A DNA stretch of 64,000 nucleotides from contig JASWJB010000105.1 of the NCBI GenBank assembly GCA_032433595.1, positions 1 to 64,000 of the forward strand. Direction: 5' to 3'. The notes beneath the pieces are model-generated. The model saw nothing but the letters and a program-made list of their open reading frames with translations. It made no database searches and was not told the origin of the DNA. The stretch is from Conoideocrella luteorostrata. Taxonomy: Eukaryota > Ascomycota > Sordariomycetes > Hypocreales > Clavicipitaceae. Position 1 is the first letter of the stretch, and every line of letters starts with the position of its first letter. Positions 1 through 64,000 of this stretch are shown here, piece by piece. Both the position numbers and the translations under genes were made by a program.

Positions 1-52
1 CCCCCCCGCACTAAACATTCTTGGAATTGAAGCTTCGCTGACCGGGAATCAG

Positions 53-967
53 TGAATGCCTTGCACTCCTCACAGCTTTTCCCGTCGCGCTCCAGTTCCA
101 GTTACTTGGCAATACTTGTGAGCCAGCAATCACGAAGTACTGCCAAGATGTAGCCAGAGAGCTGCAAAGGTTGAGGGTAGGTGAGAATCCTGCAATATAC
201 GCCCATGATTCTTTGCTTCATAGGGAGCGCAATCGGCATCACGAATTTGAAAAGGTTGAATACTTTTTCGAGATCTTCTCGCTTCATTTACAAAGGGAGT
301 TCACAAGACAAAGAATGAGGACCAAGACGCTTTCTATGGTGTCGCAGCATATCATATACAATTTGCGCAACCATTTTGAAAACATTGTCGACTTGGGAAA
401 TCTTGACGACAGAAGAACGCCTATTGTTCGTAAGTATAACCTGTCCACGCTATCTGGTGTGGTTTCGCTGATGTCATGACGTTATCAGGTGAGAATATTG
501 ACATGCTTGCACTTGCTGGCCGGGAATGCTTCATCTTCTCGTATTCTGACGTCGCGCCCTGTGCGTTTTTATGGTCAGTGGATCTAGCCTGCCGTGTGGT
601 TGCGTTTGGCCTACCTTTACAACGTTGTGACTGGATAGTTAATTCAGATCGCTTGAGCCCAGTTGGGGAGCATTTGTTCCAGTGGCCAAATTGGAGTACA
701 ACCTTCGCCATAGCTGTGATGGCCATAATTATCGGATGTCTCTTGACTATCTTGACCGAGATGTGGAACATGTGGGACCCCGTTGGACGAGGCATCAACA
801 TGTACTCATGGACGCTTGGGATGGCCAGGGAGATTGACAATCTGCTCAACGAGTTTTACGAGTATGACAAGTCGGCTCTCATCCGCAAGCATGCATATAT
901 GAATCCTTCATCACATCCGGATGACATGAGTGCACAAACTGCGGATTCAAGACCACAGACTGTTTGA
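53..967 (+). CDS. Hypothetical membrane protein, C-terminal part (5' end outside window)
   Basis: The 3' end of a gene entering from the left edge. The frame is open from just after an in-frame TGA at 39-41, so an exon probably starts near the AATCAG at 47-52. It runs to 429, a 59-base intron (430-488, GTAAGT to TTATCAG) is removed, and the second exon ends at TGA 965-967. The join is in phase (CGT across the junction). The second exon has one clear hydrophobic segment (around FAIAVMAIIIGCLLTIL) preceded by several cysteines and followed by an acidic, probably cytosolic tail. I do not recognise the family. It converges on the lysophospholipase gene. Confidence 0.6.
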
Positions 968-1323
968 TGGACAAGCATGCGGGTGAGATGTGTACGGAAG
1001 CAGAGAGGGGGGGGAATCTAGCTACTTTTCTATTCTTATTTAAGAGGATGATGCTACAGACGCGTATGTATGGGGTATGGGGCAAGAATGACGAACAGAT
1101 CACGATAGCAATTTTCCAGGGCTGTGATCTCTGGCTTTTCAATTCTAACTTCATTACATAATATAGCGACAAATATGACAGACATTAGTAGGCCAAAGAC
1201 CGACGAATATATCCACGACGGGCGTCTTGGGCCAAGTATTATGAAACATGCCATCGTAAAGAAGACCTTCCCTACCCCCCCAACAAAAAAGAAATTACAG
1301 ATGAACGCCATGGTGTCCTAATT
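968..1323. other. Intergenic, convergent 3' regions
   Basis: Lies between the stops of two convergent genes and should hold both 3' UTRs. A hydrophobic minus-strand reading frame at 1054-1311 has no splice or start support. Nothing else is seen. Confidence 0.5.
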
Positions 1324-3622
1324 CTACAAGATGAACGCCGTAAATGCCATTCCCACCAACGACACTGCCGACATCACCATGATGCTAAGACCGTTTTGCG
1401 CAGCACCCGAGCTCTTCACAATGATAGGCTTGCCATAATAATCAGGCACATATGGTCCGGCCTTAGTTTCATTCAAAGTGCCGTTCCAGCAGTAATTGGT
1501 AAAACACTGCTTGCATTTATCCGGAACAGTGGCCTTGGTTCTCTCAAAGCTGCGAGCGAGCATGGCACAGCCCACACATATGGACCAGTCGGGGTCCCTG
1601 GTGCTGTTGAGTTGCGTGGCGACTGCGTATCCGTTCTGAATGATGGCATCGCGCTCTCCCGGTGTAGTCGACATTTGGAAAGTTGAAATGTTGGAGTGGT
1701 AGATGTAGGGATAGTTGGGGATGTAGACGATCAGAGGAGAAGGGGAGCTGAGGTTTGAGGAGTCGCATCCGAAGAAGACGGGTTTTGTGTTGAGTCCGAG
1801 GTTCAGGAAGGTGTCTTTGCCCGGGACGGCGGGGAAGCCGGTGCCATTGGAGACTGAGGATTGCAACGAGCGTTCATAGCTGGCGATGGCGGAGGCACCG
1901 TCTGGCCAGCTCGAATCGGTGTCGGCAGACGAGTCTAGAGAGAAGACCACGTCGACGTTTCTTGCGTGTAGGAGATGAGGGTGGTAGGGCACGTTCTGGA
2001 GATCCTCGCCACCGTCGACGAGTGTGAGACGGGTTTCGTTGGCGCTGGGGTTCCTGGCCGTATTCCACCCTTTGAAGGGGTTGGGCGTCCAGTCGGCAAT
2101 GTCGTTGCTCTTGTCGCCGAGAGTGTTGAGGAAGGATGTCAGAGCGTCGACGATGAATTTGGGGACGTCATCGGGGACGTAGTTGCTGTTGCCGTCCTTG
2201 AGGTACAGAACAATCTGGTTGAATAGACTGCTGGAGGTGCCCATGACGAAACCGGCATTGTCGAAGCCAATGATACACTTCTCGTTCTCGGCAACAGAGC
2301 CGTTGGTAAAGTTGGAGCCAACGTATTGCAGGGGCACGAAGCCCTGGAGAGATGGATCGAAGGAGCCGAATTCCCAGGGGCTGAATTCGTATATGGTCGA
2401 GTTGGACGCAATGATCTTCTGGCCGGGAGCGCGGCCATCGGCAACGATGAAGGGCAGCGGTGACTTGCCGGAAGAGAAGGTCGGGTCGTTAGCGATAGAA
2501 GAGAAGGTGAAGCCTGGCCCGCCGTTGGTCGCGTCGATGAGCTGATAAGAGAGCATGCGGCCCCAGTAGTCTGTGATGGAGCGGTCAAAGCCAGCTTTGT
2601 CCTTGTTGTCTACATCATCGACGATGGCCTTGTAGTATTGTATTAGGCTGTATTGCGAAGGGCCTAGACGAAAAAAAAAACGCATAGTTTTAGCAAAATC
2701 AGTTCGTGGAAGGCCGTATACATCATTTGCCCGCGCCTTGCATGCTTACCTTTTAAAATGGAGTTTTCAAACTGCCAGATATTCGGCGCATTGATAGCAT
2801 CCTGGACCGACGTGAAGTTGTTGGTGTACATGCTACCGACCAGCCAGCTTCCACCGGACAGACCAGAAATATACGTCGAGCTTTGCAGCAAGCCGCCCAG
2901 GTTGCCCTTGGATTCACTGCCCGTTGAGCGACTGTCCCATGCGGCAACAGCACCGGCAGCGTTCAGCATCGCACGATATCCACCTCCAGACACGGCCAGT
3001 CCGATATTTGGCAGCGCCGTCGGGTCGGTTTCAACACCGTTCAGATATTTGTCGGCATCGAAGTTCGGAATCGCGATGCGCTTCAACAGGGCGCGCATCG
3101 GCGCGATGGTCTCGTTGCGGCGTTTCGGAAGCCATTCCTTTTCCTGGGCCGACAAGAAGCTGCCATCGCGTACCTTGGGCCGGGTCTTGGGGCAATCGAC
3201 TGGGGAAGGCACATAGCCACTTGGTGATTGATCGGTAGCTCGCTGCACCAGATCGACGTCGCGGACCGCTACGGCAGAGTCGGACGAGCCGTATTGACGA
3301 GAAATGTCTATATTGGAAGAGCAAAAGCGGCGGTTAGTATATGCAGGAAGTTGTCAGACAGCGCAGGCCCTCTTGGTTGGAGCTGCAGATCGAGCTTCCG
3401 TAGCAAATAAATTGCAGTTTGCTGCTCAATAAACTTCAAACAGGCCGGCCTGCCCGCCAGGTACGGTGGTTGACAGGTTGGGGGAGGGGAGGGCCGCCAC
3501 TCAAAAAACATCGCACACGTACAATCGGTACCTGCATGCGACGGGTCTGCGGGAAAAGCAGCGGCGGAAACCACCGCAGACGCCGCCGCCAGCAGGATCG
3601 ACAATTGACTGACGATAGTCAT
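1324..3622 (-). CDS. Secreted GPI-anchored lysophospholipase (phospholipase B)
   Basis: Hydrolyses acyl chains of lysophospholipids and phospholipids at the cell surface (family knowledge). Exons 3622-3532, 3307-2750 and 2663-1324 join in phase to 662 codons, usual for fungal PLB. Residues 1-22 are a signal peptide (MTIVSQLSILLAAASAVVSA). The cPLA2-like catalytic domain has the nucleophile motif GLSGGSW near residue 180, an upstream SGGGYRAM oxyanion segment, and VDGGEDLQNVP carrying the catalytic Asp. Many N-glycosylation sequons follow. A hydrophobic C-terminus after a small-residue stretch fits a GPI signal. The first intron (3531-3308) is less certain because a second GT donor lies a few bases downstream; the second (2749-2664) is unambiguous. 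Confidence 0.93.
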
Positions 3623-5545
3623 TCGCCTATGTTGCTTGTTGTCACCAAAAGGAGCTGCAAGAGGTTTTGCGCTCTTTACGCAACCTCCACGCGGGGCAAA
3701 ATGAGAGCAAGCAAAAAGATGATTACAGAGAAGAAAAGGGTTCGGAATTCTGGGAAAAGGCGAGCTGGGCGCCGCCGCTCGGCAAGTAATACAGTAGCAA
3801 CTAAAGTAGCTAGCTACTCCCACAGCACGGAGTACCTGTACTGCGCCGGTCGAAAACGCGTGGTGTCTTGGCGGATCACACGGAGGGACGGCGACGCTCG
3901 GCACAGCCTACCTTGCTGGATGAAGCGGAGCTGGCTGGTGGGCTGTGAAAGGCGCCTTGAATCGGGATCTGGAAACAAGGCTCTGGAAACTGTTTGAGTG
4001 AGGACGAGTACCCATTGCTGAATGGTGATATTATGCAGTGCTGAGCGCGTGGGCAGGCCGCCGCGATTGTGATATCAGCACGGCATGGAATTGAAATTTT
4101 TGATTCATTCACGTTGTACAACAGCCAGGCGTTCAAGACAAGACCGGCGAACCGTTGACTTTTTTTCTGGAGACGCTGGCTTGGAACATGCATGGCGCAT
4201 TGGCGTGGCGATGCACATGCATGCTGTTGTCACCTTTTTGCTCTGCCTGCTCCTGGCCAAGTTATAAATATAGCTCTATCCAAGTGCCTGTTGGTTCTTT
4301 CGCACCCCGACTCCCCCATGCACCTAGATAAATGTGCCTGACAAACTGGACTCCATTGTGATACGCGCAAATGTGCATCCACATAAACCGCCAATCCCGC
4401 CCAGGAATCTGTGCGTTCCGACGCTGTCGCGCAGGGGCTCCGGCGCGGCGGTTTCAACCCCGACTCCAAGACATTCAATCTATTCTATCCCAGCAGCACT
4501 TCCGAAGCAGTTCGTCTATCTCCCGTAGTCATATTCTGTACTGGCAGTGCATCCCTTGTTTTCAACCAGACATAGGACAACTCCAGTTGCTCGAGCACTG
4601 GGTGAGCAATCTTCAAGTCGACTCACAATATGCCCGTGGCATATATAATTGTCATTCTTCGGTCGTCTGTCGGCATTTGTTACTTCTGGGTACCTTATAC
4701 GGAGTTTATAAGCCTTCTCCGTAATCCACTTGGTCTCGCCATGTCTGTCACAGCCTCTTAACATGGGGCGTGATCCCTGTTCCTCAGCCCTGTGACGTAC
4801 CGGGTCCAGTCGCCACTACAGGAGTCTGAACCGAGTAATTACCCAAGTTCTACATCAAGTAAACATTACAAGGATAAACGCGCATTACCAACAGACAGAT
4901 GTCCGTTCCTACATGGGCTTCTTGAAACTTCAAGGTATGAGAAGTGATGCGGCCTCCGAACAAAGGTTGTTATTCATATGCTGCCGGATAGCTTACCCGA
5001 CCTGAATCAATCTCAATTTAAAATATTGTGCGAAGCAGATCCTAGGCTTAAATCGGGGAAGATTGTTGATATTTGGGAGTCGTCCTGATCAATACATGTA
5101 ACGGGAATGGTGTTATCATCTACTGGTTAATGCGGCACCTGGCATGTTTGACCAAATAAGACAAAAAAAGCCCCCCCCTCCCCCCCAAAAAAAAAAAAAA
5201 AGAAAAACGGAGCTCGTCAAAGCTAAGTACATCAGCATTTTGATGCCTCGGCAGTCTCTCACGGGCAACTGAGTACGACATCACCCAGCCGGCACTGTCG
5301 AATATCTCCGAGAGACACATAGTTGTGGCTTTCTCACCCGAATGAAAGAAAAATCGTACTCCACCGTCATGCAGTAGAAGAGGGTATCAAATTCATGCGT
5401 GTAATCGAGCGACGAATCCTTTTTGCTATGCAATAAACACTCCCCGAATCTCCCAAGAATTTTCAGTCGCCCACAATGCCGGTTCGATGATAAGATATGG
5501 TGGAAATAGATTTCGAGCGCTCTGCTTTGTGTATCCCATAAACCT
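3623..5545. other. Intergenic, promoter side of lysophospholipase
   Basis: About 1.9 kb between the lysophospholipase start and the NAD kinase stop. It includes adjacent homopolymer tracts (C-rich then A-rich, about 5162-5204). Small reading frames on both strands look like chance. No gene or RNA is seen. Confidence 0.5.
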
Positions 5546-7027
5546 CTAGTCGGTGAATTCGTCGCTCGGCGGCTCCCTCCCAAATGGATGATTAAACTTC
5601 AATAGCCCATTCAATCCTCCAACCCAAGGGTCATCTTCTTCAGTCCTAATCACGCAAGGCACACCGCCGTGCCATTCTTCCCCTGGACCAGCTCTCCCGA
5701 CAAATTCACCCTCAACGCGTATCTCCATCCCTGGCGAGACACCGGCGCATCGTTTCCCATCAATGTTCAGATCCAGCTCGCGGCCCCTGTTCTTCGGGCT
5801 CATCCGCAAGGTGACTTTTGTATCTAGCGGCAGCACGAGGGATCTGAAACTCAGGCTGCAGGGAGATATGGGCGTGATGAGAAGCGATTTGACGAGAGGA
5901 TGGACAATTGGGCCACCAGCGCTGAGGCTGTATGCTGTTGAGCCGGTAGGTGTGCTGATGAGGATACCGTCTGCAATTGTTTCTGTCAAAAAGTGTCCAT
6001 TTTGATAAATATCAATGACGGCGAGGTGCGGATGGGAACCTCTATGAACGGAAATCTCGTTGATCGCGCGTAGAGCCGGAGACGGTTCTTTGGTGCCGGC
6101 AATGCTGGTCTTATGCTCGCTTGCCAAAGTATTCGATACTTTGTGATTGATGCTGTCTCCGGCACGATCGAAGATATCAGCCTTGATACGATGTCGTAAT
6201 AAGACCTTGGACGCCCGATGGAAGCCAAGACTTTTCCCTCTGTGTCTTTCCCACCCAATTAACGATGCCGTGCCATCTACGCCGTCCATAGCAATTTGCC
6301 CATCCCTGCCATTATCCCGCGGCACGGCGGCTCTCTGAGCAACAGCCACATCACTCCCGCTCATGTACATCTCCCTCCAAGCTTTCTTGTGTTCGCCAAA
6401 ATTCCATTCCCCCAGAAATCCCAGCGTGCCCATGCTGAAGGACAAGATTGGCGGCACAGACCCATGCAGCTTGAATAAACTCGCCGCACGAAGCACTGTT
6501 CCGTCCCCCCCAAACGTGGCGATTACGTCGATCTTGTCCGCAATGTTTGACCGGCCATCCGAGACGTATATCGGGAAGGGAAGATGCTCCCGAATTACGC
6601 TGGCAATACGCGGCTCTACCACGAGGTTCACGTCTGGATAGTCACTGCGGATGTATTTGGCGAATTTTATCACGGATTCAGTGACATCGGGGGCATAGAG
6701 CTTCTGGACAAGAAGGAGATTTTGGGGTGGTCGTGGCCAGTGAAGTGATAGCAGCGACGAGCCAGGTTTTGTGCTCTGCAGATAACGAGGGACGGTGCGC
6801 TCGGGAAGATTACTGACGCTGAAGACTTCCGCGCTGCGTAGGGGGCAAGTCGTCGAGAGATGACGTTTTGTGTGACACGCTGGGAGTGGCGATTTAGACC
6901 ATGGCGATGGTGATTTTGGCGATGCGACTCTGATGGAAGAAGCTGCTGCCCCGAGACCGGAATAGCGAGTGGAGGCTAGCAGCTCCTTGAACAGCTTGCG
7001 CCTAGCCATGAAAGCCAGGGAGTTCAT
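5546..7027 (-). CDS. NAD/NADH kinase, probably mitochondrial (POS5-like)
   Basis: Phosphorylates NAD(H) to NADP(H). A single exon of 493 codons. The start is the ATG at 7027-7025, the first ATG of the frame; upstream in-frame sequence has no ATG. The N-terminus is rich in Arg, Ser and Ala (ARRKLFKELLASTRYSGLG) and lacks acids, as in a mitochondrial presequence. The family signature GGDGT lies in IDVIATFGGDGTVLRA, followed by SMGTLGFLGEW and, in the C-terminal half, PTGSTAYSLSAGGPIVHP. These identify the NAD-kinase fold and its NAD-binding loop. A low-complexity insertion separates the two halves. Mitochondrial targeting is inferred from the presequence only. Confidence 0.93.
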   Translation of the reverse strand: MNSLAFMARRKLFKELLASTRYSGLGAAASSIRVASPKSPSPWSKSPLPACHTKRHLSTTCPLRSAEVFSVSNLPERTVPRYLQSTKPGSSLLSLHWPRPPQNLLLVQKLYAPDVTESVIKFAKYIRSDYPDVNLVVEPRIASVIREHLPFPIYVSDGRSNIADKIDVIATFGGDGTVLRAASLFKLHGSVPPILSFSMGTLGFLGEWNFGEHKKAWREMYMSGSDVAVAQRAAVPRDNGRDGQIAMDGVDGTASLIGWERHRGKSLGFHRASKVLLRHRIKADIFDRAGDSINHKVSNTLASEHKTSIAGTKEPSPALRAINEISVHRGSHPHLAVIDIYQNGHFLTETIADGILISTPTGSTAYSLSAGGPIVHPLVKSLLITPISPCSLSFRSLVLPLDTKVTLRMSPKNRGRELDLNIDGKRCAGVSPGMEIRVEGEFVGRAGPGEEWHGGVPCVIRTEEDDPWVGGLNGLLKFNHPFGREPPSDEFTD

Positions 7028-8324
7028 ACCATGGTATATTGGGCGAGGGGGGTTGAGGTAAAAATAATGACGCGTCGTGTACTCAAGGTTTTCGACAGAC
7101 TGAAAAGCCAAGTTCAATGCTGCTTTAGGTTCGATGTAGTTGTGAGTAAGCTAGGTGCGACAAATCCATCACTAACCGGACGCGGCAGGCCAAGCCACAG
7201 CAGAACAGCGCGTAGCGCTTGTGGCGGCGCTGACACTTTGTGCATCGAACCAATACATCCCCAGATTCTAGTGCCCGCCATCGCGCTTGGTCTCGATGCA
7301 ACCGTCCATTTAAGAATGCTTTGATTAAGTTGTGGGCGGCTTCTGCTCCTTAGCTATGAATGTTATTAGCTCCAACCCGTTTTTGATCGGTGAACTAAGC
7401 CGTGAAGCTTTCAGGGGCTGCACCTGGGGTCGTCACTGACTGATTCACTTGTATCTCTGGAGCATTGCAATGAAATGGCGGTCTATCTACCAAGTAGAAA
7501 ACCAAAATTCTGACATCTGCCCCCTACGGAGCTTCTTTATGCTCCGCATCCTTTACTTTCACAGCCAACTCGCGCAAGCCCAGCTCAAGCATCGGTTGGC
7601 AGCCAATAGTCCGACGCCGCCCCAGGCTCCGCACCAGCCCCGTTGTCGTGACCGCCAGCACCCAGAGCTCTGCAACTAATAGCGCCTTAACTATTGGTCG
7701 CCTGACCGCGGTCAGCTGAAGCACCCTTAACAACTCCGGTCTATCACTCCGTAGCCGCGCCCAGCTCTCGGGCCCTATATCATTTGTTTGCTGGATCGTC
7801 CGCGTCACATGTGCCGCCGCCTAACTGACAACAGGCACCAAATCTCGGCTCCACAAAATATCTCCAGTCGATATTCTCTTCACTCCAGACTTCACTACGC
7901 CAACGACCGTTTTGTTTTACTCACAGATTTTGGTGTGGTTCAATGAAGATCAGGTGCTTTACCTCAGTACACCTGATATCTCTCGTGCCACATACCTTCA
8001 GGGTTGCGCCACGCCTTGATTGTACATGACATAGCCACCCAATCTGCAAGGTACGAGTCTCATGCTTTGTTGCGAACCCTCTCACATATATTTGTGGTCT
8101 TTGGGAAGCTCTCAAACTTTCTGGACGCCTTTCACAACGTTGATTCCGCCGCTTGTGTGCTTGCTACAACTCAGCTTATCTTCGTAGTGATAGATATCTC
8201 GTCCTTCACATCCGGCGTCTCCGTTGAGACCATTTTCAGCTCCACCTTTAAACCGAAAATATATTAAAGACTACTCACATCAACCACTTTTCATATCGTC
8301 GTACAGGGAAAATAAAAATCCGTC
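7028..8324. other. Intergenic, divergent promoters
   Basis: Separates the divergent NAD kinase and acyltransferase genes, so it carries both promoters. A TC-rich stretch precedes the acyltransferase ATG. No gene is supported. Confidence 0.5.
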
Positions 8325-9804
8325 ATGACTGAGCTGGCGGAGAAAAACAGCTCAGACGTCAACATCCCCGGCCCCGATTTGACTGCTGGCTTGCAAAATG
8401 AGACGAAGAAGCACTCCGACTCCACGCGGGTGGTGCATCCTTCGGGACGAACAGGGCACGGTCGCGCAATACAGATACTGCGCATAGCTGCATTCGCCGT
8501 CTACTTTAGTTTTTGTTGCTTCATGTACGTAACTCTTTGTCAAGAGTTTTGTTCATACCGGTATGATGCTAGCCTTGCTAAATGATGCCTTCCTGCTTGC
8601 AGAATAGGTATCACCCAGTTTATCGGCAGTCCGTTGTACTTTGTCAACCGTGACTGGTATTACGCTTACATGTCAATGACCAAGCGGTCCTTTGCGCTCA
8701 CCGTTACCCTTATGACGCATCTTTTTGGCCCAACTACGATGCGTATTAGTGGCGATGAATCGGTAGCAGGCCAGATTTTTCCTACTAGTGGAGGTGGTGT
8801 CGAATTTAAGTTTCCCGAGCGCATGGTCATGATTGCAAACCACCAGGTAAGTTTGGCTGGCTCAACAGCGAATAGACCTTGCATGCAACTCGCGAGTGCT
8901 GTCTAATCTAGACCCATACAGATTTATACGGACTGGATATACCTGTGGTGGATCGGCTATGCAAATCGCCCAGGCATGCATGGTCATGTCTACATCATTC
9001 TCAAGGAGTCGTTGAAGTACATCCCCATTATGGGGACAGGTATGATGTTCTACGGATTCATATTCATGTCGAGAAAAATGGCCACCGACCAGCCACGCTT
9101 GGCTCATCGATTGAACAAGCTCAAGCAGAAAAAGGTTGACCCCTGGGGCAACACGTATCTCGATCCTATGTGGCTGCTCCTGTTTCCGGAAGGCACTAAT
9201 TTATCGAACAATGGTCGGAGAAAGTCATCTCAGTGGGCGGCAAAAAATGGACTTCAGGATCCGGAGCATGTTATGTTGCCTCGCAGCACTGGCACCTACT
9301 TCTGCCTCAACGAGCTTAAGGACAGCGTAGAATATGTATATGACTGTACTGTGGCGTACGAAGGAGTACCGTAAGTTCAGCTGTGCTGTGATGGAAGAGT
9401 ATAACAAGTCACTGACTAACGGTCGTATTAGCCGAGGTAAATATGGAGAAGAAATCTTTGGATTGGCTAGTACCTATTTTGAAGGGCGCCCTCCTAAGTC
9501 TGTCAATCTGTATTGGCGGCGATTCCGAGTTGCAGACATTCCACTGGATGATCCAAAGACATTTGACCTTTGGCTACGCGACCAGTGGTATAAAAAAGAT
9601 GCGTTAATGGAGGAATATCTCTCCAAGGGCCATTTCCCGCCTTTGCCCGGAGCTGAGGTGAATTATGTCGAAACTGAAGTTCGTACCAGATACCCTTGGG
9701 AGATTCTCCAGATATTCAGTGTCGTGGGCATTTGTGTTCTATTATGGCACAACATGCGCAGACTGCTCCAAGCGACCTCGGCCAAATTTGGATTTCTGGT
9801 ATGA
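8325..9804 (+). CDS. Lysophospholipid acyltransferase (CST26/AGPAT-like)
   Basis: Transfers an acyl chain to a lysophospholipid, probably in the ER membrane. Exons 8325-8524, 8603-8846, 8922-9370 and 9432-9804 join in phase to 421 residues. The LPLAT motif I is NHQIYTDW, a variant of NHxxxxD split by intron 2; motif III is FPEGTNLS; a conserved PRSTGTYF follows. There are hydrophobic segments near residues 50-75 and near the C-terminus (LQIFSVVGICVLLW). The short polar N-terminus is not a signal peptide. Family: plsC/LPLAT, closest in motif pattern to yeast Cst26 and animal LCLAT/AGPAT5. The exact lysophospholipid substrate cannot be told. Confidence 0.92.
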
Positions 9805-10242
9805 GGGCCTTTTGGGACGCAGCGCGCCATATATTGGCAGTCTAGTTTGGTTGCTCGTTTGCCTGAATTTGGATGGGGCTTGATTCAAGAGACTATTAGA
9901 AGCCGCGTAATTATCTGACATCCCATGATTTCGGATTCAGACGCGATTTATTAGCCGAGGATGAAAGGGCGCAAGTTTCAGGGGCTGTAGCATGGCACAA
10001 TCCACGGTTGTCGCGGTTGATGGGCATTTGAGTAAATTAGCCGAGTGGTATATTCTCTATAGGATAGATATTTCATGTTCAACTGAGTATGAACGATTTG
10101 AACTAACTCCTCCTATTTGCCTCGGTTGCTTATCCTGTACTGTCACATAATCACTTCCAGCTTGACCAATCTTTTAGAAGACGCTCGGGTAAAGTAGGAT
10201 ATAATTGATCTGGCTTCGAGTCTATTGGATTACTTGCTCGCA

Positions 10243-10470
10243 TTATCGATTTGGGCCGTCCGAATAATGTCCCGTAACATTTGCCGATAAGATGGCTGGC
10301 ATAGTATAATTCCGCGTTGCACTGCCAGCCATCAGACTAACACCCACAAATGGGCAGATGCCAAGCAACGAGTCAATCTTGTTGGCGGAACCAATAAACA
10401 CAGCCTTGGTGTTGAGGTTTCGACAGTGGACAACACCTCGGCATCCAGCGTCGTGGATTGGCACATAATT
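10243..10470 (-). pseudogene. Possible relic of a long-chain acyl-CoA synthetase
   Basis: A minus-strand frame reads VPIHDAGCRGVVHC and then KAVFIGSANKIDSLLGIC. This resembles the stretch after the N-terminal core of AMP-binding long-chain acyl-CoA synthetases, where a VPLYDTLG block is followed about 20 residues later by a VF-SANK block. The ATP-binding and later motifs are missing, and flanking sequence in the same frame does not continue the family. If real it is a short decayed fragment. The match is from memory of the family pattern and is weak. Confidence 0.3.
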
Positions 10471-12077
10471 GGTTGATGAACGCAGAGCTAACCCCAGGTT
10501 TTTCCCACCCCACGCGATGTGGCGGAACATCGCGGAGATGGCGTTTCTTAGGTCGACCAGGCCACACGAGGCCACACAGAGTGGCAACGAACGATGAAAA
10601 AGTTGTGGCATACGGAGTAAGTTGCTCTGTTCAACAAACCTGATTTCAATATTAGCTGAATCGGGAAGACATCTCCGAGGACGTTGACGGCTTTTTTTCC
10701 GGCCCCGACTCTCGCCATTCCCGTCAAGCTTATTCGCCTGGAGTGCTGTATTGGGGCGTCGTAATTTTCGTCCCACAATACTAGAGATGTGGATTCTGGG
10801 GTATTTGGCATTGCTAGTGTTTTTGTGGCGTGAAAATGGGGCAAAGTTCTTCACAATTGCGACGGAGTTTGTTCTGAAATGCAAATACCTGTCTAGAATG
10901 TTTTTTTTAACTATAGATGAGGAAGACTGACTTCGTGGTCATAGCATGATGGAAAATGGCCATGCGTGGCGGTTGTGTGGCGTGTGCACCTTCCTCACTT
11001 GGCGTTTCCTCGCAGCTAGTTGGGTTAAGACTGACCCTGGTTGCCTGGGCACTTGGATCTTAATCCCGCTCATTGTAGGCATTATCGCTGCATTCAAGTC
11101 CGTATTTCGAAACAAATTGGCGGGCTAAGGACAAAATGACTATTTTTACTCGCTCGAATTTTATCTCGGTCTGGAGCCTGTCTAGTCGTCGCTGGTGTAT
11201 CGACGCAACCTTCGACGTCGAACTCACATGCGCTTGGACATGTGTTGCTGTGTGTTGTGCATTCAAACTCCGCACCTACCACAACGATCATCCCAGCATC
11301 CATCCCGTACCCAGGCACAGGTAGTCCAAACAACCCGCTGTGGAGGTAGAATGTTTTGTCTGCCCACCACTATGGATCTCCCAGCAAGCCACTCCTCCAT
11401 CTTGGGCTCAAAGGAGCCATCACCGCCGTGGGTGTCCGATGTTCCAGGCTCGGAACCCCGCTTCCCCGCAACTTGGCTAACTTGCCAGTTGATAAGTCTT
11501 TGCCTCTCCAGCTGTAGTACGACCGTGTCTGTGTACTTTGTGTGGGTGTAATTACTTGGTCGGCAGATGTTCACGCTGTCCAAGTACCTAGTATGGAGAA
11601 CCCAGCCGCCCGCATAACGCTAGCTTGCATCCTTGACGGCAAGCTTATCTTACGCTGACACAGTTGTCTGGTTTTCCTCCAACATGCTGCTAAAGACAAT
11701 TTTGTCGGCAGTATGGTCGGCTCCGCGGGACCGAGTAATCTGGCTGAATTTCAACGCCAGTCCTATTTTATCTGTTAAGCCAGGGTAACTGACTAGATGT
11801 CTGGGGGATAGTCTTCACAAAGTACTATCAAGCCACGCTAAGGGGGTGAGATGGGGAAGACAAGGTTTTGCGGCCTGCTGCTTATGAATTTATGGCTTGA
11901 AATGTAACTAGACCTTGCCGCTGCCAAGCTACACTAGATGCTCCGGCCATCCTTGGACTATATCTTCCCGGCCATGTCCGCATTTTCGCTTCTGGAGGGG
12001 AAAAAACGCCTGCTTCGCAACCCAAGTTCACATCGGGACTCTGCCGATACCACACTGTTTCCTTGTTTCATCCTGAA

Positions 12078-12083
12078 TATAAA
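12078..12083 (+). promoter_or_regulatory. Candidate TATA box of the MFS transporter
   Basis: TATAAA 66 bases before the ATG at 12149, within a pyrimidine-rich leader. Position and orientation fit a core promoter. Confidence 0.35.
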
Positions 12084-12148
12084 CCCTTTCACGATATCGG
12101 ATACAACTCTATTTTATTTTCATCCTGCCATAGGCGGCATCCCTAGCC

Positions 12149-13948
12149 ATGGCTACCCACGCTCAGGACTTCGAGAAGCAGGCTGTTGAACACCAGGATC
12201 TTGCTAATGCGTCTCAAGAGAAGTTCGACTCCAAGGTTGGCGAGGTCAGTGATGTTGATAGCGACTATGGATTATCCGAAAAGGATCAGCGAGGTATTAT
12301 TCGGCGAATCGACCGTCGACTGGTTCTTACCGTCGGCGCAATGTACTGTGTCAGTCTCATGGATCGAACAAACATGAGCGCCGCCAACATTGCTGGCATG
12401 AGTGTGGACCTTGAACTCGCCGTCAATGGCGGTAACAAATATGTAGGTCAAATGTTGTCGCTGCAAGCTTAGAATAGTTACACAAAGCGGCGCCGGTATT
12501 GATATTGCTTCCCAGAATATTGCCAACCTGGTGTTCTTCGTCACATATATTATCTTTCAACCCCCGTCAACTGTCCTCGTTCGAGCCATTGGACCAAGAG
12601 CCCACCTGGCAGGAATTACCCTGCTCTGGGGCGCCGTGATGATAGGAATGGGCTTTGTGAAGAAGTTCTCGGAGCTTGCTGCCCTCAGAGCGGTTCTTGG
12701 TCTTTTTGAAGCAGGATTCTTCCCAAGTTGCGTATATCTGCTCAGCACTTGGTATACACGATGTTCGTATTGCTGAATCCTTAATTGTCGTGCCTGATAG
12801 GCCCGCCTTTCCTGATAATGGATTGTGGACTGACCAGATATTTAGACGAAGTCGGTAAGCGATACTCAGTCTTCTATATCGTCGGCTGTGTCGCGTCGGC
12901 TTTCTCTGGGATTCTAGCTTACGGGGTAAGAATAAATTTGCCATAACAGAGTTTATACGTTGATGCTGACAAACAATATAGCTCATGCAGCTCAATGGCC
13001 GAGAAGGCTTGAGAGGCTGGAGATGGATCTTCATCATCGAAGGCGTCCTTACCTGTGCACTGGCGACTGCTGGATACTGGCTCCTTGTTGATTTCCCCGA
13101 TTCGAGTCGCAAATCTTGGAACTTTCTCAATCTGCGCGAGAGGCAATGGATTGTCAGCCGCGTCCAAAAGGATCGCGGTGATGCCAAAGTCGAGCCGTTC
13201 CAGCTTTCAAAGTTCCTCAGAGGAGGCAAAGACTGGAAGATCTGGGCCTATGCCATGATTTTCTTTGGAACTACAACTATGACTTATGCCCTGGCATACA
13301 CTCTGCCTCTCATTCTGGTCGCCAACATGGGCTTCTCAGTTGGTGCAGCTCAGTGCCTCGTCGCCCCTCCCTATGCTTTTGCTGGTCTCTTTATGTATGC
13401 TATGGGATGGTTAGGTGACAAACTCCGCATCCGTGGACCGATCATCATTGCTAATATGACACTCTGTCTTATCGGGTTGCCTATCATGGGATGGGCTTCC
13501 AGCGCGGGGGTGCGATACTTTGGTGTTTTCCTCGTCACGGCCGGGGCCAACAGCAATGTCCCGACCGTCATGTCCTTCCAAGCCAACAATGTCAGAGATC
13601 AGTGGAAACGAGCCTTCTGCAGCGCGACGTTGGTTGGCTTTGGAGGTATCGGTGGCATCTGTGGCAGTCTTGTGTTCCGAGAGCAGGACAAGGCCACGGG
13701 ATACAAGCCAGGCATTTGGGCGTGCATCGCTTGTGCTCTGGTCAACGTTATCTTGGTTGGTGTTTGTGATTTGGAGTTTTTGCGGAAAAACAAGAAGGCC
13801 GACCGGGGAGGAATTACACTTGAAGATGATGATAATGTAAGTCCACTGCCTTTTTTTCCCCTCTTGCGCATCCATTGTTTAAGGAGACAATGAAACTGAC
13901 TTGGTGGTGTAGGACAACACTGCTACTGGCTTCCGATATACGCTCTAA
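12149..13948 (+). CDS. MFS transporter, anion:cation symporter (allantoate permease) family
   Basis: A proton-coupled importer of a small organic anion at the plasma membrane (family knowledge; substrate unknown). Exons 12149-12442, 12516-12762, 12846-12925, 12982-13836 and 13913-13948 join in phase to 503 residues. The pattern is that of the Dal5/Tna1 family: acidic soluble N-terminus, DRTNMSAANIAGM after helix 1, LRAVLGLFEAGFFPS then STWYTR, GWRWIFIIEG before helix 6, a long central loop, and six further helices. The last exon adds only 12 residues. The start is the first ATG of the open frame. Neighbours give no hint of substrate. Confidence 0.93.
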
Positions 13949-14289
13949 TCTGGGAGGTGACTTCACCTTGCGATTAAGCATTGTAAAAAGTGAATGGCCT
14001 GAGGCAATCTCGCAATGATAATAATCAATGATGAAGACAATGTCATGTTCATGGAATGGGAAGTGTATGTGGCACAAGGTACTATTAAAGCAAACGCGTG
14101 AATGACATGAGTTTGGGCAAACAATAGCAGCTATTCACAATCTTTGCGCAAGATGAGCTCATCATTGTTAGCCACGACATACAAAAGCCATGCGCATCAA
14201 AGAACCCATGGTGGAAGTAAATACTCTGTGGATATAGTCCAAACATTATCATTTTACTCAACTTGCTATCAACATCCTGGCCCTGAATC
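13949..14289. other. Intergenic
   Basis: Short spacer between the transporter stop and the next start on the same strand. Nothing is recognised. Confidence 0.5.
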
Positions 14290-14892
14290 ATGGCAACCCT
14301 TCTTCTCGCCTTGGTGCCCATAGGCGTCCTGCTCTTCTGGATCATGACTGTTCTCTTGATGAAAGCTAGTAATAGGGCTCCTGGTGCGTCCGAACACAGT
14401 CCTTTGATTGACCGGGCTTCGGCTTCGTCATCGCCGGAACATGGGGCCGAATCAACGGGTCCTACGAGTCCATTAAGCCAAGATCTAGTGACCGAAGCAG
14501 AAGCCAGGCCCACAGCAATATCGGCTGGTGAAACTTATGGTGTACATCGCCCTGCAATACCAGTTGCCGCGGACACGTCTCCCCAAGAAGAACCAGCGAG
14601 CGGTTTGAATGCAACACTGCCCGTAGACAGTCCAAAATCGGACAGATTTCACATGCCAAGACAGTCACTGAGCTCTTCGTCGTCTTCGTCGTCTTCTTCA
14701 TCGTCTGCCTCGTGGTCATGGGGAACGGTGCGAGACATCTCACAATCTATTCTGCAGCAGCTACGACCCACACCCGGCACTGATGCGGCACCTGGTACGA
14801 CACCTAATATGGCAAATGTTGCCGAGGGCATTGAATCTCCAACAGGGACAACGGAGGAAGAGTCGAACAATGTATTTTCCATGTCGCCATGA
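14290..14892 (+). CDS. Small Ser-rich single-pass membrane protein, unknown
   Basis: A single exon of 200 codons. Residues 2-24 (ATLLLALVPIGVLLFWIMTV) form one hydrophobic segment that could be a signal anchor. The rest is hydrophilic and low complexity, with many Pro, Ser, Thr and Glu and a run of about a dozen serines near residue 130, encoded by TCN repeats. No catalytic motif is seen. The N-terminal helix and the start at the first ATG favour a real gene, but composition alone cannot prove it. Confidence 0.5.
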   Translation: MATLLLALVPIGVLLFWIMTVLLMKASNRAPGASEHSPLIDRASASSSPEHGAESTGPTSPLSQDLVTEAEARPTAISAGETYGVHRPAIPVAADTSPQEEPASGLNATLPVDSPKSDRFHMPRQSLSSSSSSSSSSSSASWSWGTVRDISQSILQQLRPTPGTDAAPGTTPNMANVAEGIESPTGTTEEESNNVFSMSP

Positions 14893-16294
14893 GCGAGACC
14901 GGCGCGTACATTTGGGGTTAAATCGGGAATGGAACGCGGAGAGCAGGACCCTGGTGGTTTTGCATGGGTCATATTTTCGGAAATCAATGGATTTGATTTG
15001 CTCTCAAGGAACAATGATGAAGTGTAATTATCATGAGCTACACCTATATCTCTCTGGCTTTCCTGAAGATGGTATGAAGCGAACCTGAATCCAGGGGTTG
15101 AGAAAGGGGGAGAGATAATACACTGTTTTGCAATATGTCAATGTCCCCTCTCTAAAACTATTATGAAATAATCTCTTATTGAATTATCATTCTGATGGAG
15201 TTCATTCTAATGAAGTTCCGTCACTTTTGCAGTACGGACTACATGGGGTTTCCCATAGAAAATCCTAGTTAAGCTTATTGCAAGCGGCTGCGCTCTAACA
15301 CACTTGGCGCGCGACACAAGCAGCTCTCCATTGAGGGAGTATAAGTAGTGCCCAAAGATGGTCAGGGAGCCTACTTGCCTGCATCTGGCGCTTGTGGCTG
15401 TCTTAGCTATCGGTCGTCTCCGATATGGCTGCAGCTAATGTAGAGTACATTTGCACATATATTTGCAGGGGGCTGGTTATCCATCTGGTTAGTTAATAGC
15501 GCACCTGATGTGGCACCAAGGTCTTGGCTTGGACTTGGCGGCGGGAATTGGGGAAAGATAACGAAGGAATACCTACCCTATCACTTGACAAAATTTCTTT
15601 TTATTTCGACTTCATTCTCATGTACACTCGTATAAGAGGAATGAAAAGGAGCATACTATTCGGTACGGAGTACTGTATTGTACTCCGTACAGCGTGGAGG
15701 ACAATCACGCACGCAAGTACGACAGGGACCCATTTGCCCGCCAAGGTCCCCTCTCGGTCCTCCCCCAGGTCTCCTTCCTCCATTCTCCACACTTGATGCT
15801 CCATCCCCGTGTCATGGTACAGATACCATCGACCAATACCATCCTCCACGTGCAGACAGGGTCCAGATTCGAGCGGCCGAGTCTAACAAAAGATCCTGGA
15901 TTCTTAGTCAGTTCTCGTGGGTAGGACAAGCTCTCCGTTGTGGCATTTTGCGTTTTTCTCGACATTTATTGCATTCGTTCCGCCCCGCCAGAAGCGGATC
16001 GAGGCACGTTGACTATGGCTTTCTACGGAGTAACTGTTACTCGGTTGGATTGTCGGCCTCTTCCGTTGCATTGATTGCCATTGCTTAAAACCTGTACAGG
16101 TCCAGACTGCCTTGCTTGCATTTCATTGTCGGCCCGAAGTTTGGTGATATTGTTTGTGCTTGTATTCGTTGTTTGCATTTATACCAAGAAATTCGTTCTG
16201 AACTGCATTTGTTGGACGATCTAGCAAATCGCCAGACGGGAGGCAGAAACAAAAAACCGCCATTAGTCGAGAATTTACAAACCGGAAAGTCAGC
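14893..16294. other. Intergenic with a perfect inverted repeat
   Basis: Promoter region of the 5'-nucleotidase gene. It holds the inverted repeat at 15663-15690 and another copy of the same motif at 16024-16032. No gene is supported; several overlapping frames around 15600-16090 have no start or splice logic. Confidence 0.5.
15663..15690. repeat. Perfect 11-bp inverted repeat (GTACGGAGTAC)
   Basis: GTACGGAGTAC at 15663-15673 and its reverse complement GTACTCCGTAC at 15680-15690 are separated by six bases. The core TACGGAGTA recurs at seven other intergenic places in the window on either strand, so this site is two copies head to head. Confidence 0.85.
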
Positions 16295-18116
16295 ATGATC
16301 AAGACTGCGACTCTGGCAGGGCTTGCTTTTGGCTCCATCGCCGCGGCCGATGATTTTCTATACAGCAGTCGCTTCTCAAAGCGTGGCTTACTCGAGAACG
16401 GCAACTATAATCTCTGTATGGACTTCCACATAAAAGCGCCTCGCTTCACGATGCCATTGATCGGCCGGACAACTCGCTAACTTTGGACGCACAGCCTTCT
16501 TCCATGTCAACGATGTTCACGCCCATTTGGACCAGTTCACAAAGGCCGGCGCTGACTGCACTGATCCCACCAAGGGTTGTGTTGGAGGCTACGCCCGCAT
16601 CAAGACCAAGGTTGACGAGCTGCGCAAGAACAGCCCAGACAACCTGTGGTTGAACGCGGGGGATGAATTCCAAGGCACTCTTTTCTACACTTTCTACGGC
16701 GGCGAGAAGATCGCCGAGACTATCAACGATCTTAAATTTGATGCTATGACGCTTGGGAACCACGAATGGGATGGAGGTGACGAAAAACTCGGCCAGTTCC
16801 TCAAGAATTTGACATTCCCTATCGTGTCATGCAACGTCAAGAGCAACAACAAGGACTTCAATGAGACTGTCAAGAACTACCATATTTTTGAGAAGCATGA
16901 CCTTGCTGTCATCGGCGCTACTACCGAGACCACCCCCAACATTGCCAATGTTGGCAAAGGCACGACCTTCATGGACCCGATCCCCGAAATTCAAAAGGCT
17001 ATATATGAGATTCGCAACACCACTAAAGTCAAGCGCATTGTCGCATTGACCCATCTCGGCTACGACGTGGACCAGAAGCTTGCAGAGCAGACAGAAGGTC
17101 TTTCGCTTATCATTGGTGGACATAGCCACACTCTCCTGGGTGACATGGAAAAGGCCGAAGGCAAGTATCCTACCATCGTCAAGGATAAGAGTGGCCATGA
17201 AGTGTTTGTTGTTACCGCTTACCGCTGGGGAGAGTACATTGGATCCATTGATTTGACATTCGACAAGAACGGCAAAGCTCTCTCGTACCATGGCGCCCCA
17301 ATCCACATGGACAACACAACCGCCCTGGACAAAGATCTCCAAAAGAACATCACCGCCTGGCGAGGGCCGTTTGAGAAGTACGCCGCCGAAGTGATCGGAA
17401 GCACCAAAAACGTCCTGGATCAAACCACTTGCCAAAAGGGCGACTGCCTTCTTGGCCAAGTCATTGCTGATGCCATGTTGGAGTATCGCCAGAACCAGAC
17501 CAACAGCACCGACGGAAAGCCTGACTTCGCCATCATCAACGCCGGTGGCGTCCGGGCCACTATTGACCAGGGCAACATCACCCGCGGCGAAGTCATCACC
17601 GCCTTCCCCTTTGGCAATGCGGTCACCCAGCTGAAGTACTCGGGTTCAGACCTGCGCAAAGTCCTAGAGGGCTGTGTCTCACGCATCAGCCAGTTTAACC
17701 AGAAGAAGACGTCGTCCTGGTTCCAGGTCTCCAAGAACATTTTCATCCAGCACAACCCCACCAAGGATGCTGGATCAAGACTCGTCAATGTGACCATTGG
17801 AGGGAAGGCTCTCGACGATAAGACAGACTACAACGTCGTGACTGTTGATTTTCTGGCTGGTGGCGGTGATAATCTGCTGAAGCCCACCAAGGAATTTATT
17901 AGTCTTGAGTCCTTGGATCAGGTGCTTGTTTCATATATCAATGAACATTCGCCTTTGGAAAACAGTTTGGACAAACGTGTTGTATCTGCAAACGGGACGA
18001 CAGGAAATAGTGGAGGCGGGAACGGCGGGAACGGGGATGGCAAGTCGGCTTCCGTTGCTTTGAGGATACCAACTCTGTTGATAGGTCTCGCCGTTTTAGC
18101 CCTTTTTGTTTTGTGA
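16295..18116 (+). CDS. GPI-anchored 5'-nucleotidase / calcineurin-like phosphoesterase
   Basis: Removes phosphate from nucleotides at the cell surface (family knowledge). Exons 16295-16415 and 16495-18116 join in phase to 580 residues. A signal peptide (MIKTATLAGLAFGSIAAA) is followed by a metallophosphatase domain with HVNDVHAHLDQF, NAGDEFQG, LGNHEWDGG, THLGYDVD and GGHSHTLLG, the five metal-binding blocks. The C-terminal 5'-nucleotidase domain contains INAGGVRA and FPFGNAV. The mature chain has many N-glycosylation sequons. A Gly/Asn-rich linker and a hydrophobic end (TLLIGLAVLALFVL) fit a GPI signal. All expected metal ligands appear present. Confidence 0.94.
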
Positions 18117-19169
18117 GCGATAAAAACGAGCGTACATATATCAATGTTCAATTTATGTGAGATTTAAGTTTTGGTTCAAATATAATATAGATGTCATTTG
18201 CTGTATATGAAAGAGACCTGCGGTGTCTTTATTTTTGCTCTGCGATTTTGAGCAACTTGGAGCGAAAGCAGCGTTGTTTTTGTCTCTCTTTCAAATGCAC
18301 CCTGCCACAGGAATAGCCAACTCGTGGTGTTGCATCACCTGGCAGACATCGGTAAAGCGCCGATTTACCTAAAGCTCCAACTTGGTATAATATTGCATTA
18401 GAACTGGAGAAGGTCTGCGTTGATTTGGCAGCGGGTTGGCAAATTGCAGCGCCTGAGCTGGTCCGAAGGGTTCTAGCTGGTTACATAACGGCAGCAAAAC
18501 GAGCATGTCTTCTGACAGCCTTAACAAACCGACGATGGCAACCCAAACACTGCCAAGCCTCTTTTAGCATTACGTTGGCAATCGTGCTTTAAGCCGTACG
18601 CTTATATGAAGGCGCAGGTGGGCACACTCATTGACAACACGATGCTGCCTCCGTATATAGAAAAGGTTCTTGGCGTGGACATAGGCGAGGCTACGACGGC
18701 TCCTAGGGCGACGGGCATGAAGAAGCTTACAGTACGAGGCGAGGGTGAGATTAAGGTGGAACAGGCATCTGACGCTCATGTGCGACGTTATAACTGAGTC
18801 ACTTGAGCAGGGCGGAATTGATGTCATGATGGATGATGGGAACAGAGTTCTACTGCATTACTAGCGGCAATAATTAATTTTCCATCCCTGCCGCATCTAA
18901 TTAGTACGATTAAAGATTACGGTACTCTTGTTTGACGTCATAAGCTTGAAACAGGCCGTGCTTATTTTATAGGGGACATATTACTTCATTCCGGGCCTTC
19001 CGCAGCAAGGTGGTTATAGTGAGGCTGACGCCTAACTGGATACACAAAATGTAAGACACGAAGCTCCTGCATGTGTTCGTTCCCATTAAGTCCCGTTGAA
19101 ATTTAACCTAGCAATTTCATTGCCGAACTTTCCCATCTACTCCATAAACTCACAAATATTCCGGACTAT
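18117..19169. other. Intergenic
   Basis: Between the 5'-nucleotidase stop and the regulator. A 63-codon plus-strand frame at 18606-18797 resembles nothing I know. No RNA gene is seen. Confidence 0.45.
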
Positions 19170-19199
19170 ATGCACCCGGTCCGAGACGAGAGACTCACA

Positions 19200-21001
19200 A
19201 TGCGTCTTTCTTCAGATAACAGATACACCGTCCGCGCACCACCGAATCTGGATGCATTTCCTGGCGAGGCTGTCCATTACAGACGCCCACGGTTGAACTT
19301 GGATAAAAAGCGTAAAAGAAGATGGGCGCCAAAAGCGAGGAGCGGCTGTATTACTTGTCGGTTCGTTGACCTTGGTTGCTGTCCTTGAACTTCACTCAAT
19401 ATACTAATGTTCTATTCTAACGTATCGGTAGGCAGCGTCGCATCAAGTGCGATGAAACTAAGCCTATATGCAGGCGTTGCCTTCTGTCACGCCGTAACTG
19501 TATCAACTCCCCGCATAGGGTGCAACTTCCAGGTTCACCTGTCGGTCAACAACCTGTCTTCTCGGTAGCTCCTGTTCAAATCACAGCGAGCCAACAAGAT
19601 ATCCAACTATTCCACATGCTATGTAAGGATACAGTATCAAGAGTCGCAGGTGTATTCGACCAAGATTTCTGGAAAATCGACCTCTTGCAGGCTACGCGGC
19701 AATATCCAGCAATCTGGCACGCTGGTCTTGCCCTCGCAGCGATGCATCGGACGATGACGTCCATTCCAGACCTAGCTCGCCGCACCAGGCCAAACTATTA
19801 CTATTTGCTTGCCCTGCAGCATTATAACTTATCAATTAAATATCTACTCAGGATTGCCCATCAGGAACAACACACAAACGCCGACCAGGAGACTTTGTTG
19901 ATGGCTAGTCTGCTATTTATGGGATTATGCTGTGTCCAAGGAGATACTAGGCAAACCATAATTCATGCTCAGAATACGCTGGCCTTGTTCTATCACTGGA
20001 GATTCTGGAAGCACTTGGAGGAGCCGCGACACATTGGCCAACAAGCTTGCGTACTACGAGGTAGCTCTCTTGTTACCCTCATTACCTACGTGGAAGGCCA
20101 ATTCATGCATAAGCTACCGTATATCCAAAGCCCAGCTTGGCGCGGGGGGCTAAACCCGCAGAAATGTTCTCCTAAACCATTCCTCTCGACGACTGAAGCT
20201 TGGTCCGAGCTTGTGCCCTTGATGAATGGCATGCGAGACTCGTGGCCGCTTTTCGAGGCCCCGGCCAGTATAGCGCAGCCGCATGTCGATATGTACTTGG
20301 CCTACAGACTAGAAATTTGTAATTGGATATCCAAGTATCGAAGTTTCTATCAGCAGCGTGAACCAGTGTACGAGCAATCTGATTGGGAGAGTCTGGTTAT
20401 CCTGCGTCTCTATCAATTATGCCTTGAGATACACACCAACGTCAATACTTCGGAATCTGCACTTATGTTCGACAAGCACCTTGCCAAGTTTAAGCATATC
20501 CTTGTATTGCTACGGGAGCTTTTTGAACAAAAGCTAAGCCGCGATAGAGAGGGCCCCCGGGAAGATCTCTCGCCAAGCTTTTCGTTTGCTTTATCTGCAG
20601 GCGAAATACTGGCCTGCATAGGCAAGAACTGCCGAGATGGAGCTATGCGGCGTGAAGCAACTGCCCTTCTGCGATGTTGGCGGATGAAAGACGGGATATG
20701 GGACGGTGCTCTTTCAGCATCAATTACTGAAACTGTCATACGAGTGGAAGAATCTGGCATCGAGGACCGGCAGTTGTCTGTCGCATCTGATGATGATGAT
20801 TATGACGACGACGACGACGACGACGGTGATGATGGTGATGATGATTGTAAATGCATCCGGAACGGTTTTATTTGTGCTGATCACAGAGTCTTGTATCACT
20901 GGATCGAGTTCTCAGAGGATGGTACAGCTATATGTTACATTTTGACTGTGCGAGATGTAAGACAAGGCAAGCCCGCAAGGCTTGCAAGAATATCCTACTA
21001 G
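19200..21001 (+). CDS. Zn2Cys6 transcription factor
   Basis: A fungal binuclear zinc-cluster regulator. Exon 1 (to 19360) ends inside the finger; intron 19361-19431 is removed; exon 2 runs 19432-21001. The spliced finger is CITCRQRRIKCDETKPICRR followed by CLLSRRNC, giving the canonical C-x2-C-x6-C-x6-C-x2-C-x6-C. A basic stretch (DKKRKRRWAPKARS) precedes it. The middle is a helical fungal-specific regulatory region, and the tail has an Asp run encoded by GAT/GAC repeats near 20790-20850. Start: the ATG at 19200 (CACAATG) has better context than the in-frame ATG at 19170, which would add ten residues. It converges on an FAD monooxygenase it might control; that is inference. Confidence 0.9.
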
Positions 21002-21396
21002 AATAATTCATCGATGATGTATAGACAACAAATCACCAACCTGACTATTCGCTTGAGAGTCAAGCATAGACTTCCGCCAAGATAACAATGCCGCAAAAAA
21101 TAGACCGTGTCATTGTTGGCGACAGCAAGTTCCTACCGTATATGACCAAAGCAAACCCAGATGCTGACTCGTTGGAGTTTATCAAGACCTGGCCCATCAG
21201 ATTGTAAGCTGTTTGTTTTCCAGGAAACATGAACAGACATAAGCAAGCCGGAAACAACCAGGCCTGGAGCATCTCCATACCGTTCGCATGTCTCGTTCTG
21301 TTCAAAAAGCCGATATCTACAGCATCTATACATACAGTTTGATGGTGAGCTCCGAGGAGTCAATGTGTCTCCTGAACGTAGAAGCACCGCGTCTTT
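21002..21396. other. Intergenic, convergent 3' regions
   Basis: Between the stops of the regulator and the monooxygenase. Small frames only. Confidence 0.5.
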
Positions 21397-22671
21397 TTAT
21401 CTCTCCCAATCGTAGTCTGGCAAGTTGTATTTATCCTTCCCGAAGCCAGCCCCCCAGACCGACAACCACGAGAAAACACTGACGAACCGCATACCCCAAC
21501 ACACAAGAAGGAACATGGCGTCCCGCAGATAAATCCCCCAGGTCGTCTGTGGTGCCATAAAGCTAAGCGCGCCTGGAGGTATCACGTGCATATCTTGTAT
21601 AATGGGCTTCATTCGTTCTTGGTACGCTTCGAGGCCCGCTGCAAAATCTTGCTTGCTCTTGCTGACCTCGCCAGCCAGGATGTAGGCACCCGCCATGGCG
21701 AGGCTCGTACCCGTGCCAGTCGGCCCTGCTGCGTAGCCGGCATCGCCAACTAGGACGACGCGACCTTTATAGAGGGTCGGAACCTTGACTTGGCATATCT
21801 CGGAGGCGTAGAAGTCGTCTGAGCTTGCCAAGTCCGCAAGAATTTCTTCGGATTTCCACCCGACGCCTCGGAAACGCTGCGAAACGAGACGCTTCAGCTC
21901 ATCCGTGCCCTGCTTGTTCGCCAGGCGAAATTTTTCTAGTTCTGGGTCGTCGCCGCTCGGGTGGACGCTCATCGCGATGGCTCTGTTGCTGTCTGAGAGA
22001 TCTGGTCCTAGAGCGAGAGCCCGGCCGCCCGGCGAGCTCCTTGCGAGGCCAATCCTGCCGCCGTTCAAGAGGTCTCTTTGTGTAGAGAAATACGCCGCCC
22101 ACGCGCCAACCGGTGATATGTGGTCGCGGACGCCGCAGCCGAAGCCCATTGCACGAGTCCGTGAAGTCGCGCCGTCGCACGCAACTACAAGGTCGTACTC
22201 TGCGCTGGGCGTGCCATTTGCAAATTCCACTTTGACAGGTCCCTCGCAGCCTTCCCTTTGCTGCTGTATTGAGACGATGTGCTCGCCAAAGATATATTTC
22301 ACGTGCTCGGAGTTTTTAGTGAGATCGTAGAGCACGCGCGAGAGCTCGCCCCGAAAGATCTCAAACTCCGAGACGAGGGATTGCTGCTCGGCGTTTCCAG
22401 TCCCCTTCATGGTCGCGATAGGTGTGCCGTCGTCGCGAACAAAAGCCAACCCTTCCAGCGGGGCCAGAGCTGCACGAACAGCGTCCTCCATCCCGGGAAT
22501 CTTTCGCATGACAGTAACGCCGGTCAGACGAATGTCGATGTTCTGCCCGCCCGTCCGTAGCTGTGGAAAGCGCTCGATGACGGTGACGCTTGCGCCCGCT
22601 TTGGCAAACCAGTATGCTGCCATGGGGCCGGCGATGGACGCGCCGACAATGAGAATTTTGTGATTGGACAT
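21397..22671 (-). CDS. FAD-dependent monooxygenase (PHBH/TetX-like)
   Basis: Hydroxylates or epoxidises a small, probably aromatic or polyketide-like substrate using FAD and NAD(P)H (family knowledge). A single exon of 424 codons. Residues 5-35 are the FAD Rossmann fold, ILIVGASIAGPMAAYWFAKA, with the ribose-binding ERF just after. DLVVACDGATSRTR is the DG motif, and RVVLVGDAGYAAGPTGTGTS is the GD motif contacting FAD. After it comes a helical C-terminus with a hydrophobic patch. No signal peptide is present. The neighbouring Zn2Cys6 gene may be its regulator, but there is no wider biosynthetic cluster here, so the substrate is unknown. Confidence 0.9.
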   Translation of the reverse strand: MSNHKILIVGASIAGPMAAYWFAKAGASVTVIERFPQLRTGGQNIDIRLTGVTVMRKIPGMEDAVRAALAPLEGLAFVRDDGTPIATMKGTGNAEQQSLVSEFEIFRGELSRVLYDLTKNSEHVKYIFGEHIVSIQQQREGCEGPVKVEFANGTPSAEYDLVVACDGATSRTRAMGFGCGVRDHISPVGAWAAYFSTQRDLLNGGRIGLARSSPGGRALALGPDLSDSNRAIAMSVHPSGDDPELEKFRLANKQGTDELKRLVSQRFRGVGWKSEEILADLASSDDFYASEICQVKVPTLYKGRVVLVGDAGYAAGPTGTGTSLAMAGAYILAGEVSKSKQDFAAGLEAYQERMKPIIQDMHVIPPGALSFMAPQTTWGIYLRDAMFLLVCWGMRFVSVFSWLSVWGAGFGKDKYNLPDYDWER

Positions 22672-23634
22672 AATGTGAGGGAGGTATGATGATGATGATG
22701 AAAAGCGTGGGAGAGTAGATGACGAAGAGAGGGTCCCAATAGCTCCGTGAATAGGTAGTGAATACCTTGAGGAATTAATCTGTTCCTTGGCCGTTATTTA
22801 TATTTCCATCTACGGTCTGCACTGTAGCTTTATATCTTTGGCGTAGCCCAGAGAGGCAGTGTTCATTGCGTCACGGTTCGGGATTTAGTAAAGAGCGATG
22901 AATGTCTGCTGTTTCTCACACAGCCAGCTCGGGAGAGACGAATGTCCGACGGTGAAGATTGCTCGGGGCCGATCGATTTTGCTCGGGGGCGCCACCCAAG
23001 CTATTCATGACCACCCCGACCAGTCTTCCTGACGCTAGGGACTTTGAATGCTCCGGCGCTGGAGTATCGATCGCATCAAGGCCTCCATGCTTCGGGCACA
23101 GAAGAATCCAGAAACGTGATATGACCTACAATACCAGAGCCGAATACTAAAAAAAGGATAGGACTAACTCTAAACGACAATATCAATACCACCCCGTCCG
23201 TCACTGCTCCTTAAGTGAGCTCGTGGCGTGTGTAGTTGTGTATCATTGACTGAAAATGGCGCACTCATGAAGTGTACTCGTCATCAGGTTCGCTCATCCC
23301 ATACATCGTATGCCGAGGGGCTTCAACGTCTACAGACAACTCTCGCGCTGACTCCATCCCTGAAATGACCTGCATATATACAGTACAATGATCGCATGAG
23401 CAGACGCATTACTGCTCAAGTCAAAACCTTCCATACTCCAGCAGTAATCACCGTGCAATGGAAGCTGATGAGTGAAACTGAAGTTAAATTTATATTTAAT
23501 CGGGCAGAAATCCCGTGTTCAGCGGGCTGTTTTGCAGCGTTGTATTCAGCCCATTCATTCTGAGTATATTTTATCCATTCAAATGCATGCGACCTTACGA
23601 GGGCGTTCCAATAGTTTATTCGTTTCCGAAATCG
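22672..23634. other. Intergenic, monooxygenase promoter side
   Basis: Carries the monooxygenase promoter (TATAAATA at 22795-22802) and the 3' flank of the VIT-VWA gene. No gene is seen. Confidence 0.5.
22795..22802 (-). promoter_or_regulatory. Candidate TATA box of the FAD monooxygenase
   Basis: TATAAATA on the minus strand, about 125 bases before the ATG at 22671. A strong match at a plausible distance. Confidence 0.4.
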
Positions 23635-26600
23635 TTACAATAGGTCATTTCTTTGCCATATTCGGTCAATATGTTGAGTATTGTTCGATCCCGAAGGGTC
23701 CTGTGACTTACCATGACAAACACCTTGCAGCCCTCTTTTCTTTGACTCTGATGTCTCGATTTCCTGCTCCGATGACTCGGTCGATCCATCGGATGTATTA
23801 CTCGCTGTTGAGGGCGATTTCTCATCTACACGAATCGCCAATACATCTGCAGACTGGAGACGATCGGCACTTCTATCATCATCCTGACTTATGACGAGAA
23901 ATTTCACTCCGAGGTTCCATGTCTTGCTGCATAACTCATACAAAGCTTGGATGAACTTAACCCTCAATAAACCTACATTTTCATCTAGTATGTTGAAAAG
24001 ACATACTATGTTGCTCGCACCCTCTTCTTCTGCGACACCAATGAGGGCTTCGTCGACAGGGAAGCGATATGTCTTTTCGAGAGCGTCAAGTCGCTCGAGA
24101 GCTTTATCAGAATGCCGTACAGGTTTCTGCTTGATGAATCGATGCAGAAAGCGGCGGAAATTATTAGAGTGTGGTACAGGTTTCCGCTGGATAGACCGAT
24201 GCAGAAGGCGGTGGAAATTATCAGCCACGTGTGTCTTGTTAGTCAAGTCGTTCCTGGAGAAAAAGTGATACATTGTTTCGGTTTCTGCCGTGTGACGGAA
24301 ATGGTTGATCAAGCATGTCGCTATGCTTGATTCTCCGTGACTGGCATTTGTAAGAACCCAAAGAATCCTTGATAACTTGCTTTCTTTCCACTCCTGGAAC
24401 CGCTCGTGAGAAATAACTCCATCGCTTGTCTTAAGGGGCGGATATGTATCTTGAATTATAGACCCTCCTTCACCAAAATCCTCTTTTATTAAGCGTGGTT
24501 TCATCGCGCAGGCCGTGTCGTAACTACTACGAGCTTTGTAACGGGGAGACTCGTTACCGGAAGGGCCCCGGTTTCTTATAGAAGCTGATCTGAGAGTGTT
24601 GAAGCGGCCAAAAGTCGAGCTAGCTCCAGTCTTCAGGATTTGGTCCTCCCCCTGATGCTGGAAATTCTTATGCGGGAAATTCGGAATCGGAAGGCATAGC
24701 AATTCGCCTATTTCAGCCTGGACGAGGTGCGTCTTGTAGAACTCGACCTCTCTTACTTCTCTACGGTCCTCATCAACCGCAACAAAGCTAGTCCAGCGGC
24801 TAGTAATGGAATACATAATCCCCAACCGCTCGGCGTTGCCCGCCACGCACTCCGCGATACTGCGTGACCAGACAGCTTCGCTTGCTTGTGCTTGAGCAGC
24901 TAACCCTTGAACAACGGCTTTCGTTGCAAGGTGCAAAATGGACGCTTTATCGGTCCAAGTCGACGTTACGTGGAGTTCGTGGATGAGGCGGGTCCCTGGT
25001 GTGACAGAACGTAGCGTCACCCGCTGTGGCGCGGGCCGGGTGCCTAGCTCCAGGAGGAAGAAGATGGATCGGTAGGTAAAAGGGTGCATCGCCGGGGCTG
25101 GGTACGGGGCTTGGATGTAGGGCACCGGCGGCTGCTGCCCCAACTCTTCTGCGTCGAGGTCCCTCAGCCGATAGACCTCCAGGCTCTTCCGCTCAAATCC
25201 TTGGCCGAGGTCAACTTCAAACTCCCAGCTAGGAGGCATAATTCCAGCTGTTAGCATCCGTTTCAACCGGTCACCCCATTGCGCATGGCGATTGATGTCA
25301 ATCACCTCGCCGTACCCGCCGCCAAACTCTCCGACGCGCTCGATCAGGCGGTGCGGAACCTGCGTGCCAATGCCGAGTGCAAAGAAGCGGATTTGCTCTC
25401 CGTACTCCTGGCGAGTCTTCCACACGAACTCTAGCACGTGGCTCTCCTCAACCTCGCCGTCTGTAATGATGATAATTTGCGTCGATGAACGGCCAGTCTG
25501 CCGGGAAGCGACCGCAGCCTCAACGGCAGCAAGCATTTCTGTGCCGCCCATATCCGCCTGCACATTATTTGCGTACTTGACCGCTGCTTGACGGTTTTTT
25601 TCTGTGTACGGTTGGGATCCTGTGTGCCATAGGAATCTGTGACCAGAGCCGAAGGATAAGATGTTAAAGGCGCAGGCGGTGGGAAGGCTGTTGAGTGATT
25701 CGCAGACGGCGTCTCGTAGAGTTGACATCTTAGTCCGAATGTATGTGTTAGGATAGTTCCATCCCATGGAATCGGACTGGTCTAGGACAAATATTATCTC
25801 GCCGTTGAACGTCTCGGATCCAGCGGCATCCTGGAAAAATTCACCAGGCTTTACGTTAACAAGCAAGGCAGCATGACCATGGATGTTGGTCGGTGAGAGT
25901 ACGGCCCTGGAACGAAGCGGGCGGTCGTGTGATGTCTCAAAGGCCACCGTGAAATCTTCTTCCATTGTGGTCGTGTGTGTAGTGTGCTTCACATGTATCT
26001 GTGTGTATTTGGCGGTATGTACTGGCTCGTCTTGTTCCGTAGCTGGGAACTCGAAGCTGTCCACGACCTCATCCTCAATGGGAACATTGAGGTTGACTCT
26101 AGAATTGTGGCTAGGTGTGACGCCATTGATGGACCCGTCGTTGTTGATTTTGATAAGAATATCAAGAGCATTTCTCTGTGGAGTAACAGATGCAGCACTA
26201 TTGACGTCGCAACCCCTACTTGCGGTCTCGCCATAACGTGGCGCAATTGATGTGGGAATAATGACTTCCAGCCCTTCTTTCCCTCCATTGAATAAAACAG
26301 CCTCGACTTCGTTTACATATTTGATCTCGATTTCGACCTCAGTCATGGGAGGGATTGTCCCAATCATCGTCTCAAAGATCTCGGGGGTGTGCTCCTCGAG
26401 CAGAGCAGCAGCCTGCTTCCGCTCTACGGCTGCCTTATAGGTTTCTCTTGCAGCCTCCCTACGTTCAACCTTGCCAACAAGCACCAAGTCGTCGCCAACG
26501 GAGCATTTGAAGTTCGTCACTGCTGCACCGTCGTAAAGGGGAAATGTGTAGCGCGCTTCGCGGATATCGTATTCAGACTTGTTGATGAGTCGCTGGGTCA

Positions 26601-26862
26601 GCTTGGTTGATGCGATGGTGCCGTCGACTGTAACTTCAACTGCAACTTTAAGCAACGGAAGATAGTGAATGGGTTGGATAGAGTCTCTTGGATGGGTTGG
26701 GGGATTAGGGCCACGATATCCGGGTTTGTTTGGGGAAGATAAGCTTCGCATATTGACAAGACTAGGTAATCCGTCATCATGTTTTGCCTCAATGTTCCCA
26801 ATGTCACTTTGCCTGTAACTGATCCCCGAAAGGACTCTCTCGGTGAGGATCTTTCGACTCAT
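23635..26862 (-). CDS. VIT and von Willebrand A domain protein with degenerate NACHT-like C-terminus
   Basis: 1,075 residues from the first ATG (26862). Residues about 65-200 are a VIT domain (TYKAAVERKQAAALLEEH and EIFETMIGTIPPMTEVEIEI). Residues about 355-520 are a VWA domain with an intact MIDAS: FVLDQSDSM, then GGTEML, then IIITDGEVEE. Residues about 824-1010 resemble the NTPase of fungal NLR proteins: a WKESKLSRILWVLTN lead-in, a P-loop position reading ASHGESS instead of GxGKS, a hydrophobic FNILDE at the Walker B place, and KFLVISQ like the following strand. The missing GK suggests it does not bind ATP normally. The 3' end is uncertain: a GTAAGT near 23711 could begin a further intron. 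The role is unknown; VIT-VWA proteins are usually scaffolds. Confidence 0.85.
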   Translation of the reverse strand: MSRKILTERVLSGISYRQSDIGNIEAKHDDGLPSLVNMRSLSSPNKPGYRGPNPPTHPRDSIQPIHYLPLLKVAVEVTVDGTIASTKLTQRLINKSEYDIREARYTFPLYDGAAVTNFKCSVGDDLVLVGKVERREAARETYKAAVERKQAAALLEEHTPEIFETMIGTIPPMTEVEIEIKYVNEVEAVLFNGGKEGLEVIIPTSIAPRYGETASRGCDVNSAASVTPQRNALDILIKINNDGSINGVTPSHNSRVNLNVPIEDEVVDSFEFPATEQDEPVHTAKYTQIHVKHTTHTTTMEEDFTVAFETSHDRPLRSRAVLSPTNIHGHAALLVNVKPGEFFQDAAGSETFNGEIIFVLDQSDSMGWNYPNTYIRTKMSTLRDAVCESLNSLPTACAFNILSFGSGHRFLWHTGSQPYTEKNRQAAVKYANNVQADMGGTEMLAAVEAAVASRQTGRSSTQIIIITDGEVEESHVLEFVWKTRQEYGEQIRFFALGIGTQVPHRLIERVGEFGGGYGEVIDINRHAQWGDRLKRMLTAGIMPPSWEFEVDLGQGFERKSLEVYRLRDLDAEELGQQPPVPYIQAPYPAPAMHPFTYRSIFFLLELGTRPAPQRVTLRSVTPGTRLIHELHVTSTWTDKASILHLATKAVVQGLAAQAQASEAVWSRSIAECVAGNAERLGIMYSITSRWTSFVAVDEDRREVREVEFYKTHLVQAEIGELLCLPIPNFPHKNFQHQGEDQILKTGASSTFGRFNTLRSASIRNRGPSGNESPRYKARSSYDTACAMKPRLIKEDFGEGGSIIQDTYPPLKTSDGVISHERFQEWKESKLSRILWVLTNASHGESSIATCLINHFRHTAETETMYHFFSRNDLTNKTHVADNFHRLLHRSIQRKPVPHSNNFRRFLHRFIKQKPVRHSDKALERLDALEKTYRFPVDEALIGVAEEEGASNIVCLFNILDENVGLLRVKFIQALYELCSKTWNLGVKFLVISQDDDRSADRLQSADVLAIRVDEKSPSTASNTSDGSTESSEQEIETSESKKRGLQGVCHGKSQDPSGSNNTQHIDRIWQRNDLL
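24117..24230. repeat. 57-bp in-frame tandem duplication inside the VIT-VWA gene
   Basis: GTACAGGTTT starts at 24117 and again at 24174, and the following bases match with about a dozen differences. It encodes two diverged copies of a 19-residue unit (NFHRLLHRSIQRKPVPHSN and NFRRFLHRFIKQKPVRHSD). Confidence 0.8.
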
Positions 26863-27251
26863 GCTCGTTACCTGTGTTGCTGTTCGGGATATCAAATAAT
26901 GTGTGCAGATAGCATTATTGACTTGGTACTACTCATGAGGTCCAAGGACTCGTCGTATGTTATGGTATGGTCTTGGAGGCATCTCTCGGAGTTTGTCCGA
27001 ATAAATTCGTGTTGAAAAGCCATGCCGTATTGCCATCAGTTTCGTCACACCGCATGTGTGCTATGATTGGACACAAACGCAGTAAGCTGCATAACTACCA
27101 GCTGAACCTCTTCTACTGATTGGTGGCCTCGTAAAATGCTCAAGATTTCATACCGAGCAGTGCCCCGCAACTGCAGGAAAACACTATTAGGTAGCCATGG
27201 CGGCTGACAAGCGATTAAGCACTCAGACACCTATGGCCGGTCTATCTGTGG
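26863..27251. promoter_or_regulatory. Shared upstream region of two divergent island genes
   Basis: 389 bases separate the ATG of the VIT-VWA gene (minus) from the ATG of the protease gene (plus). Both promoters must lie here or overlap, which allows co-regulation. No specific site is recognised. Confidence 0.5.
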
Positions 27252-30200
27252 ATGAAAAGTGTTCATGCAGCGGAAATTATGATGGAAAATTTGGTGCGGG
27301 AAACGTATGAGAAAGCCAGCTACACTGCAGAGTCTTCCGAGGCCCTCGCTGGCAAACTTGAAGATGAAATATGCTCACAAGTTGACCTGAGCCACTTGAG
27401 TGGACTCCTGGTAAATAGATTCGTCCGACCGCTTCGCTTCCTGATCGAATGGATCAAGGACCCAGATGTGATTCTTTCCGAGAATGAGTTAGAACGTCTC
27501 GGATTTATCGGGGAGACGATTGATAGCTGTGCAGACATCGCGGCGAGAATGGAGGCATTTCTAACCGCCGAGACGACTAAGAAGTCGGCCGTTGTTGATG
27601 TCTCGAACGACAAATTGCTCTTAACGAGACTCGAAGCGGATCTTTTGTCACAGAGTAACATTCTAAATCTAGCTCAGCATATTGCTGTTTGTCGCTTGTA
27701 TGTGTCCTTGTCTTATTTAGTCAATACAGGCAATAGTGCTAACGAGCTACGACGAAGGAACAAAACTAAGCCAGCAGCTACTGAGCAAACCTCTTTGATA
27801 CTGGGTAAGCTTGACGCGACTTGCAAATGGCTGTTAGACTCTGAAGTCTTCCCTGGTGAGAATGCATATTCGTCAAGTTCCAGGGCAACCTTTGAACTCG
27901 AAGAAGCAAAGCAAACACCTTCGAAAGGTACTTCGTACAAACTCATATGCGAGCACGCTGGGTTTCCGATTGTTCACCATAGGACCCTGGAAGTCAAGTT
28001 CCACTGCTATTGCACACACTATCGTCATGATGCTGAGTTGACATTTACGGGTAAGAGCGTGTTCCCAAACCATACGTCCACCACTTACATGTTATAGCAT
28101 CATCGGAAGGATGCATTCCGGTTGAAGAGCCCAGTCCTGGTTCTGATATGGTGTGGACCATGTTCCTGAAAAAGGAATCCGCGCAAGTTTCATTGCGTTT
28201 ATCGAACTTCTAAGGACAATCTCTAGGTAGGATATTTCTTCGGCTAGCAGGATAATAACTGATACATAAGCAGATTATATGTCACTGGCAAACTTTATCG
28301 AGAATATGCGATTTATTCATGCTCGTACGATTATGATAAATCCCGCGCTCGAAAATGCCCAGGCCGTCAGCGAAACTGTCAAGATATCTGCCGGCTCTCT
28401 ATCCGTCCTAAGAACTAAACTGTGAGATATCCCTCCTTGCTTAGTTTAGAGCGTTATTTACTGCCTAGAAAGCATCTCACTGTCATTAGGCACGTCCACG
28501 GCCCTCATGAAGTGGAGTTTAACTTTGGCAAACGACTTATAGTCCGCGAACCAAAGTACATCAAGATTCTTCATTATGCCACTGCTTCGAGAGCCAGCGT
28601 GCTCAGTCTAAGCCCTTCCCCTTCTGAGCCTATCTTCCAGGATGAATGCAATTTTTGGGTCTTTCTTAGCGATCGGTCTCCGGCATCGTGGGAGCCAGGC
28701 AATAAGCCACTTGAATCATACAGCATCCGAGGTACCGAAGCTGCCGTGTTGAATTATTACCAAGATATTCACGAAATATCGAACACTGACGTGTTTTGTT
28801 TGTAGTTCTTCCCGCCACTTGCGTTCATGAGCCGATAGCAACAGAGGTACTTCTGGACAATACTATTTGTGTCTATGAGCGGAAGCCGTCATCCCATATT
28901 GAGTCAAGTGTTTGTTTCAAGTTCTACAATAAGTCAGGTACGATACCCTTTGAGGCTCATGTCATTTAGTTGCCATACCATATATCAGGAGATTAACATG
29001 TGATGTGAAGATGCAAAATATTTCTACAGCAGAATACTTGAAATGAGAGAAAAGGTCTTCAATACATCTCTTCAGCGAGCGTTGTGGGGAGAAGAAATAC
29101 TCTATAAGCAGTACGGAAGTCTCCATATTTATCTGTCAGCCTTTCTAATCGTAAAACAGAGTTTCTGACTTTATAGCGCCTGAGTTCCACGGATCTGCTA
29201 GAGCTCGCTTCAGTCTTGTGCACATAGTGCATAGCAAGAACAACCATTACCGTCTGATTATGACGCGCGATAGGTCTCCTAGATCTCTCTGCTTTGACTG
29301 TCAGTCTATTTACTGGTCCTTATTGGCGGGGGAAAAGTTAACTTTTACCTAGTGGAATCAAGCATTTTCGATGACACTCTGAATATGACTCAGGTCCTTG
29401 AGAGTCAGCCCATCAGGACAGCCGACATATCTGATTCAGGAAAGATAGATGTTGCTCGACCAAGTTGGGGTGAGCTTGTTAGCATCCGAAGTACTGTACA
29501 AGCAGCTGCAAGATACGTCAGGGAGGGAGGGACTGCAGCACCGAGGTAAACAATTTTACTCATTGACTTGGGAAGCCAATTCAAATGGATGTTTCAGCTG
29601 AAACTGGATAGATCCGATCCATCTCTTGCAACTGAGCAGTGGCTAGAAGAGAATATCGATCAACTAAAACTAGTCATTAGAGCCAAATCGCCTCATGAGA
29701 CCGCAGGAAACCACAAACGCGTTAGAATTGCGATCATCGACACCGGTCTGGTCCCCGACCATGGTATGAAGGAGAAGGTGGTGTATCGAAATTTCGTGAC
29801 AAAAGAATATCAGACCGAGACGCGAAAATCAGTTCGCCATCCCACTACGGATCACAAAATGAACAGTGCATCTCAAGGTCTCCAAGACACCAGTCAAGGG
29901 CAACACGGCACTGTCTCAGCCGACATTATACTTCGTGTTTACGATTATGCCGAGCTGTATATTGCCAGAGTGTTTGAACGCAATAGTGCTTCAAAGGATA
30001 AAGAGCCGTTCTTCATGGCAGAGGTGAGCTTATTTGTCGGGGTGTTACTTATATGCCCCGTTCGACTTACTTACACTCTTAGGCTATCCACTGGGCTGTC
30101 AAGGAAAAAGTTGATATCATTAACATCTCCGCCGGATTTAAGGAATGTCCCGACGCTCTCCGTGAGGCTATTCATGCCGCTTACGCCTCGCATACGCTCA

Positions 30201-30673
30201 TCTTTGCCGCCGCTTCCAATTGGGGCAACATCGATCTGGTGGCTTACCCAGCTCGGATCCGCGATCAGGTCTTTTGCATCTTTGCAACAAATAGCCTCCA
30301 ACGTCTCGCAGAGTATAATCCGGAGCCCCGGAAACACGCCGATAACTTTGCTATCGTTGGCGATGGTATCCAGGTAGGTGGTCGTATCGGAGAAGGCACT
30401 TCGGCAGCCACGGCCGTAACGACGGGGCTTGCGGCGCTTATTTTGGACTTTGTGCGTCAGAACGATATCACGGACGGATCAACTGAAAGGAGATTGAAGA
30501 CGAAGGCTGGCATGACTGCTGTGTTCAGGCACTTGGTAATGGCTCAGGGATCATATGATTGCATTACGCCCAGAAAGTTACTGATGGGTCAAAGATATGA
30601 CAGACACAAGCGGGCGGAACTTAGAAATTGTGTGAAATCGGAGTTACTTAGGGCTTTGAGTAATATTGAATAA
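27252..30673 (+). CDS. Multi-exon protein ending in a subtilisin-like (S8) serine protease, HET-Q2-like
   Basis: Clear parts: exon 27252-28050 (266 codons, helical, intracellular, no signal peptide) and the protease exons 29568-30023 and 30083-30673, separated by intron 30024-30082. All four subtilase positions are present: Asp in IAIIDTGLV, His in GQHGTVSADI, the oxyanion Asn in FAAASNWGN, and Ser in GEGTSAATAV. Between 28050 and 29568 the exons are short. Plausible pieces are 28098 onward, 28492-28731 and 28805-28936, joined by GT-AG introns, but I could not find one open path through to 29568, so that part may have missed introns or be damaged. Its 3' neighbour, convergent and 60 bases away, is a gasdermin-like gene. 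In Cryphonectria the S8 protease HET-Q2 activates the gasdermin HET-Q1, which is the likely model. The N-terminal family is not identified. Confidence 0.75.
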
Positions 30674-30733
30674 GCAGGTTAGCTAGAGCGGTACGACAAG
30701 CACATTGAAGATTTGACATAGTTGGTGTCCTGC

Positions 30734-31631
30734 CTACTCATCGAGCTTCAAAATGACGACTTCGTCCAGCTCTTGGTCGACAACAATTGCGAAATTGATA
30801 AGCCCCTCTGCTTCTATAGTCGAATAGATATCAACCTCCTCCTTATTGTTAGCAAAAGTAGCCCGTTCAGTGTACGGTTTCATTGTCCAGTTCTTTGTCA
30901 ACACATGTCCAGAAATCTTATGAAGGCGAACAGCCCAAACAAAGTCAGACATGTCTGAGCCGTCCATCTTATGCGTATTGTGTCTGCTTAGAGTGACATC
31001 TTTCTTCAAGTTGGCGACCGGAGGGAGGCATCTTGGGCAAGTTAGCAGGCAGTTCAGGAGCCAAACTTGCGTGGAATCGAGAATGAGCTCACGCTATCGC
31101 CTTGCCATCAACCCCGCGACGTGCTTCCTCTGTCACTGTTCTCTTCCCTTTCCTTGCAACCTTGATTCCTGTAATCATGAACACGCTCCAAGTCAGCTTT
31201 CCACTCACATAGGCCGCGAGCTCAGCCCGCTCCAGGCTGTCCTCCACGTACGGCGCTGTCGGTTGCACAATGTATGTGTCCAGTCGCTCGTACTCCTCGC
31301 ATCCTTGAACAGACTGCTGGAACGCAACTTGAACGGTCGCCTTGAGAGTAGCTCCTGCGACTGCAGCAACGGGAGCGCCAGTTCCCGCGCCAGTGCCTGC
31401 TCGTCTCTCACGCGCCATGTCCCATTTAAAATTGGTTGCTTTTGTCGTGTACACGGGCATGCTGTTGGGGAAAGGCTCGATGGAGCCCCGGTTGAGCACG
31501 ACGTCCATGGTATTTAGCGATGCGATGAAGTGACCTAAGCTTATTGGCGCTGTCTCCGTACCGGTGCCCATGCTCTCGGGTGTGGGAGGCGGATAGTCTG
31601 CTTGCCGAAGCTTGAACCACACCTTCTCCAT
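30734..31631 (-). CDS. Gasdermin-like protein of the HET-Q1/RCD-1 group
   Basis: Exons 31631-31093 and 31031-30734 join in phase (GC+A) across a 61-base intron with a CTAAC near its end, giving 278 residues. It begins MEKVWFKLRQADY, has no signal peptide, and contains a Gly/Ala-rich stretch and then FMITGIKVARKGKR, followed after a loop by DFVWAVRLHKISG. This pairing of an 'I/V-TGIKVAR' strand with a 'DFVWAVRL' strand is, as I recall, characteristic of fungal gasdermin homologues that form membrane pores in incompatibility reactions. The last 40 or so residues are acidic and would be the inhibitory tail removed by a partner protease. The adjacent convergent S8 protease supports the call. The family assignment is by remembered motif pattern and context, without a search. 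Confidence 0.75.
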
Positions 31632-32284
31632 TTTGTATGTTCGCTAGGCTTTAGAATATACTGAATAAGAAATTTTTTGAAGAGTTTGACTATTGTAGCA
31701 TGGAATGGCGCTGTCAGGTCACAAGGCTGCTTCTAGCACTGCGTCTGACGTGTCGCAGTGACAACACATGCATGCTGCCGCACCTTGTGAAGGTCGGCGA
31801 AATGCAGGGAATTCCGGCCTTGGTAGAATTGCTTTATAATAGATATATATTTAATACAGTATTATATTTAGGAGGTTAAACTTCGAAATTCAAGATACGG
31901 GAATCCAGAAGGCTGGATTGTAGAGATGCTTCGAGAACGGTGGGAATGGTTGTGTCGGGGCTGAAAACCGATCGCTTATCAGGGACATTGATTAGGCAGC
32001 AATGCGACTCAGCCCACCGGAGCTGTGTACCTCTTTTCAGATCCAGCGACATTCTAGATCGATAAATTGCTTCACGCCTTGAGCGATATGATGCCCCCTT
32101 GTATTCAGTCGACTTGCCTTCATCATACCGGCGCCATCCAGTGCTCAATCAGACCAAGATATCGACGATATGGGTAAGATCCGGCCACCGCCTCGCGATC
32201 ATGATCCGACAAGCTTGTATCAGTCGTCGAAACTTCAAAAAACTGTCCATTTCAATCTGGACAGTGTGGATAACAAGTTACCAA
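31632..32284. other. Intergenic, gasdermin-like gene promoter side
   Basis: AT-rich near 31830-31875. A 90-codon minus-strand frame at 31876-32148 is not recognised. No other gene is seen. Confidence 0.45.
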
Positions 32285-33060
32285 ATGTCTCACGCCCTTG
32301 CGGTACGACGACTATACCATAGGCTGGATCTGCGCGTTGCACGAGGAAGTGGCGGCCGCTCGTGCCATGCTGGATGAGTTTCACGAGACTCTGAAAGCGC
32401 CAGAAAACGACACCAACACCTACATCTTGGGAAGCTTGAGCGAGCACAACGTTGTCATTGGGTGCTTACCGACGGCGCAATACGGCATGAATAGCGCGGC
32501 GGCCGTTGCGACCAACCTTATTCGAACCTTCCCATCCCAGTCACTCTTGACGAGAGTTTCTTCGATGCAAGCAAGCTATGATCTAGATCTTAGTAGAGTG
32601 CTGCTCATACTCTGAGAGAAGATGAAACGTTATGATGATTTTGTCGCCCAGATACACCAGATCGGCTAATCGAAGCCACTTACAAGCACGTGTCCCCCGA
32701 GACGAGTTGCGACGACTGCGACAAATGCGACAAATGCGACCATACCAAGAAAGTGCCTCGAAAAGAGCGCACCTCAGTCAATCCTATTATACATTATGGT
32801 GGTATTGCCTGCGGGAATCAAGTTATGAAAAATGGCATTGAGCGGGATAACATTGCACGAGGTTTAGATGTCAAATATTTCGAGATGGTGTCTGCAGGTC
32901 TCGTGGATGTTCTCAACTGTCACCCTATACGGGGAATAAGTGACTGCTCTGATTCCCATAAAAACAAGGAATGGCGGAAATATGCGGCAGGGAGTGCGGC
33001 TGCATATGCCAGGGAGCCGATTGGTACTCTAACCATACCCGTTAAGTCTGCCCAGAAGCC
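32285..33060 (+). pseudogene. Broken nucleoside-phosphorylase (PNP_UDP) domain from an NLR-type gene
   Basis: An ATG at 32285 reads MSHAL, then the frame shifts and continues as RYDDYTIGWICALHEEVAAA and TYILGSLSEHNVVIGCLP, the start of the phosphorylase-like domain that heads many fungal NACHT proteins. It stops making sense after TNLIRTFPSQSL. A second frame resumes at about 32648 with PDTPDRLIEATYKHVSPE and NPIIHYGGIACGNQVM through SDSHKNKEWRKYAAGSAAAY, the family's C-terminal block. The central part (the usual GIGGGVP region) is deleted, the pieces are in different frames, and no NACHT or repeat domain follows. A decayed recognition gene. Confidence 0.8.
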
Positions 33061-34912
33061 CTCCCGTGGGAGTGTCCCTGATGAAGCCAGTATATTAAGT
33101 ACTAGATATCGGGAATGTTCTGATCAGTGCTTCTCATGTTTTGAGTCTAGGTTTGGAGTCGCTTCGTGATCATCGGAGATCTCAAAAGACCAGGACCGTC
33201 TGTAAGGCACTCTCCCGTGCACGGGCTGTCTCAAGACCTTGGCCATATAGAGATGCAGGTGATCCGATTATCCACTCGCGTCTGAAGCAAAAGTTTCAAC
33301 AGTGTCATGTAGTGCCTGTGCTGGCGGCGTATTCTCGTCGAATAGTTCTACTCTGAAGCCCCTAAGATGGCTCGACAGACCTTCCTTCACCTGCTTCTTC
33401 ATTCCAGCGTCAAGCCCCCAAACCTCTGATAGTTTGGCGTTTATCACCTCAAGGTCATTACCAGCGGATTTGGTGTCTTGGTTGCCCAGAGAACGTAGAT
33501 GCAGCTCAGAGCCGTCGTCCAAATCCAGCTGGTGATCAAGCCATGAACCACCACCGAGTAGGCGGGCGATGATAACTATACTTGCAACGACTGGCTTGCC
33601 ACATGCCTTTGAAACCCATCGAGAAACCATTCCTGCTGGTTCCTGGATGTCAAATGAACCGGAAAGCACGGATCGGAGGAATAATATCGACAGACGGTCT
33701 GAAATTTCCACGAGTCGTCGTCGGCCACATAATATAATTAATGTCGTTCATTTTTTTTTTTTTTTTTTTTTGCTTCTCTAACGGAAGTTCCTAGCTGCTC
33801 TGTAGAGAAATAATATCTAATAGTGTTGTTGAAAAATAATAAAACATAAGCCTGGCGGCGAGGTTGCGATGAGCTCCAAGCTACCAAATGGCGCCATTCG
33901 CCACACCGAGGAGCCTAGAAGGCCAAGCATTCGGCAGAATGAGTTATTGCTTGCGCTATCGTACTTGTGGAAGCGTAGGATACGAAAAACCCACCTTACA
34001 ATCGCGTGCTACTACCACACCAAACTGCCAGTCAGCCGCTTGTCTTGTGGTCCGAAAAATTGTACACCCGCCGCCTCCATTTCGGAAGGCACAAGTACGT
34101 ATTTACACCTACACCCCTGGATTCTGAGGCCACACCACCTAGGGCAGTATCCTGACATGATCATTTACTCCGTATAGAAACGGCTTCTAGCGAGTGGGGC
34201 GGGGCTGGACTTGTAGGGCATTGACGACCGACGACCAACTTCAACTTGGCGGCTTCCGGGGGACAACAAGTCGCAATCCGATTCGTGATATTTGTGATAC
34301 TAGAGAATTTGTCACCGACTGTCCCGTCCTCGCATAGAGCAACTGCCAATGACAATGCAGTGATCTACGCAGTGCTTGAGCGGGGCTGTTGAGGGTGCCG
34401 AGAGACATTGGCTGATATTGTGATATCTCAACTTTTGCCTGCATATTCTTGAGACCAACTCTGGGGTTCTGTTGGCGCCCGACTGGGCGGTCAGGACGGT
34501 GGCTGGTCTTGCGGCGCCAGCGCAACGCCGCCGCAGAATATGTATCCGAGGAATTGCATATTCCGCGCTGACACGACGCGCGGTGGCTTAAAATTGTTTC
34601 CGCCAAGACGCATACCTGTGCGGTTGGCTACAAATCCCAGGCTAAATTGCTGCTGGTACGCTCAGCAGTGGCGCAATGGTTACTGCTGGGCTATCGCTGG
34701 GTTCTCGTTGCCACCAGACATGGGGTGTAATGTGACAGTCACCAACACATTGATCTAGCCTGTGCCCACGAATGCGGTGACAAATTTGAGCGTGTTATTT
34801 AGCTAGCAAGAATATGACAAAACTCCTATGACTTTACCCGGGCGTATATAATAAAACAAAAAAACTTTTGGAGTCCATGCGCATTGTATTCCAAACACAT
34901 GAGCCAGCCTAT
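33061..34912. other. Intergenic with unassigned frames
   Basis: A 147-codon minus-strand frame (33711-33268, GTG start, no ATG) reads like protein (around GMVSRWVSKACGKPVVAS) but matches nothing I know; it could be an exon or a relic. There is a 20-base T run near 33752-33771 and a TACTCCGTA motif at 34166-34174. The rest looks non-coding. Confidence 0.4.
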
Positions 34913-37260
34913 TTATGCTGCAACCTGTGGCTGTTGCTGTTGCTGTGGCTGCTCCAACTCAAGGTGGAACGAGCGAATAATTGAGTCGGTGTCGTCAATA
35001 GCCAGAGGGCGAATGTCGGCCATCTGCTTGATCTTCTGAGTACTGTTCGTGTGTCAGCCTTATATGAATGAAGATTAATGAGGGCCGCACAAAACATACA
35101 CCTGCTTGACTTGGTCATCGCTCATCGACAATCCGAGCTGTTCAACACGGCTCTTGATTGCGTTCCATCCCGTTAATCTGGAGGCGAAGTGGACGTATCG
35201 GCTCATGCCAAAGTCGGCAGGGTCAATGATCTCGTACGTGCTGGGCATGTTCAGAATAGCCTTAGCGTGGATGCCGGCCTTGTGGGTAAAAGCGCAGAAA
35301 CCGGTAATGGCTGTTTAGATAGTCAGCAAATAATGTCTTGAATAGTTGGTGCAGAGACGACGAACGGTTGTTGAAAGGCACATTGATCTCAGTCGCTGAG
35401 GCTACAAGATCCTCGATTTCCTTAAGCTTGTGCAGCTTGTAACGAGATGTGACGTAGTCGTGGCTGCCGACGATCATGCGGGCGAGGAGACCACCAAGGG
35501 GCTGCAACGGTTAGCTGATGGCCAAATACTACCTAGCATTTCCCACAGACAACAAACTCACTGTGATACCGTTTCGCTCACCAATACCCAAGACGGATGT
35601 GTCAATATCTGGTATCATATCAGTTAGTCATGTGATGGCCAACATTTGTTAGCTTGCAGTTGTCACTCACGAGTAGCTCCAGCCTCCAAAGCAGCATGAG
35701 CATTAGCGATAGCGCAGCCTGTATCATTGTGCTTCGAAACAGTTAGCAAATTTGAAGGTCAAGGTTGGGGTTAAACCCCCCAATAGAAAAGCAGTTTCAA
35801 TTGCAGAAAATCAGAAATTTCCAGAAGAATATCGTGGGACGTACGAAATGAGTCTCGATGTCACAAGAGACGACACCTCTCAAGGTTCGAACGAGATCCT
35901 GTTGTCAATGTTAGCCGAATTTTCTTCAATTTTTTTTTATTTTTTGGAGCCAGAATGATGACTCACGTAGACCTGTCTCGGGGTAGCACACCCTACTGTG
36001 TCTGCGACACCCACTCGATGAACGCCGACGGCATCAACCGCTTTGTAGAGCTGGAGGAGGTCTACCAAGTCCCTTTTTGATGCTGTAGTTAGCATCGCGA
36101 GTCTCAAAAAAAGAGGTGGTCACGTGACCTCAAATGAGTATAAGTGGGGGATTTGTGGGTCCAAGAAGTTAGGTGGGGCGAAGACAGAGGTAGGAATAGA
36201 GGGAGAATGGAAAGGAGAGGGGGTAAACTAACGATCTGAAGCTGTCTTCGCTGGAGAAACGTATTTCAAGTCCTTGGCTAAAAGCGCGGGTCGAGTTAGC
36301 TATGGCCATAACTGAACGGTCCAGGTCAGGTACCTCTTAACGTATGTTATGACCTCGATAGCGGTCTTGGTAATGTAGGCCATGTCCTTGCCGTGAGAGT
36401 GCTCCCGAAGCTGCTTGGACGTGCCAATAACAACATCCACGCCGTCTACACCAGTAGCGACCGCCAGCTTGGCATCTTCCATCTGTTAATTGCGTTTTAG
36501 TCATGGTCCTCATTACGTGGCATTGACTGCAAGCGGAAGTCTCAGTAGCTTACTGTGCATCGAACATCTATGGCGTAGCGTCAGCATCAATTCCATAGGA
36601 AACTGGAGTGTTCTGAATCAGAACTCAGGAGAACCACACGTACGGGTCAAAATCTTAGCTTTGAGGCCGAGCTTGCAGATAGCCTCGCAGTCCTTGCGCG
36701 ATTGTTCCTATGTTCTGTCAGTTGTTGTTCAACAGGATGAAACTGAAACGGGATACCGACCGAAGCAGCAGGAGATGTCAGTTCTATGTATTCAACGCCG
36801 AAATCCGAGAGAGCAGTAGCACTTGAAAAAAAAAGGATCCAATTAGTCTCGTTTTGTCTCTAGGGGATTGCTGGCACGATTGATCGCTGACTGCGCTTTA
36901 GCAACGTACATCTTGATCTTGGTCTCTGCGGGGCCGAAATCAGTCAGTTATCAGGTCTGGCAAAAACGTTCAAGGTGAAGAATCCGGCATTACCTGTGTC
37001 GAAGAATGCATTGGCAAATTGCTCTCCCTCTCTCAGAGTGCTTTCGATTCTAGGGTTACGGTCAATGACGCTGAATCTTTGCCAGACAATATGAAGGACG
37101 GATGAACAGGGAAAGCTAACATCTGAAATTTGTCCGTGTTAGAGAGAAAGTCACCGACGGACTGATAGGGAGAACCGGCATGGTGAGGCTTATTGGTTCG
37201 GCGAGGAGACAAGGGCGAGGTGTGGCCATTGGTGCCATTTTGAGGTGCGTCGCCGTTCAT
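34913..37260 (-). CDS. Homocitrate synthase
   Basis: Condenses acetyl-CoA with 2-oxoglutarate, the first step of lysine synthesis by the aminoadipate route. Fifteen exons join in phase: 37260-37121, 37049-36994, 36925-36910, 36821-36761, 36707-36644, 36567-36554, 36482-36334, 36277-36233, 36072-35967, 35898-35845, 35731-35671, 35608-35562, 35501-35366, 35310-35102, 35035-34913. The product is 426 residues. Motifs: [19 protein letters not shown] (metal-binding Arg/Glu start of the TIM barrel), THVRC from a 14-base exon, [29 protein letters not shown] (metal-binding HxN block) and [12 protein letters not shown]. The C-terminus is Gln-rich. Acidic/Asn-rich start, no mitochondrial presequence. 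The equivalent yeast genes are LYS20/LYS21. Confidence 0.95.
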
Positions 37261-40200
37261 TTTGGTGGCTTGTGGATGTATCTGTTCGTAGAATCGGATG
37301 AAGAGAAGATATGTTCGAGAAACACAAGTGCCGAATGCTCTTGGAAGGTGATTTAACAGTCGAGTAGAATACTGGAGTTGAAGAGGATGCTAAAGGTGAG
37401 AAGAACAAGTGCGGATGAAGCAAATTATTGTACTTTAGAGTGGCTCGTGGCAGTCTGCAGATGCGTCAAGTGGAGGCGGGGCAGAATTGCCAATTGAATG
37501 GCTCCGAATGACGGAGAGAAAGCGAAAAAAAAGTATGGTCCCTGTTAACCTCGTTAGCGGCAAGTGACGCAAGGTATCAGCTGTACGGTGCGAGGATATC
37601 ACAGTCAGACGTGGGTACAAGGCGGCTCCAAGCATGTGGCAGAGGGGGCGATGCCTCCACCAGTCCTGACGCGTATACAGTGTTTAATGGAACGGAGTAC
37701 CACGCGGCCACTGTTATGCGCAAGGTGTCCTCAGTCAAAAGCCACCGGGACGGCCACACCAAAAAAATCTGCGGCTAAAGCTAGCTGAAGCAGCTGAGAC
37801 TTGGGCGTAATAGTAGTCTAGGCTGGGCTTACGAGATTTGTACATGCGAGGTATCCTCCGTGCTCCGAACAAGGGAGTGACTAGCATGTGGAAGCAACCG
37901 CGGTTCCGGCCGCAACATTGACTGACAAAGACAGATACCTACCAATGTAAGTAATGTTTCTGCACGTCGCTAGCATCACCCCTCGACGGCCCATTGCGCT
38001 TCCGTAAGCTCATTGAGTGTGCATGTCATTCCAACCTCTTTGCGTGCAACGACCCCTCGACCGATGCTGGCGTTCTGAATAGCAATCGAGCGGGGGAGCG
38101 TCTCGTGGCATTGTTTGCGTCGTCACCAGCTAAGCGGGAGTATTCTGATACAAGACACGTTTGACTCAGCGCCGCAAATCGGCTCTGGAGCTTTGACTCA
38201 ACCATCACCCACCTAATCCTGCCCAGGGCTGCCGGGTATCCGTCGTGGTACGTGGTAATAACTTCCGTAGACTCTTGTCGACCTCCTGCAATTGAGGAAT
38301 TGAGGGGCAAGGTGGGGTTGGTGCAGGGCTTTTAGCCTCTGCGTTTGCTTCTGCGGGGCAGGCAATAATAAACAATTTGTGTCTCATCTTTTAGTTATGT
38401 CTACACCAAGTGACCAACTAATCCACCCACATTCGAATTGGGCAATGGCGACCGAATATCACCTATTGTATTGGACAGAAGGCGTCCAATTGTTCGTCAT
38501 CAAACAAGCCATAGAACACCTGGCAGTCCAGCTCTATTCCATCCTTGTCTGACTGAGGCAGTCTGGAACCTTGTCTCGACTGTAAAGAGACATGCAAACT
38601 CGTCGGCCAGAAGGACGGCACCTGAAGCTCTCTCCAGCTCGCTGTCTCCGCTGTCCCCGCTGTCCCGCCTGCACTGCGTACTATTAGCTAAGTCTTACTG
38701 TTTCTCGGACATTCGTAACTCGAGATGCCTGTTCAAGAAATAATGTTGTCGCCGGCACATGGCTTGTAGTGGCTGGCGAATGGAGTGGTCGGAGATGATG
38801 CGTCTTTTGCGGTGTGGGGGACCAAACGCCTTCTTCGAGCGGACAACAATTTAGCCATGGCTTCAATGCTGAGAGACATCACAATGGACTCCATATGGCG
38901 TATGTATTGTAGTCGCCATACGGACTACCGCGTATGGAGTTCCGAGACTTAGAACCACCCCCTAAGGTCGGTGATGATGGCAAAGCGGTTGCGGGGACCA
39001 CATCTAGTCAGCCTTGTCAGCGCTACAAATTTAGGTTCGCCGACAGGGGTGTGGCTTTCCGCTCTTTTGAAGTGCCGGCGATGATGGCTTCTGTTCCGTA
39101 CTTTGCATATCCTCTACTAGTATGATCTGGCTGGCATAACTGCCTGGTTGACCGGATCGGTATTGCCGGTAGGACGACGCTGCGGGAGGTAGTGGTCGTT
39201 GGCCTGCGTACAGCGGGTTGTCCGTGCGGCAATGCGGATTACGTTTTACTAGTACTCAATTGAAGTTAGGATCCAATTTCTAAACATAGTTTTCGGCAGC
39301 GATGAAGACAATACTGGGAATCAGAATCAGAGCAGGGAAAACTCACGATGACGAAGCACACATGCGCTAATAATGAGAGCGAACGTTGCAGCGTGGACGA
39401 CTGCTTGGTTACACAGTGTCTTCAGGTCTGCATGCCATTGCGGATGCTACCAATGCCACCGAGTTAGGATGCACCTGATGCGACTTTGATGCACTTGACG
39501 CACGAAACTATCACGCAAATAAGCGATTGCGTTCTACGTGCTCAACGCTTGACTAAGATAAGCTAGTAGTTCGTAGAGCAATGCTTAATTGTCACGCGTC
39601 CTCCAATGCAGTCTTCCGTGTGTCGTCTTGCTTTGGAACTATTGGATGAGAAACACAGGCAGGTTCCAAGACACCTAGCTGGTTAGGGTGGCGAAGGGAA
39701 GAAGCCGCCTCCGCCTCGAACAGTCCAGCAAGATTCGGTTGGCACTTTGCAGCCGCAAATCAAGGCCAACCACCTGCGGCCATTGCGCCAGATGCCGTTC
39801 TTGCATCCCATGATATGTCGGGTTTAACCTGACGGCTCGAACCACGAATGTAGCGCTATTAAAGTCGGATTCCGGGGCAGGCAGGAGGCCGGGAGGGCAG
39901 GCAGGCGAGGAGGGTAGGATCAACCGTCCTCTGCCGCAAATGCGCCGTGTCGCCATGCTGACGTGCTTGCGGCTGCATTTGATCACCTTTCAAGCGAGAT
40001 CTAGGCTGGACTTCGTCCAATATACGGAGTAGTACCCACCGGATTGCCACCCAAGGATTGCGCACCAACTGACTAACTAACGGGCTCCTTTCTTCGTACA
40101 CTACGGCTGCTTGCCTGCCACCAATCAGCGGTCGGCCAAAATATTTTGTATGCACACCTGCCACGTATTACCGCTACAGAAAATTGCGTTCAGCAAACCG

Positions 40201-41661
40201 AATAAGTGCAGCTCCTGCAAGACGGGCTGAGATAAACAACTCCAAAATCCAAGGAGGCAAACTTATGACCCTTTGAACGACCTGCGGAAGAGCTGCACAA
40301 TGCAATTCCTTCATCTACATCGAATCTCGGAAAGCGTGCTGAGATGGCTTGGCTTCCCTAAACCTGAAAATCCCCACGCATGGTGATTCGTTCGTAATAT
40401 ATCATTCTTCGTTGGTCATAGCTGCTGCTTCCTCGGATCTGACTGCAGAGAGCTGCGTTCCTTGAAGCATTGCGGAGTACGCAGGAGCTTTTTCGAATTT
40501 AGTTCTGAACAACGCAACCTGTCCCTGCTCTTTGCCTCACTTTGGTCTCATTCTCGGAGCGCCTTCGAGCTTAGGCCCGGAGTTCAATGGTAAGCTTCTC
40601 GCATGCATCGTTGCAACGCTGGGCGTATCGTCTTTGCCTGCCTCCTCGAGTACATACATGCGACCGGTACCTCCACACTCGTGTTGAGCCAAGGTCACTA
40701 AAGGCGGACATCAGATGGCGCTAGCCTCTGGTTGGCTATGCTATTCAAGACAGGTAATATGGTTCCTGTTATGCATGCAACTCGCATAAGCATCGGTCAA
40801 CTTCCGCGATTTAAACATAATTCTTAGACAGTTGTTTGACGAACTGCGTGGTCGACACAGTTGAGATGAACCATGGTCGCGCCAAAATCCCAGAGTGGCA
40901 ATGTGTTTCTCCGGCGACATTTCACACGCAGAAGCGATCGATTACCTGGATTACCACTTAGTCATACTCCGTACTGCAACCTATAATTTGAGTGAAAACT
41001 CTCCAGTCAATCGTTCGGGGCTTCGTACTGTTTACTGTGTTCAAAAGTGCGCTGCAGGAAATCATCGACTAAGCAGCCACAGGGAGATGCTGCCCGATCA
41101 CTGGCACCAGTGGCCTTTTCCTGCAACATTCAGAACCGCAAGTCCCATCCATCATGCCAGCCCATTAAAGATCTGCTCTACCGCCACACCACCGCCGCTT
41201 CTCCTTACCGTACCTGCAGGTCGTGACTACCGAACCTCCACAAGTCAACGGGCACAGGCTCCACCAGGCCAGAGTTTTCAATTATTACTAAGATGCTATT
41301 GTGTTGCATGACTTCTTGTCTTGGACGAGCAGTTGTGAATAAGCGCTCCGCTCGTTCTCTATCCTAGCTTATCTCTCAACCTTCTAATTCGGCATTAGAA
41401 GAACAAGATTTTTCTACGCCAAGGATGGCCTATTAACTATCCGAGACACGCATAATGTATTATGTGACATCCCGCATAACGTCCAAGGGTCCCGCACGGC
41501 AATGAGTTGTGGCGGTTTTGCCGTTCGTGTTAGTGCATCGGCCCAATCAAAACGGTCATCGCAGCCAAGAAGCCTTGTCATATTATAAGCTGTCAGAACC
41601 AGGCCTACAAGTGGGTAAGTAGGTGATTATTTTCGTTTACCAAGCCAGCACCTTTAGGCTC
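37261..41661. other. Gene-poor intergenic region
   Basis: About 4.4 kb with no frame that has a start, splice sites and family resemblance. It includes TACGGAGTA-type motifs at 40023-40031 and 40965-40973. Several 60-140 codon frames are judged chance. Confidence 0.45.
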
Positions 41662-42410
41662 TTATACACCACTACTATGAACTTCATCAATAATGAATTG
41701 CGTATTAGCCGTGACACTCTGCGTGACACTCTGCTGCTCGGCAAGATCTACCGTCCTTCTAAAAGGACATATACCTCCCTTTATGCTATAGATTGACTCG
41801 ACCCATATCAAGATCGAGTGGCTTCCAGAAGCGAAATCTGGGCTTAGACCCTGCAACGACTCCAGAACATCTCGCCACGAGTCGATATCGTTGTGCTTGA
41901 AAGGCAACTCCTGTGCCGGAGCGCTCACCTCAAGCCACAACACAGTGCTCGCATGTACTCGATCGCATTCGCGGAATGTGATAGCCTCCAAAACGCCGCG
42001 TTGGCATCAAATCCCGAATGAGCAATCCAAGCGGCATCGGCATTATGGGAGGCAGCTGTCTCTCGCTCGACTTCAAGCAGATATTCATAATTTTCATATT
42101 GTGTTCGCCATCCGGAAGCGCCAAGGTGGAAATCACCGTGGCCAAATAATTCTTGCTGAAAACCCCTCGCGAATGCGACCGGTGCGGTTCAATGAGGAGG
42201 AAGTCGCTGGTTGTGAGATCAAACACCGTGCCGTCCCGTAGCAACTCGAGGGTGCTGAGACCGGTTTCAAGTCGGGACCTATCGAGAGACTGCTCTAGGC
42301 TGCGGTAGAAGCTGACTCGTTCATCACTGAAGCAGCCCGTGAAATTTGTTGTTGAAACTATGCCTCGAAGAGTCGTTCGGAATACATTTCGAACAGAAGC
42401 ACAAATTTAA
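41662..42410 (-). pseudogene. Frameshifted unknown protein gene
   Basis: From about 42410 a minus-strand frame is open for about 160 codons (FRTTLRGIVSTTNFTGCFSD, then LLRDGTVFDLTTSDFLLIEP) down to PTRRFGG near 41995. A second frame then continues smoothly as EAITFRECDRVHASTVLWLE to a stop at 41662. Composition in both parts is protein-like and the switch point has no intron signals, so a single-frame gene with one frameshift is the simplest reading. No ATG opens it. The family is not recognised. Confidence 0.35.
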
Positions 42411-42949
42411 ATGATTCTGTCACTGTAATCATCACTAAATATAGTAACTCTTCGGCATTCATCGCACCTTTGTGTAGATTCCAAACTGTATTTTGCATGA
42501 CGCCATTGGAGCTGACTGGTGACACTATGACCATGTAGGATCGCGCACTAGGTGGCTGCCAACACCTAGTGTAGTTGGAGAAATTTGCTCCTTCTGTTCT
42601 ATTATTTTATCTTAGATATTATATTTTACACTGACTACGTATCATAGCATGCGATTCTTACGATCACGTTTCTTAGAGGTCATCCTGCTTGAGAACATCT
42701 GACTCTCCAAAAACTACCGCATTTGTCTAGACCAAGCAAGACTCCCCAGCCTGACAATACCACAAGTTTGTTTCGCAGGGGGGCCAGAAACCGTGCTCAT
42801 AACTGTATTAGGTAGTGCCTGTCATTGAAAATACACTTACTTACATAATAGATGCTCGCCAGAGGTGTTTGGATATGGCCTTGCAATTAAGGTTTACAAA
42901 AGACGCAGTATAAAAATTTACAGACACAGATCATCATATTCAAAGCTGA

Positions 42950-43710
42950 AGATGTTTCTAGGGTGTCACGTCATGGCTACAGCTTGACAACGAGAGGCAC
43001 TACAACGTCTCGGAGACAAGGGAACTAAGACTGGAGCTGGAAGTCACTGATATCGGAAGCATAAAGAAATCTAAAGACAGGTTTGAAGAGAAAACAGGAG
43101 GTAGACTGAACACTCTGGTCAATAATGCGTATGGCTAAGGCATGAACATTACACACTTACCATTGCAGCTTATGTACTACCCTCAAAACTAGCGGCCGTA
43201 CGCACGTCATCCCATGAACAGGTATCGACCTCAATGATGTGCGACACACTTATCAAACTAACCTTTTTGGTCCAATGTCAATGTGTTAGGCGTTCATGTA
43301 ACTTCTCATCCCGGCACGTAGCCTCATCGTCAACATCTCGTCCGTCTCATCGGTTGTGCCATTACTTTCTGGCGGTGTCTACTCTCCCACCAAGAGCGCC
43401 CCTGACAATATGCCCGCGTCTTCGCCTATAATTTGAGCTATTCAGTGCTCTGGCAATGAATCTTGTGACTGGAACTGTTCGTTCGAACATCGAATCACAT
43501 TCATGTCGTCAATTATCGAAGGATGGCCTATTCCAGCCTGTTAACGTCTCACTTTAGCCAGAAGAATGCTCCGATACAGACAGAGGATTATGCTATCAGA
43601 TCTGTGAGGCAGGTACTAAAGGAGAAGAATATCACAGCGGCTGGGTAGCTCCTACACGAAAATGATCCTGGGTGGGCGGTGTTTAGACGCCTGCATGGAC
43701 GGCAGACACC
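42950..43710 (+). pseudogene. Decayed short-chain dehydrogenase (AYR1-like)
   Basis: Pieces in order: LRLELEVTDIGSIKKSKDRF and GGRLNTLVNNAYG (the NNAG block), stop TAA at 43136; GIDLNDVRHTYQTNLFGPM, stops TAG at 43287 and TAA at 43299; then IVNISSVSSVVPLL and GGVYSPTKSA, the catalytic Ser and YxxxK; then, in a shifted frame, MNLVTGTVRSNIESHS and QKNAPIQTEDYAIRSV, the post-catalytic region, ending at TAG 43646. This order is that of classical SDRs, closest to 1-acyldihydroxyacetone-phosphate reductase. The glycine-rich start is missing. Several stops and at least two frame changes make it inactive. Confidence 0.8.
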
Positions 43711-45036
43711 TTACCACAACGGCGGTTTACTGAATTTGTCGCAATGGTGTGCTGGGGTATGTATAGGATATGACAGCGGTAAAGAGCGGCCGAGAAAAGA
43801 AAGCAGCTACGATAATAGGTGGTGAGCTCGACGTTGGGGGTGGCGCGAAGTCGGCTGGAGGTTCTACGACCGGTATAGAGACAAGCATGCATCCATCAAA
43901 GCCATTCTGCGATACATATACCCAAAAAAAGCATCAATTGCAGCTCATTGGTTGCATGGCTATGGTTCTACCACCAGAGGCATCCACTCGCGGAGCAATA
44001 AAGCTTCTTCGTCGTATAAATCCCATCACCCAATCTTGCTCACTGACCAGCCTAACGTTGCTATTCCATACTCTGCTATCATCTCTTTCACAAAACCCAC
44101 GGTTATCGTGCCCTGATCTATACGTTAATCGACGCCTTCGTGTCCCGCATGAAGAAGGTGGGTATATGGTACATCAAACACGTCGGCATGTAATGATAAG
44201 CACACAAAAAACTGTTCTTCCCTGTCCCGTAACGGAACTATACCAGATGATGGCACCCCAGGCTGAAGAGCTCAACCAAACGCATCTCGGACGGGGGCGC
44301 GGCATCAGGGATGTCCTGTTGCATTTTCAGATTATTCCGACATCGAAGGACAGCGATTAGTTCATAGGCGGTATGGACTTGAAGACGGCCCTGTCTCATT
44401 GATACGGGCTAGATTCCACAGCGGTAAGACCAGTTATTTCCCGGTTTTACAGATTGACCGCCGAGATGTGAAATATCGTCTAGCAGGCACTCGAAAGGAC
44501 ATACTTGAGGACTGTCGATCTTTGGAGTATCTGTGTAACATGACAGAAGTCCGTCTTGACTCTAGAACTTCCCCGAGCTATGACCATGTTGCTGTCTGTG
44601 AAACAGTTTCCTCAATCTCTGAACAATGTTTGGGTTCGTGCCTCGGTGGTCCAGAAACTGCAAGTCATCGAGTTGGATGGGAGTCGTTTCAAAGCATTTT
44701 TGGACTCGTCGCTGCTTGCATGCGTTGGCGTACTGCTCCAACACCGCTGAGCTTTAGTTGATGAATATGGTCATCCGATAACAGTATGCTTGTTGCATCA
44801 AGTGTGTGGTGCTCACGAGTTTGATGGAATCAAAAGGGTATATTGCAGACACGGCTATATGTAAACAGCTTCCAAAACATTTCTCATCATGCTTGGTTCT
44901 TGATGGCCATCTCTCCGCTTAGCCTCGGCAGATCCATCAAAACTCTAGACACTTGTATAATTCCACGTTTCATCTGCATACGCAGCTCCGATGACCAATT
45001 TCCACACTTTGCTTGGGGTATCATTTTCCGAGTTCA
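43711..45036. other. Intergenic with unassigned frames
   Basis: Plus-strand frames at 43770-44360 and 44399-44761 are long enough to notice but have no family resemblance or splice logic. This may be more decayed sequence on the 3' side of the P450. Confidence 0.4.
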
Positions 45037-46904
45037 TTACGTTCGTGATCTGCATTTCAACCAAGCTTCTCCTGGTTGTCGCTTAGATGAGATGTTGTTG
45101 TGGTTGAGAGCGGGGAGCTTTGCCGATCCAGCGTTGTTGCCGTGCTTATCGACAATGTCAAAGTCGAAGAAAGCAAAGAACATGGCCATGCAGATTGCTA
45201 TTTCGAGCTTGGCAAACTGTGGTACTTGTTAGCATTTCCATGAACAGAACTTTATATTCGAGTTCATTGCAAGTTATATCTCACTCTCATTCCCACTATG
45301 AATAAAAGCGTTAGCATGCAAGTTGATCACACCGATGGACGATACAGGCAATAAACTTACAGCATGGGTGCAGTCCGGTACCCCAGCCAAGATATGCATG
45401 TCCGGTCTTCTGGTCTTCTGCGCGCTCAGGGAGATACCTGCTCGGATCCCAAGTATGCGGATCAGTATAGATGTCAGGGTTGAGGTGGATATCGGCCACC
45501 GGATACACCTAAAATTGGACAGTTAGCGTTGTTGCTCAAATCGATAAATTCTCCGTGAATTTTCTTGGAAGAACCTACTGCAAAGGTATTTTTAGGGATG
45601 ATTTCGTCAGAATTATCAATTTTGATGTCCTTGCCACCAATATTTTTGCGAAAAGTTGCCCCTGGCATTGTAAGTCGAATAGACTCCCGAAGACATAAGT
45701 CAATTAGAGGAAACTCCTTCTCCCAGTCATCCATGGTAAGGCGACTCAAGACAGTAGCTCGGGACTCGTCTTCTGAGTATCTGTGCTTTGCAATGGAAGT
45801 ATCCACCTCGTCTCGAATCTTTTGGTACCATTCCTCATTCTTTGCGAGGAAAAGCAGGATCCAGGCGGCGTTGACTCCGGTGTTAATAAGTCCAGCAAAT
45901 AGCGCGGCCATTATGAACTAAACACACAGCGAGTGCACGTGTGAGCATAACGATACAAATAAACGTTTACAGATTAGCCTATCTGGCTGGAAAACTTACA
46001 GCAGAGATGATAATATCACTGTCACCAGCATCCATCATTGACTGCATGGCATCGTCTTCTACTCGACCAGTTGTGCGTCGATCTTTCATAATTTTGGAGA
46101 ATATCATGTGCAATTTGGCGCCAGCCCACATCTTACTCAGCTTGCTGGGGAAGGGCATTCCAGGGAACATGACTTCCAACGCCGAGCTGTCGTCCAAGGT
46201 CATAAAGATTCCAAGAGTCTCGTCCGTCAGTTTAGGATCGTCTGCAACGTCATTTGTTCCAAGCGTGCGGAGCGTAAGTTGGTAAACCAAGCGGTACAAT
46301 GATTCGAAAGGGTCTATAGGAACGCTGATGTCTATGTTTTCAAAAGCTGGAACACAATCGTTTATAAGATTGTGCAGATTGGCTTCGAGGCGATCTCTAT
46401 GAGTAAAGTGTTTGAACAGCCCAACAAAGTGGGAATTAACAGTGCCTTCACCTTCATACAAATGCTCAATGCTCGGTGCTGCTGAGAAGAGTGCGGCAAA
46501 GCTGTTGTTGCATCGGTTGCATTAGCAATGACCAGCTTGTTAAACCGCCTCTTTTTTTTGCTTTATAATACATACCCTTCATTGATGTCAAGGCTACGGC
46601 TTGTGAAGAAAGTCTTCCTGGCAGCGGTGCCTGATAAGGCGACGATGGAGTGAGGGCCATAGAAGAAGCTGAATTGGCCACTAGGAGTGGTTGTACTGCC
46701 CTTTTGTAAGAACGACCATCTTTGGCGAAAGAATCCAAGAGAGCCAAAAACAGGCCAACTTGAGATGGGCTTGGGGGCCTGCGAAGGCCAGGCTGGTCGC
46801 GATAAAAGACGAGTGAGAAGGATAGTGAGGGTGGTTATGGCCAAGATCAAAACGCTGGCTGGCCAGTTCTGCGGCGCCGCCAATGTGCTTAAAATAATCG
46901 CCAT
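45037..46904 (-). CDS. Cytochrome P450 monooxygenase
   Basis: A membrane-anchored haem monooxygenase of 502 residues; substrate unknown. Exons 46904-46576, 46501-46000, 45917-45579, 45508-45361, 45295-45285 and 45216-45037 join in phase. Exon 5 is only 11 bases and, with one base from exon 4, encodes LGMR just after the haem cysteine. The N-terminal anchor (ASVLILAITTLTILLTRLL) precedes a Pro hinge (APKPISSWPVFGSLGF). The I-helix region is FAGLINTGVNAAW, the ExxR motif is CLRESIRL, the PERF-like block is DPSRYLPER, and the haem loop is YLGWGTGLHPC then LGM. The start is the first ATG. There is no clustered partner enzyme. Confidence 0.92.
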
Positions 46905-48649
46905 TCTTGGCAACAGAGCCAACAAGCTCTCGGGAAGCTCTTACGGACGATCTAATCTTGTTGGGAATTCCAAGACAACGGATGAGAGGTTAAAGCAACG
47001 GATGACAGGAAGCAAGAGAATAGAGCACCCTTTCTCATGCTCAAGATCTTAATACAACGGGGCAGGGAACCCGTCTTAAGAAGGACGAACGTATTGACAA
47101 CAGTTCAACGCCACCCTTGCACTAACACAGCTATTCTAGTTCATAATGAACGCTTGGACGCGCATGGTATGATGCACACACCACCATGCTCATCCCCTTG
47201 CTCCGTAATGCTCTAAATTCCACAAGCATGATCCATTGCCACGTGACGGAAGCATCGAGTTCCGACCTCTACCCCTTGTCGATCCAACTACGGCAGTCAT
47301 GTTTGATCGCCAGCATGTGCGCCGTTGATGTGCATATTTGTGGCTGCGAGGCAAGTTGGAAGGCTTTCCAACTTGCTTCCCCGTCTCTGAATGTTTCGAC
47401 TCGTCTAGACGGACCAAGCCGTGCCGTTCAGCTGTTTTATTTTCTTTCTAAAAAAAAAAAAAAAAAAAAGTTAATCGTACCTCAAAGTGATGCTGTTTCA
47501 CGCTTTTCGTCCTCAACAAGTATGTGCAGGGCGGGTCGGCAGAGACAGTCTCAGCTTTTCCCGCGGGATGTTGTTAACCCGGATCTTAGAGTTCCTAGTG
47601 CTCATCGTAATAACAGGAGCAATCTCTGGCCAGCAAACAAGCGCAGCAAGCTACGCAACCAGGCAGGACTAATGTGCGCCAGTTGGGAGGCTGTCTCAAT
47701 TCCTGACCCGGGCCTTCGGTATACGCTGCTTCCGGCCCTAACTGATCCACAGTTGTAACATTTTGTGGCGGGCCCGGCACTAGGAGTCACCGCCAGGGCA
47801 GGTAAACGGCGCGTGTATTCGATATTAGATTAGGCCCCGACGTCTATCGCTTGGTGTCGCATTGTGGTTAGTTGTACGGTGTACTCCGTGGCAAAGACAT
47901 AATGGCACGGTTGGCGCCTGACTTGGCCATACCCATGGTTGGAGGGTTATAGCATGAGCTGCATACTCCGTACTGCACGCAGTACATAACACGAAGGAGC
48001 ATTGTGACATCTGCCGCAATAATGAGCTGTTGTTTGGGCGCTTTGTTTCGAAGGCTTCGACCGGATGGATGGATGGTGCTCCATATCCGAAGCAGTTCCC
48101 CACTCGAGATGTACAGGCGCCTGTTCTTTCCCGACAGGGTAAGTAACTACTCGTGTTACGACTTGCATCCACATCCCGCATCAGGTTGCCGTTATGGTTG
48201 GCGCCTTTGAAAGTCGTGTGATACACCCAACAACTGTACTTGTCGATGTCGACGCTTCTGGGAGGGTGGGATGAGACGGGATGAGATGAAAACATGTTTC
48301 CCACCAATATTCGTCGGCCCGTTAGCTGGAGAGATCGTGCCTTCCCCAACATCTGCTCTTGCCTCTGTTTTCCTACAGTCAGCAAGCTGTACATTGACGA
48401 CACTGGACAAAATGAGCATAATCGACAGGCTCGCGCGTAGATTCAAGATGCGGGCCTACATGTGTTTTCTCGCTGCTGCATTTGCTTCTACCCGTATTCA
48501 TATTACCAACAATTGGATGCCGATCAAACTAGCCAAAATGCCTAAAACATAACACACTTGATAACTAGCCTAGAGCTCCATCGCGTTTCAAGGTCACACC
48601 AAACAAATACCTTGCCGACGAAACATGCTTCTATCCACGTTTGAATGTT
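46905..48649. other. Intergenic, P450 promoter side
   Basis: Contains an A run near 47450-47469 and a TACTCCGTA motif at 47964-47972 with the same flanks (CATACTCCGTACTGCA) as the copy at 40964. No gene is seen. Confidence 0.45.
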
Positions 48650-49744
48650 TCATAACCCCTCAACGTCCTCTTCCTTCTTGGTATCTTCACCGTCCTCGAC
48701 CTTGGCCGTAAAATGCCGTTTTTTAAAGGCTTTGCGCAACTCACAATTTCGGACGCTTTTGCCACCAGCTTTGCATTCATCGCATTGTCTACCATGTGTC
48801 ACAAAGAGGACATGCAGCGGATACTTTTCCTCGTCAGGGACCACGGCGTCCAAGTGAGCCTGCGTCTCTTCCCGACCAGCAGCAGGCGGTCGCCAACCAA
48901 GAAGTCCGGTGATGCGATGCACATGGGTGTCGACGGCAAAGCTCGGACGTTGCAAGCAAAATAACAAGACGCAGCTGGCTGTTTTGGGCCCCACGCCTTG
49001 GAAAGCGATCATCTCCTTCATAGCATCCTCGTCGGAAGCCTCAAACAGATGATCCAGGGAATATGTGCCGTACTTCTCCTTTGTCTGCTGCAAGATATTA
49101 ATGATGACCTTGCTTTTGATAGCAGCCAGGCCGCCCGACTGTATCGATTTCTCGAGCCTGGCTTGGCCGCCGCTGACAATCTCGTCCCATTTGTCGCTCC
49201 CTCCGTATTCTTGGTCCATGCTCAACTTGGCTCTTGTGCTGTTTTTGTTGCTCGTGTTCTGTGAGAGGATGGTGCGGACCAGAGCATCCAAGACGGATGG
49301 CGAGTTTCCGCAGCCAGCCGCATCAGCTGGGGCGACCACAGCTTCCGGACGATCTCGCTGCCCATGTGTTTCCGCTAGGATTTTGTGAGCCAGTTTGCAT
49401 TCTTCCGCTGTTGGGCGCAAGAAGTCCGGAAATGGAGACTGCTTGGCGAATGCAGAAAAAGACTTGAGCTTCCGCTCTTTGAGAACCTCGGCCTTGCTGG
49501 TGTTTTCCTCCTTCACTCGGTTGAGTTTAGGCCTGCTCGTGGTACTGCTTAAAGCCTGCTTGGCTGGTGACACCGTTTCAGTTTTTATCTTCTTAGCGGT
49601 GCGTTTCTCCGGATGCCTTGGCGAGATTGCTCGTTTGAGCGGCCGGTCGAGAAGGCGTTGCAAGTCATCTGTTGGCTCGCTCTTGACAGCAGTTTCAGTC
49701 CTCAAATTTCTGGCACTACGCCGAAGTTGAGTTGAGGCAACCAT
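48650..49744 (-). CDS. HhH-GPD family DNA glycosylase
   Basis: Removes damaged or modified bases in base-excision repair (family knowledge; substrate not predictable). A single exon of 364 codons. The start is the ATG at 49744; in-frame sequence upstream has only a GTG. The basic N-terminus (residues 1-100) contains a likely nuclear signal (EKRTAKKIKTE). The glycosylase core begins at ALVRTILSQNTSNKNSTRA. The helix-hairpin-helix is MIAFQGVGPKTASCVLLF, with the conserved Lys, followed by FAVDTHVHRI with the catalytic Asp. After the core, HGRQCDECKAGGKSVRNC has three cysteines, fewer than the four-cysteine iron-sulphur loop of endonuclease III, so a cluster is doubtful. Confidence 0.9.
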   Translation of the reverse strand: MVASTQLRRSARNLRTETAVKSEPTDDLQRLLDRPLKRAISPRHPEKRTAKKIKTETVSPAKQALSSTTSRPKLNRVKEENTSKAEVLKERKLKSFSAFAKQSPFPDFLRPTAEECKLAHKILAETHGQRDRPEAVVAPADAAGCGNSPSVLDALVRTILSQNTSNKNSTRAKLSMDQEYGGSDKWDEIVSGGQARLEKSIQSGGLAAIKSKVIINILQQTKEKYGTYSLDHLFEASDEDAMKEMIAFQGVGPKTASCVLLFCLQRPSFAVDTHVHRITGLLGWRPPAAGREETQAHLDAVVPDEEKYPLHVLFVTHGRQCDECKAGGKSVRNCELRKAFKKRHFTAKVEDGEDTKKEEDVEGL

Positions 49745-50891
49745 TTGCTCTGGCAATCTTAATGGCGAGGACACCGGACCAGCCAGCCAGCCAGCATTTA
49801 TGAAGTAGCTGCAGTCGAATCTGCCTCGGGCTTCAATGTTGTATGTGCTATCAGTCACTAGTTAGGGGAAGCTTTAGCTGCCAATGTTGGTGGCCAACTT
49901 GCTAAACAGCCGTCATAGACTTCACCAGGGGTAGCTAGTTGCGACCCGGGCCGCTAAGGAGTGAAGACCAGAGCCTCAACTCAGCCACCCACCGCCTCCA
50001 CAGCCACAGCCAGGGCCTGGTTACTGTACAATGACGTCGACGGGTTAGAGTCCGACTGCAGCGCCTGTCATAGTTACCCTAAAGACAAGGACGGCAAGCA
50101 GCCTGATGAGATTGTACTTCGCATATTGCACTCCATAAGCAAAATAGGATGCCCATTCGAGGGCAGCCGATTTGCAATCTTGCCTTGCAGCCGCCCACAC
50201 AGGCTTTGCAGGTTGCATCGGTTGTGAACATTAGTAGAGCGAAATCAGCTAGGGGTCATGATGATTGTAAACGCTTGCGTTACGACTGGGGGGCAACTAA
50301 GTGATTAGCCTGATCCGCCAAAGGAAAAAAGACCAAACAGGCTCTGTCCGTGGAACCTATCACCTCTACCCGGAGAGTGTTTGAAAGCACGCCGTTCCGA
50401 TGAGTAACTTTACCAGCTACTTCATCCATACTTGCGTGGTTGTCGTTCTGAACAATGGCATACATGGATGCATTGACCCTTGTGCCGAGCGGGACGCTTC
50501 GAACCCGGGGAGCAACTAACAGAGTCATTGTTCAAAAGATCCAAAACCTATTCGGCCCTTAACCACAAGCAGGACATTAGCCAGAACGTCAGTGTTCCAC
50601 TAACTATTCTCGGTCTCGCAGCATGCGATCGTCTACGTTTGCTGACAACGGACCGAGTAATTTTGACCGATCACCCAATGATTATTCCCTGTCTAACCCC
50701 GCGTCAGACGCCTTAACGGGCCGAAGACGAGCTCGTCACACGCAACATGGCAGCCGGGATCCGACATTGCCAGGACACATAAGATAGCTCTGAACGGCCG
50801 GTGATGTCTCAGCCGTCACATAGTTGAAGAGCTTCTTATCAACGTATGACCAAAGTCGCTTAGAGAAAGCCGGATCCAACGTAAAAGAAAG
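49745..50891. other. Intergenic, divergent promoters
   Basis: Between the divergent glycosylase and GMC oxidoreductase genes. No convincing gene; an 82-codon minus-strand frame at 50280-50528 is unassigned. Confidence 0.5.
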
Positions 50892-52725
50892 ATGCGCAGT
50901 CTGGTCTTATTATCAGCCCTGTCGGCTGTTTCATTCTTGTCGCCTGTGTGCGCAACCCACGTTGACTATATTATTGTCGGCGCAGGTACCGGCGGTCTTG
51001 TGTTGGCAAACAGGTTATCCGAGGATCCCAACATCTCCGTGGCCATAGTCGACCCAGGTGCAGACCAGCGAGGAAACCCAAATGTCACCAATCCATTGAT
51101 CTGGAGCAACAACTTCGCAAGTTCCACCGACTGGGCGTACCAATCCGTTCCACAAGCAAATGCTAGTAACCGTGTCATTCCATTCAACGCAGGAAAGGGG
51201 GTTGGCGGTACGAGTTTGATCAACGGTATAGACAAGACCGAGCTGTCGTCAACGAGGGCACAAATTTGAAAGCTAACTAACACTTGCCGCAGGAATGACG
51301 TACATCCGCGGGGACAAGGCACAGTTTGATGCCTGGGAGGCTCTTGGAAATGCGGGCTGGAACTGGGAGACCATGCTGAAATACTACAAGAAGCTTGAGA
51401 AGATCTTCCCCCCAAGGCCGGCTGAAGCAAAGATCGGGGCCCTCATTGAGCCACAGTATCATGGCACCAATGGTGACTTGCACGTTGCCTTCAACCCAGC
51501 TCTTGAAAACGGATCTTTGTACGACACGCTCAAGACCTCTTGGGGAGCCGTGAATCAGAGCGTGAACAAAGATCTCAATAGCGGTGATACGCGTGGTTTC
51601 AGCGTTTGGCCCCAGACGCTGGATCCGCGAGAAAACAAGCGATGGGACTCGGCTACTGCGTTCTACTGGCCCATCCAGAAGCGGCAAAATCTGAAACTAC
51701 TCAACGGCACTGTCTCCAAGATCCTCTGGGGACACGTCAATGCCCCATATACTTCTGGCGTCGAGGCCGCTGGTGTAGAATACATTGCGCCAGACGGCAG
51801 AGTCGAAACCATCCAAGCTAAGAAAGAAGTCATTCTTGCAGCAGGCGCGCTGCGTACACCCGTCATCCTTGAGCATTCCGGTGTTGGCAATCCCCGCTTG
51901 CTCCAGCAGAGAAGCGTCAAGCCCGTGGTCAACCTCCCAGGGGTCGGCGAGAACATGATTGACCAAGTAATCACATCACTGTTCTATTCTACAAATTATC
52001 CAATCAAGGGATACACCCCATACGCTACCTTTGCCACCGCTGCCGACATTTACGGAGAAAGCGTCACCCAGGTCGCCAAAGAAACCAAGGCCAAACTCGG
52101 CCGTTGGGCACGCCAAATCGCCCAGTCCAGCCAAGGCGGCCTGAATGCCTCAGCTCTTGAATATATCTTTAAGATCCAGCACGACTTGGTCTTCAACAAG
52201 TATGTCACTCTGTCTGAATTTCTTTCTGGGGGTGGAGGCGGCAATGTCGGCATCAACTGCTGGGACCTGCTACCATTTGGCCGGGGCAGCGTCCACATGA
52301 GCTCCGTCCAGGACATCAACACTCCCATCATTGATCCCAAGTATCTTTCCATCGACTTCGACCTCACCACGCAAGTCGAGTCCGGCAGACTGTCTACCAA
52401 GTTCTGGACAACCTCGCCCGCGAACGACATCATAACGGGCCAGTTTGCGCCGAACGCGACGGTATTGCCGCCGGGTGCGTCAGACGAGCAGTGGCACAAG
52501 TACGTGGCTGATTCATGCGCCTCCAATTCGCATGCTATTGGGACAGCTGCCATGATGGCCGAAGAGCTCGGCGGTGTGGTAGATCCCACATTGAAAGTGT
52601 ACGGCACGAAAAATGTGAGAGTGGTGGATGCATCTGTGTTGCCAATGCAGTTTAGTGGGCATTTGACGGCGACGATATATGCGGTTGCTGATAGGGCCTC
52701 GGATATGATTCTAGGGAAGTGTTGA
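50892..52725 (+). CDS. Secreted GMC oxidoreductase (glucose oxidase / alcohol oxidase type)
   Basis: Oxidises a sugar or alcohol using FAD, outside the cell. Exons 50892-51225 and 51293-52725 join in phase (intron with CTAAC-type branch near 51275) to 588 residues. A signal peptide (MRSLVLLSALSAVSFLSPVC) is followed by the FAD fold, DYIIVGAGTGGLVLANRLSE, then GKGVGGTSLINGMTY, the first GMC signature. GALRTPVILEHSGVG is the second signature. The catalytic pair is in NSHAIGTAAM and FSGHLTATIYAVAD, matching the His/His arrangement of glucose oxidases. Many N-glycosylation sequons. The exact substrate cannot be told. Confidence 0.94.
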
Positions 52726-53169
52726 CAGGGCTGTACTGTTTGGAAATAGTACCACATTAGATGATAGTTGAATGATACACACAATTAGGTGTAACGTTGA
52801 AAGTGCAACGTTCTTCATGTCCTACCAACACGGCGAGGTACCACGATCATGTAGAAGTAATGCTCAACAACAACATAAGAAAGTAATGAAACCTGTAAGG
52901 GCACCCGCCTGGCTTGAGGGTCCCAATCCCTCCTCCTCCCCCCTCCGATTGTGTCACATAGACAGCATCAAACAACCTCCCTCAGCCAGCACACTACTTG
53001 CTCTCGGCTGCTCAACCTCGACACCGGACGAGTGAAGCACATCCGTTTCGTTTCAAGTGCCAAGCTCTAACAACTTCTATCATTGTCCAAAAGGAAATAG
53101 CAATATCCCCCTCCTCCTCCTCTCCCATCGTACCTCTCTTCTCCCTAAAACATACGAAACTCCCCTTTT
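52726..53169. other. Intergenic, convergent, pyrimidine-rich
   Basis: The plus strand is strongly C/T-rich from about 52920, continuing into the 3' end of the next gene. No gene is seen. Confidence 0.5.
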
Positions 53170-53997
53170 CTAAGCCTCCCAATCCATACTCTCCACCATC
53201 CACTCCCACCCATCCTCACCCTCTCTCCCTCCAGTCCCAATCTCATTCTCCCTCCCCAAATCGCCTTCCACCTCCCTCCCAGCAACCGCATACGCCGCCT
53301 CCAAACCCCCCAGCACCTCCGTCACAATCCACCTCAAGTCGTACATCTTCAGAGGCGGCGTCTCCTTCCCCTCCGCCGCATCCTTCCACCTATTCCTCAG
53401 CTCCTTGGCCTTCCACAGCGCCTGGTTCACATCCCCCACGCCAAGCGTCTCATGAAGCGGATTGTCCTCATCATCCAGCGCTCTGAGCACATTATGATGA
53501 TACGCGTGAGACGACCACCCCGCTCCGCCTCCCTGCCGTGCTCCTTTCTCAACAACCACCCCGAAGACGAGCAGCAGAAACACCACCGCCTGCTCCACCC
53601 AAGCGTAAAACTCATGAAAGTCGACTTTAAAATTCCTCTCCGCGTCCTGCGGGCTGAACCCCCATTCGGAGGGGCTCAGAGCGCGGTTATATGAGCTTTC
53701 GAGGTCGATGAATTTCCAGCGCAGTCGGTGGCAGGTCTGTTCGAAGCGGTGGAAGGATTGGAGACGAGCTAGAGACCCCGCCTTTGAGTGGCTGTCATTT
53801 AGTGTCGCAGGTCTGGTTGTAGATGTGTCTGTTGATGACGCAGCCTTGGTTGTTGCGTTCACGCCGTTTGGATGTGCAGATACGCCGGCCAGTGGTGGCA
53901 GCAAGGAGCGAGATCTAGTCTCGTGGTGATCCAGGTCGTACGGACGACGTGTGGCCGATATTGGCGCCCACATGGACGCTTTCAAGCCTTGACTCAT
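53170..53997 (-). CDS. Hypothetical protein, unrecognised
   Basis: A single exon of 275 codons from the first ATG. Residues 1-80 are low complexity (Ser/Thr/Ala). Residues 80-225 look like a folded helical domain, with RFEQTCHRLRWKFIDLESSY, then VDFHEFYAWVEQAVVFLLLV and YHHNVLRALDDEDNPLHETL. The C-terminus is Gly/Glu-rich and ends with acidic and Trp residues. There is one hydrophobic helix but no signal peptide. The consistent coding composition, with very CT-rich complementary sequence, supports a gene; I do not know the family. Confidence 0.7.
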   Translation of the reverse strand: MSQGLKASMWAPISATRRPYDLDHHETRSRSLLPPLAGVSAHPNGVNATTKAASSTDTSTTRPATLNDSHSKAGSLARLQSFHRFEQTCHRLRWKFIDLESSYNRALSPSEWGFSPQDAERNFKVDFHEFYAWVEQAVVFLLLVFGVVVEKGARQGGGAGWSSHAYHHNVLRALDDEDNPLHETLGVGDVNQALWKAKELRNRWKDAAEGKETPPLKMYDLRWIVTEVLGGLEAAYAVAGREVEGDLGRENEIGTGGREGEDGWEWMVESMDWEA

Positions 53998-55106
53998 TCC
54001 GGGCTGCCGAGCTAGTTATGAAATCGCAGTGTCGCTTTCTTGAGCAACAGAAGATGAGTGGACCCGCGCAACTTGGCTTTGTTTACCGCCTCACTGTGCT
54101 CGTTTGATCATATACACCATGGCGCTGAAGAACAAAAAAAGATGAGCGGAAAGGGTGACGAGAAGCCCGTCGCGCATCCGCTCTGTGAATGGAGTCGTTA
54201 GGCGCCTCGAGACGCGTGAGACTCGAGGCTACAGTTTCATGTCAGGGAATGAGGCGGCCGAGATCAGGCCCAACATGCATGCAGGAGACAGGTGAGCCGT
54301 GTACCGTGTGTTGCCCCCGCATCCACCGTGAAGACAACGTGAATCAATTCAACGCAACTTATCATCACCTTTTTACTTCCGACACATCGTTTACAGAGAT
54401 CCGTGATATGGTATGTAGAAATAGGGAAGCGTTGTGTAGCACTCCTCTTGAGCTTGTCCAGCACCCCTTTTGTACCCCGCTAACAGAATAATTTACGTTG
54501 CAACCTTATGCAGCCAGCGGTTTATACTCCGTATATATTTTTACTTTAAATTTTCACCTTTTTTTTTATTTTAACTTTATTATGTGTAATTCTCTTCGAG
54601 CCTTTTACTTAGCTAGCACACGCTGTATTACAAGCTATTGTGCTCTGTACACGCTGAATATGTACTAAGTACTGCTGTGTAAATTCAGGATCCTGTTAGT
54701 GGAAGAGGCAGCTTATGTAGTAGCCAATTAGCTATGCTTATAGAGTATCGCCCCACAAAAAGGGGTGCTGTACAACGCTTCTCTAGAAATATTACAGCAT
54801 GCAGCAACGATGCCACGAGATCAATGAGGCGGCGCAGCCGATTCCGGGTAGTTACCCAACACGGAAGACGGGCAACAATATGAGAGCCAAGACAAATATC
54901 ATCAACAGCACCATGAGGTGAATCATACGCAGCTGACATTGTAAAGTCCCACTGTTAACTATACATCATACGCAACATGCATCAAAGTCTAACTTCGCTA
55001 CCCTACCTAAACAGATTGTCCAAACTCCACTCTAAACAGTTCATCACACTATGCAGGCGTACATCATTCAATTTCGTAATTTGCGAGAACCTATGCTTCC
55101 CAACAT
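53998..55106. other. Intergenic, AT-rich
   Basis: Contains a markedly AT-rich stretch (about 54515-54680) and a TACTCCGTA motif at 54525-54533. No gene is supported. Confidence 0.5.
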
Positions 55107-58100
55107 TCAGTCGGAGCCCTTGATCTTCTTGGACGCTTTGGCCGTGCCGATATGGGTATTATGCACCTGAGACGGACCAGTTGTTAGCTTTTCTACGGCT
55201 CATCATTTCTGCGTCCTAAGGCCGAAGGGCAGAGACGTACCTTTGTAGCAAAACGCAAGCTTGTCAACGTTTCCTTGAGATGCACTTCCAGTGGTGAAAC
55301 CATTACAAACATGAGTGTTTTGCTATTGCCGCCCAAGCTGTATTGCAGCAAGTGTGTGAGCTTGGAGTTTCGGTACGGGATGTGGCCGGATCCCTTGCCA
55401 AGAGCCTCAATCACGTCACCGAGGCAGCTTAAGCTCTTATTGATGTTTTGAGTTTCTTTCATCCGGTCGCCCTCGGCTTGCGAATGCTTGAGACGCTCAG
55501 AACCTGCTAAATCGACGAGGTTCAAGGTACCTTCGCAACGTTCGCCTGTTGCCATGTTCTCGCCAACCAGCTTCAAGATAAAGACACTGTGAGATCGGGA
55601 GGATCGCTCGTTAGCCTTGGTTGCAGCGACAGACCGGTTTTTCTGTGCCTCCTCTAAAATCTTTTCCACGCTAGAGGCCGAGTTGAGCTGAACCGTCTTG
55701 CAATTGGCAATAGTCGTTTGTTTAAGGGATTCGTCGTGGCGGATCTCAAGCTTCTTTGCTCTAGCCTCCCCACAACGGTCATTTGGCGTTAGCAAATCGT
55801 TGAGCTCCTCATTGTACACTTCCACAAAGGAGCCTTCCATGGTATACTCCCATGATTTCTCCTTGAGTTTGGTCATTGTGTCGTAGATCATATGTGTGGC
55901 TCTGGGTATCATGCCATCCTCAGAAGACATTGTGAATGTCTTTCCTGACCCCGTCTGACCGTAACAGAAAATACACACGTTGTAACCGTCTAGAGCGCTC
56001 TGCACCAGCTGTGAAATCTCACCAAAGATTTCTTCATTCTGGACTGCTGGGGCGAATACTCGATCAAATTCAAATGGATGGTTCTTTCTCGATACGACCC
56101 CAAGGCTGCTTCTTTCCATTGGCCCAGCCAACACGATTTCTGCAGAGGTCTTCTCATCAGGAAACAAGATACCGGCTGGGTCGGACGAGTCACCGGTGAG
56201 CGAAGGTCGCACTCGACACATGACCCGGATGTTGCCCTTGAGTTCTTGATACTTGTTGAACAGAACCCGTCTTTCTGTTTCCTCTTTGATGAGCTTCTGG
56301 CGAGCCTCCTCCGCCGCAGCCAATGCTTCCTGAAGCCTTGTTTCCATGCTGAAGAAGGAGTCGGACTGAGCTTTGCTGTCAGATTCGAGAAACTCCACCT
56401 GCGAACGAAGCGAGTTGATCTTGGCCTCTAGAGTAATGTTTGATGCCGAAAGCTCAGTAATGTTGGTTTGGAGACTGTTCTTTAGTTGCCTCTCGCGTTC
56501 AACATCATCCCTCAACCTATCGCATTCTAAACGAGAGTCTCTAATTTCCCGATCTTTGCGCTGTAATTCGAGGCTCAAGTCGTGCTGTTCGCCCCCCATG
56601 CGGGCTCTCAAATCTTGAATCTCCTGGTGGTGCTTCTGGCGCTCATCGGCTAGCTCTTGCTGGTAATGTCGGGTCAGACCATCCTGTCGCGCCTGGTGCT
56701 CTTTGGCATCTTCATCCTTCAACTGGTACAGATCTCGGCTCAGATCTTCCATTTCTGTCCTGTGTTGCCGTAACAGGCCCTCTTGCGTCTCTTGATGTCG
56801 CCTGTTCATGTCCTCAACTTCACGAGTGTTTTGCCATTGAGCCTTTTCTAACTCAAGTCGAACATGCCGTTCCTTGTCCTTAGTCACACCTAGGTCCTTT
56901 GTCAAGACTTCATTTTGCTTCTCCAATTTCTGACGGGCGGCTTCGAGTTCCTGCACTACGAACAAACTTAGCTTGTTGTCATCGAGCTGGCAAGGACCTC
57001 CAAAAGCAATAGCCTACCTCTAGCTTGGGCATTCTCCAAAGCATCTTTTTGCCAATTCTGTTCTTTTAACGAACTGTTAACAATGTCTTTCAGCTCATAG
57101 AACTGAGATTCTACGCTGCCTACTCGGCGGTCAACGTCCCAAGCTGTGAACCCGGCTAGGTTAGAATCTTTTCTTAAAAATTTATGGGGAGAAGGGGACT
57201 TGGAAATAGAAGAGGGGGTTTTGAGGGCGGAAATGCACTCCTCCATCCGCGCCATGTGCTTCTTCATTTGCGTGTTGCTCGGTGTTTTGGGAGGTGCTGC
57301 CTAAGATTCCTGCAGAACCGAGCGAGAAACTGCCCCGCCTAATTTTCTCTCTCTTACAGTCACATATGGTACAGCTGAGAGATCCAAAGGTGAGAGTGCA
57401 GTGTTTGACAACTTTTCTGATGCCACTCGACACACGTCATGGTTGGGAGCATGGTCATGAATGTTCAAACTTTTGAACTTGGACGTGAGAGAGCTATCTC
57501 TGCTGCGGAAGAGTGATGGTGTGGATTTCATGTGCCTGATTTTGGTGCAATGAAGGCTTTCGTTAGATGTTGGTTTCGTACCACTGTTGCTTGTTGACTC
57601 ATCATCGAAATGCTCCTCTGGTCGGTTACCATGTGCTGTTCTTGGACGCGCGACCTGGCTTCTCGATCTCGCATGACTGGATCTCGCTAACGGAGGGTGT
57701 GATCGATCGGATTGGTGTTTGCCAGGACCAATACTCTTTGCAAAACTGCTGATAGAAGCTGCAGGAGCATTTGTGGTATGCCCTAACTTCTTAAGCTGGA
57801 CATCATGGTTAGACACCATCCTTTCGCGCAATGAAAAAGACCCCAAGACCGGCACTCATGGACACAAATGCTGCAGCCCGGGAACATCTGTATGAAGCTC
57901 ACCTGTGCTAAAGTTTGTCCCTTTACACCCAGCTTGCTCGTATTTGCAGAGGATACTGTCGGTGGCGCAGAATATTCGGCTGCCCGGTCAACCAAATTCT
58001 TGCGTTTCGGATCGGGTTGATGTGCTGCAGCAATGGCGCCTATGTTAACGTTCAATGACGCTGATGAATCACATATCTGCATGACAAGTCTTACCAGGTT

Positions 58101-58354
58101 GAGGAATCTCTCGCTTCAAACTAGCCTTCATGCCAGGCGGAGCTGGGATCGAGGATTGGGCGCGAGCATTATGTTGCGAATCGGTCAATTCCGTGAGTCC
58201 TGGGTGAGCAGGCGGTCCTGGCAGGCGACTTATTCTAGAGGCTCGCAAAGGCTGCAGCTAGAGCCACATGTCCTGATGGTCAGCGAACGAGCAACATTAT
58301 ATCGTATTCATGGCGCAATTGGCTATGGCGCACCTGGATATCTGAGGTCTCCAT
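55107..58354 (-). CDS. Kinesin-14, C-terminal motor (KlpA/Kar3-type)
   Basis: A minus-end-directed microtubule motor acting in the spindle (family knowledge). Seven exons join in phase to 938 residues: 58354-58334, 58257-58095, 58039-57903, 57795-57358, 57300-57018, 56955-55241, 55166-55107. The N-terminal third is basic and disordered, as in kinesin-14 tails that bind microtubules. The middle (about 350-600) is a long coiled coil rich in Glu, Gln, Leu and Arg. The motor is C-terminal: YQELKGNIRVMCRVRPSLTG, P-loop CYGQTGSGKTFTM, switch I NERSSRSHSVF, switch II LVDLAGSERL, and end block SLRFATKVHNTHIGTAK. The linker-before-motor order defines kinesin-14. The seven-codon first exon (METSDIQ) is the least certain piece. 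Confidence 0.92.
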
Positions 58355-59343
58355 TGCGAAGTTATATTTGTGCGGGACTGAAAGCCGTCAAAAAGCAGCG
58401 CAAGTTAAATGAAGAGGATTGTATCGATAACGTGGGAAAAGCAGATGGAAGCTATGCTCCGTCGCGTCGTAAACAGGCGATCCTGTGGGCAAGATCTAAC
58501 TCTGGAGCATCCAGCACTTCAATCTTGGATGAGCATCGACATGGACAGCTGAATACAAAATGTCAAAGAAAGACAGATCGGAGCCAGTGCGCGCTACGCC
58601 CCGAAAACGCTGTTATCCTGGAGGGCTCTCCCGCAATAATAGCTGTTAGCCTTGTCTTGACCAGTGGAGCATTCTGCCGTGGTCAATCATTGCAGATAAT
58701 CTGTGGATTTGGTTGTTTATCGACGTCGCGGGGGCAACCATGGCTCACCAGCGCCACACCAATTCCGCCACGCCGCCATTGTCCACAGCGCCACGCAGCT
58801 GTTATGACGCTTTGTCAGCTGAATTTCACATGTCTTGCAAGACTGACTCCAACCAAAGAGTTAGTTAGTTAGTTACGCTCCAACCGTCGAAAGGAAAAAA
58901 AAACGAGTGACGTTTCCAGCCCTCGTACGAGGTTGAACAACTGCGACCCCACACAATCTACCTCAAACCAACCAGAGCTTGCGCCAGGCAGCCTGAATCC
59001 CCAAGTCCTCCAAGAGCTTCTGCTTATCCTGTCACACGAGCCACGCCATTCATTTGCGACAATTAATAGCTCCGTCGCAAACTCAGGGTACTTACACCAT
59101 ACATCTAATAGGCTGAAGTTATACCATCCGAGTTTCTCCTCTTGATCACTAGTATACTTCTTCTTTATCCTCCCTCAAGCCATCTTGTGGTTTTGGCTGG
59201 CTCAAGCTTCTACGACCGAGGGGTCTCTAAAATCCAGAGGGACCACCTTCATCTTATCCTTGCCGTTTATTCTCCTCTGAGTCGCAGTACAACGCCACCC
59301 AAGGTAACTTCGGTTGGAAGGCGTCCGATCCGACTACTTCGTC
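58355..59343. other. Intergenic, divergent promoters
   Basis: Between the divergent kinesin and LOA1-type genes. A long plus-strand frame overlaps the kinesin 5' exons and continues here (58033-58872); it lacks family resemblance. A TTAG tandem (about 58859-58874) is present. Confidence 0.5.
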
Positions 59344-60396
59344 ATGGAGAAGTTTAGTCAGTTTCGTGATCGGGGTGAGAGTTGAAATACAACCCCCATT
59401 CTATCCATCTTGGCGCTTGATCTCGCTGACAGCAACCTTTCAACAATAGCTACTGGGATTGCCCCGTTCCTCCCAGTCACCACACCTCTTACGACCGTCT
59501 CGATAGTGACACACACTATTCTTTTTATATTCCGACTGCCGTTTTTTATTGCGTATGCGGCCAGCTACTTCATTCTTTTCCAACACTTGCCACTCCCCGT
59601 CATTGCGCGGAAGATCGCACTATGGGGATTGATGGCCATCCCCGGTATCTGGTGGGTAGACCTGCAACTCGACGGCGTCAAGCGAGGCACTCTGGCCGAT
59701 CAGCCCCTGGAGCGCTTTCCTCACCCAGGCTCCATCCTCGCCGCCAACTTTACGAGTCCCATCGATGCCGTGTACCTCGCTGCCATCTTCGATCCCGTAT
59801 TCACCGTTTCCTATCCTGGGGAGAGAATGGTCCAGCGCGTGGGCCTTTTTGGTGCAATCATGCAGGCGCTTGGCCCGGTCAGGACAGCTCCGCCGCCTGA
59901 TGCAAAACTGGTTCATCTTGAAGATCTGCTGGAAGAATACCCGGACCGAGTGATTGCTGTATTCCCCGAATGTGGAACTAGCAATGGAAAGGCTGTTTTG
60001 TCATTTAGCCCCTCGATTCTGGAGACACCCGTCGATGTGCCCATGTTTCCTGTGAGCATTCGATACACACCTTCTGACGTTACTACTCCCGTTCCAGGTC
60101 GTTGGTTCGGGTTTTTGTGGAATCTCCTATCGCGACCTACATCTTGCATTCGAGTCCGTGTTGCGGAACGCCAGATGAATACGGCTGTTGCAAAAACCAA
60201 TGGCGCACATGCTTCAGACAGAAGCAGCGAATTAAAGCGTAGAAAAGATGGCTCTTCCGATATACTAGCAGAGGAACAAAGAGTGTTGGACCGTATGGGC
60301 GAGGCCCTTGCTCGATTGAGCCGTGTGAAGCGCGTCGGGCTTTCTATGAAGGAGAAGGTCGCGTTTGTTCAGGCTTACAATGGCAAGAAGTCATGA
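59344..60396 (+). CDS. Lysophosphatidic acid acyltransferase, LOA1/VPS66-like
   Basis: Acylates lysophosphatidic acid at ER or lipid droplets (yeast Loa1 knowledge). Exon 1 (59344-59374) encodes MEKFSQFRDR and joins in phase across intron 59375-59449 to exon 2 (59450-60396), giving 325 residues. The spliced start MEKFSQFRDRATGIAPFLP is a family hallmark and decides the model; reading the second exon alone would begin with a TTG. Two hydrophobic helices lie near residues 30-75. AANFTSPIDAVYLAAIFDPV is at the position of motif I, without the usual HxxxxD histidine, as in this family. AVFPECGTSNGKAVLSFSP is the motif III equivalent. It converges on the dihydroxyacid dehydratase gene. Confidence 0.9.
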
Positions 60397-60833
60397 GATG
60401 AGGTGTTCCGAGTGGAAAGCGTTTTGTTCACGTGTAGAAGATGATAATTCGAAAGCGTAATATCAGTATAATAATATCTGCTGAGCCGGAGATTTTGGCA
60501 TAGCGCTACAGGAGCGTGAAATTGAGTTCCCACTCGGGGTTCTTCTGGGAAACGGTGTGTCTAGAACTGATGCATTGCACGTTCATAACAATTCTGTAGA
60601 TATGGGTTTTGTTTTTTGTTCTTTAAAAATACCTGATATCTTGGCAGCTTTTTACGATCTCTCTTCCACCTTTTGTGAACTGCCCAAATAACAATGCTGT
60701 CCAACAACGGACAATCAAAACCCATCAACTACAATGTCAAAGATCATCAGCGCCTGAGGAAAATAGATCCAAACAAAAGGATTGGCCGCCCAGACCCAAT
60801 CAGTTAAAACACATGATGAACGAAACCCTGAAA
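60397..60833. other. Intergenic, convergent 3' regions
   Basis: Between the stops of the acyltransferase and the dehydratase. Nothing is recognised. Confidence 0.5.
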
Positions 60834-62726
60834 TTAGTGGATAGACCCGTCCGTGACGCATCCTGAGCTAGCGTCACTCACCAACGCGGCATACTTCTTC
60901 AAAGTACCCTTGGTATATCTAGGAGCAGGGGGCTTCCATTCCTTTCGTCGCTTCTCCATCTCGGCCTCGGGAACGTTCAGATCAATGACCGATTTCTCGG
61001 CGTCAATGACAATCTCATCGCCGTCCTTGACAAGAGCAATGGGACCACCGACGATTGCCTCGGGGCAAATGTGGCCAATGATGAAGCCGTGTGAACCACC
61101 AGAGTAACGGCCATCCGTTAAAAGAGCGACGTCCTTGCCGAGACCGGCGCCCATTATAGCAGACGACGGTTTCAGCATTTCGGGCATACCGGGGCCGCCC
61201 TTGGGGCCGTCATATCGGATAATGACAACGCTCTTTTCACCCTTCTTGATTTCGCCCTTCTCCAAACTGGCAATCATGTCGGGTTCAGAGTCGTAAACCT
61301 TGGCCCTGCCGGTAAACCGTAGACCTTCCTTGCCGGTGATCTTTCCGACGCAGCCACCGGGCGCGAGGGACCCGCGCATAATTTGAATATGCCCGGTAGC
61401 CTTGATAGGATTGCTGAGGGGGCGAATAATTTGTTGGTCAGCTGGGAAATCGGGAACGGAATCCATATTTTGCTTCATTGTCTTGCCAGTGACGGTGATC
61501 CCGGAGCCATCGAGCAGACCTTCTTTTAAGAGAAATTTCAGTAAACTGGGGGTGCCACCGATCTTATGGACGTCTTCCATGACATATTTGCCGGAAGGTC
61601 TCAGGTCAGCCAGAAGAGGAACACGATCTGATACGCTTTGGAAGTCGTCAATAGTAAGTTTGATGCCGACCGAATCGGCAATGGCAATGAGATGGAGAAC
61701 CGCGTTAGTGCTACCTCCAAGAATAGAAACTACAGTCATGGCATTTTCAAAAGCTTGACGAGTCATGATATCGCGAGGTCGAATGTCCTCCCTCAATAGG
61801 TTCTTGATTGCTTCTCCGACGCTCTCGCATTCGGCAATCTTGGAAGCATCTTCAGCAGGATTGCTACTGCTTCCCGGGAGACTAAGACCTATGGTCTCCA
61901 GAGCTGTGGCCATGGTGTTCGCAGTGTACATGCCGCCGCAGGCGCCACTTCCCGGGCAGGAATTGCGGATAATGTCGAACCTCTGCTCCTCGGTAATCTC
62001 TCCAGTGATGTACTGGCCATAAGCCTGGAAGGCAGAAACAATGTCAAGAGGTTCACCAGACTTTCCGCAACCAGGTTTAATACTCCCTCCATATACCATG
62101 ATACTAGGGCGGTTGACTCGACCGAAAGCAATCGCAACACCAGGCATGTTCTTGTCGCAGCCGGGCAAGCTGATATTGGCATCATACCATTGGCCACCCA
62201 TGACAGTCTCGATACTGTCGGCAATGACTTCTCGACTTTGCAACGAGTATCTCATGCCCGCTGTACCCATGGAGATGCCATCGCTGACACCAATGGTGTT
62301 GAATCGATAAGGAATAAGACCAGCCTTGGCAACCGATTCTTTAACAACCTTGGACAAGTCCATGAGGTGCATGTTGCAAGGGTTGCCTTCATACCACACT
62401 GAGGAAATGCCAACCTGCGCCTTGTTCATATCCTCTTCTGATAGGCCGGTGGCGTACAGCATTGCTTGCGACGCACCCTGTGATTTGGGTTGCGTAATGG
62501 CCGACGAGACTTTGTTGAGCTGGTTATCCGCTTGGACGGACGATGTGGTAGACAGGAAACGACTGCAACGCTTTGGTGTTAGTGTTGGACAAGTCCAGTG
62601 GCGTTGAAGACAGATCATGGCATGATGCTCGAAACATTAAACATACCTGTGATCTCTACACGACCTGAAGCCATTCCTAGCCAGCGAAGCCAGGCCGGCC
62701 GGCCGTTGGCGCAGAGCAGACAGCAT
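60834..62726 (-). CDS. ILV3: Dihydroxyacid dehydratase, mitochondrial
   Basis: Third common step of valine and isoleucine synthesis: dehydrates 2,3-dihydroxy acids to 2-oxo acids using an iron-sulphur cluster, in the mitochondrion. Exon 1 (62726-62647) encodes a basic presequence ([20 protein letters not shown]) and joins in phase across intron 62646-62563 to exon 2 (62562-60834), giving 602 residues. Cluster-ligand cysteines are in [23 protein letters not shown] and [18 protein letters not shown]. Other family blocks: [61 protein letters not shown] and [13 protein letters not shown] with GHICPEA. Complete and apparently functional. Confidence 0.96.
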
Positions 62727-63569
62727 CGTGGCCAGTGTTGTAGCGGATAACTCGGTAAAGGTTGAGCAACTGGGTCTTGAAAGTAGAATTTACTTGTAAG
62801 TCAAGGCTCAGGTGTCCAACTGTGGGTACCCAGGTATTAGCAAGTGACCAATTGAAGTGCTGTTATTGGGGGTGACGAAATTGAAAGGGAAGGAAGTAAA
62901 ACTTCCAAGCAGCGGTGTCGGCGCGATCAATTTTAAAGTCATTAGTTCAGTCCTCTGTCCCTGTGCTTGTCCCTGTGATTTTTTGTCCCTGTGATTTTTG
63001 TCCCTGCGACTTTGGCGGGCCGACGGTGCTGCTATGCTATTGGATGGATTGGCAGTGCTTGGAGCTACAGGCTCTCGTCCAGCGCAGACTGGTGTCCACC
63101 ATAAGTAATTGAAAGATTCCAATTGGCTTCAATGCTCACATCGTTAGCGACTCCATGCCGTATCCGGCGCTCTCTGTTGCAAACTCAAGCTGCTCTTCAC
63201 CACAGTTAAAAAGACCCAAAAGGACCACAGTATCAATACATTTTCTCTGATATTTCTTCTCAAAGCGAACGACGCTACAGGAGCATTTCGAAGCCAACAT
63301 AATACAGCGCAAACACATTGGGTTGGGTTGTTTCCGTGCTTTCTGACATTCCCTCGCCGACATCGGCCTGCAATGATCTGCAGCAGCTTCGTCCTAGAAT
63401 CATAACGCCTTTCATTAAATTCTGTGAATCAGTAGCGACCAACGTCAATTTTTTGTTTTAAATATATATATATTCATCTGTGTACATTATTCCAAGTTGG
63501 ACCTCATTCGTCAGTCGGGAGACCAAGTCTTGTGAATAGGTATCCTGGCATAAAGATCCTAAGTCCAGC
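62727..63569. other. Intergenic with a short minisatellite
   Basis: Dehydratase promoter and ClpP 3' flank. It holds the repeat at 62955-63008. A 75-codon minus-strand frame at 63136-63363 is unassigned. Confidence 0.5.
62955..63008. repeat. Imperfect minisatellite, unit TGTCCCTGTGATTTTT-like
   Basis: TGTCCCTG recurs four times (62956, 62968, 62985 and 63000, approximately), with GATTTTT spacers in the later units. Confidence 0.7.
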
Positions 63570-63991
63570 TCAGGTATTTTTTTTCTTTTCTTCTTCATCC
63601 TGCCTCTCAGGCCTCTTGGTCAGAATTTTGTCAATCACCCCAAGCTCCAGGGCTTCATCCACGCTCAGATACTTGTCTCTTTCCATCATATCGTTAACCT
63701 CTTCTAGCGAATATTTATCAACCCCCTTAGCTTTATTCAAATGGTAGCGCATGATCTTGTTAGACTGCTCGCGGATTTTCTGTATTTGATTTGCGTAAAT
63801 GAGAATATCAGATGCCTGGCCTCTTGTTCCGCCTAGTGGCTGATGAATCATGATAGAGCTATGCGGCAATGCAAATCGGCTTCCTTCCTCTCCGCCCACG
63901 AGAAGAATAGCTGCCATCGAGGCTGCACCGCCGACACAGACGGTTGATACAGGAGATTTTATATATGTCATTGTATCGTAAATTGCCATTC
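63570..63991 (-). CDS. clpP: ATP-dependent Clp protease proteolytic subunit (3' part)
   Basis: The mitochondrial serine protease chamber subunit that works with ClpX (family knowledge). The last exon begins at 63991 after a YAG acceptor (CGTAG) and reads GMAIYDTMTYIKSPVSTVCV. The catalytic Ser is in GGAASMAAILL and the His in ALPHSSIMIHQPLGG; the catalytic Asp is in the MERDKYLS block. The C-terminus is Glu/Lys-rich. The 5' exons lie beyond the window edge. The gene is incomplete only because of the window. Confidence 0.93.
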
Positions 63992-64000
63992 CTACGGCAT

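What the first reader, a model, noticed from the sequence alone, without database searches (positions are those of the whole stretch)
27252..31631. Convergent subtilase and gasdermin-like pair: a candidate HET-Q1/HET-Q2-type cell-death module
The plus-strand gene ends in an S8 protease with Asp, His, Asn and Ser all present, and no signal peptide is seen at its start. Sixty bases beyond its stop, on the other strand, a two-exon gene encodes a 278-residue protein with the paired 'ITGIKVAR' and 'DFVWAVRL' strands I associate with fungal gasdermins. Established: in Cryphonectria parasitica the subtilisin-like HET-Q2 cleaves the gasdermin HET-Q1 and triggers death, and fungal gasdermin genes are often next to protease genes. 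Inference: this locus is the same kind of module.
Basis: partly seen in the sequence, partly recalled or inferred. Interest (0 to 1): 0.95.

Follow-up and report, generated by a model that had tools for sequence, protein, structure and literature searches.

The report
Fungal pore-protein and activating-protease gene pair
An insect-killing fungus carries, tail to tail, a gene for a gasdermin (a pore protein that kills the cell making it) and a gene for the kind of protease that is thought to switch such proteins on; this is a known kind of fungal self-destruct unit, but in this genome the protease reading frame contains a stop codon that needs explaining.

Summary
The 278-residue minus-strand protein (31631-30734, two exons) is identical to QQS21_005964 of Conoideocrella luteorostrata. 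It is a fungal gasdermin: E=5.5e-37 to solved RCD-1-1, profile match to the HET-Q1 pore (E=8.9e-9), predicted fold matching gasdermin pores of fungi, bacteria and animals. Sixty bases away, convergent, lies an S8 protease gene, modelled here with 11 exons, with Asp/His/Asn/Ser in place. Such pairs recur in three other fungi by consecutive locus tags and in this genome (6 of 7 gasdermin places lie within 1.5 kb of an S8 match).

Two corrections. HET-Q1/HET-Q2 is from Podospora anserina, not Cryphonectria, and there the genes are alternatives at one locus, not a cis pair. And the protease frame, modelled against its closest relative, holds one in-frame TAA at 28211-28213; the public gene model avoids it through a weak intron. 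The protease may be dead, made in a short form, or saved by splicing.

Verdict: new member of a known kind; activity untested.

The parts
31093..31631 (-). Gasdermin exon 1 (residues 1 to about 180)
   Evidence: splicing; 100% identical protein QQS21_005964; RCD-1-1, E=5.5e-37
31032..31092 (-). Gasdermin intron, 61 nt, GT-AG
30734..31031 (-). Gasdermin exon 2 with stop codon (rest of second hairpin, DFVWAVRL strand, linker with F239, C-terminal tail)
   Evidence: conservation; predicted fold
30734..30862 (-). Part of exon 2 coding for residues 237-278: low-confidence linker 237-246 and short tail (helix, two strands) that is presumed to hold the protein inactive
   Evidence: pLDDT<50 at 237-246; H248-254, E260-265, E270-275; A237 37 of 38, T238 34 of 38, F239 31 of 38, E255 34 of 38, G256 37 of 38
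27279..27697 (+). Protease exon 1, start of N-terminal region
   Evidence: aligned to P0113
27758..28050 (+). Protease exon 2
28098..28226 (+). Protease exon 3, contains the in-frame stop
28211..28213 (+). In-frame TAA (codon 276 of the modelled frame); relative P0113 has a sense codon at this aligned place
28197..28273 (+). Weak intron (donor GTTTAT) by which the public gene model QQS21_005963 avoids the stop; drops ten codons
28274..28421 (+). Protease exon 4; in-frame ATG at 28279 just after the stop could start a short form
28490..28731 (+). Protease exon 5
28806..28937 (+). Protease exon 6 (5' boundary uncertain; missing from the public model)
29011..29110 (+). Protease exon 7 (missing from the public model)
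29160..29299 (+). Protease exon 8
29353..29545 (+). Protease exon 9
29612..30023 (+). Protease exon 10, start of S8 domain with catalytic Asp and His
30083..30673 (+). Protease exon 11, rest of S8 domain with Asn and Ser, C-terminal region, stop codon
   Evidence: (PF00082 E=2.2e-10 on this exon)

Best explanation
A fungal gasdermin gene and a HET-Q2-like S8 protease gene lie convergently as a two-gene cell-death cluster in Conoideocrella luteorostrata. Shown: gasdermin family and predicted fold, intact gasdermin frame, S8 domain with its catalytic residues, recurrent pairing of the two gene types. Inferred from the published P. anserina and N. crassa work: the gasdermin rests with its short C-terminal tail shielding the pore domain; the protease, an intracellular sensor whose N-terminal part of about 630 residues receives an unknown cue, cuts in the conserved linker at or near F239; the freed domain oligomerises in the plasma membrane and kills the cell. 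In this strain the protease frame holds one in-frame stop, so the sensor arm may be silenced, made only as a short form, or preserved by splicing round the stop. The confidence given is for the kind of module, not for its working in this strain.
For: Gasdermin: phmmer to solved RCD-1-1 E=5.5e-37; profile of 38 of the 111 proteins matches RCD-1-1 at 1.4e-71 and HET-Q1 pores (9uv9) at 8.9e-9; Foldseek best hits are the RCD-1 pore (E=7.7e-18), later bacterial, Trichoplax and GSDMD pores. Linker and tail: low-confidence 237-246 followed by a small helix-strand-strand tail, F239 kept in 31 of 38; the literature puts HET-Q1 cleavage at F238 with loss of about 5 kDa. Protease: PF00082 E=7.9e-16; the solved relatives shown are subtilisin-family proteases (60 of 99 rows shown; 50 rows); triad and Asn present; no inhibitor-I9 match, no signal-like start. 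Pairing: consecutive locus tags and equal longest-contig length in Stagonosporopsis vannaccii (SVAN01_11865/11866), Fusarium euwallaceae (BHE90_010299/010298) and Pestalotiopsis sp. (KJ359_001919/001918), same longest-contig length in F. oxysporum (5,258,184); own genome 6 of 7 gasdermin places within 1.5 kb of an S8 match, where 0.7% of the genome lies; of the 14 loci matched by the protease, 10 have a gasdermin-profile match in the DNA scanned, against 0 of 6 other S8 loci, the six best-scoring.
Against: An in-frame TAA at 28211-28213. No expression, cleavage or death data. The gasdermin model has mean pLDDT 69.3 and the protease model (of P0113) only 53.6. HET-Q1 itself (9uv9) is matched only by profile and does not appear among the 50 Foldseek rows shown. 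4 of 14 loci had no gasdermin match in the fetched DNA, some of the 10 matches are weak (down to E=2.7e-5), and one gasdermin place (C71) has no S8 match on its contig.
Confidence: 0.87

Rival explanations
1. Decaying module: the protease is a pseudogene in this strain, the gasdermin is left without its activator (silent, or answering to another protease), much as a het-Q1-type haplotype carries the gasdermin without the protease.
For: One in-frame TAA in exon 3, at a place where the closest relative has a sense codon; the next recognisable gene on the gasdermin side is a frame-broken PNP-domain relic, so the neighbourhood does lose genes; the public model gets past the stop only with donor GTTTAT.
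Against: No other disruption in the 932 modelled codons and 354 of 642 residues identical to P0113 after the stop, so any loss looks recent; the bypass donor scores no worse than one other donor of my own model (-2.4 against -2.6 on a hand-made scale); shorter annotated relatives without the N-terminal part exist beside gasdermins (P0116, P0117).
Confidence: 0.35
2. The protease works as a short form started at the ATG at 28279, without the N-terminal helical region.
For: Annotated relatives P0116 (702 aa) and P0117 (625 aa), next to gasdermins by locus tag, and P0115 (561 aa, no adjacent gasdermin shown), begin at or shortly after the same aligned place.
Against: Those starts may be annotation errors; a protease freed of its sensor region beside an intact gasdermin might kill its own cell.
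Confidence: 0.15
3. RCD-1-like allorecognition: the gasdermin is set off by meeting a different allele in another strain, not by cleavage.
For: Closest solved relatives are the RCD-1 variants.
Against: RCD-1-1 and RCD-1-2 are 257 and 244 residues and their profile match ends at position 240 or before; this protein has a further conserved tail and a neighbouring protease.
Confidence: 0.07
4. Chance neighbours: an ordinary secreted subtilase next to an unrelated pore protein.
For: The genome has 88 S8 loci by exon-level matches.
Against: No signal-like start, no I9 match, long N-terminal part without Pfam match; pairing repeated in other species and loci.
Confidence: 0.02

Closest known systems
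HET-Q1 / HET-Q2 of Podospora anserina (Clave et al. 2022, not held; taken from PMC12881547 and PMC10197012)
   Same: Gasdermin with short C-terminal tail and a conserved Phe near the reported cut (F238 there, F239 here, parallel by position only); S8 serine protease
   Different: There the two genes are idiomorphs in different strains; here both lie in cis, and the protease frame carries a stop. Similarity to HET-Q1 is distant (profile E=8.9e-9)
RCD-1-1 / RCD-1-2 of Neurospora crassa (8JYZ, 8JYX, 8JYY)
   Same: Closest gasdermins of known structure, 33% identity in the Foldseek alignment to the pore
   Different: No counterpart of the tail in the profile match, which ends at position 240 or before; not controlled by cleavage but by the meeting of two alleles
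Q2L-type fungal gasdermin-protease two-gene clusters (about 80% of fGSDM genes; about 63% with S8 proteases, passages of PMC10197012)
   Same: Architecture and adjacency
   Different: The N-terminal part matches no Pfam family (P0113), unlike the ANK, TPR, WD40 and NLR types; but reviews say only about a third of the ~1500 Q2L proteins have a recognised architecture, so this is not unusual
Bacterial gasdermins encoded beside proteases
   Same: Pore fold (9a84, 8sl0); clustering with protease genes reported
   Different: No bacterial gasdermin appeared in the sequence searches of solved structures

Membership tests
Fungal gasdermin (RCD-1/HET-Q1 family) | Sequence homology to solved fungal gasdermins | tested here: met
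   8jyz_A E=5.5e-37; profile 1.4e-71 and 9uv9 HET-Q1 8.9e-9
Fungal gasdermin (RCD-1/HET-Q1 family) | Gasdermin pore-domain fold with two long beta hairpins | tested here: met
   AlphaFold2 model, pLDDT 69.3, with strands 61-87, 95-121, 147-181, 188-205; Foldseek 7.7e-18 to RCD-1 pore. A predicted model, not a solved structure
Fungal gasdermin (RCD-1/HET-Q1 family) | Short C-terminal tail after a linker, as in HET-Q1 | tested here: met
   its inhibitory role is inferred
Fungal gasdermin (RCD-1/HET-Q1 family) | Pore formation and cell death | not testable with these tools
   needs expression
HET-Q2-like (Q2L) gasdermin-protease two-gene cluster | Protease gene adjacent to the gasdermin gene | tested here: met
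   60-base gap, convergent
HET-Q2-like (Q2L) gasdermin-protease two-gene cluster | S8 domain with catalytic residues | tested here: met
HET-Q2-like (Q2L) gasdermin-protease two-gene cluster | Pairing conserved beyond this locus | tested here: met
HET-Q2-like (Q2L) gasdermin-protease two-gene cluster | Direct sequence similarity to HET-Q2 | not tested
   no HET-Q2 sequence was at hand; Clave et al. not held
HET-Q2-like (Q2L) gasdermin-protease two-gene cluster | Open protease frame giving a full-length product | tested here: inconclusive
   in-frame TAA 28211-28213; bypass splice possible but weak
HET-Q2-like (Q2L) gasdermin-protease two-gene cluster | Protease cleaves the gasdermin tail | not testable with these tools
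   conserved F239 in the linker is only suggestive
het-Q heterokaryon incompatibility locus | Gasdermin and protease are idiomorphs in different strains | tested here: not met
   both in cis in this genome; only one strain available
Secreted subtilase | Signal peptide and I9 propeptide | tested here: not met
   no I9 match; first 40 residues hydrophilic by a simple hydropathy measure, no signal-peptide program run

The most novel reading that the evidence does not exclude
The strain has been caught part-way between an intact cis gasdermin-protease pathway and a het-Q1-like haplotype: the gasdermin is intact while the long sensor-protease frame has just been cut, so strains with and without a working protease may coexist and the locus may act as a heterokaryon incompatibility locus in C. 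luteorostrata. The N-terminal part of about 630 residues, without Pfam match, would be a further, undescribed sensor type of this protease class.
Probability: 0.12. Interest if true: 0.6.

Novelty: new member of a known kind. Interest (0 to 1): 0.36.

Why it matters
It adds a clear gasdermin-protease pair, and up to nine more such pairs in the same genome by profile search, some of them weak matches, in an insect pathogen of interest for biological control. The interrupted protease next to an intact gasdermin offers a concrete case for the published idea that allorecognition loci arise when one arm of such a pathway is broken (pseudogenization model, passage of PMC10197012), testable by resequencing this one site in other isolates.

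Tried and rejected
Pfam (E up to 1) recognises neither the gasdermin nor the protease N-terminal part, so a negative Pfam result means little here. My first gene-finder run treated part of the exon with the catalytic Ser as an intron and was discarded; boundaries were then set by alignment to P0113, having wrong boundaries for four exons, corrected in 35. The first whole-length protease search gave 4 proteins, itself included; a search by the catalytic region gave 18, itself included. The protease structure model is too poor in residues 166-469 of P0113 to name the middle region; Foldseek on it showed only subtilisin-family proteases in the 50 rows listed. PF01048 gave no match in the window, yet 10 of 10 PNP loci, taken from its 50 rows, matched the relic at 32298-33058 by tblastn. 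Clave et al. 2022 is not held, so I rely on reviews. Not in print for Conoideocrella: one search, 0 papers, in an open-licence library only. Papers: PMC12881547 passages and sections 20 and 21 in full; PMC10197012 passages; PMC12352038 part 1 of 2 of the text; PMC10989679, PMC9262711, PMC10197892, PMC13304501 and the other papers search listing only.
Full report
What is there. The window comes from the genome of Conoideocrella luteorostrata, an insect-pathogenic fungus: the 278-residue minus-strand protein is identical over its whole length to QQS21_005964, and the plus-strand protease corresponds to QQS21_005963. The published draft of strain ARSEF 14590 is an Illumina assembly (51.6x, Pilon-polished, 864 scaffolds, 47.39 Mb) annotated with funannotate using protein alignments; no RNA data are mentioned in the part I read (PMC12352038, part 1 of 2). 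The genome held here has 620 contigs and 46.4 Mb; I did not reconcile the two. The gasdermin gene runs 31631 to 30734 on the minus strand with one 61-nt GT-AG intron. The protease stop codon ends at 30673, so 60 bases separate the two stop codons.

The small protein is a gasdermin. Its own sequence matches solved RCD-1-1 at E=5.5e-37. A profile from 38 of the 111 proteins found (I chose mostly full-length, varied ones; alignment) matches RCD-1-1 at 1.4e-71, RCD-1-2 at 4.5e-61 and the HET-Q1 pore entry 9uv9 at 8.9e-9. An AlphaFold2 model (mean pLDDT 69.3) shows long strands as in the pore state, then a low-confidence stretch 237-246 and a small helix-strand-strand tail. Foldseek ranks the RCD-1 pore first (E=7.7e-18), then RCD-1 crystal structures, then bacterial, Trichoplax and GSDMD pores; weaker matches to complement-type pores follow, and 9uv9 is not among the 50 rows shown. 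The linker residues A237, T238 and F239 are kept in 37, 34 and 31 of 38 relatives, and the tail has its own conserved positions such as E255 (34) and G256 (37). The review literature puts the HET-Q1 cut at F238 with loss of about 5 kDa (PMC12881547 section 20); the parallel with F239 is by position only, since HET-Q1 aligns here only up to profile position 217.

The large gene is an S8 protease. Guided by alignment to P0113 of Fusarium oxysporum, it reads as 11 exons and 932 codons, with Asp 29739-29741, His 29904-29906, Asn 30218-30220 and Ser 30401-30403. PF00082 is the only Pfam match of the public protein and of P0113 (E=7.9e-16 and 1.3e-17, starting at residues 567 and 634), without an I9 match; the solved relatives shown are subtilisins and other S8 proteases, and the start is not signal-like. 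The N-terminal part, about 630 residues in my model, thus has no Pfam match; the model of P0113 suggests five long helices in residues 2-166 but is weak there and unreliable over 166-469. In this genome the N-terminal part has no second match at phmmer-like sensitivity (the matches outside the window start at residue 537 or later, at the S8 end). I had no HET-Q2 sequence to compare; the HET-Q2-like label rests on the S8 type, the architecture and the pairing.

The frame holds one in-frame TAA at 28211-28213. P0113 has a sense codon at the aligned place; an intact copy therefore exists in a relative. Identity to P0113 is 122 of 274 aligned residues before the stop and 354 of 642 after it, and no other stop occurs in my model, which was itself fitted to P0113. 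The public model escapes the stop through a 77-nt intron with donor GTTTAT that drops ten codons, and it also leaves out exons 6 and 7, which align to P0113. On a hand-made splice score (weights from memory, not trained) this donor scores -2.4, against -2.6 to 4.3 for the ten introns of my model; so a bypass cannot be excluded. A short form from the ATG at 28279 is also possible, since annotated relatives P0115, P0116 and P0117 begin at or shortly after the same aligned place, though those may be annotation faults.

Is the pairing more than chance? In other fungi: the two nearest gasdermins after self (P0002, 65%; P0003, 58%) and the two nearest proteases by E-value (P0113, 59%; P0116, 56%) come from the same two species. 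Of the 17 non-self proteins, 10 are of species also named: 3 shown adjacent, 1 on a contig of the same length, 6 not shown (P0114 cannot be told; P0115, P0121, P0122, P0123 and P0128 lie on contigs of other lengths, possibly of other strains). In this genome: three protein searches gave 7 gasdermin-like places; 6 of 7 lie within 1.5 kb of an S8 match, where 0.7% of the genome lies (random placement P=8e-13; genes are not placed at random, so this is a rough guide). The seventh, C71, is weak, has no S8 match on its contig and lies near an ankyrin-repeat frame. A profile scan of 20 fetched loci and part of the window found a gasdermin match at 10 of the 14 loci that the protease matches (window included), none at C5, C492, C369 and C221, and none at six other S8 loci, the best-scoring (0 of 6). 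The four matches found only by profile (C171, C203, C23 near 55 kb, C88) lie 1.3-2.5 kb from the S8 match and range from E=9.5e-13 to 2.7e-5. By the coordinates, 6 of the 10 pairs are convergent, 2 tandem and 2 divergent.

How it most likely works. By analogy with P. anserina: a sensor protease receives a cue, cuts the gasdermin in the linker, the tail is lost, the domain forms membrane pores and the cell dies. Shown here: the anatomy and the pairing. Inferred: cue, cleavage, death. The reviews state that about 80% of fungal gasdermin genes sit beside protease genes, about 63% beside S8 proteases, and that only about a third of such proteases have a recognised domain architecture (PMC10197012 passages), so both this pair and its unannotated N-terminal part are of the commonest sort. 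It is not the het-Q incompatibility locus as defined: there the two genes are idiomorphs and in this strain both are in cis.

Judgement. The gasdermin-protease reading is secure in kind (0.87); whether the module works in this strain is open because of the stop. Known kind, new member; modest interest, raised a little by the interrupted protease beside an intact gasdermin.

Noticed in passing
32298-33058 (+): Frame-broken remains of a purine-nucleoside-phosphorylase-like domain of the type often found in fungal NLR proteins (that link is from memory): two halves in different frames, matched by 10 of 10 own-genome PF01048 loci tested (taken from 50 rows), 35-56% identity; PF01048 itself gave no match here.
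   Followed up: partly
23638-26928 (-): 1097-codon open frame with VIT and VWA domains followed by an NPHP3_N domain (a nucleotide-binding type known from NLR-like proteins, from memory), just upstream of the protease gene on the other strand.
   Followed up: no
30375-47149: Apart from the gasdermin's shorter exons, no open frame of 200 codons or more for about 17 kb, although G+C is ordinary (0.45-0.53); possibly many small exons, relics or non-coding DNA.
   Followed up: no
L018-L022, L024, L027, L029, L030 (G000 contigs C30, C23 twice, C269, C4, C291, C171, C203, C88): Nine further protease-like S8 loci with a gasdermin-profile match within about 2.5 kb, in convergent, tandem and divergent arrangements; the weakest match has E=2.7e-5.
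   Followed up: partly
L023 (G000:C71:126500-134500): Weak gasdermin-like frame without an S8 match on its contig but about 2 kb from a 510-codon ankyrin-repeat frame.
   Followed up: partly
public protein QQS21_005963 (P0112): The deposited gene model appears wrong against P0113: it lacks two exons (28806-28937, 29011-29110) and uses a doubtful intron at 28197-28273.
   Followed up: yes
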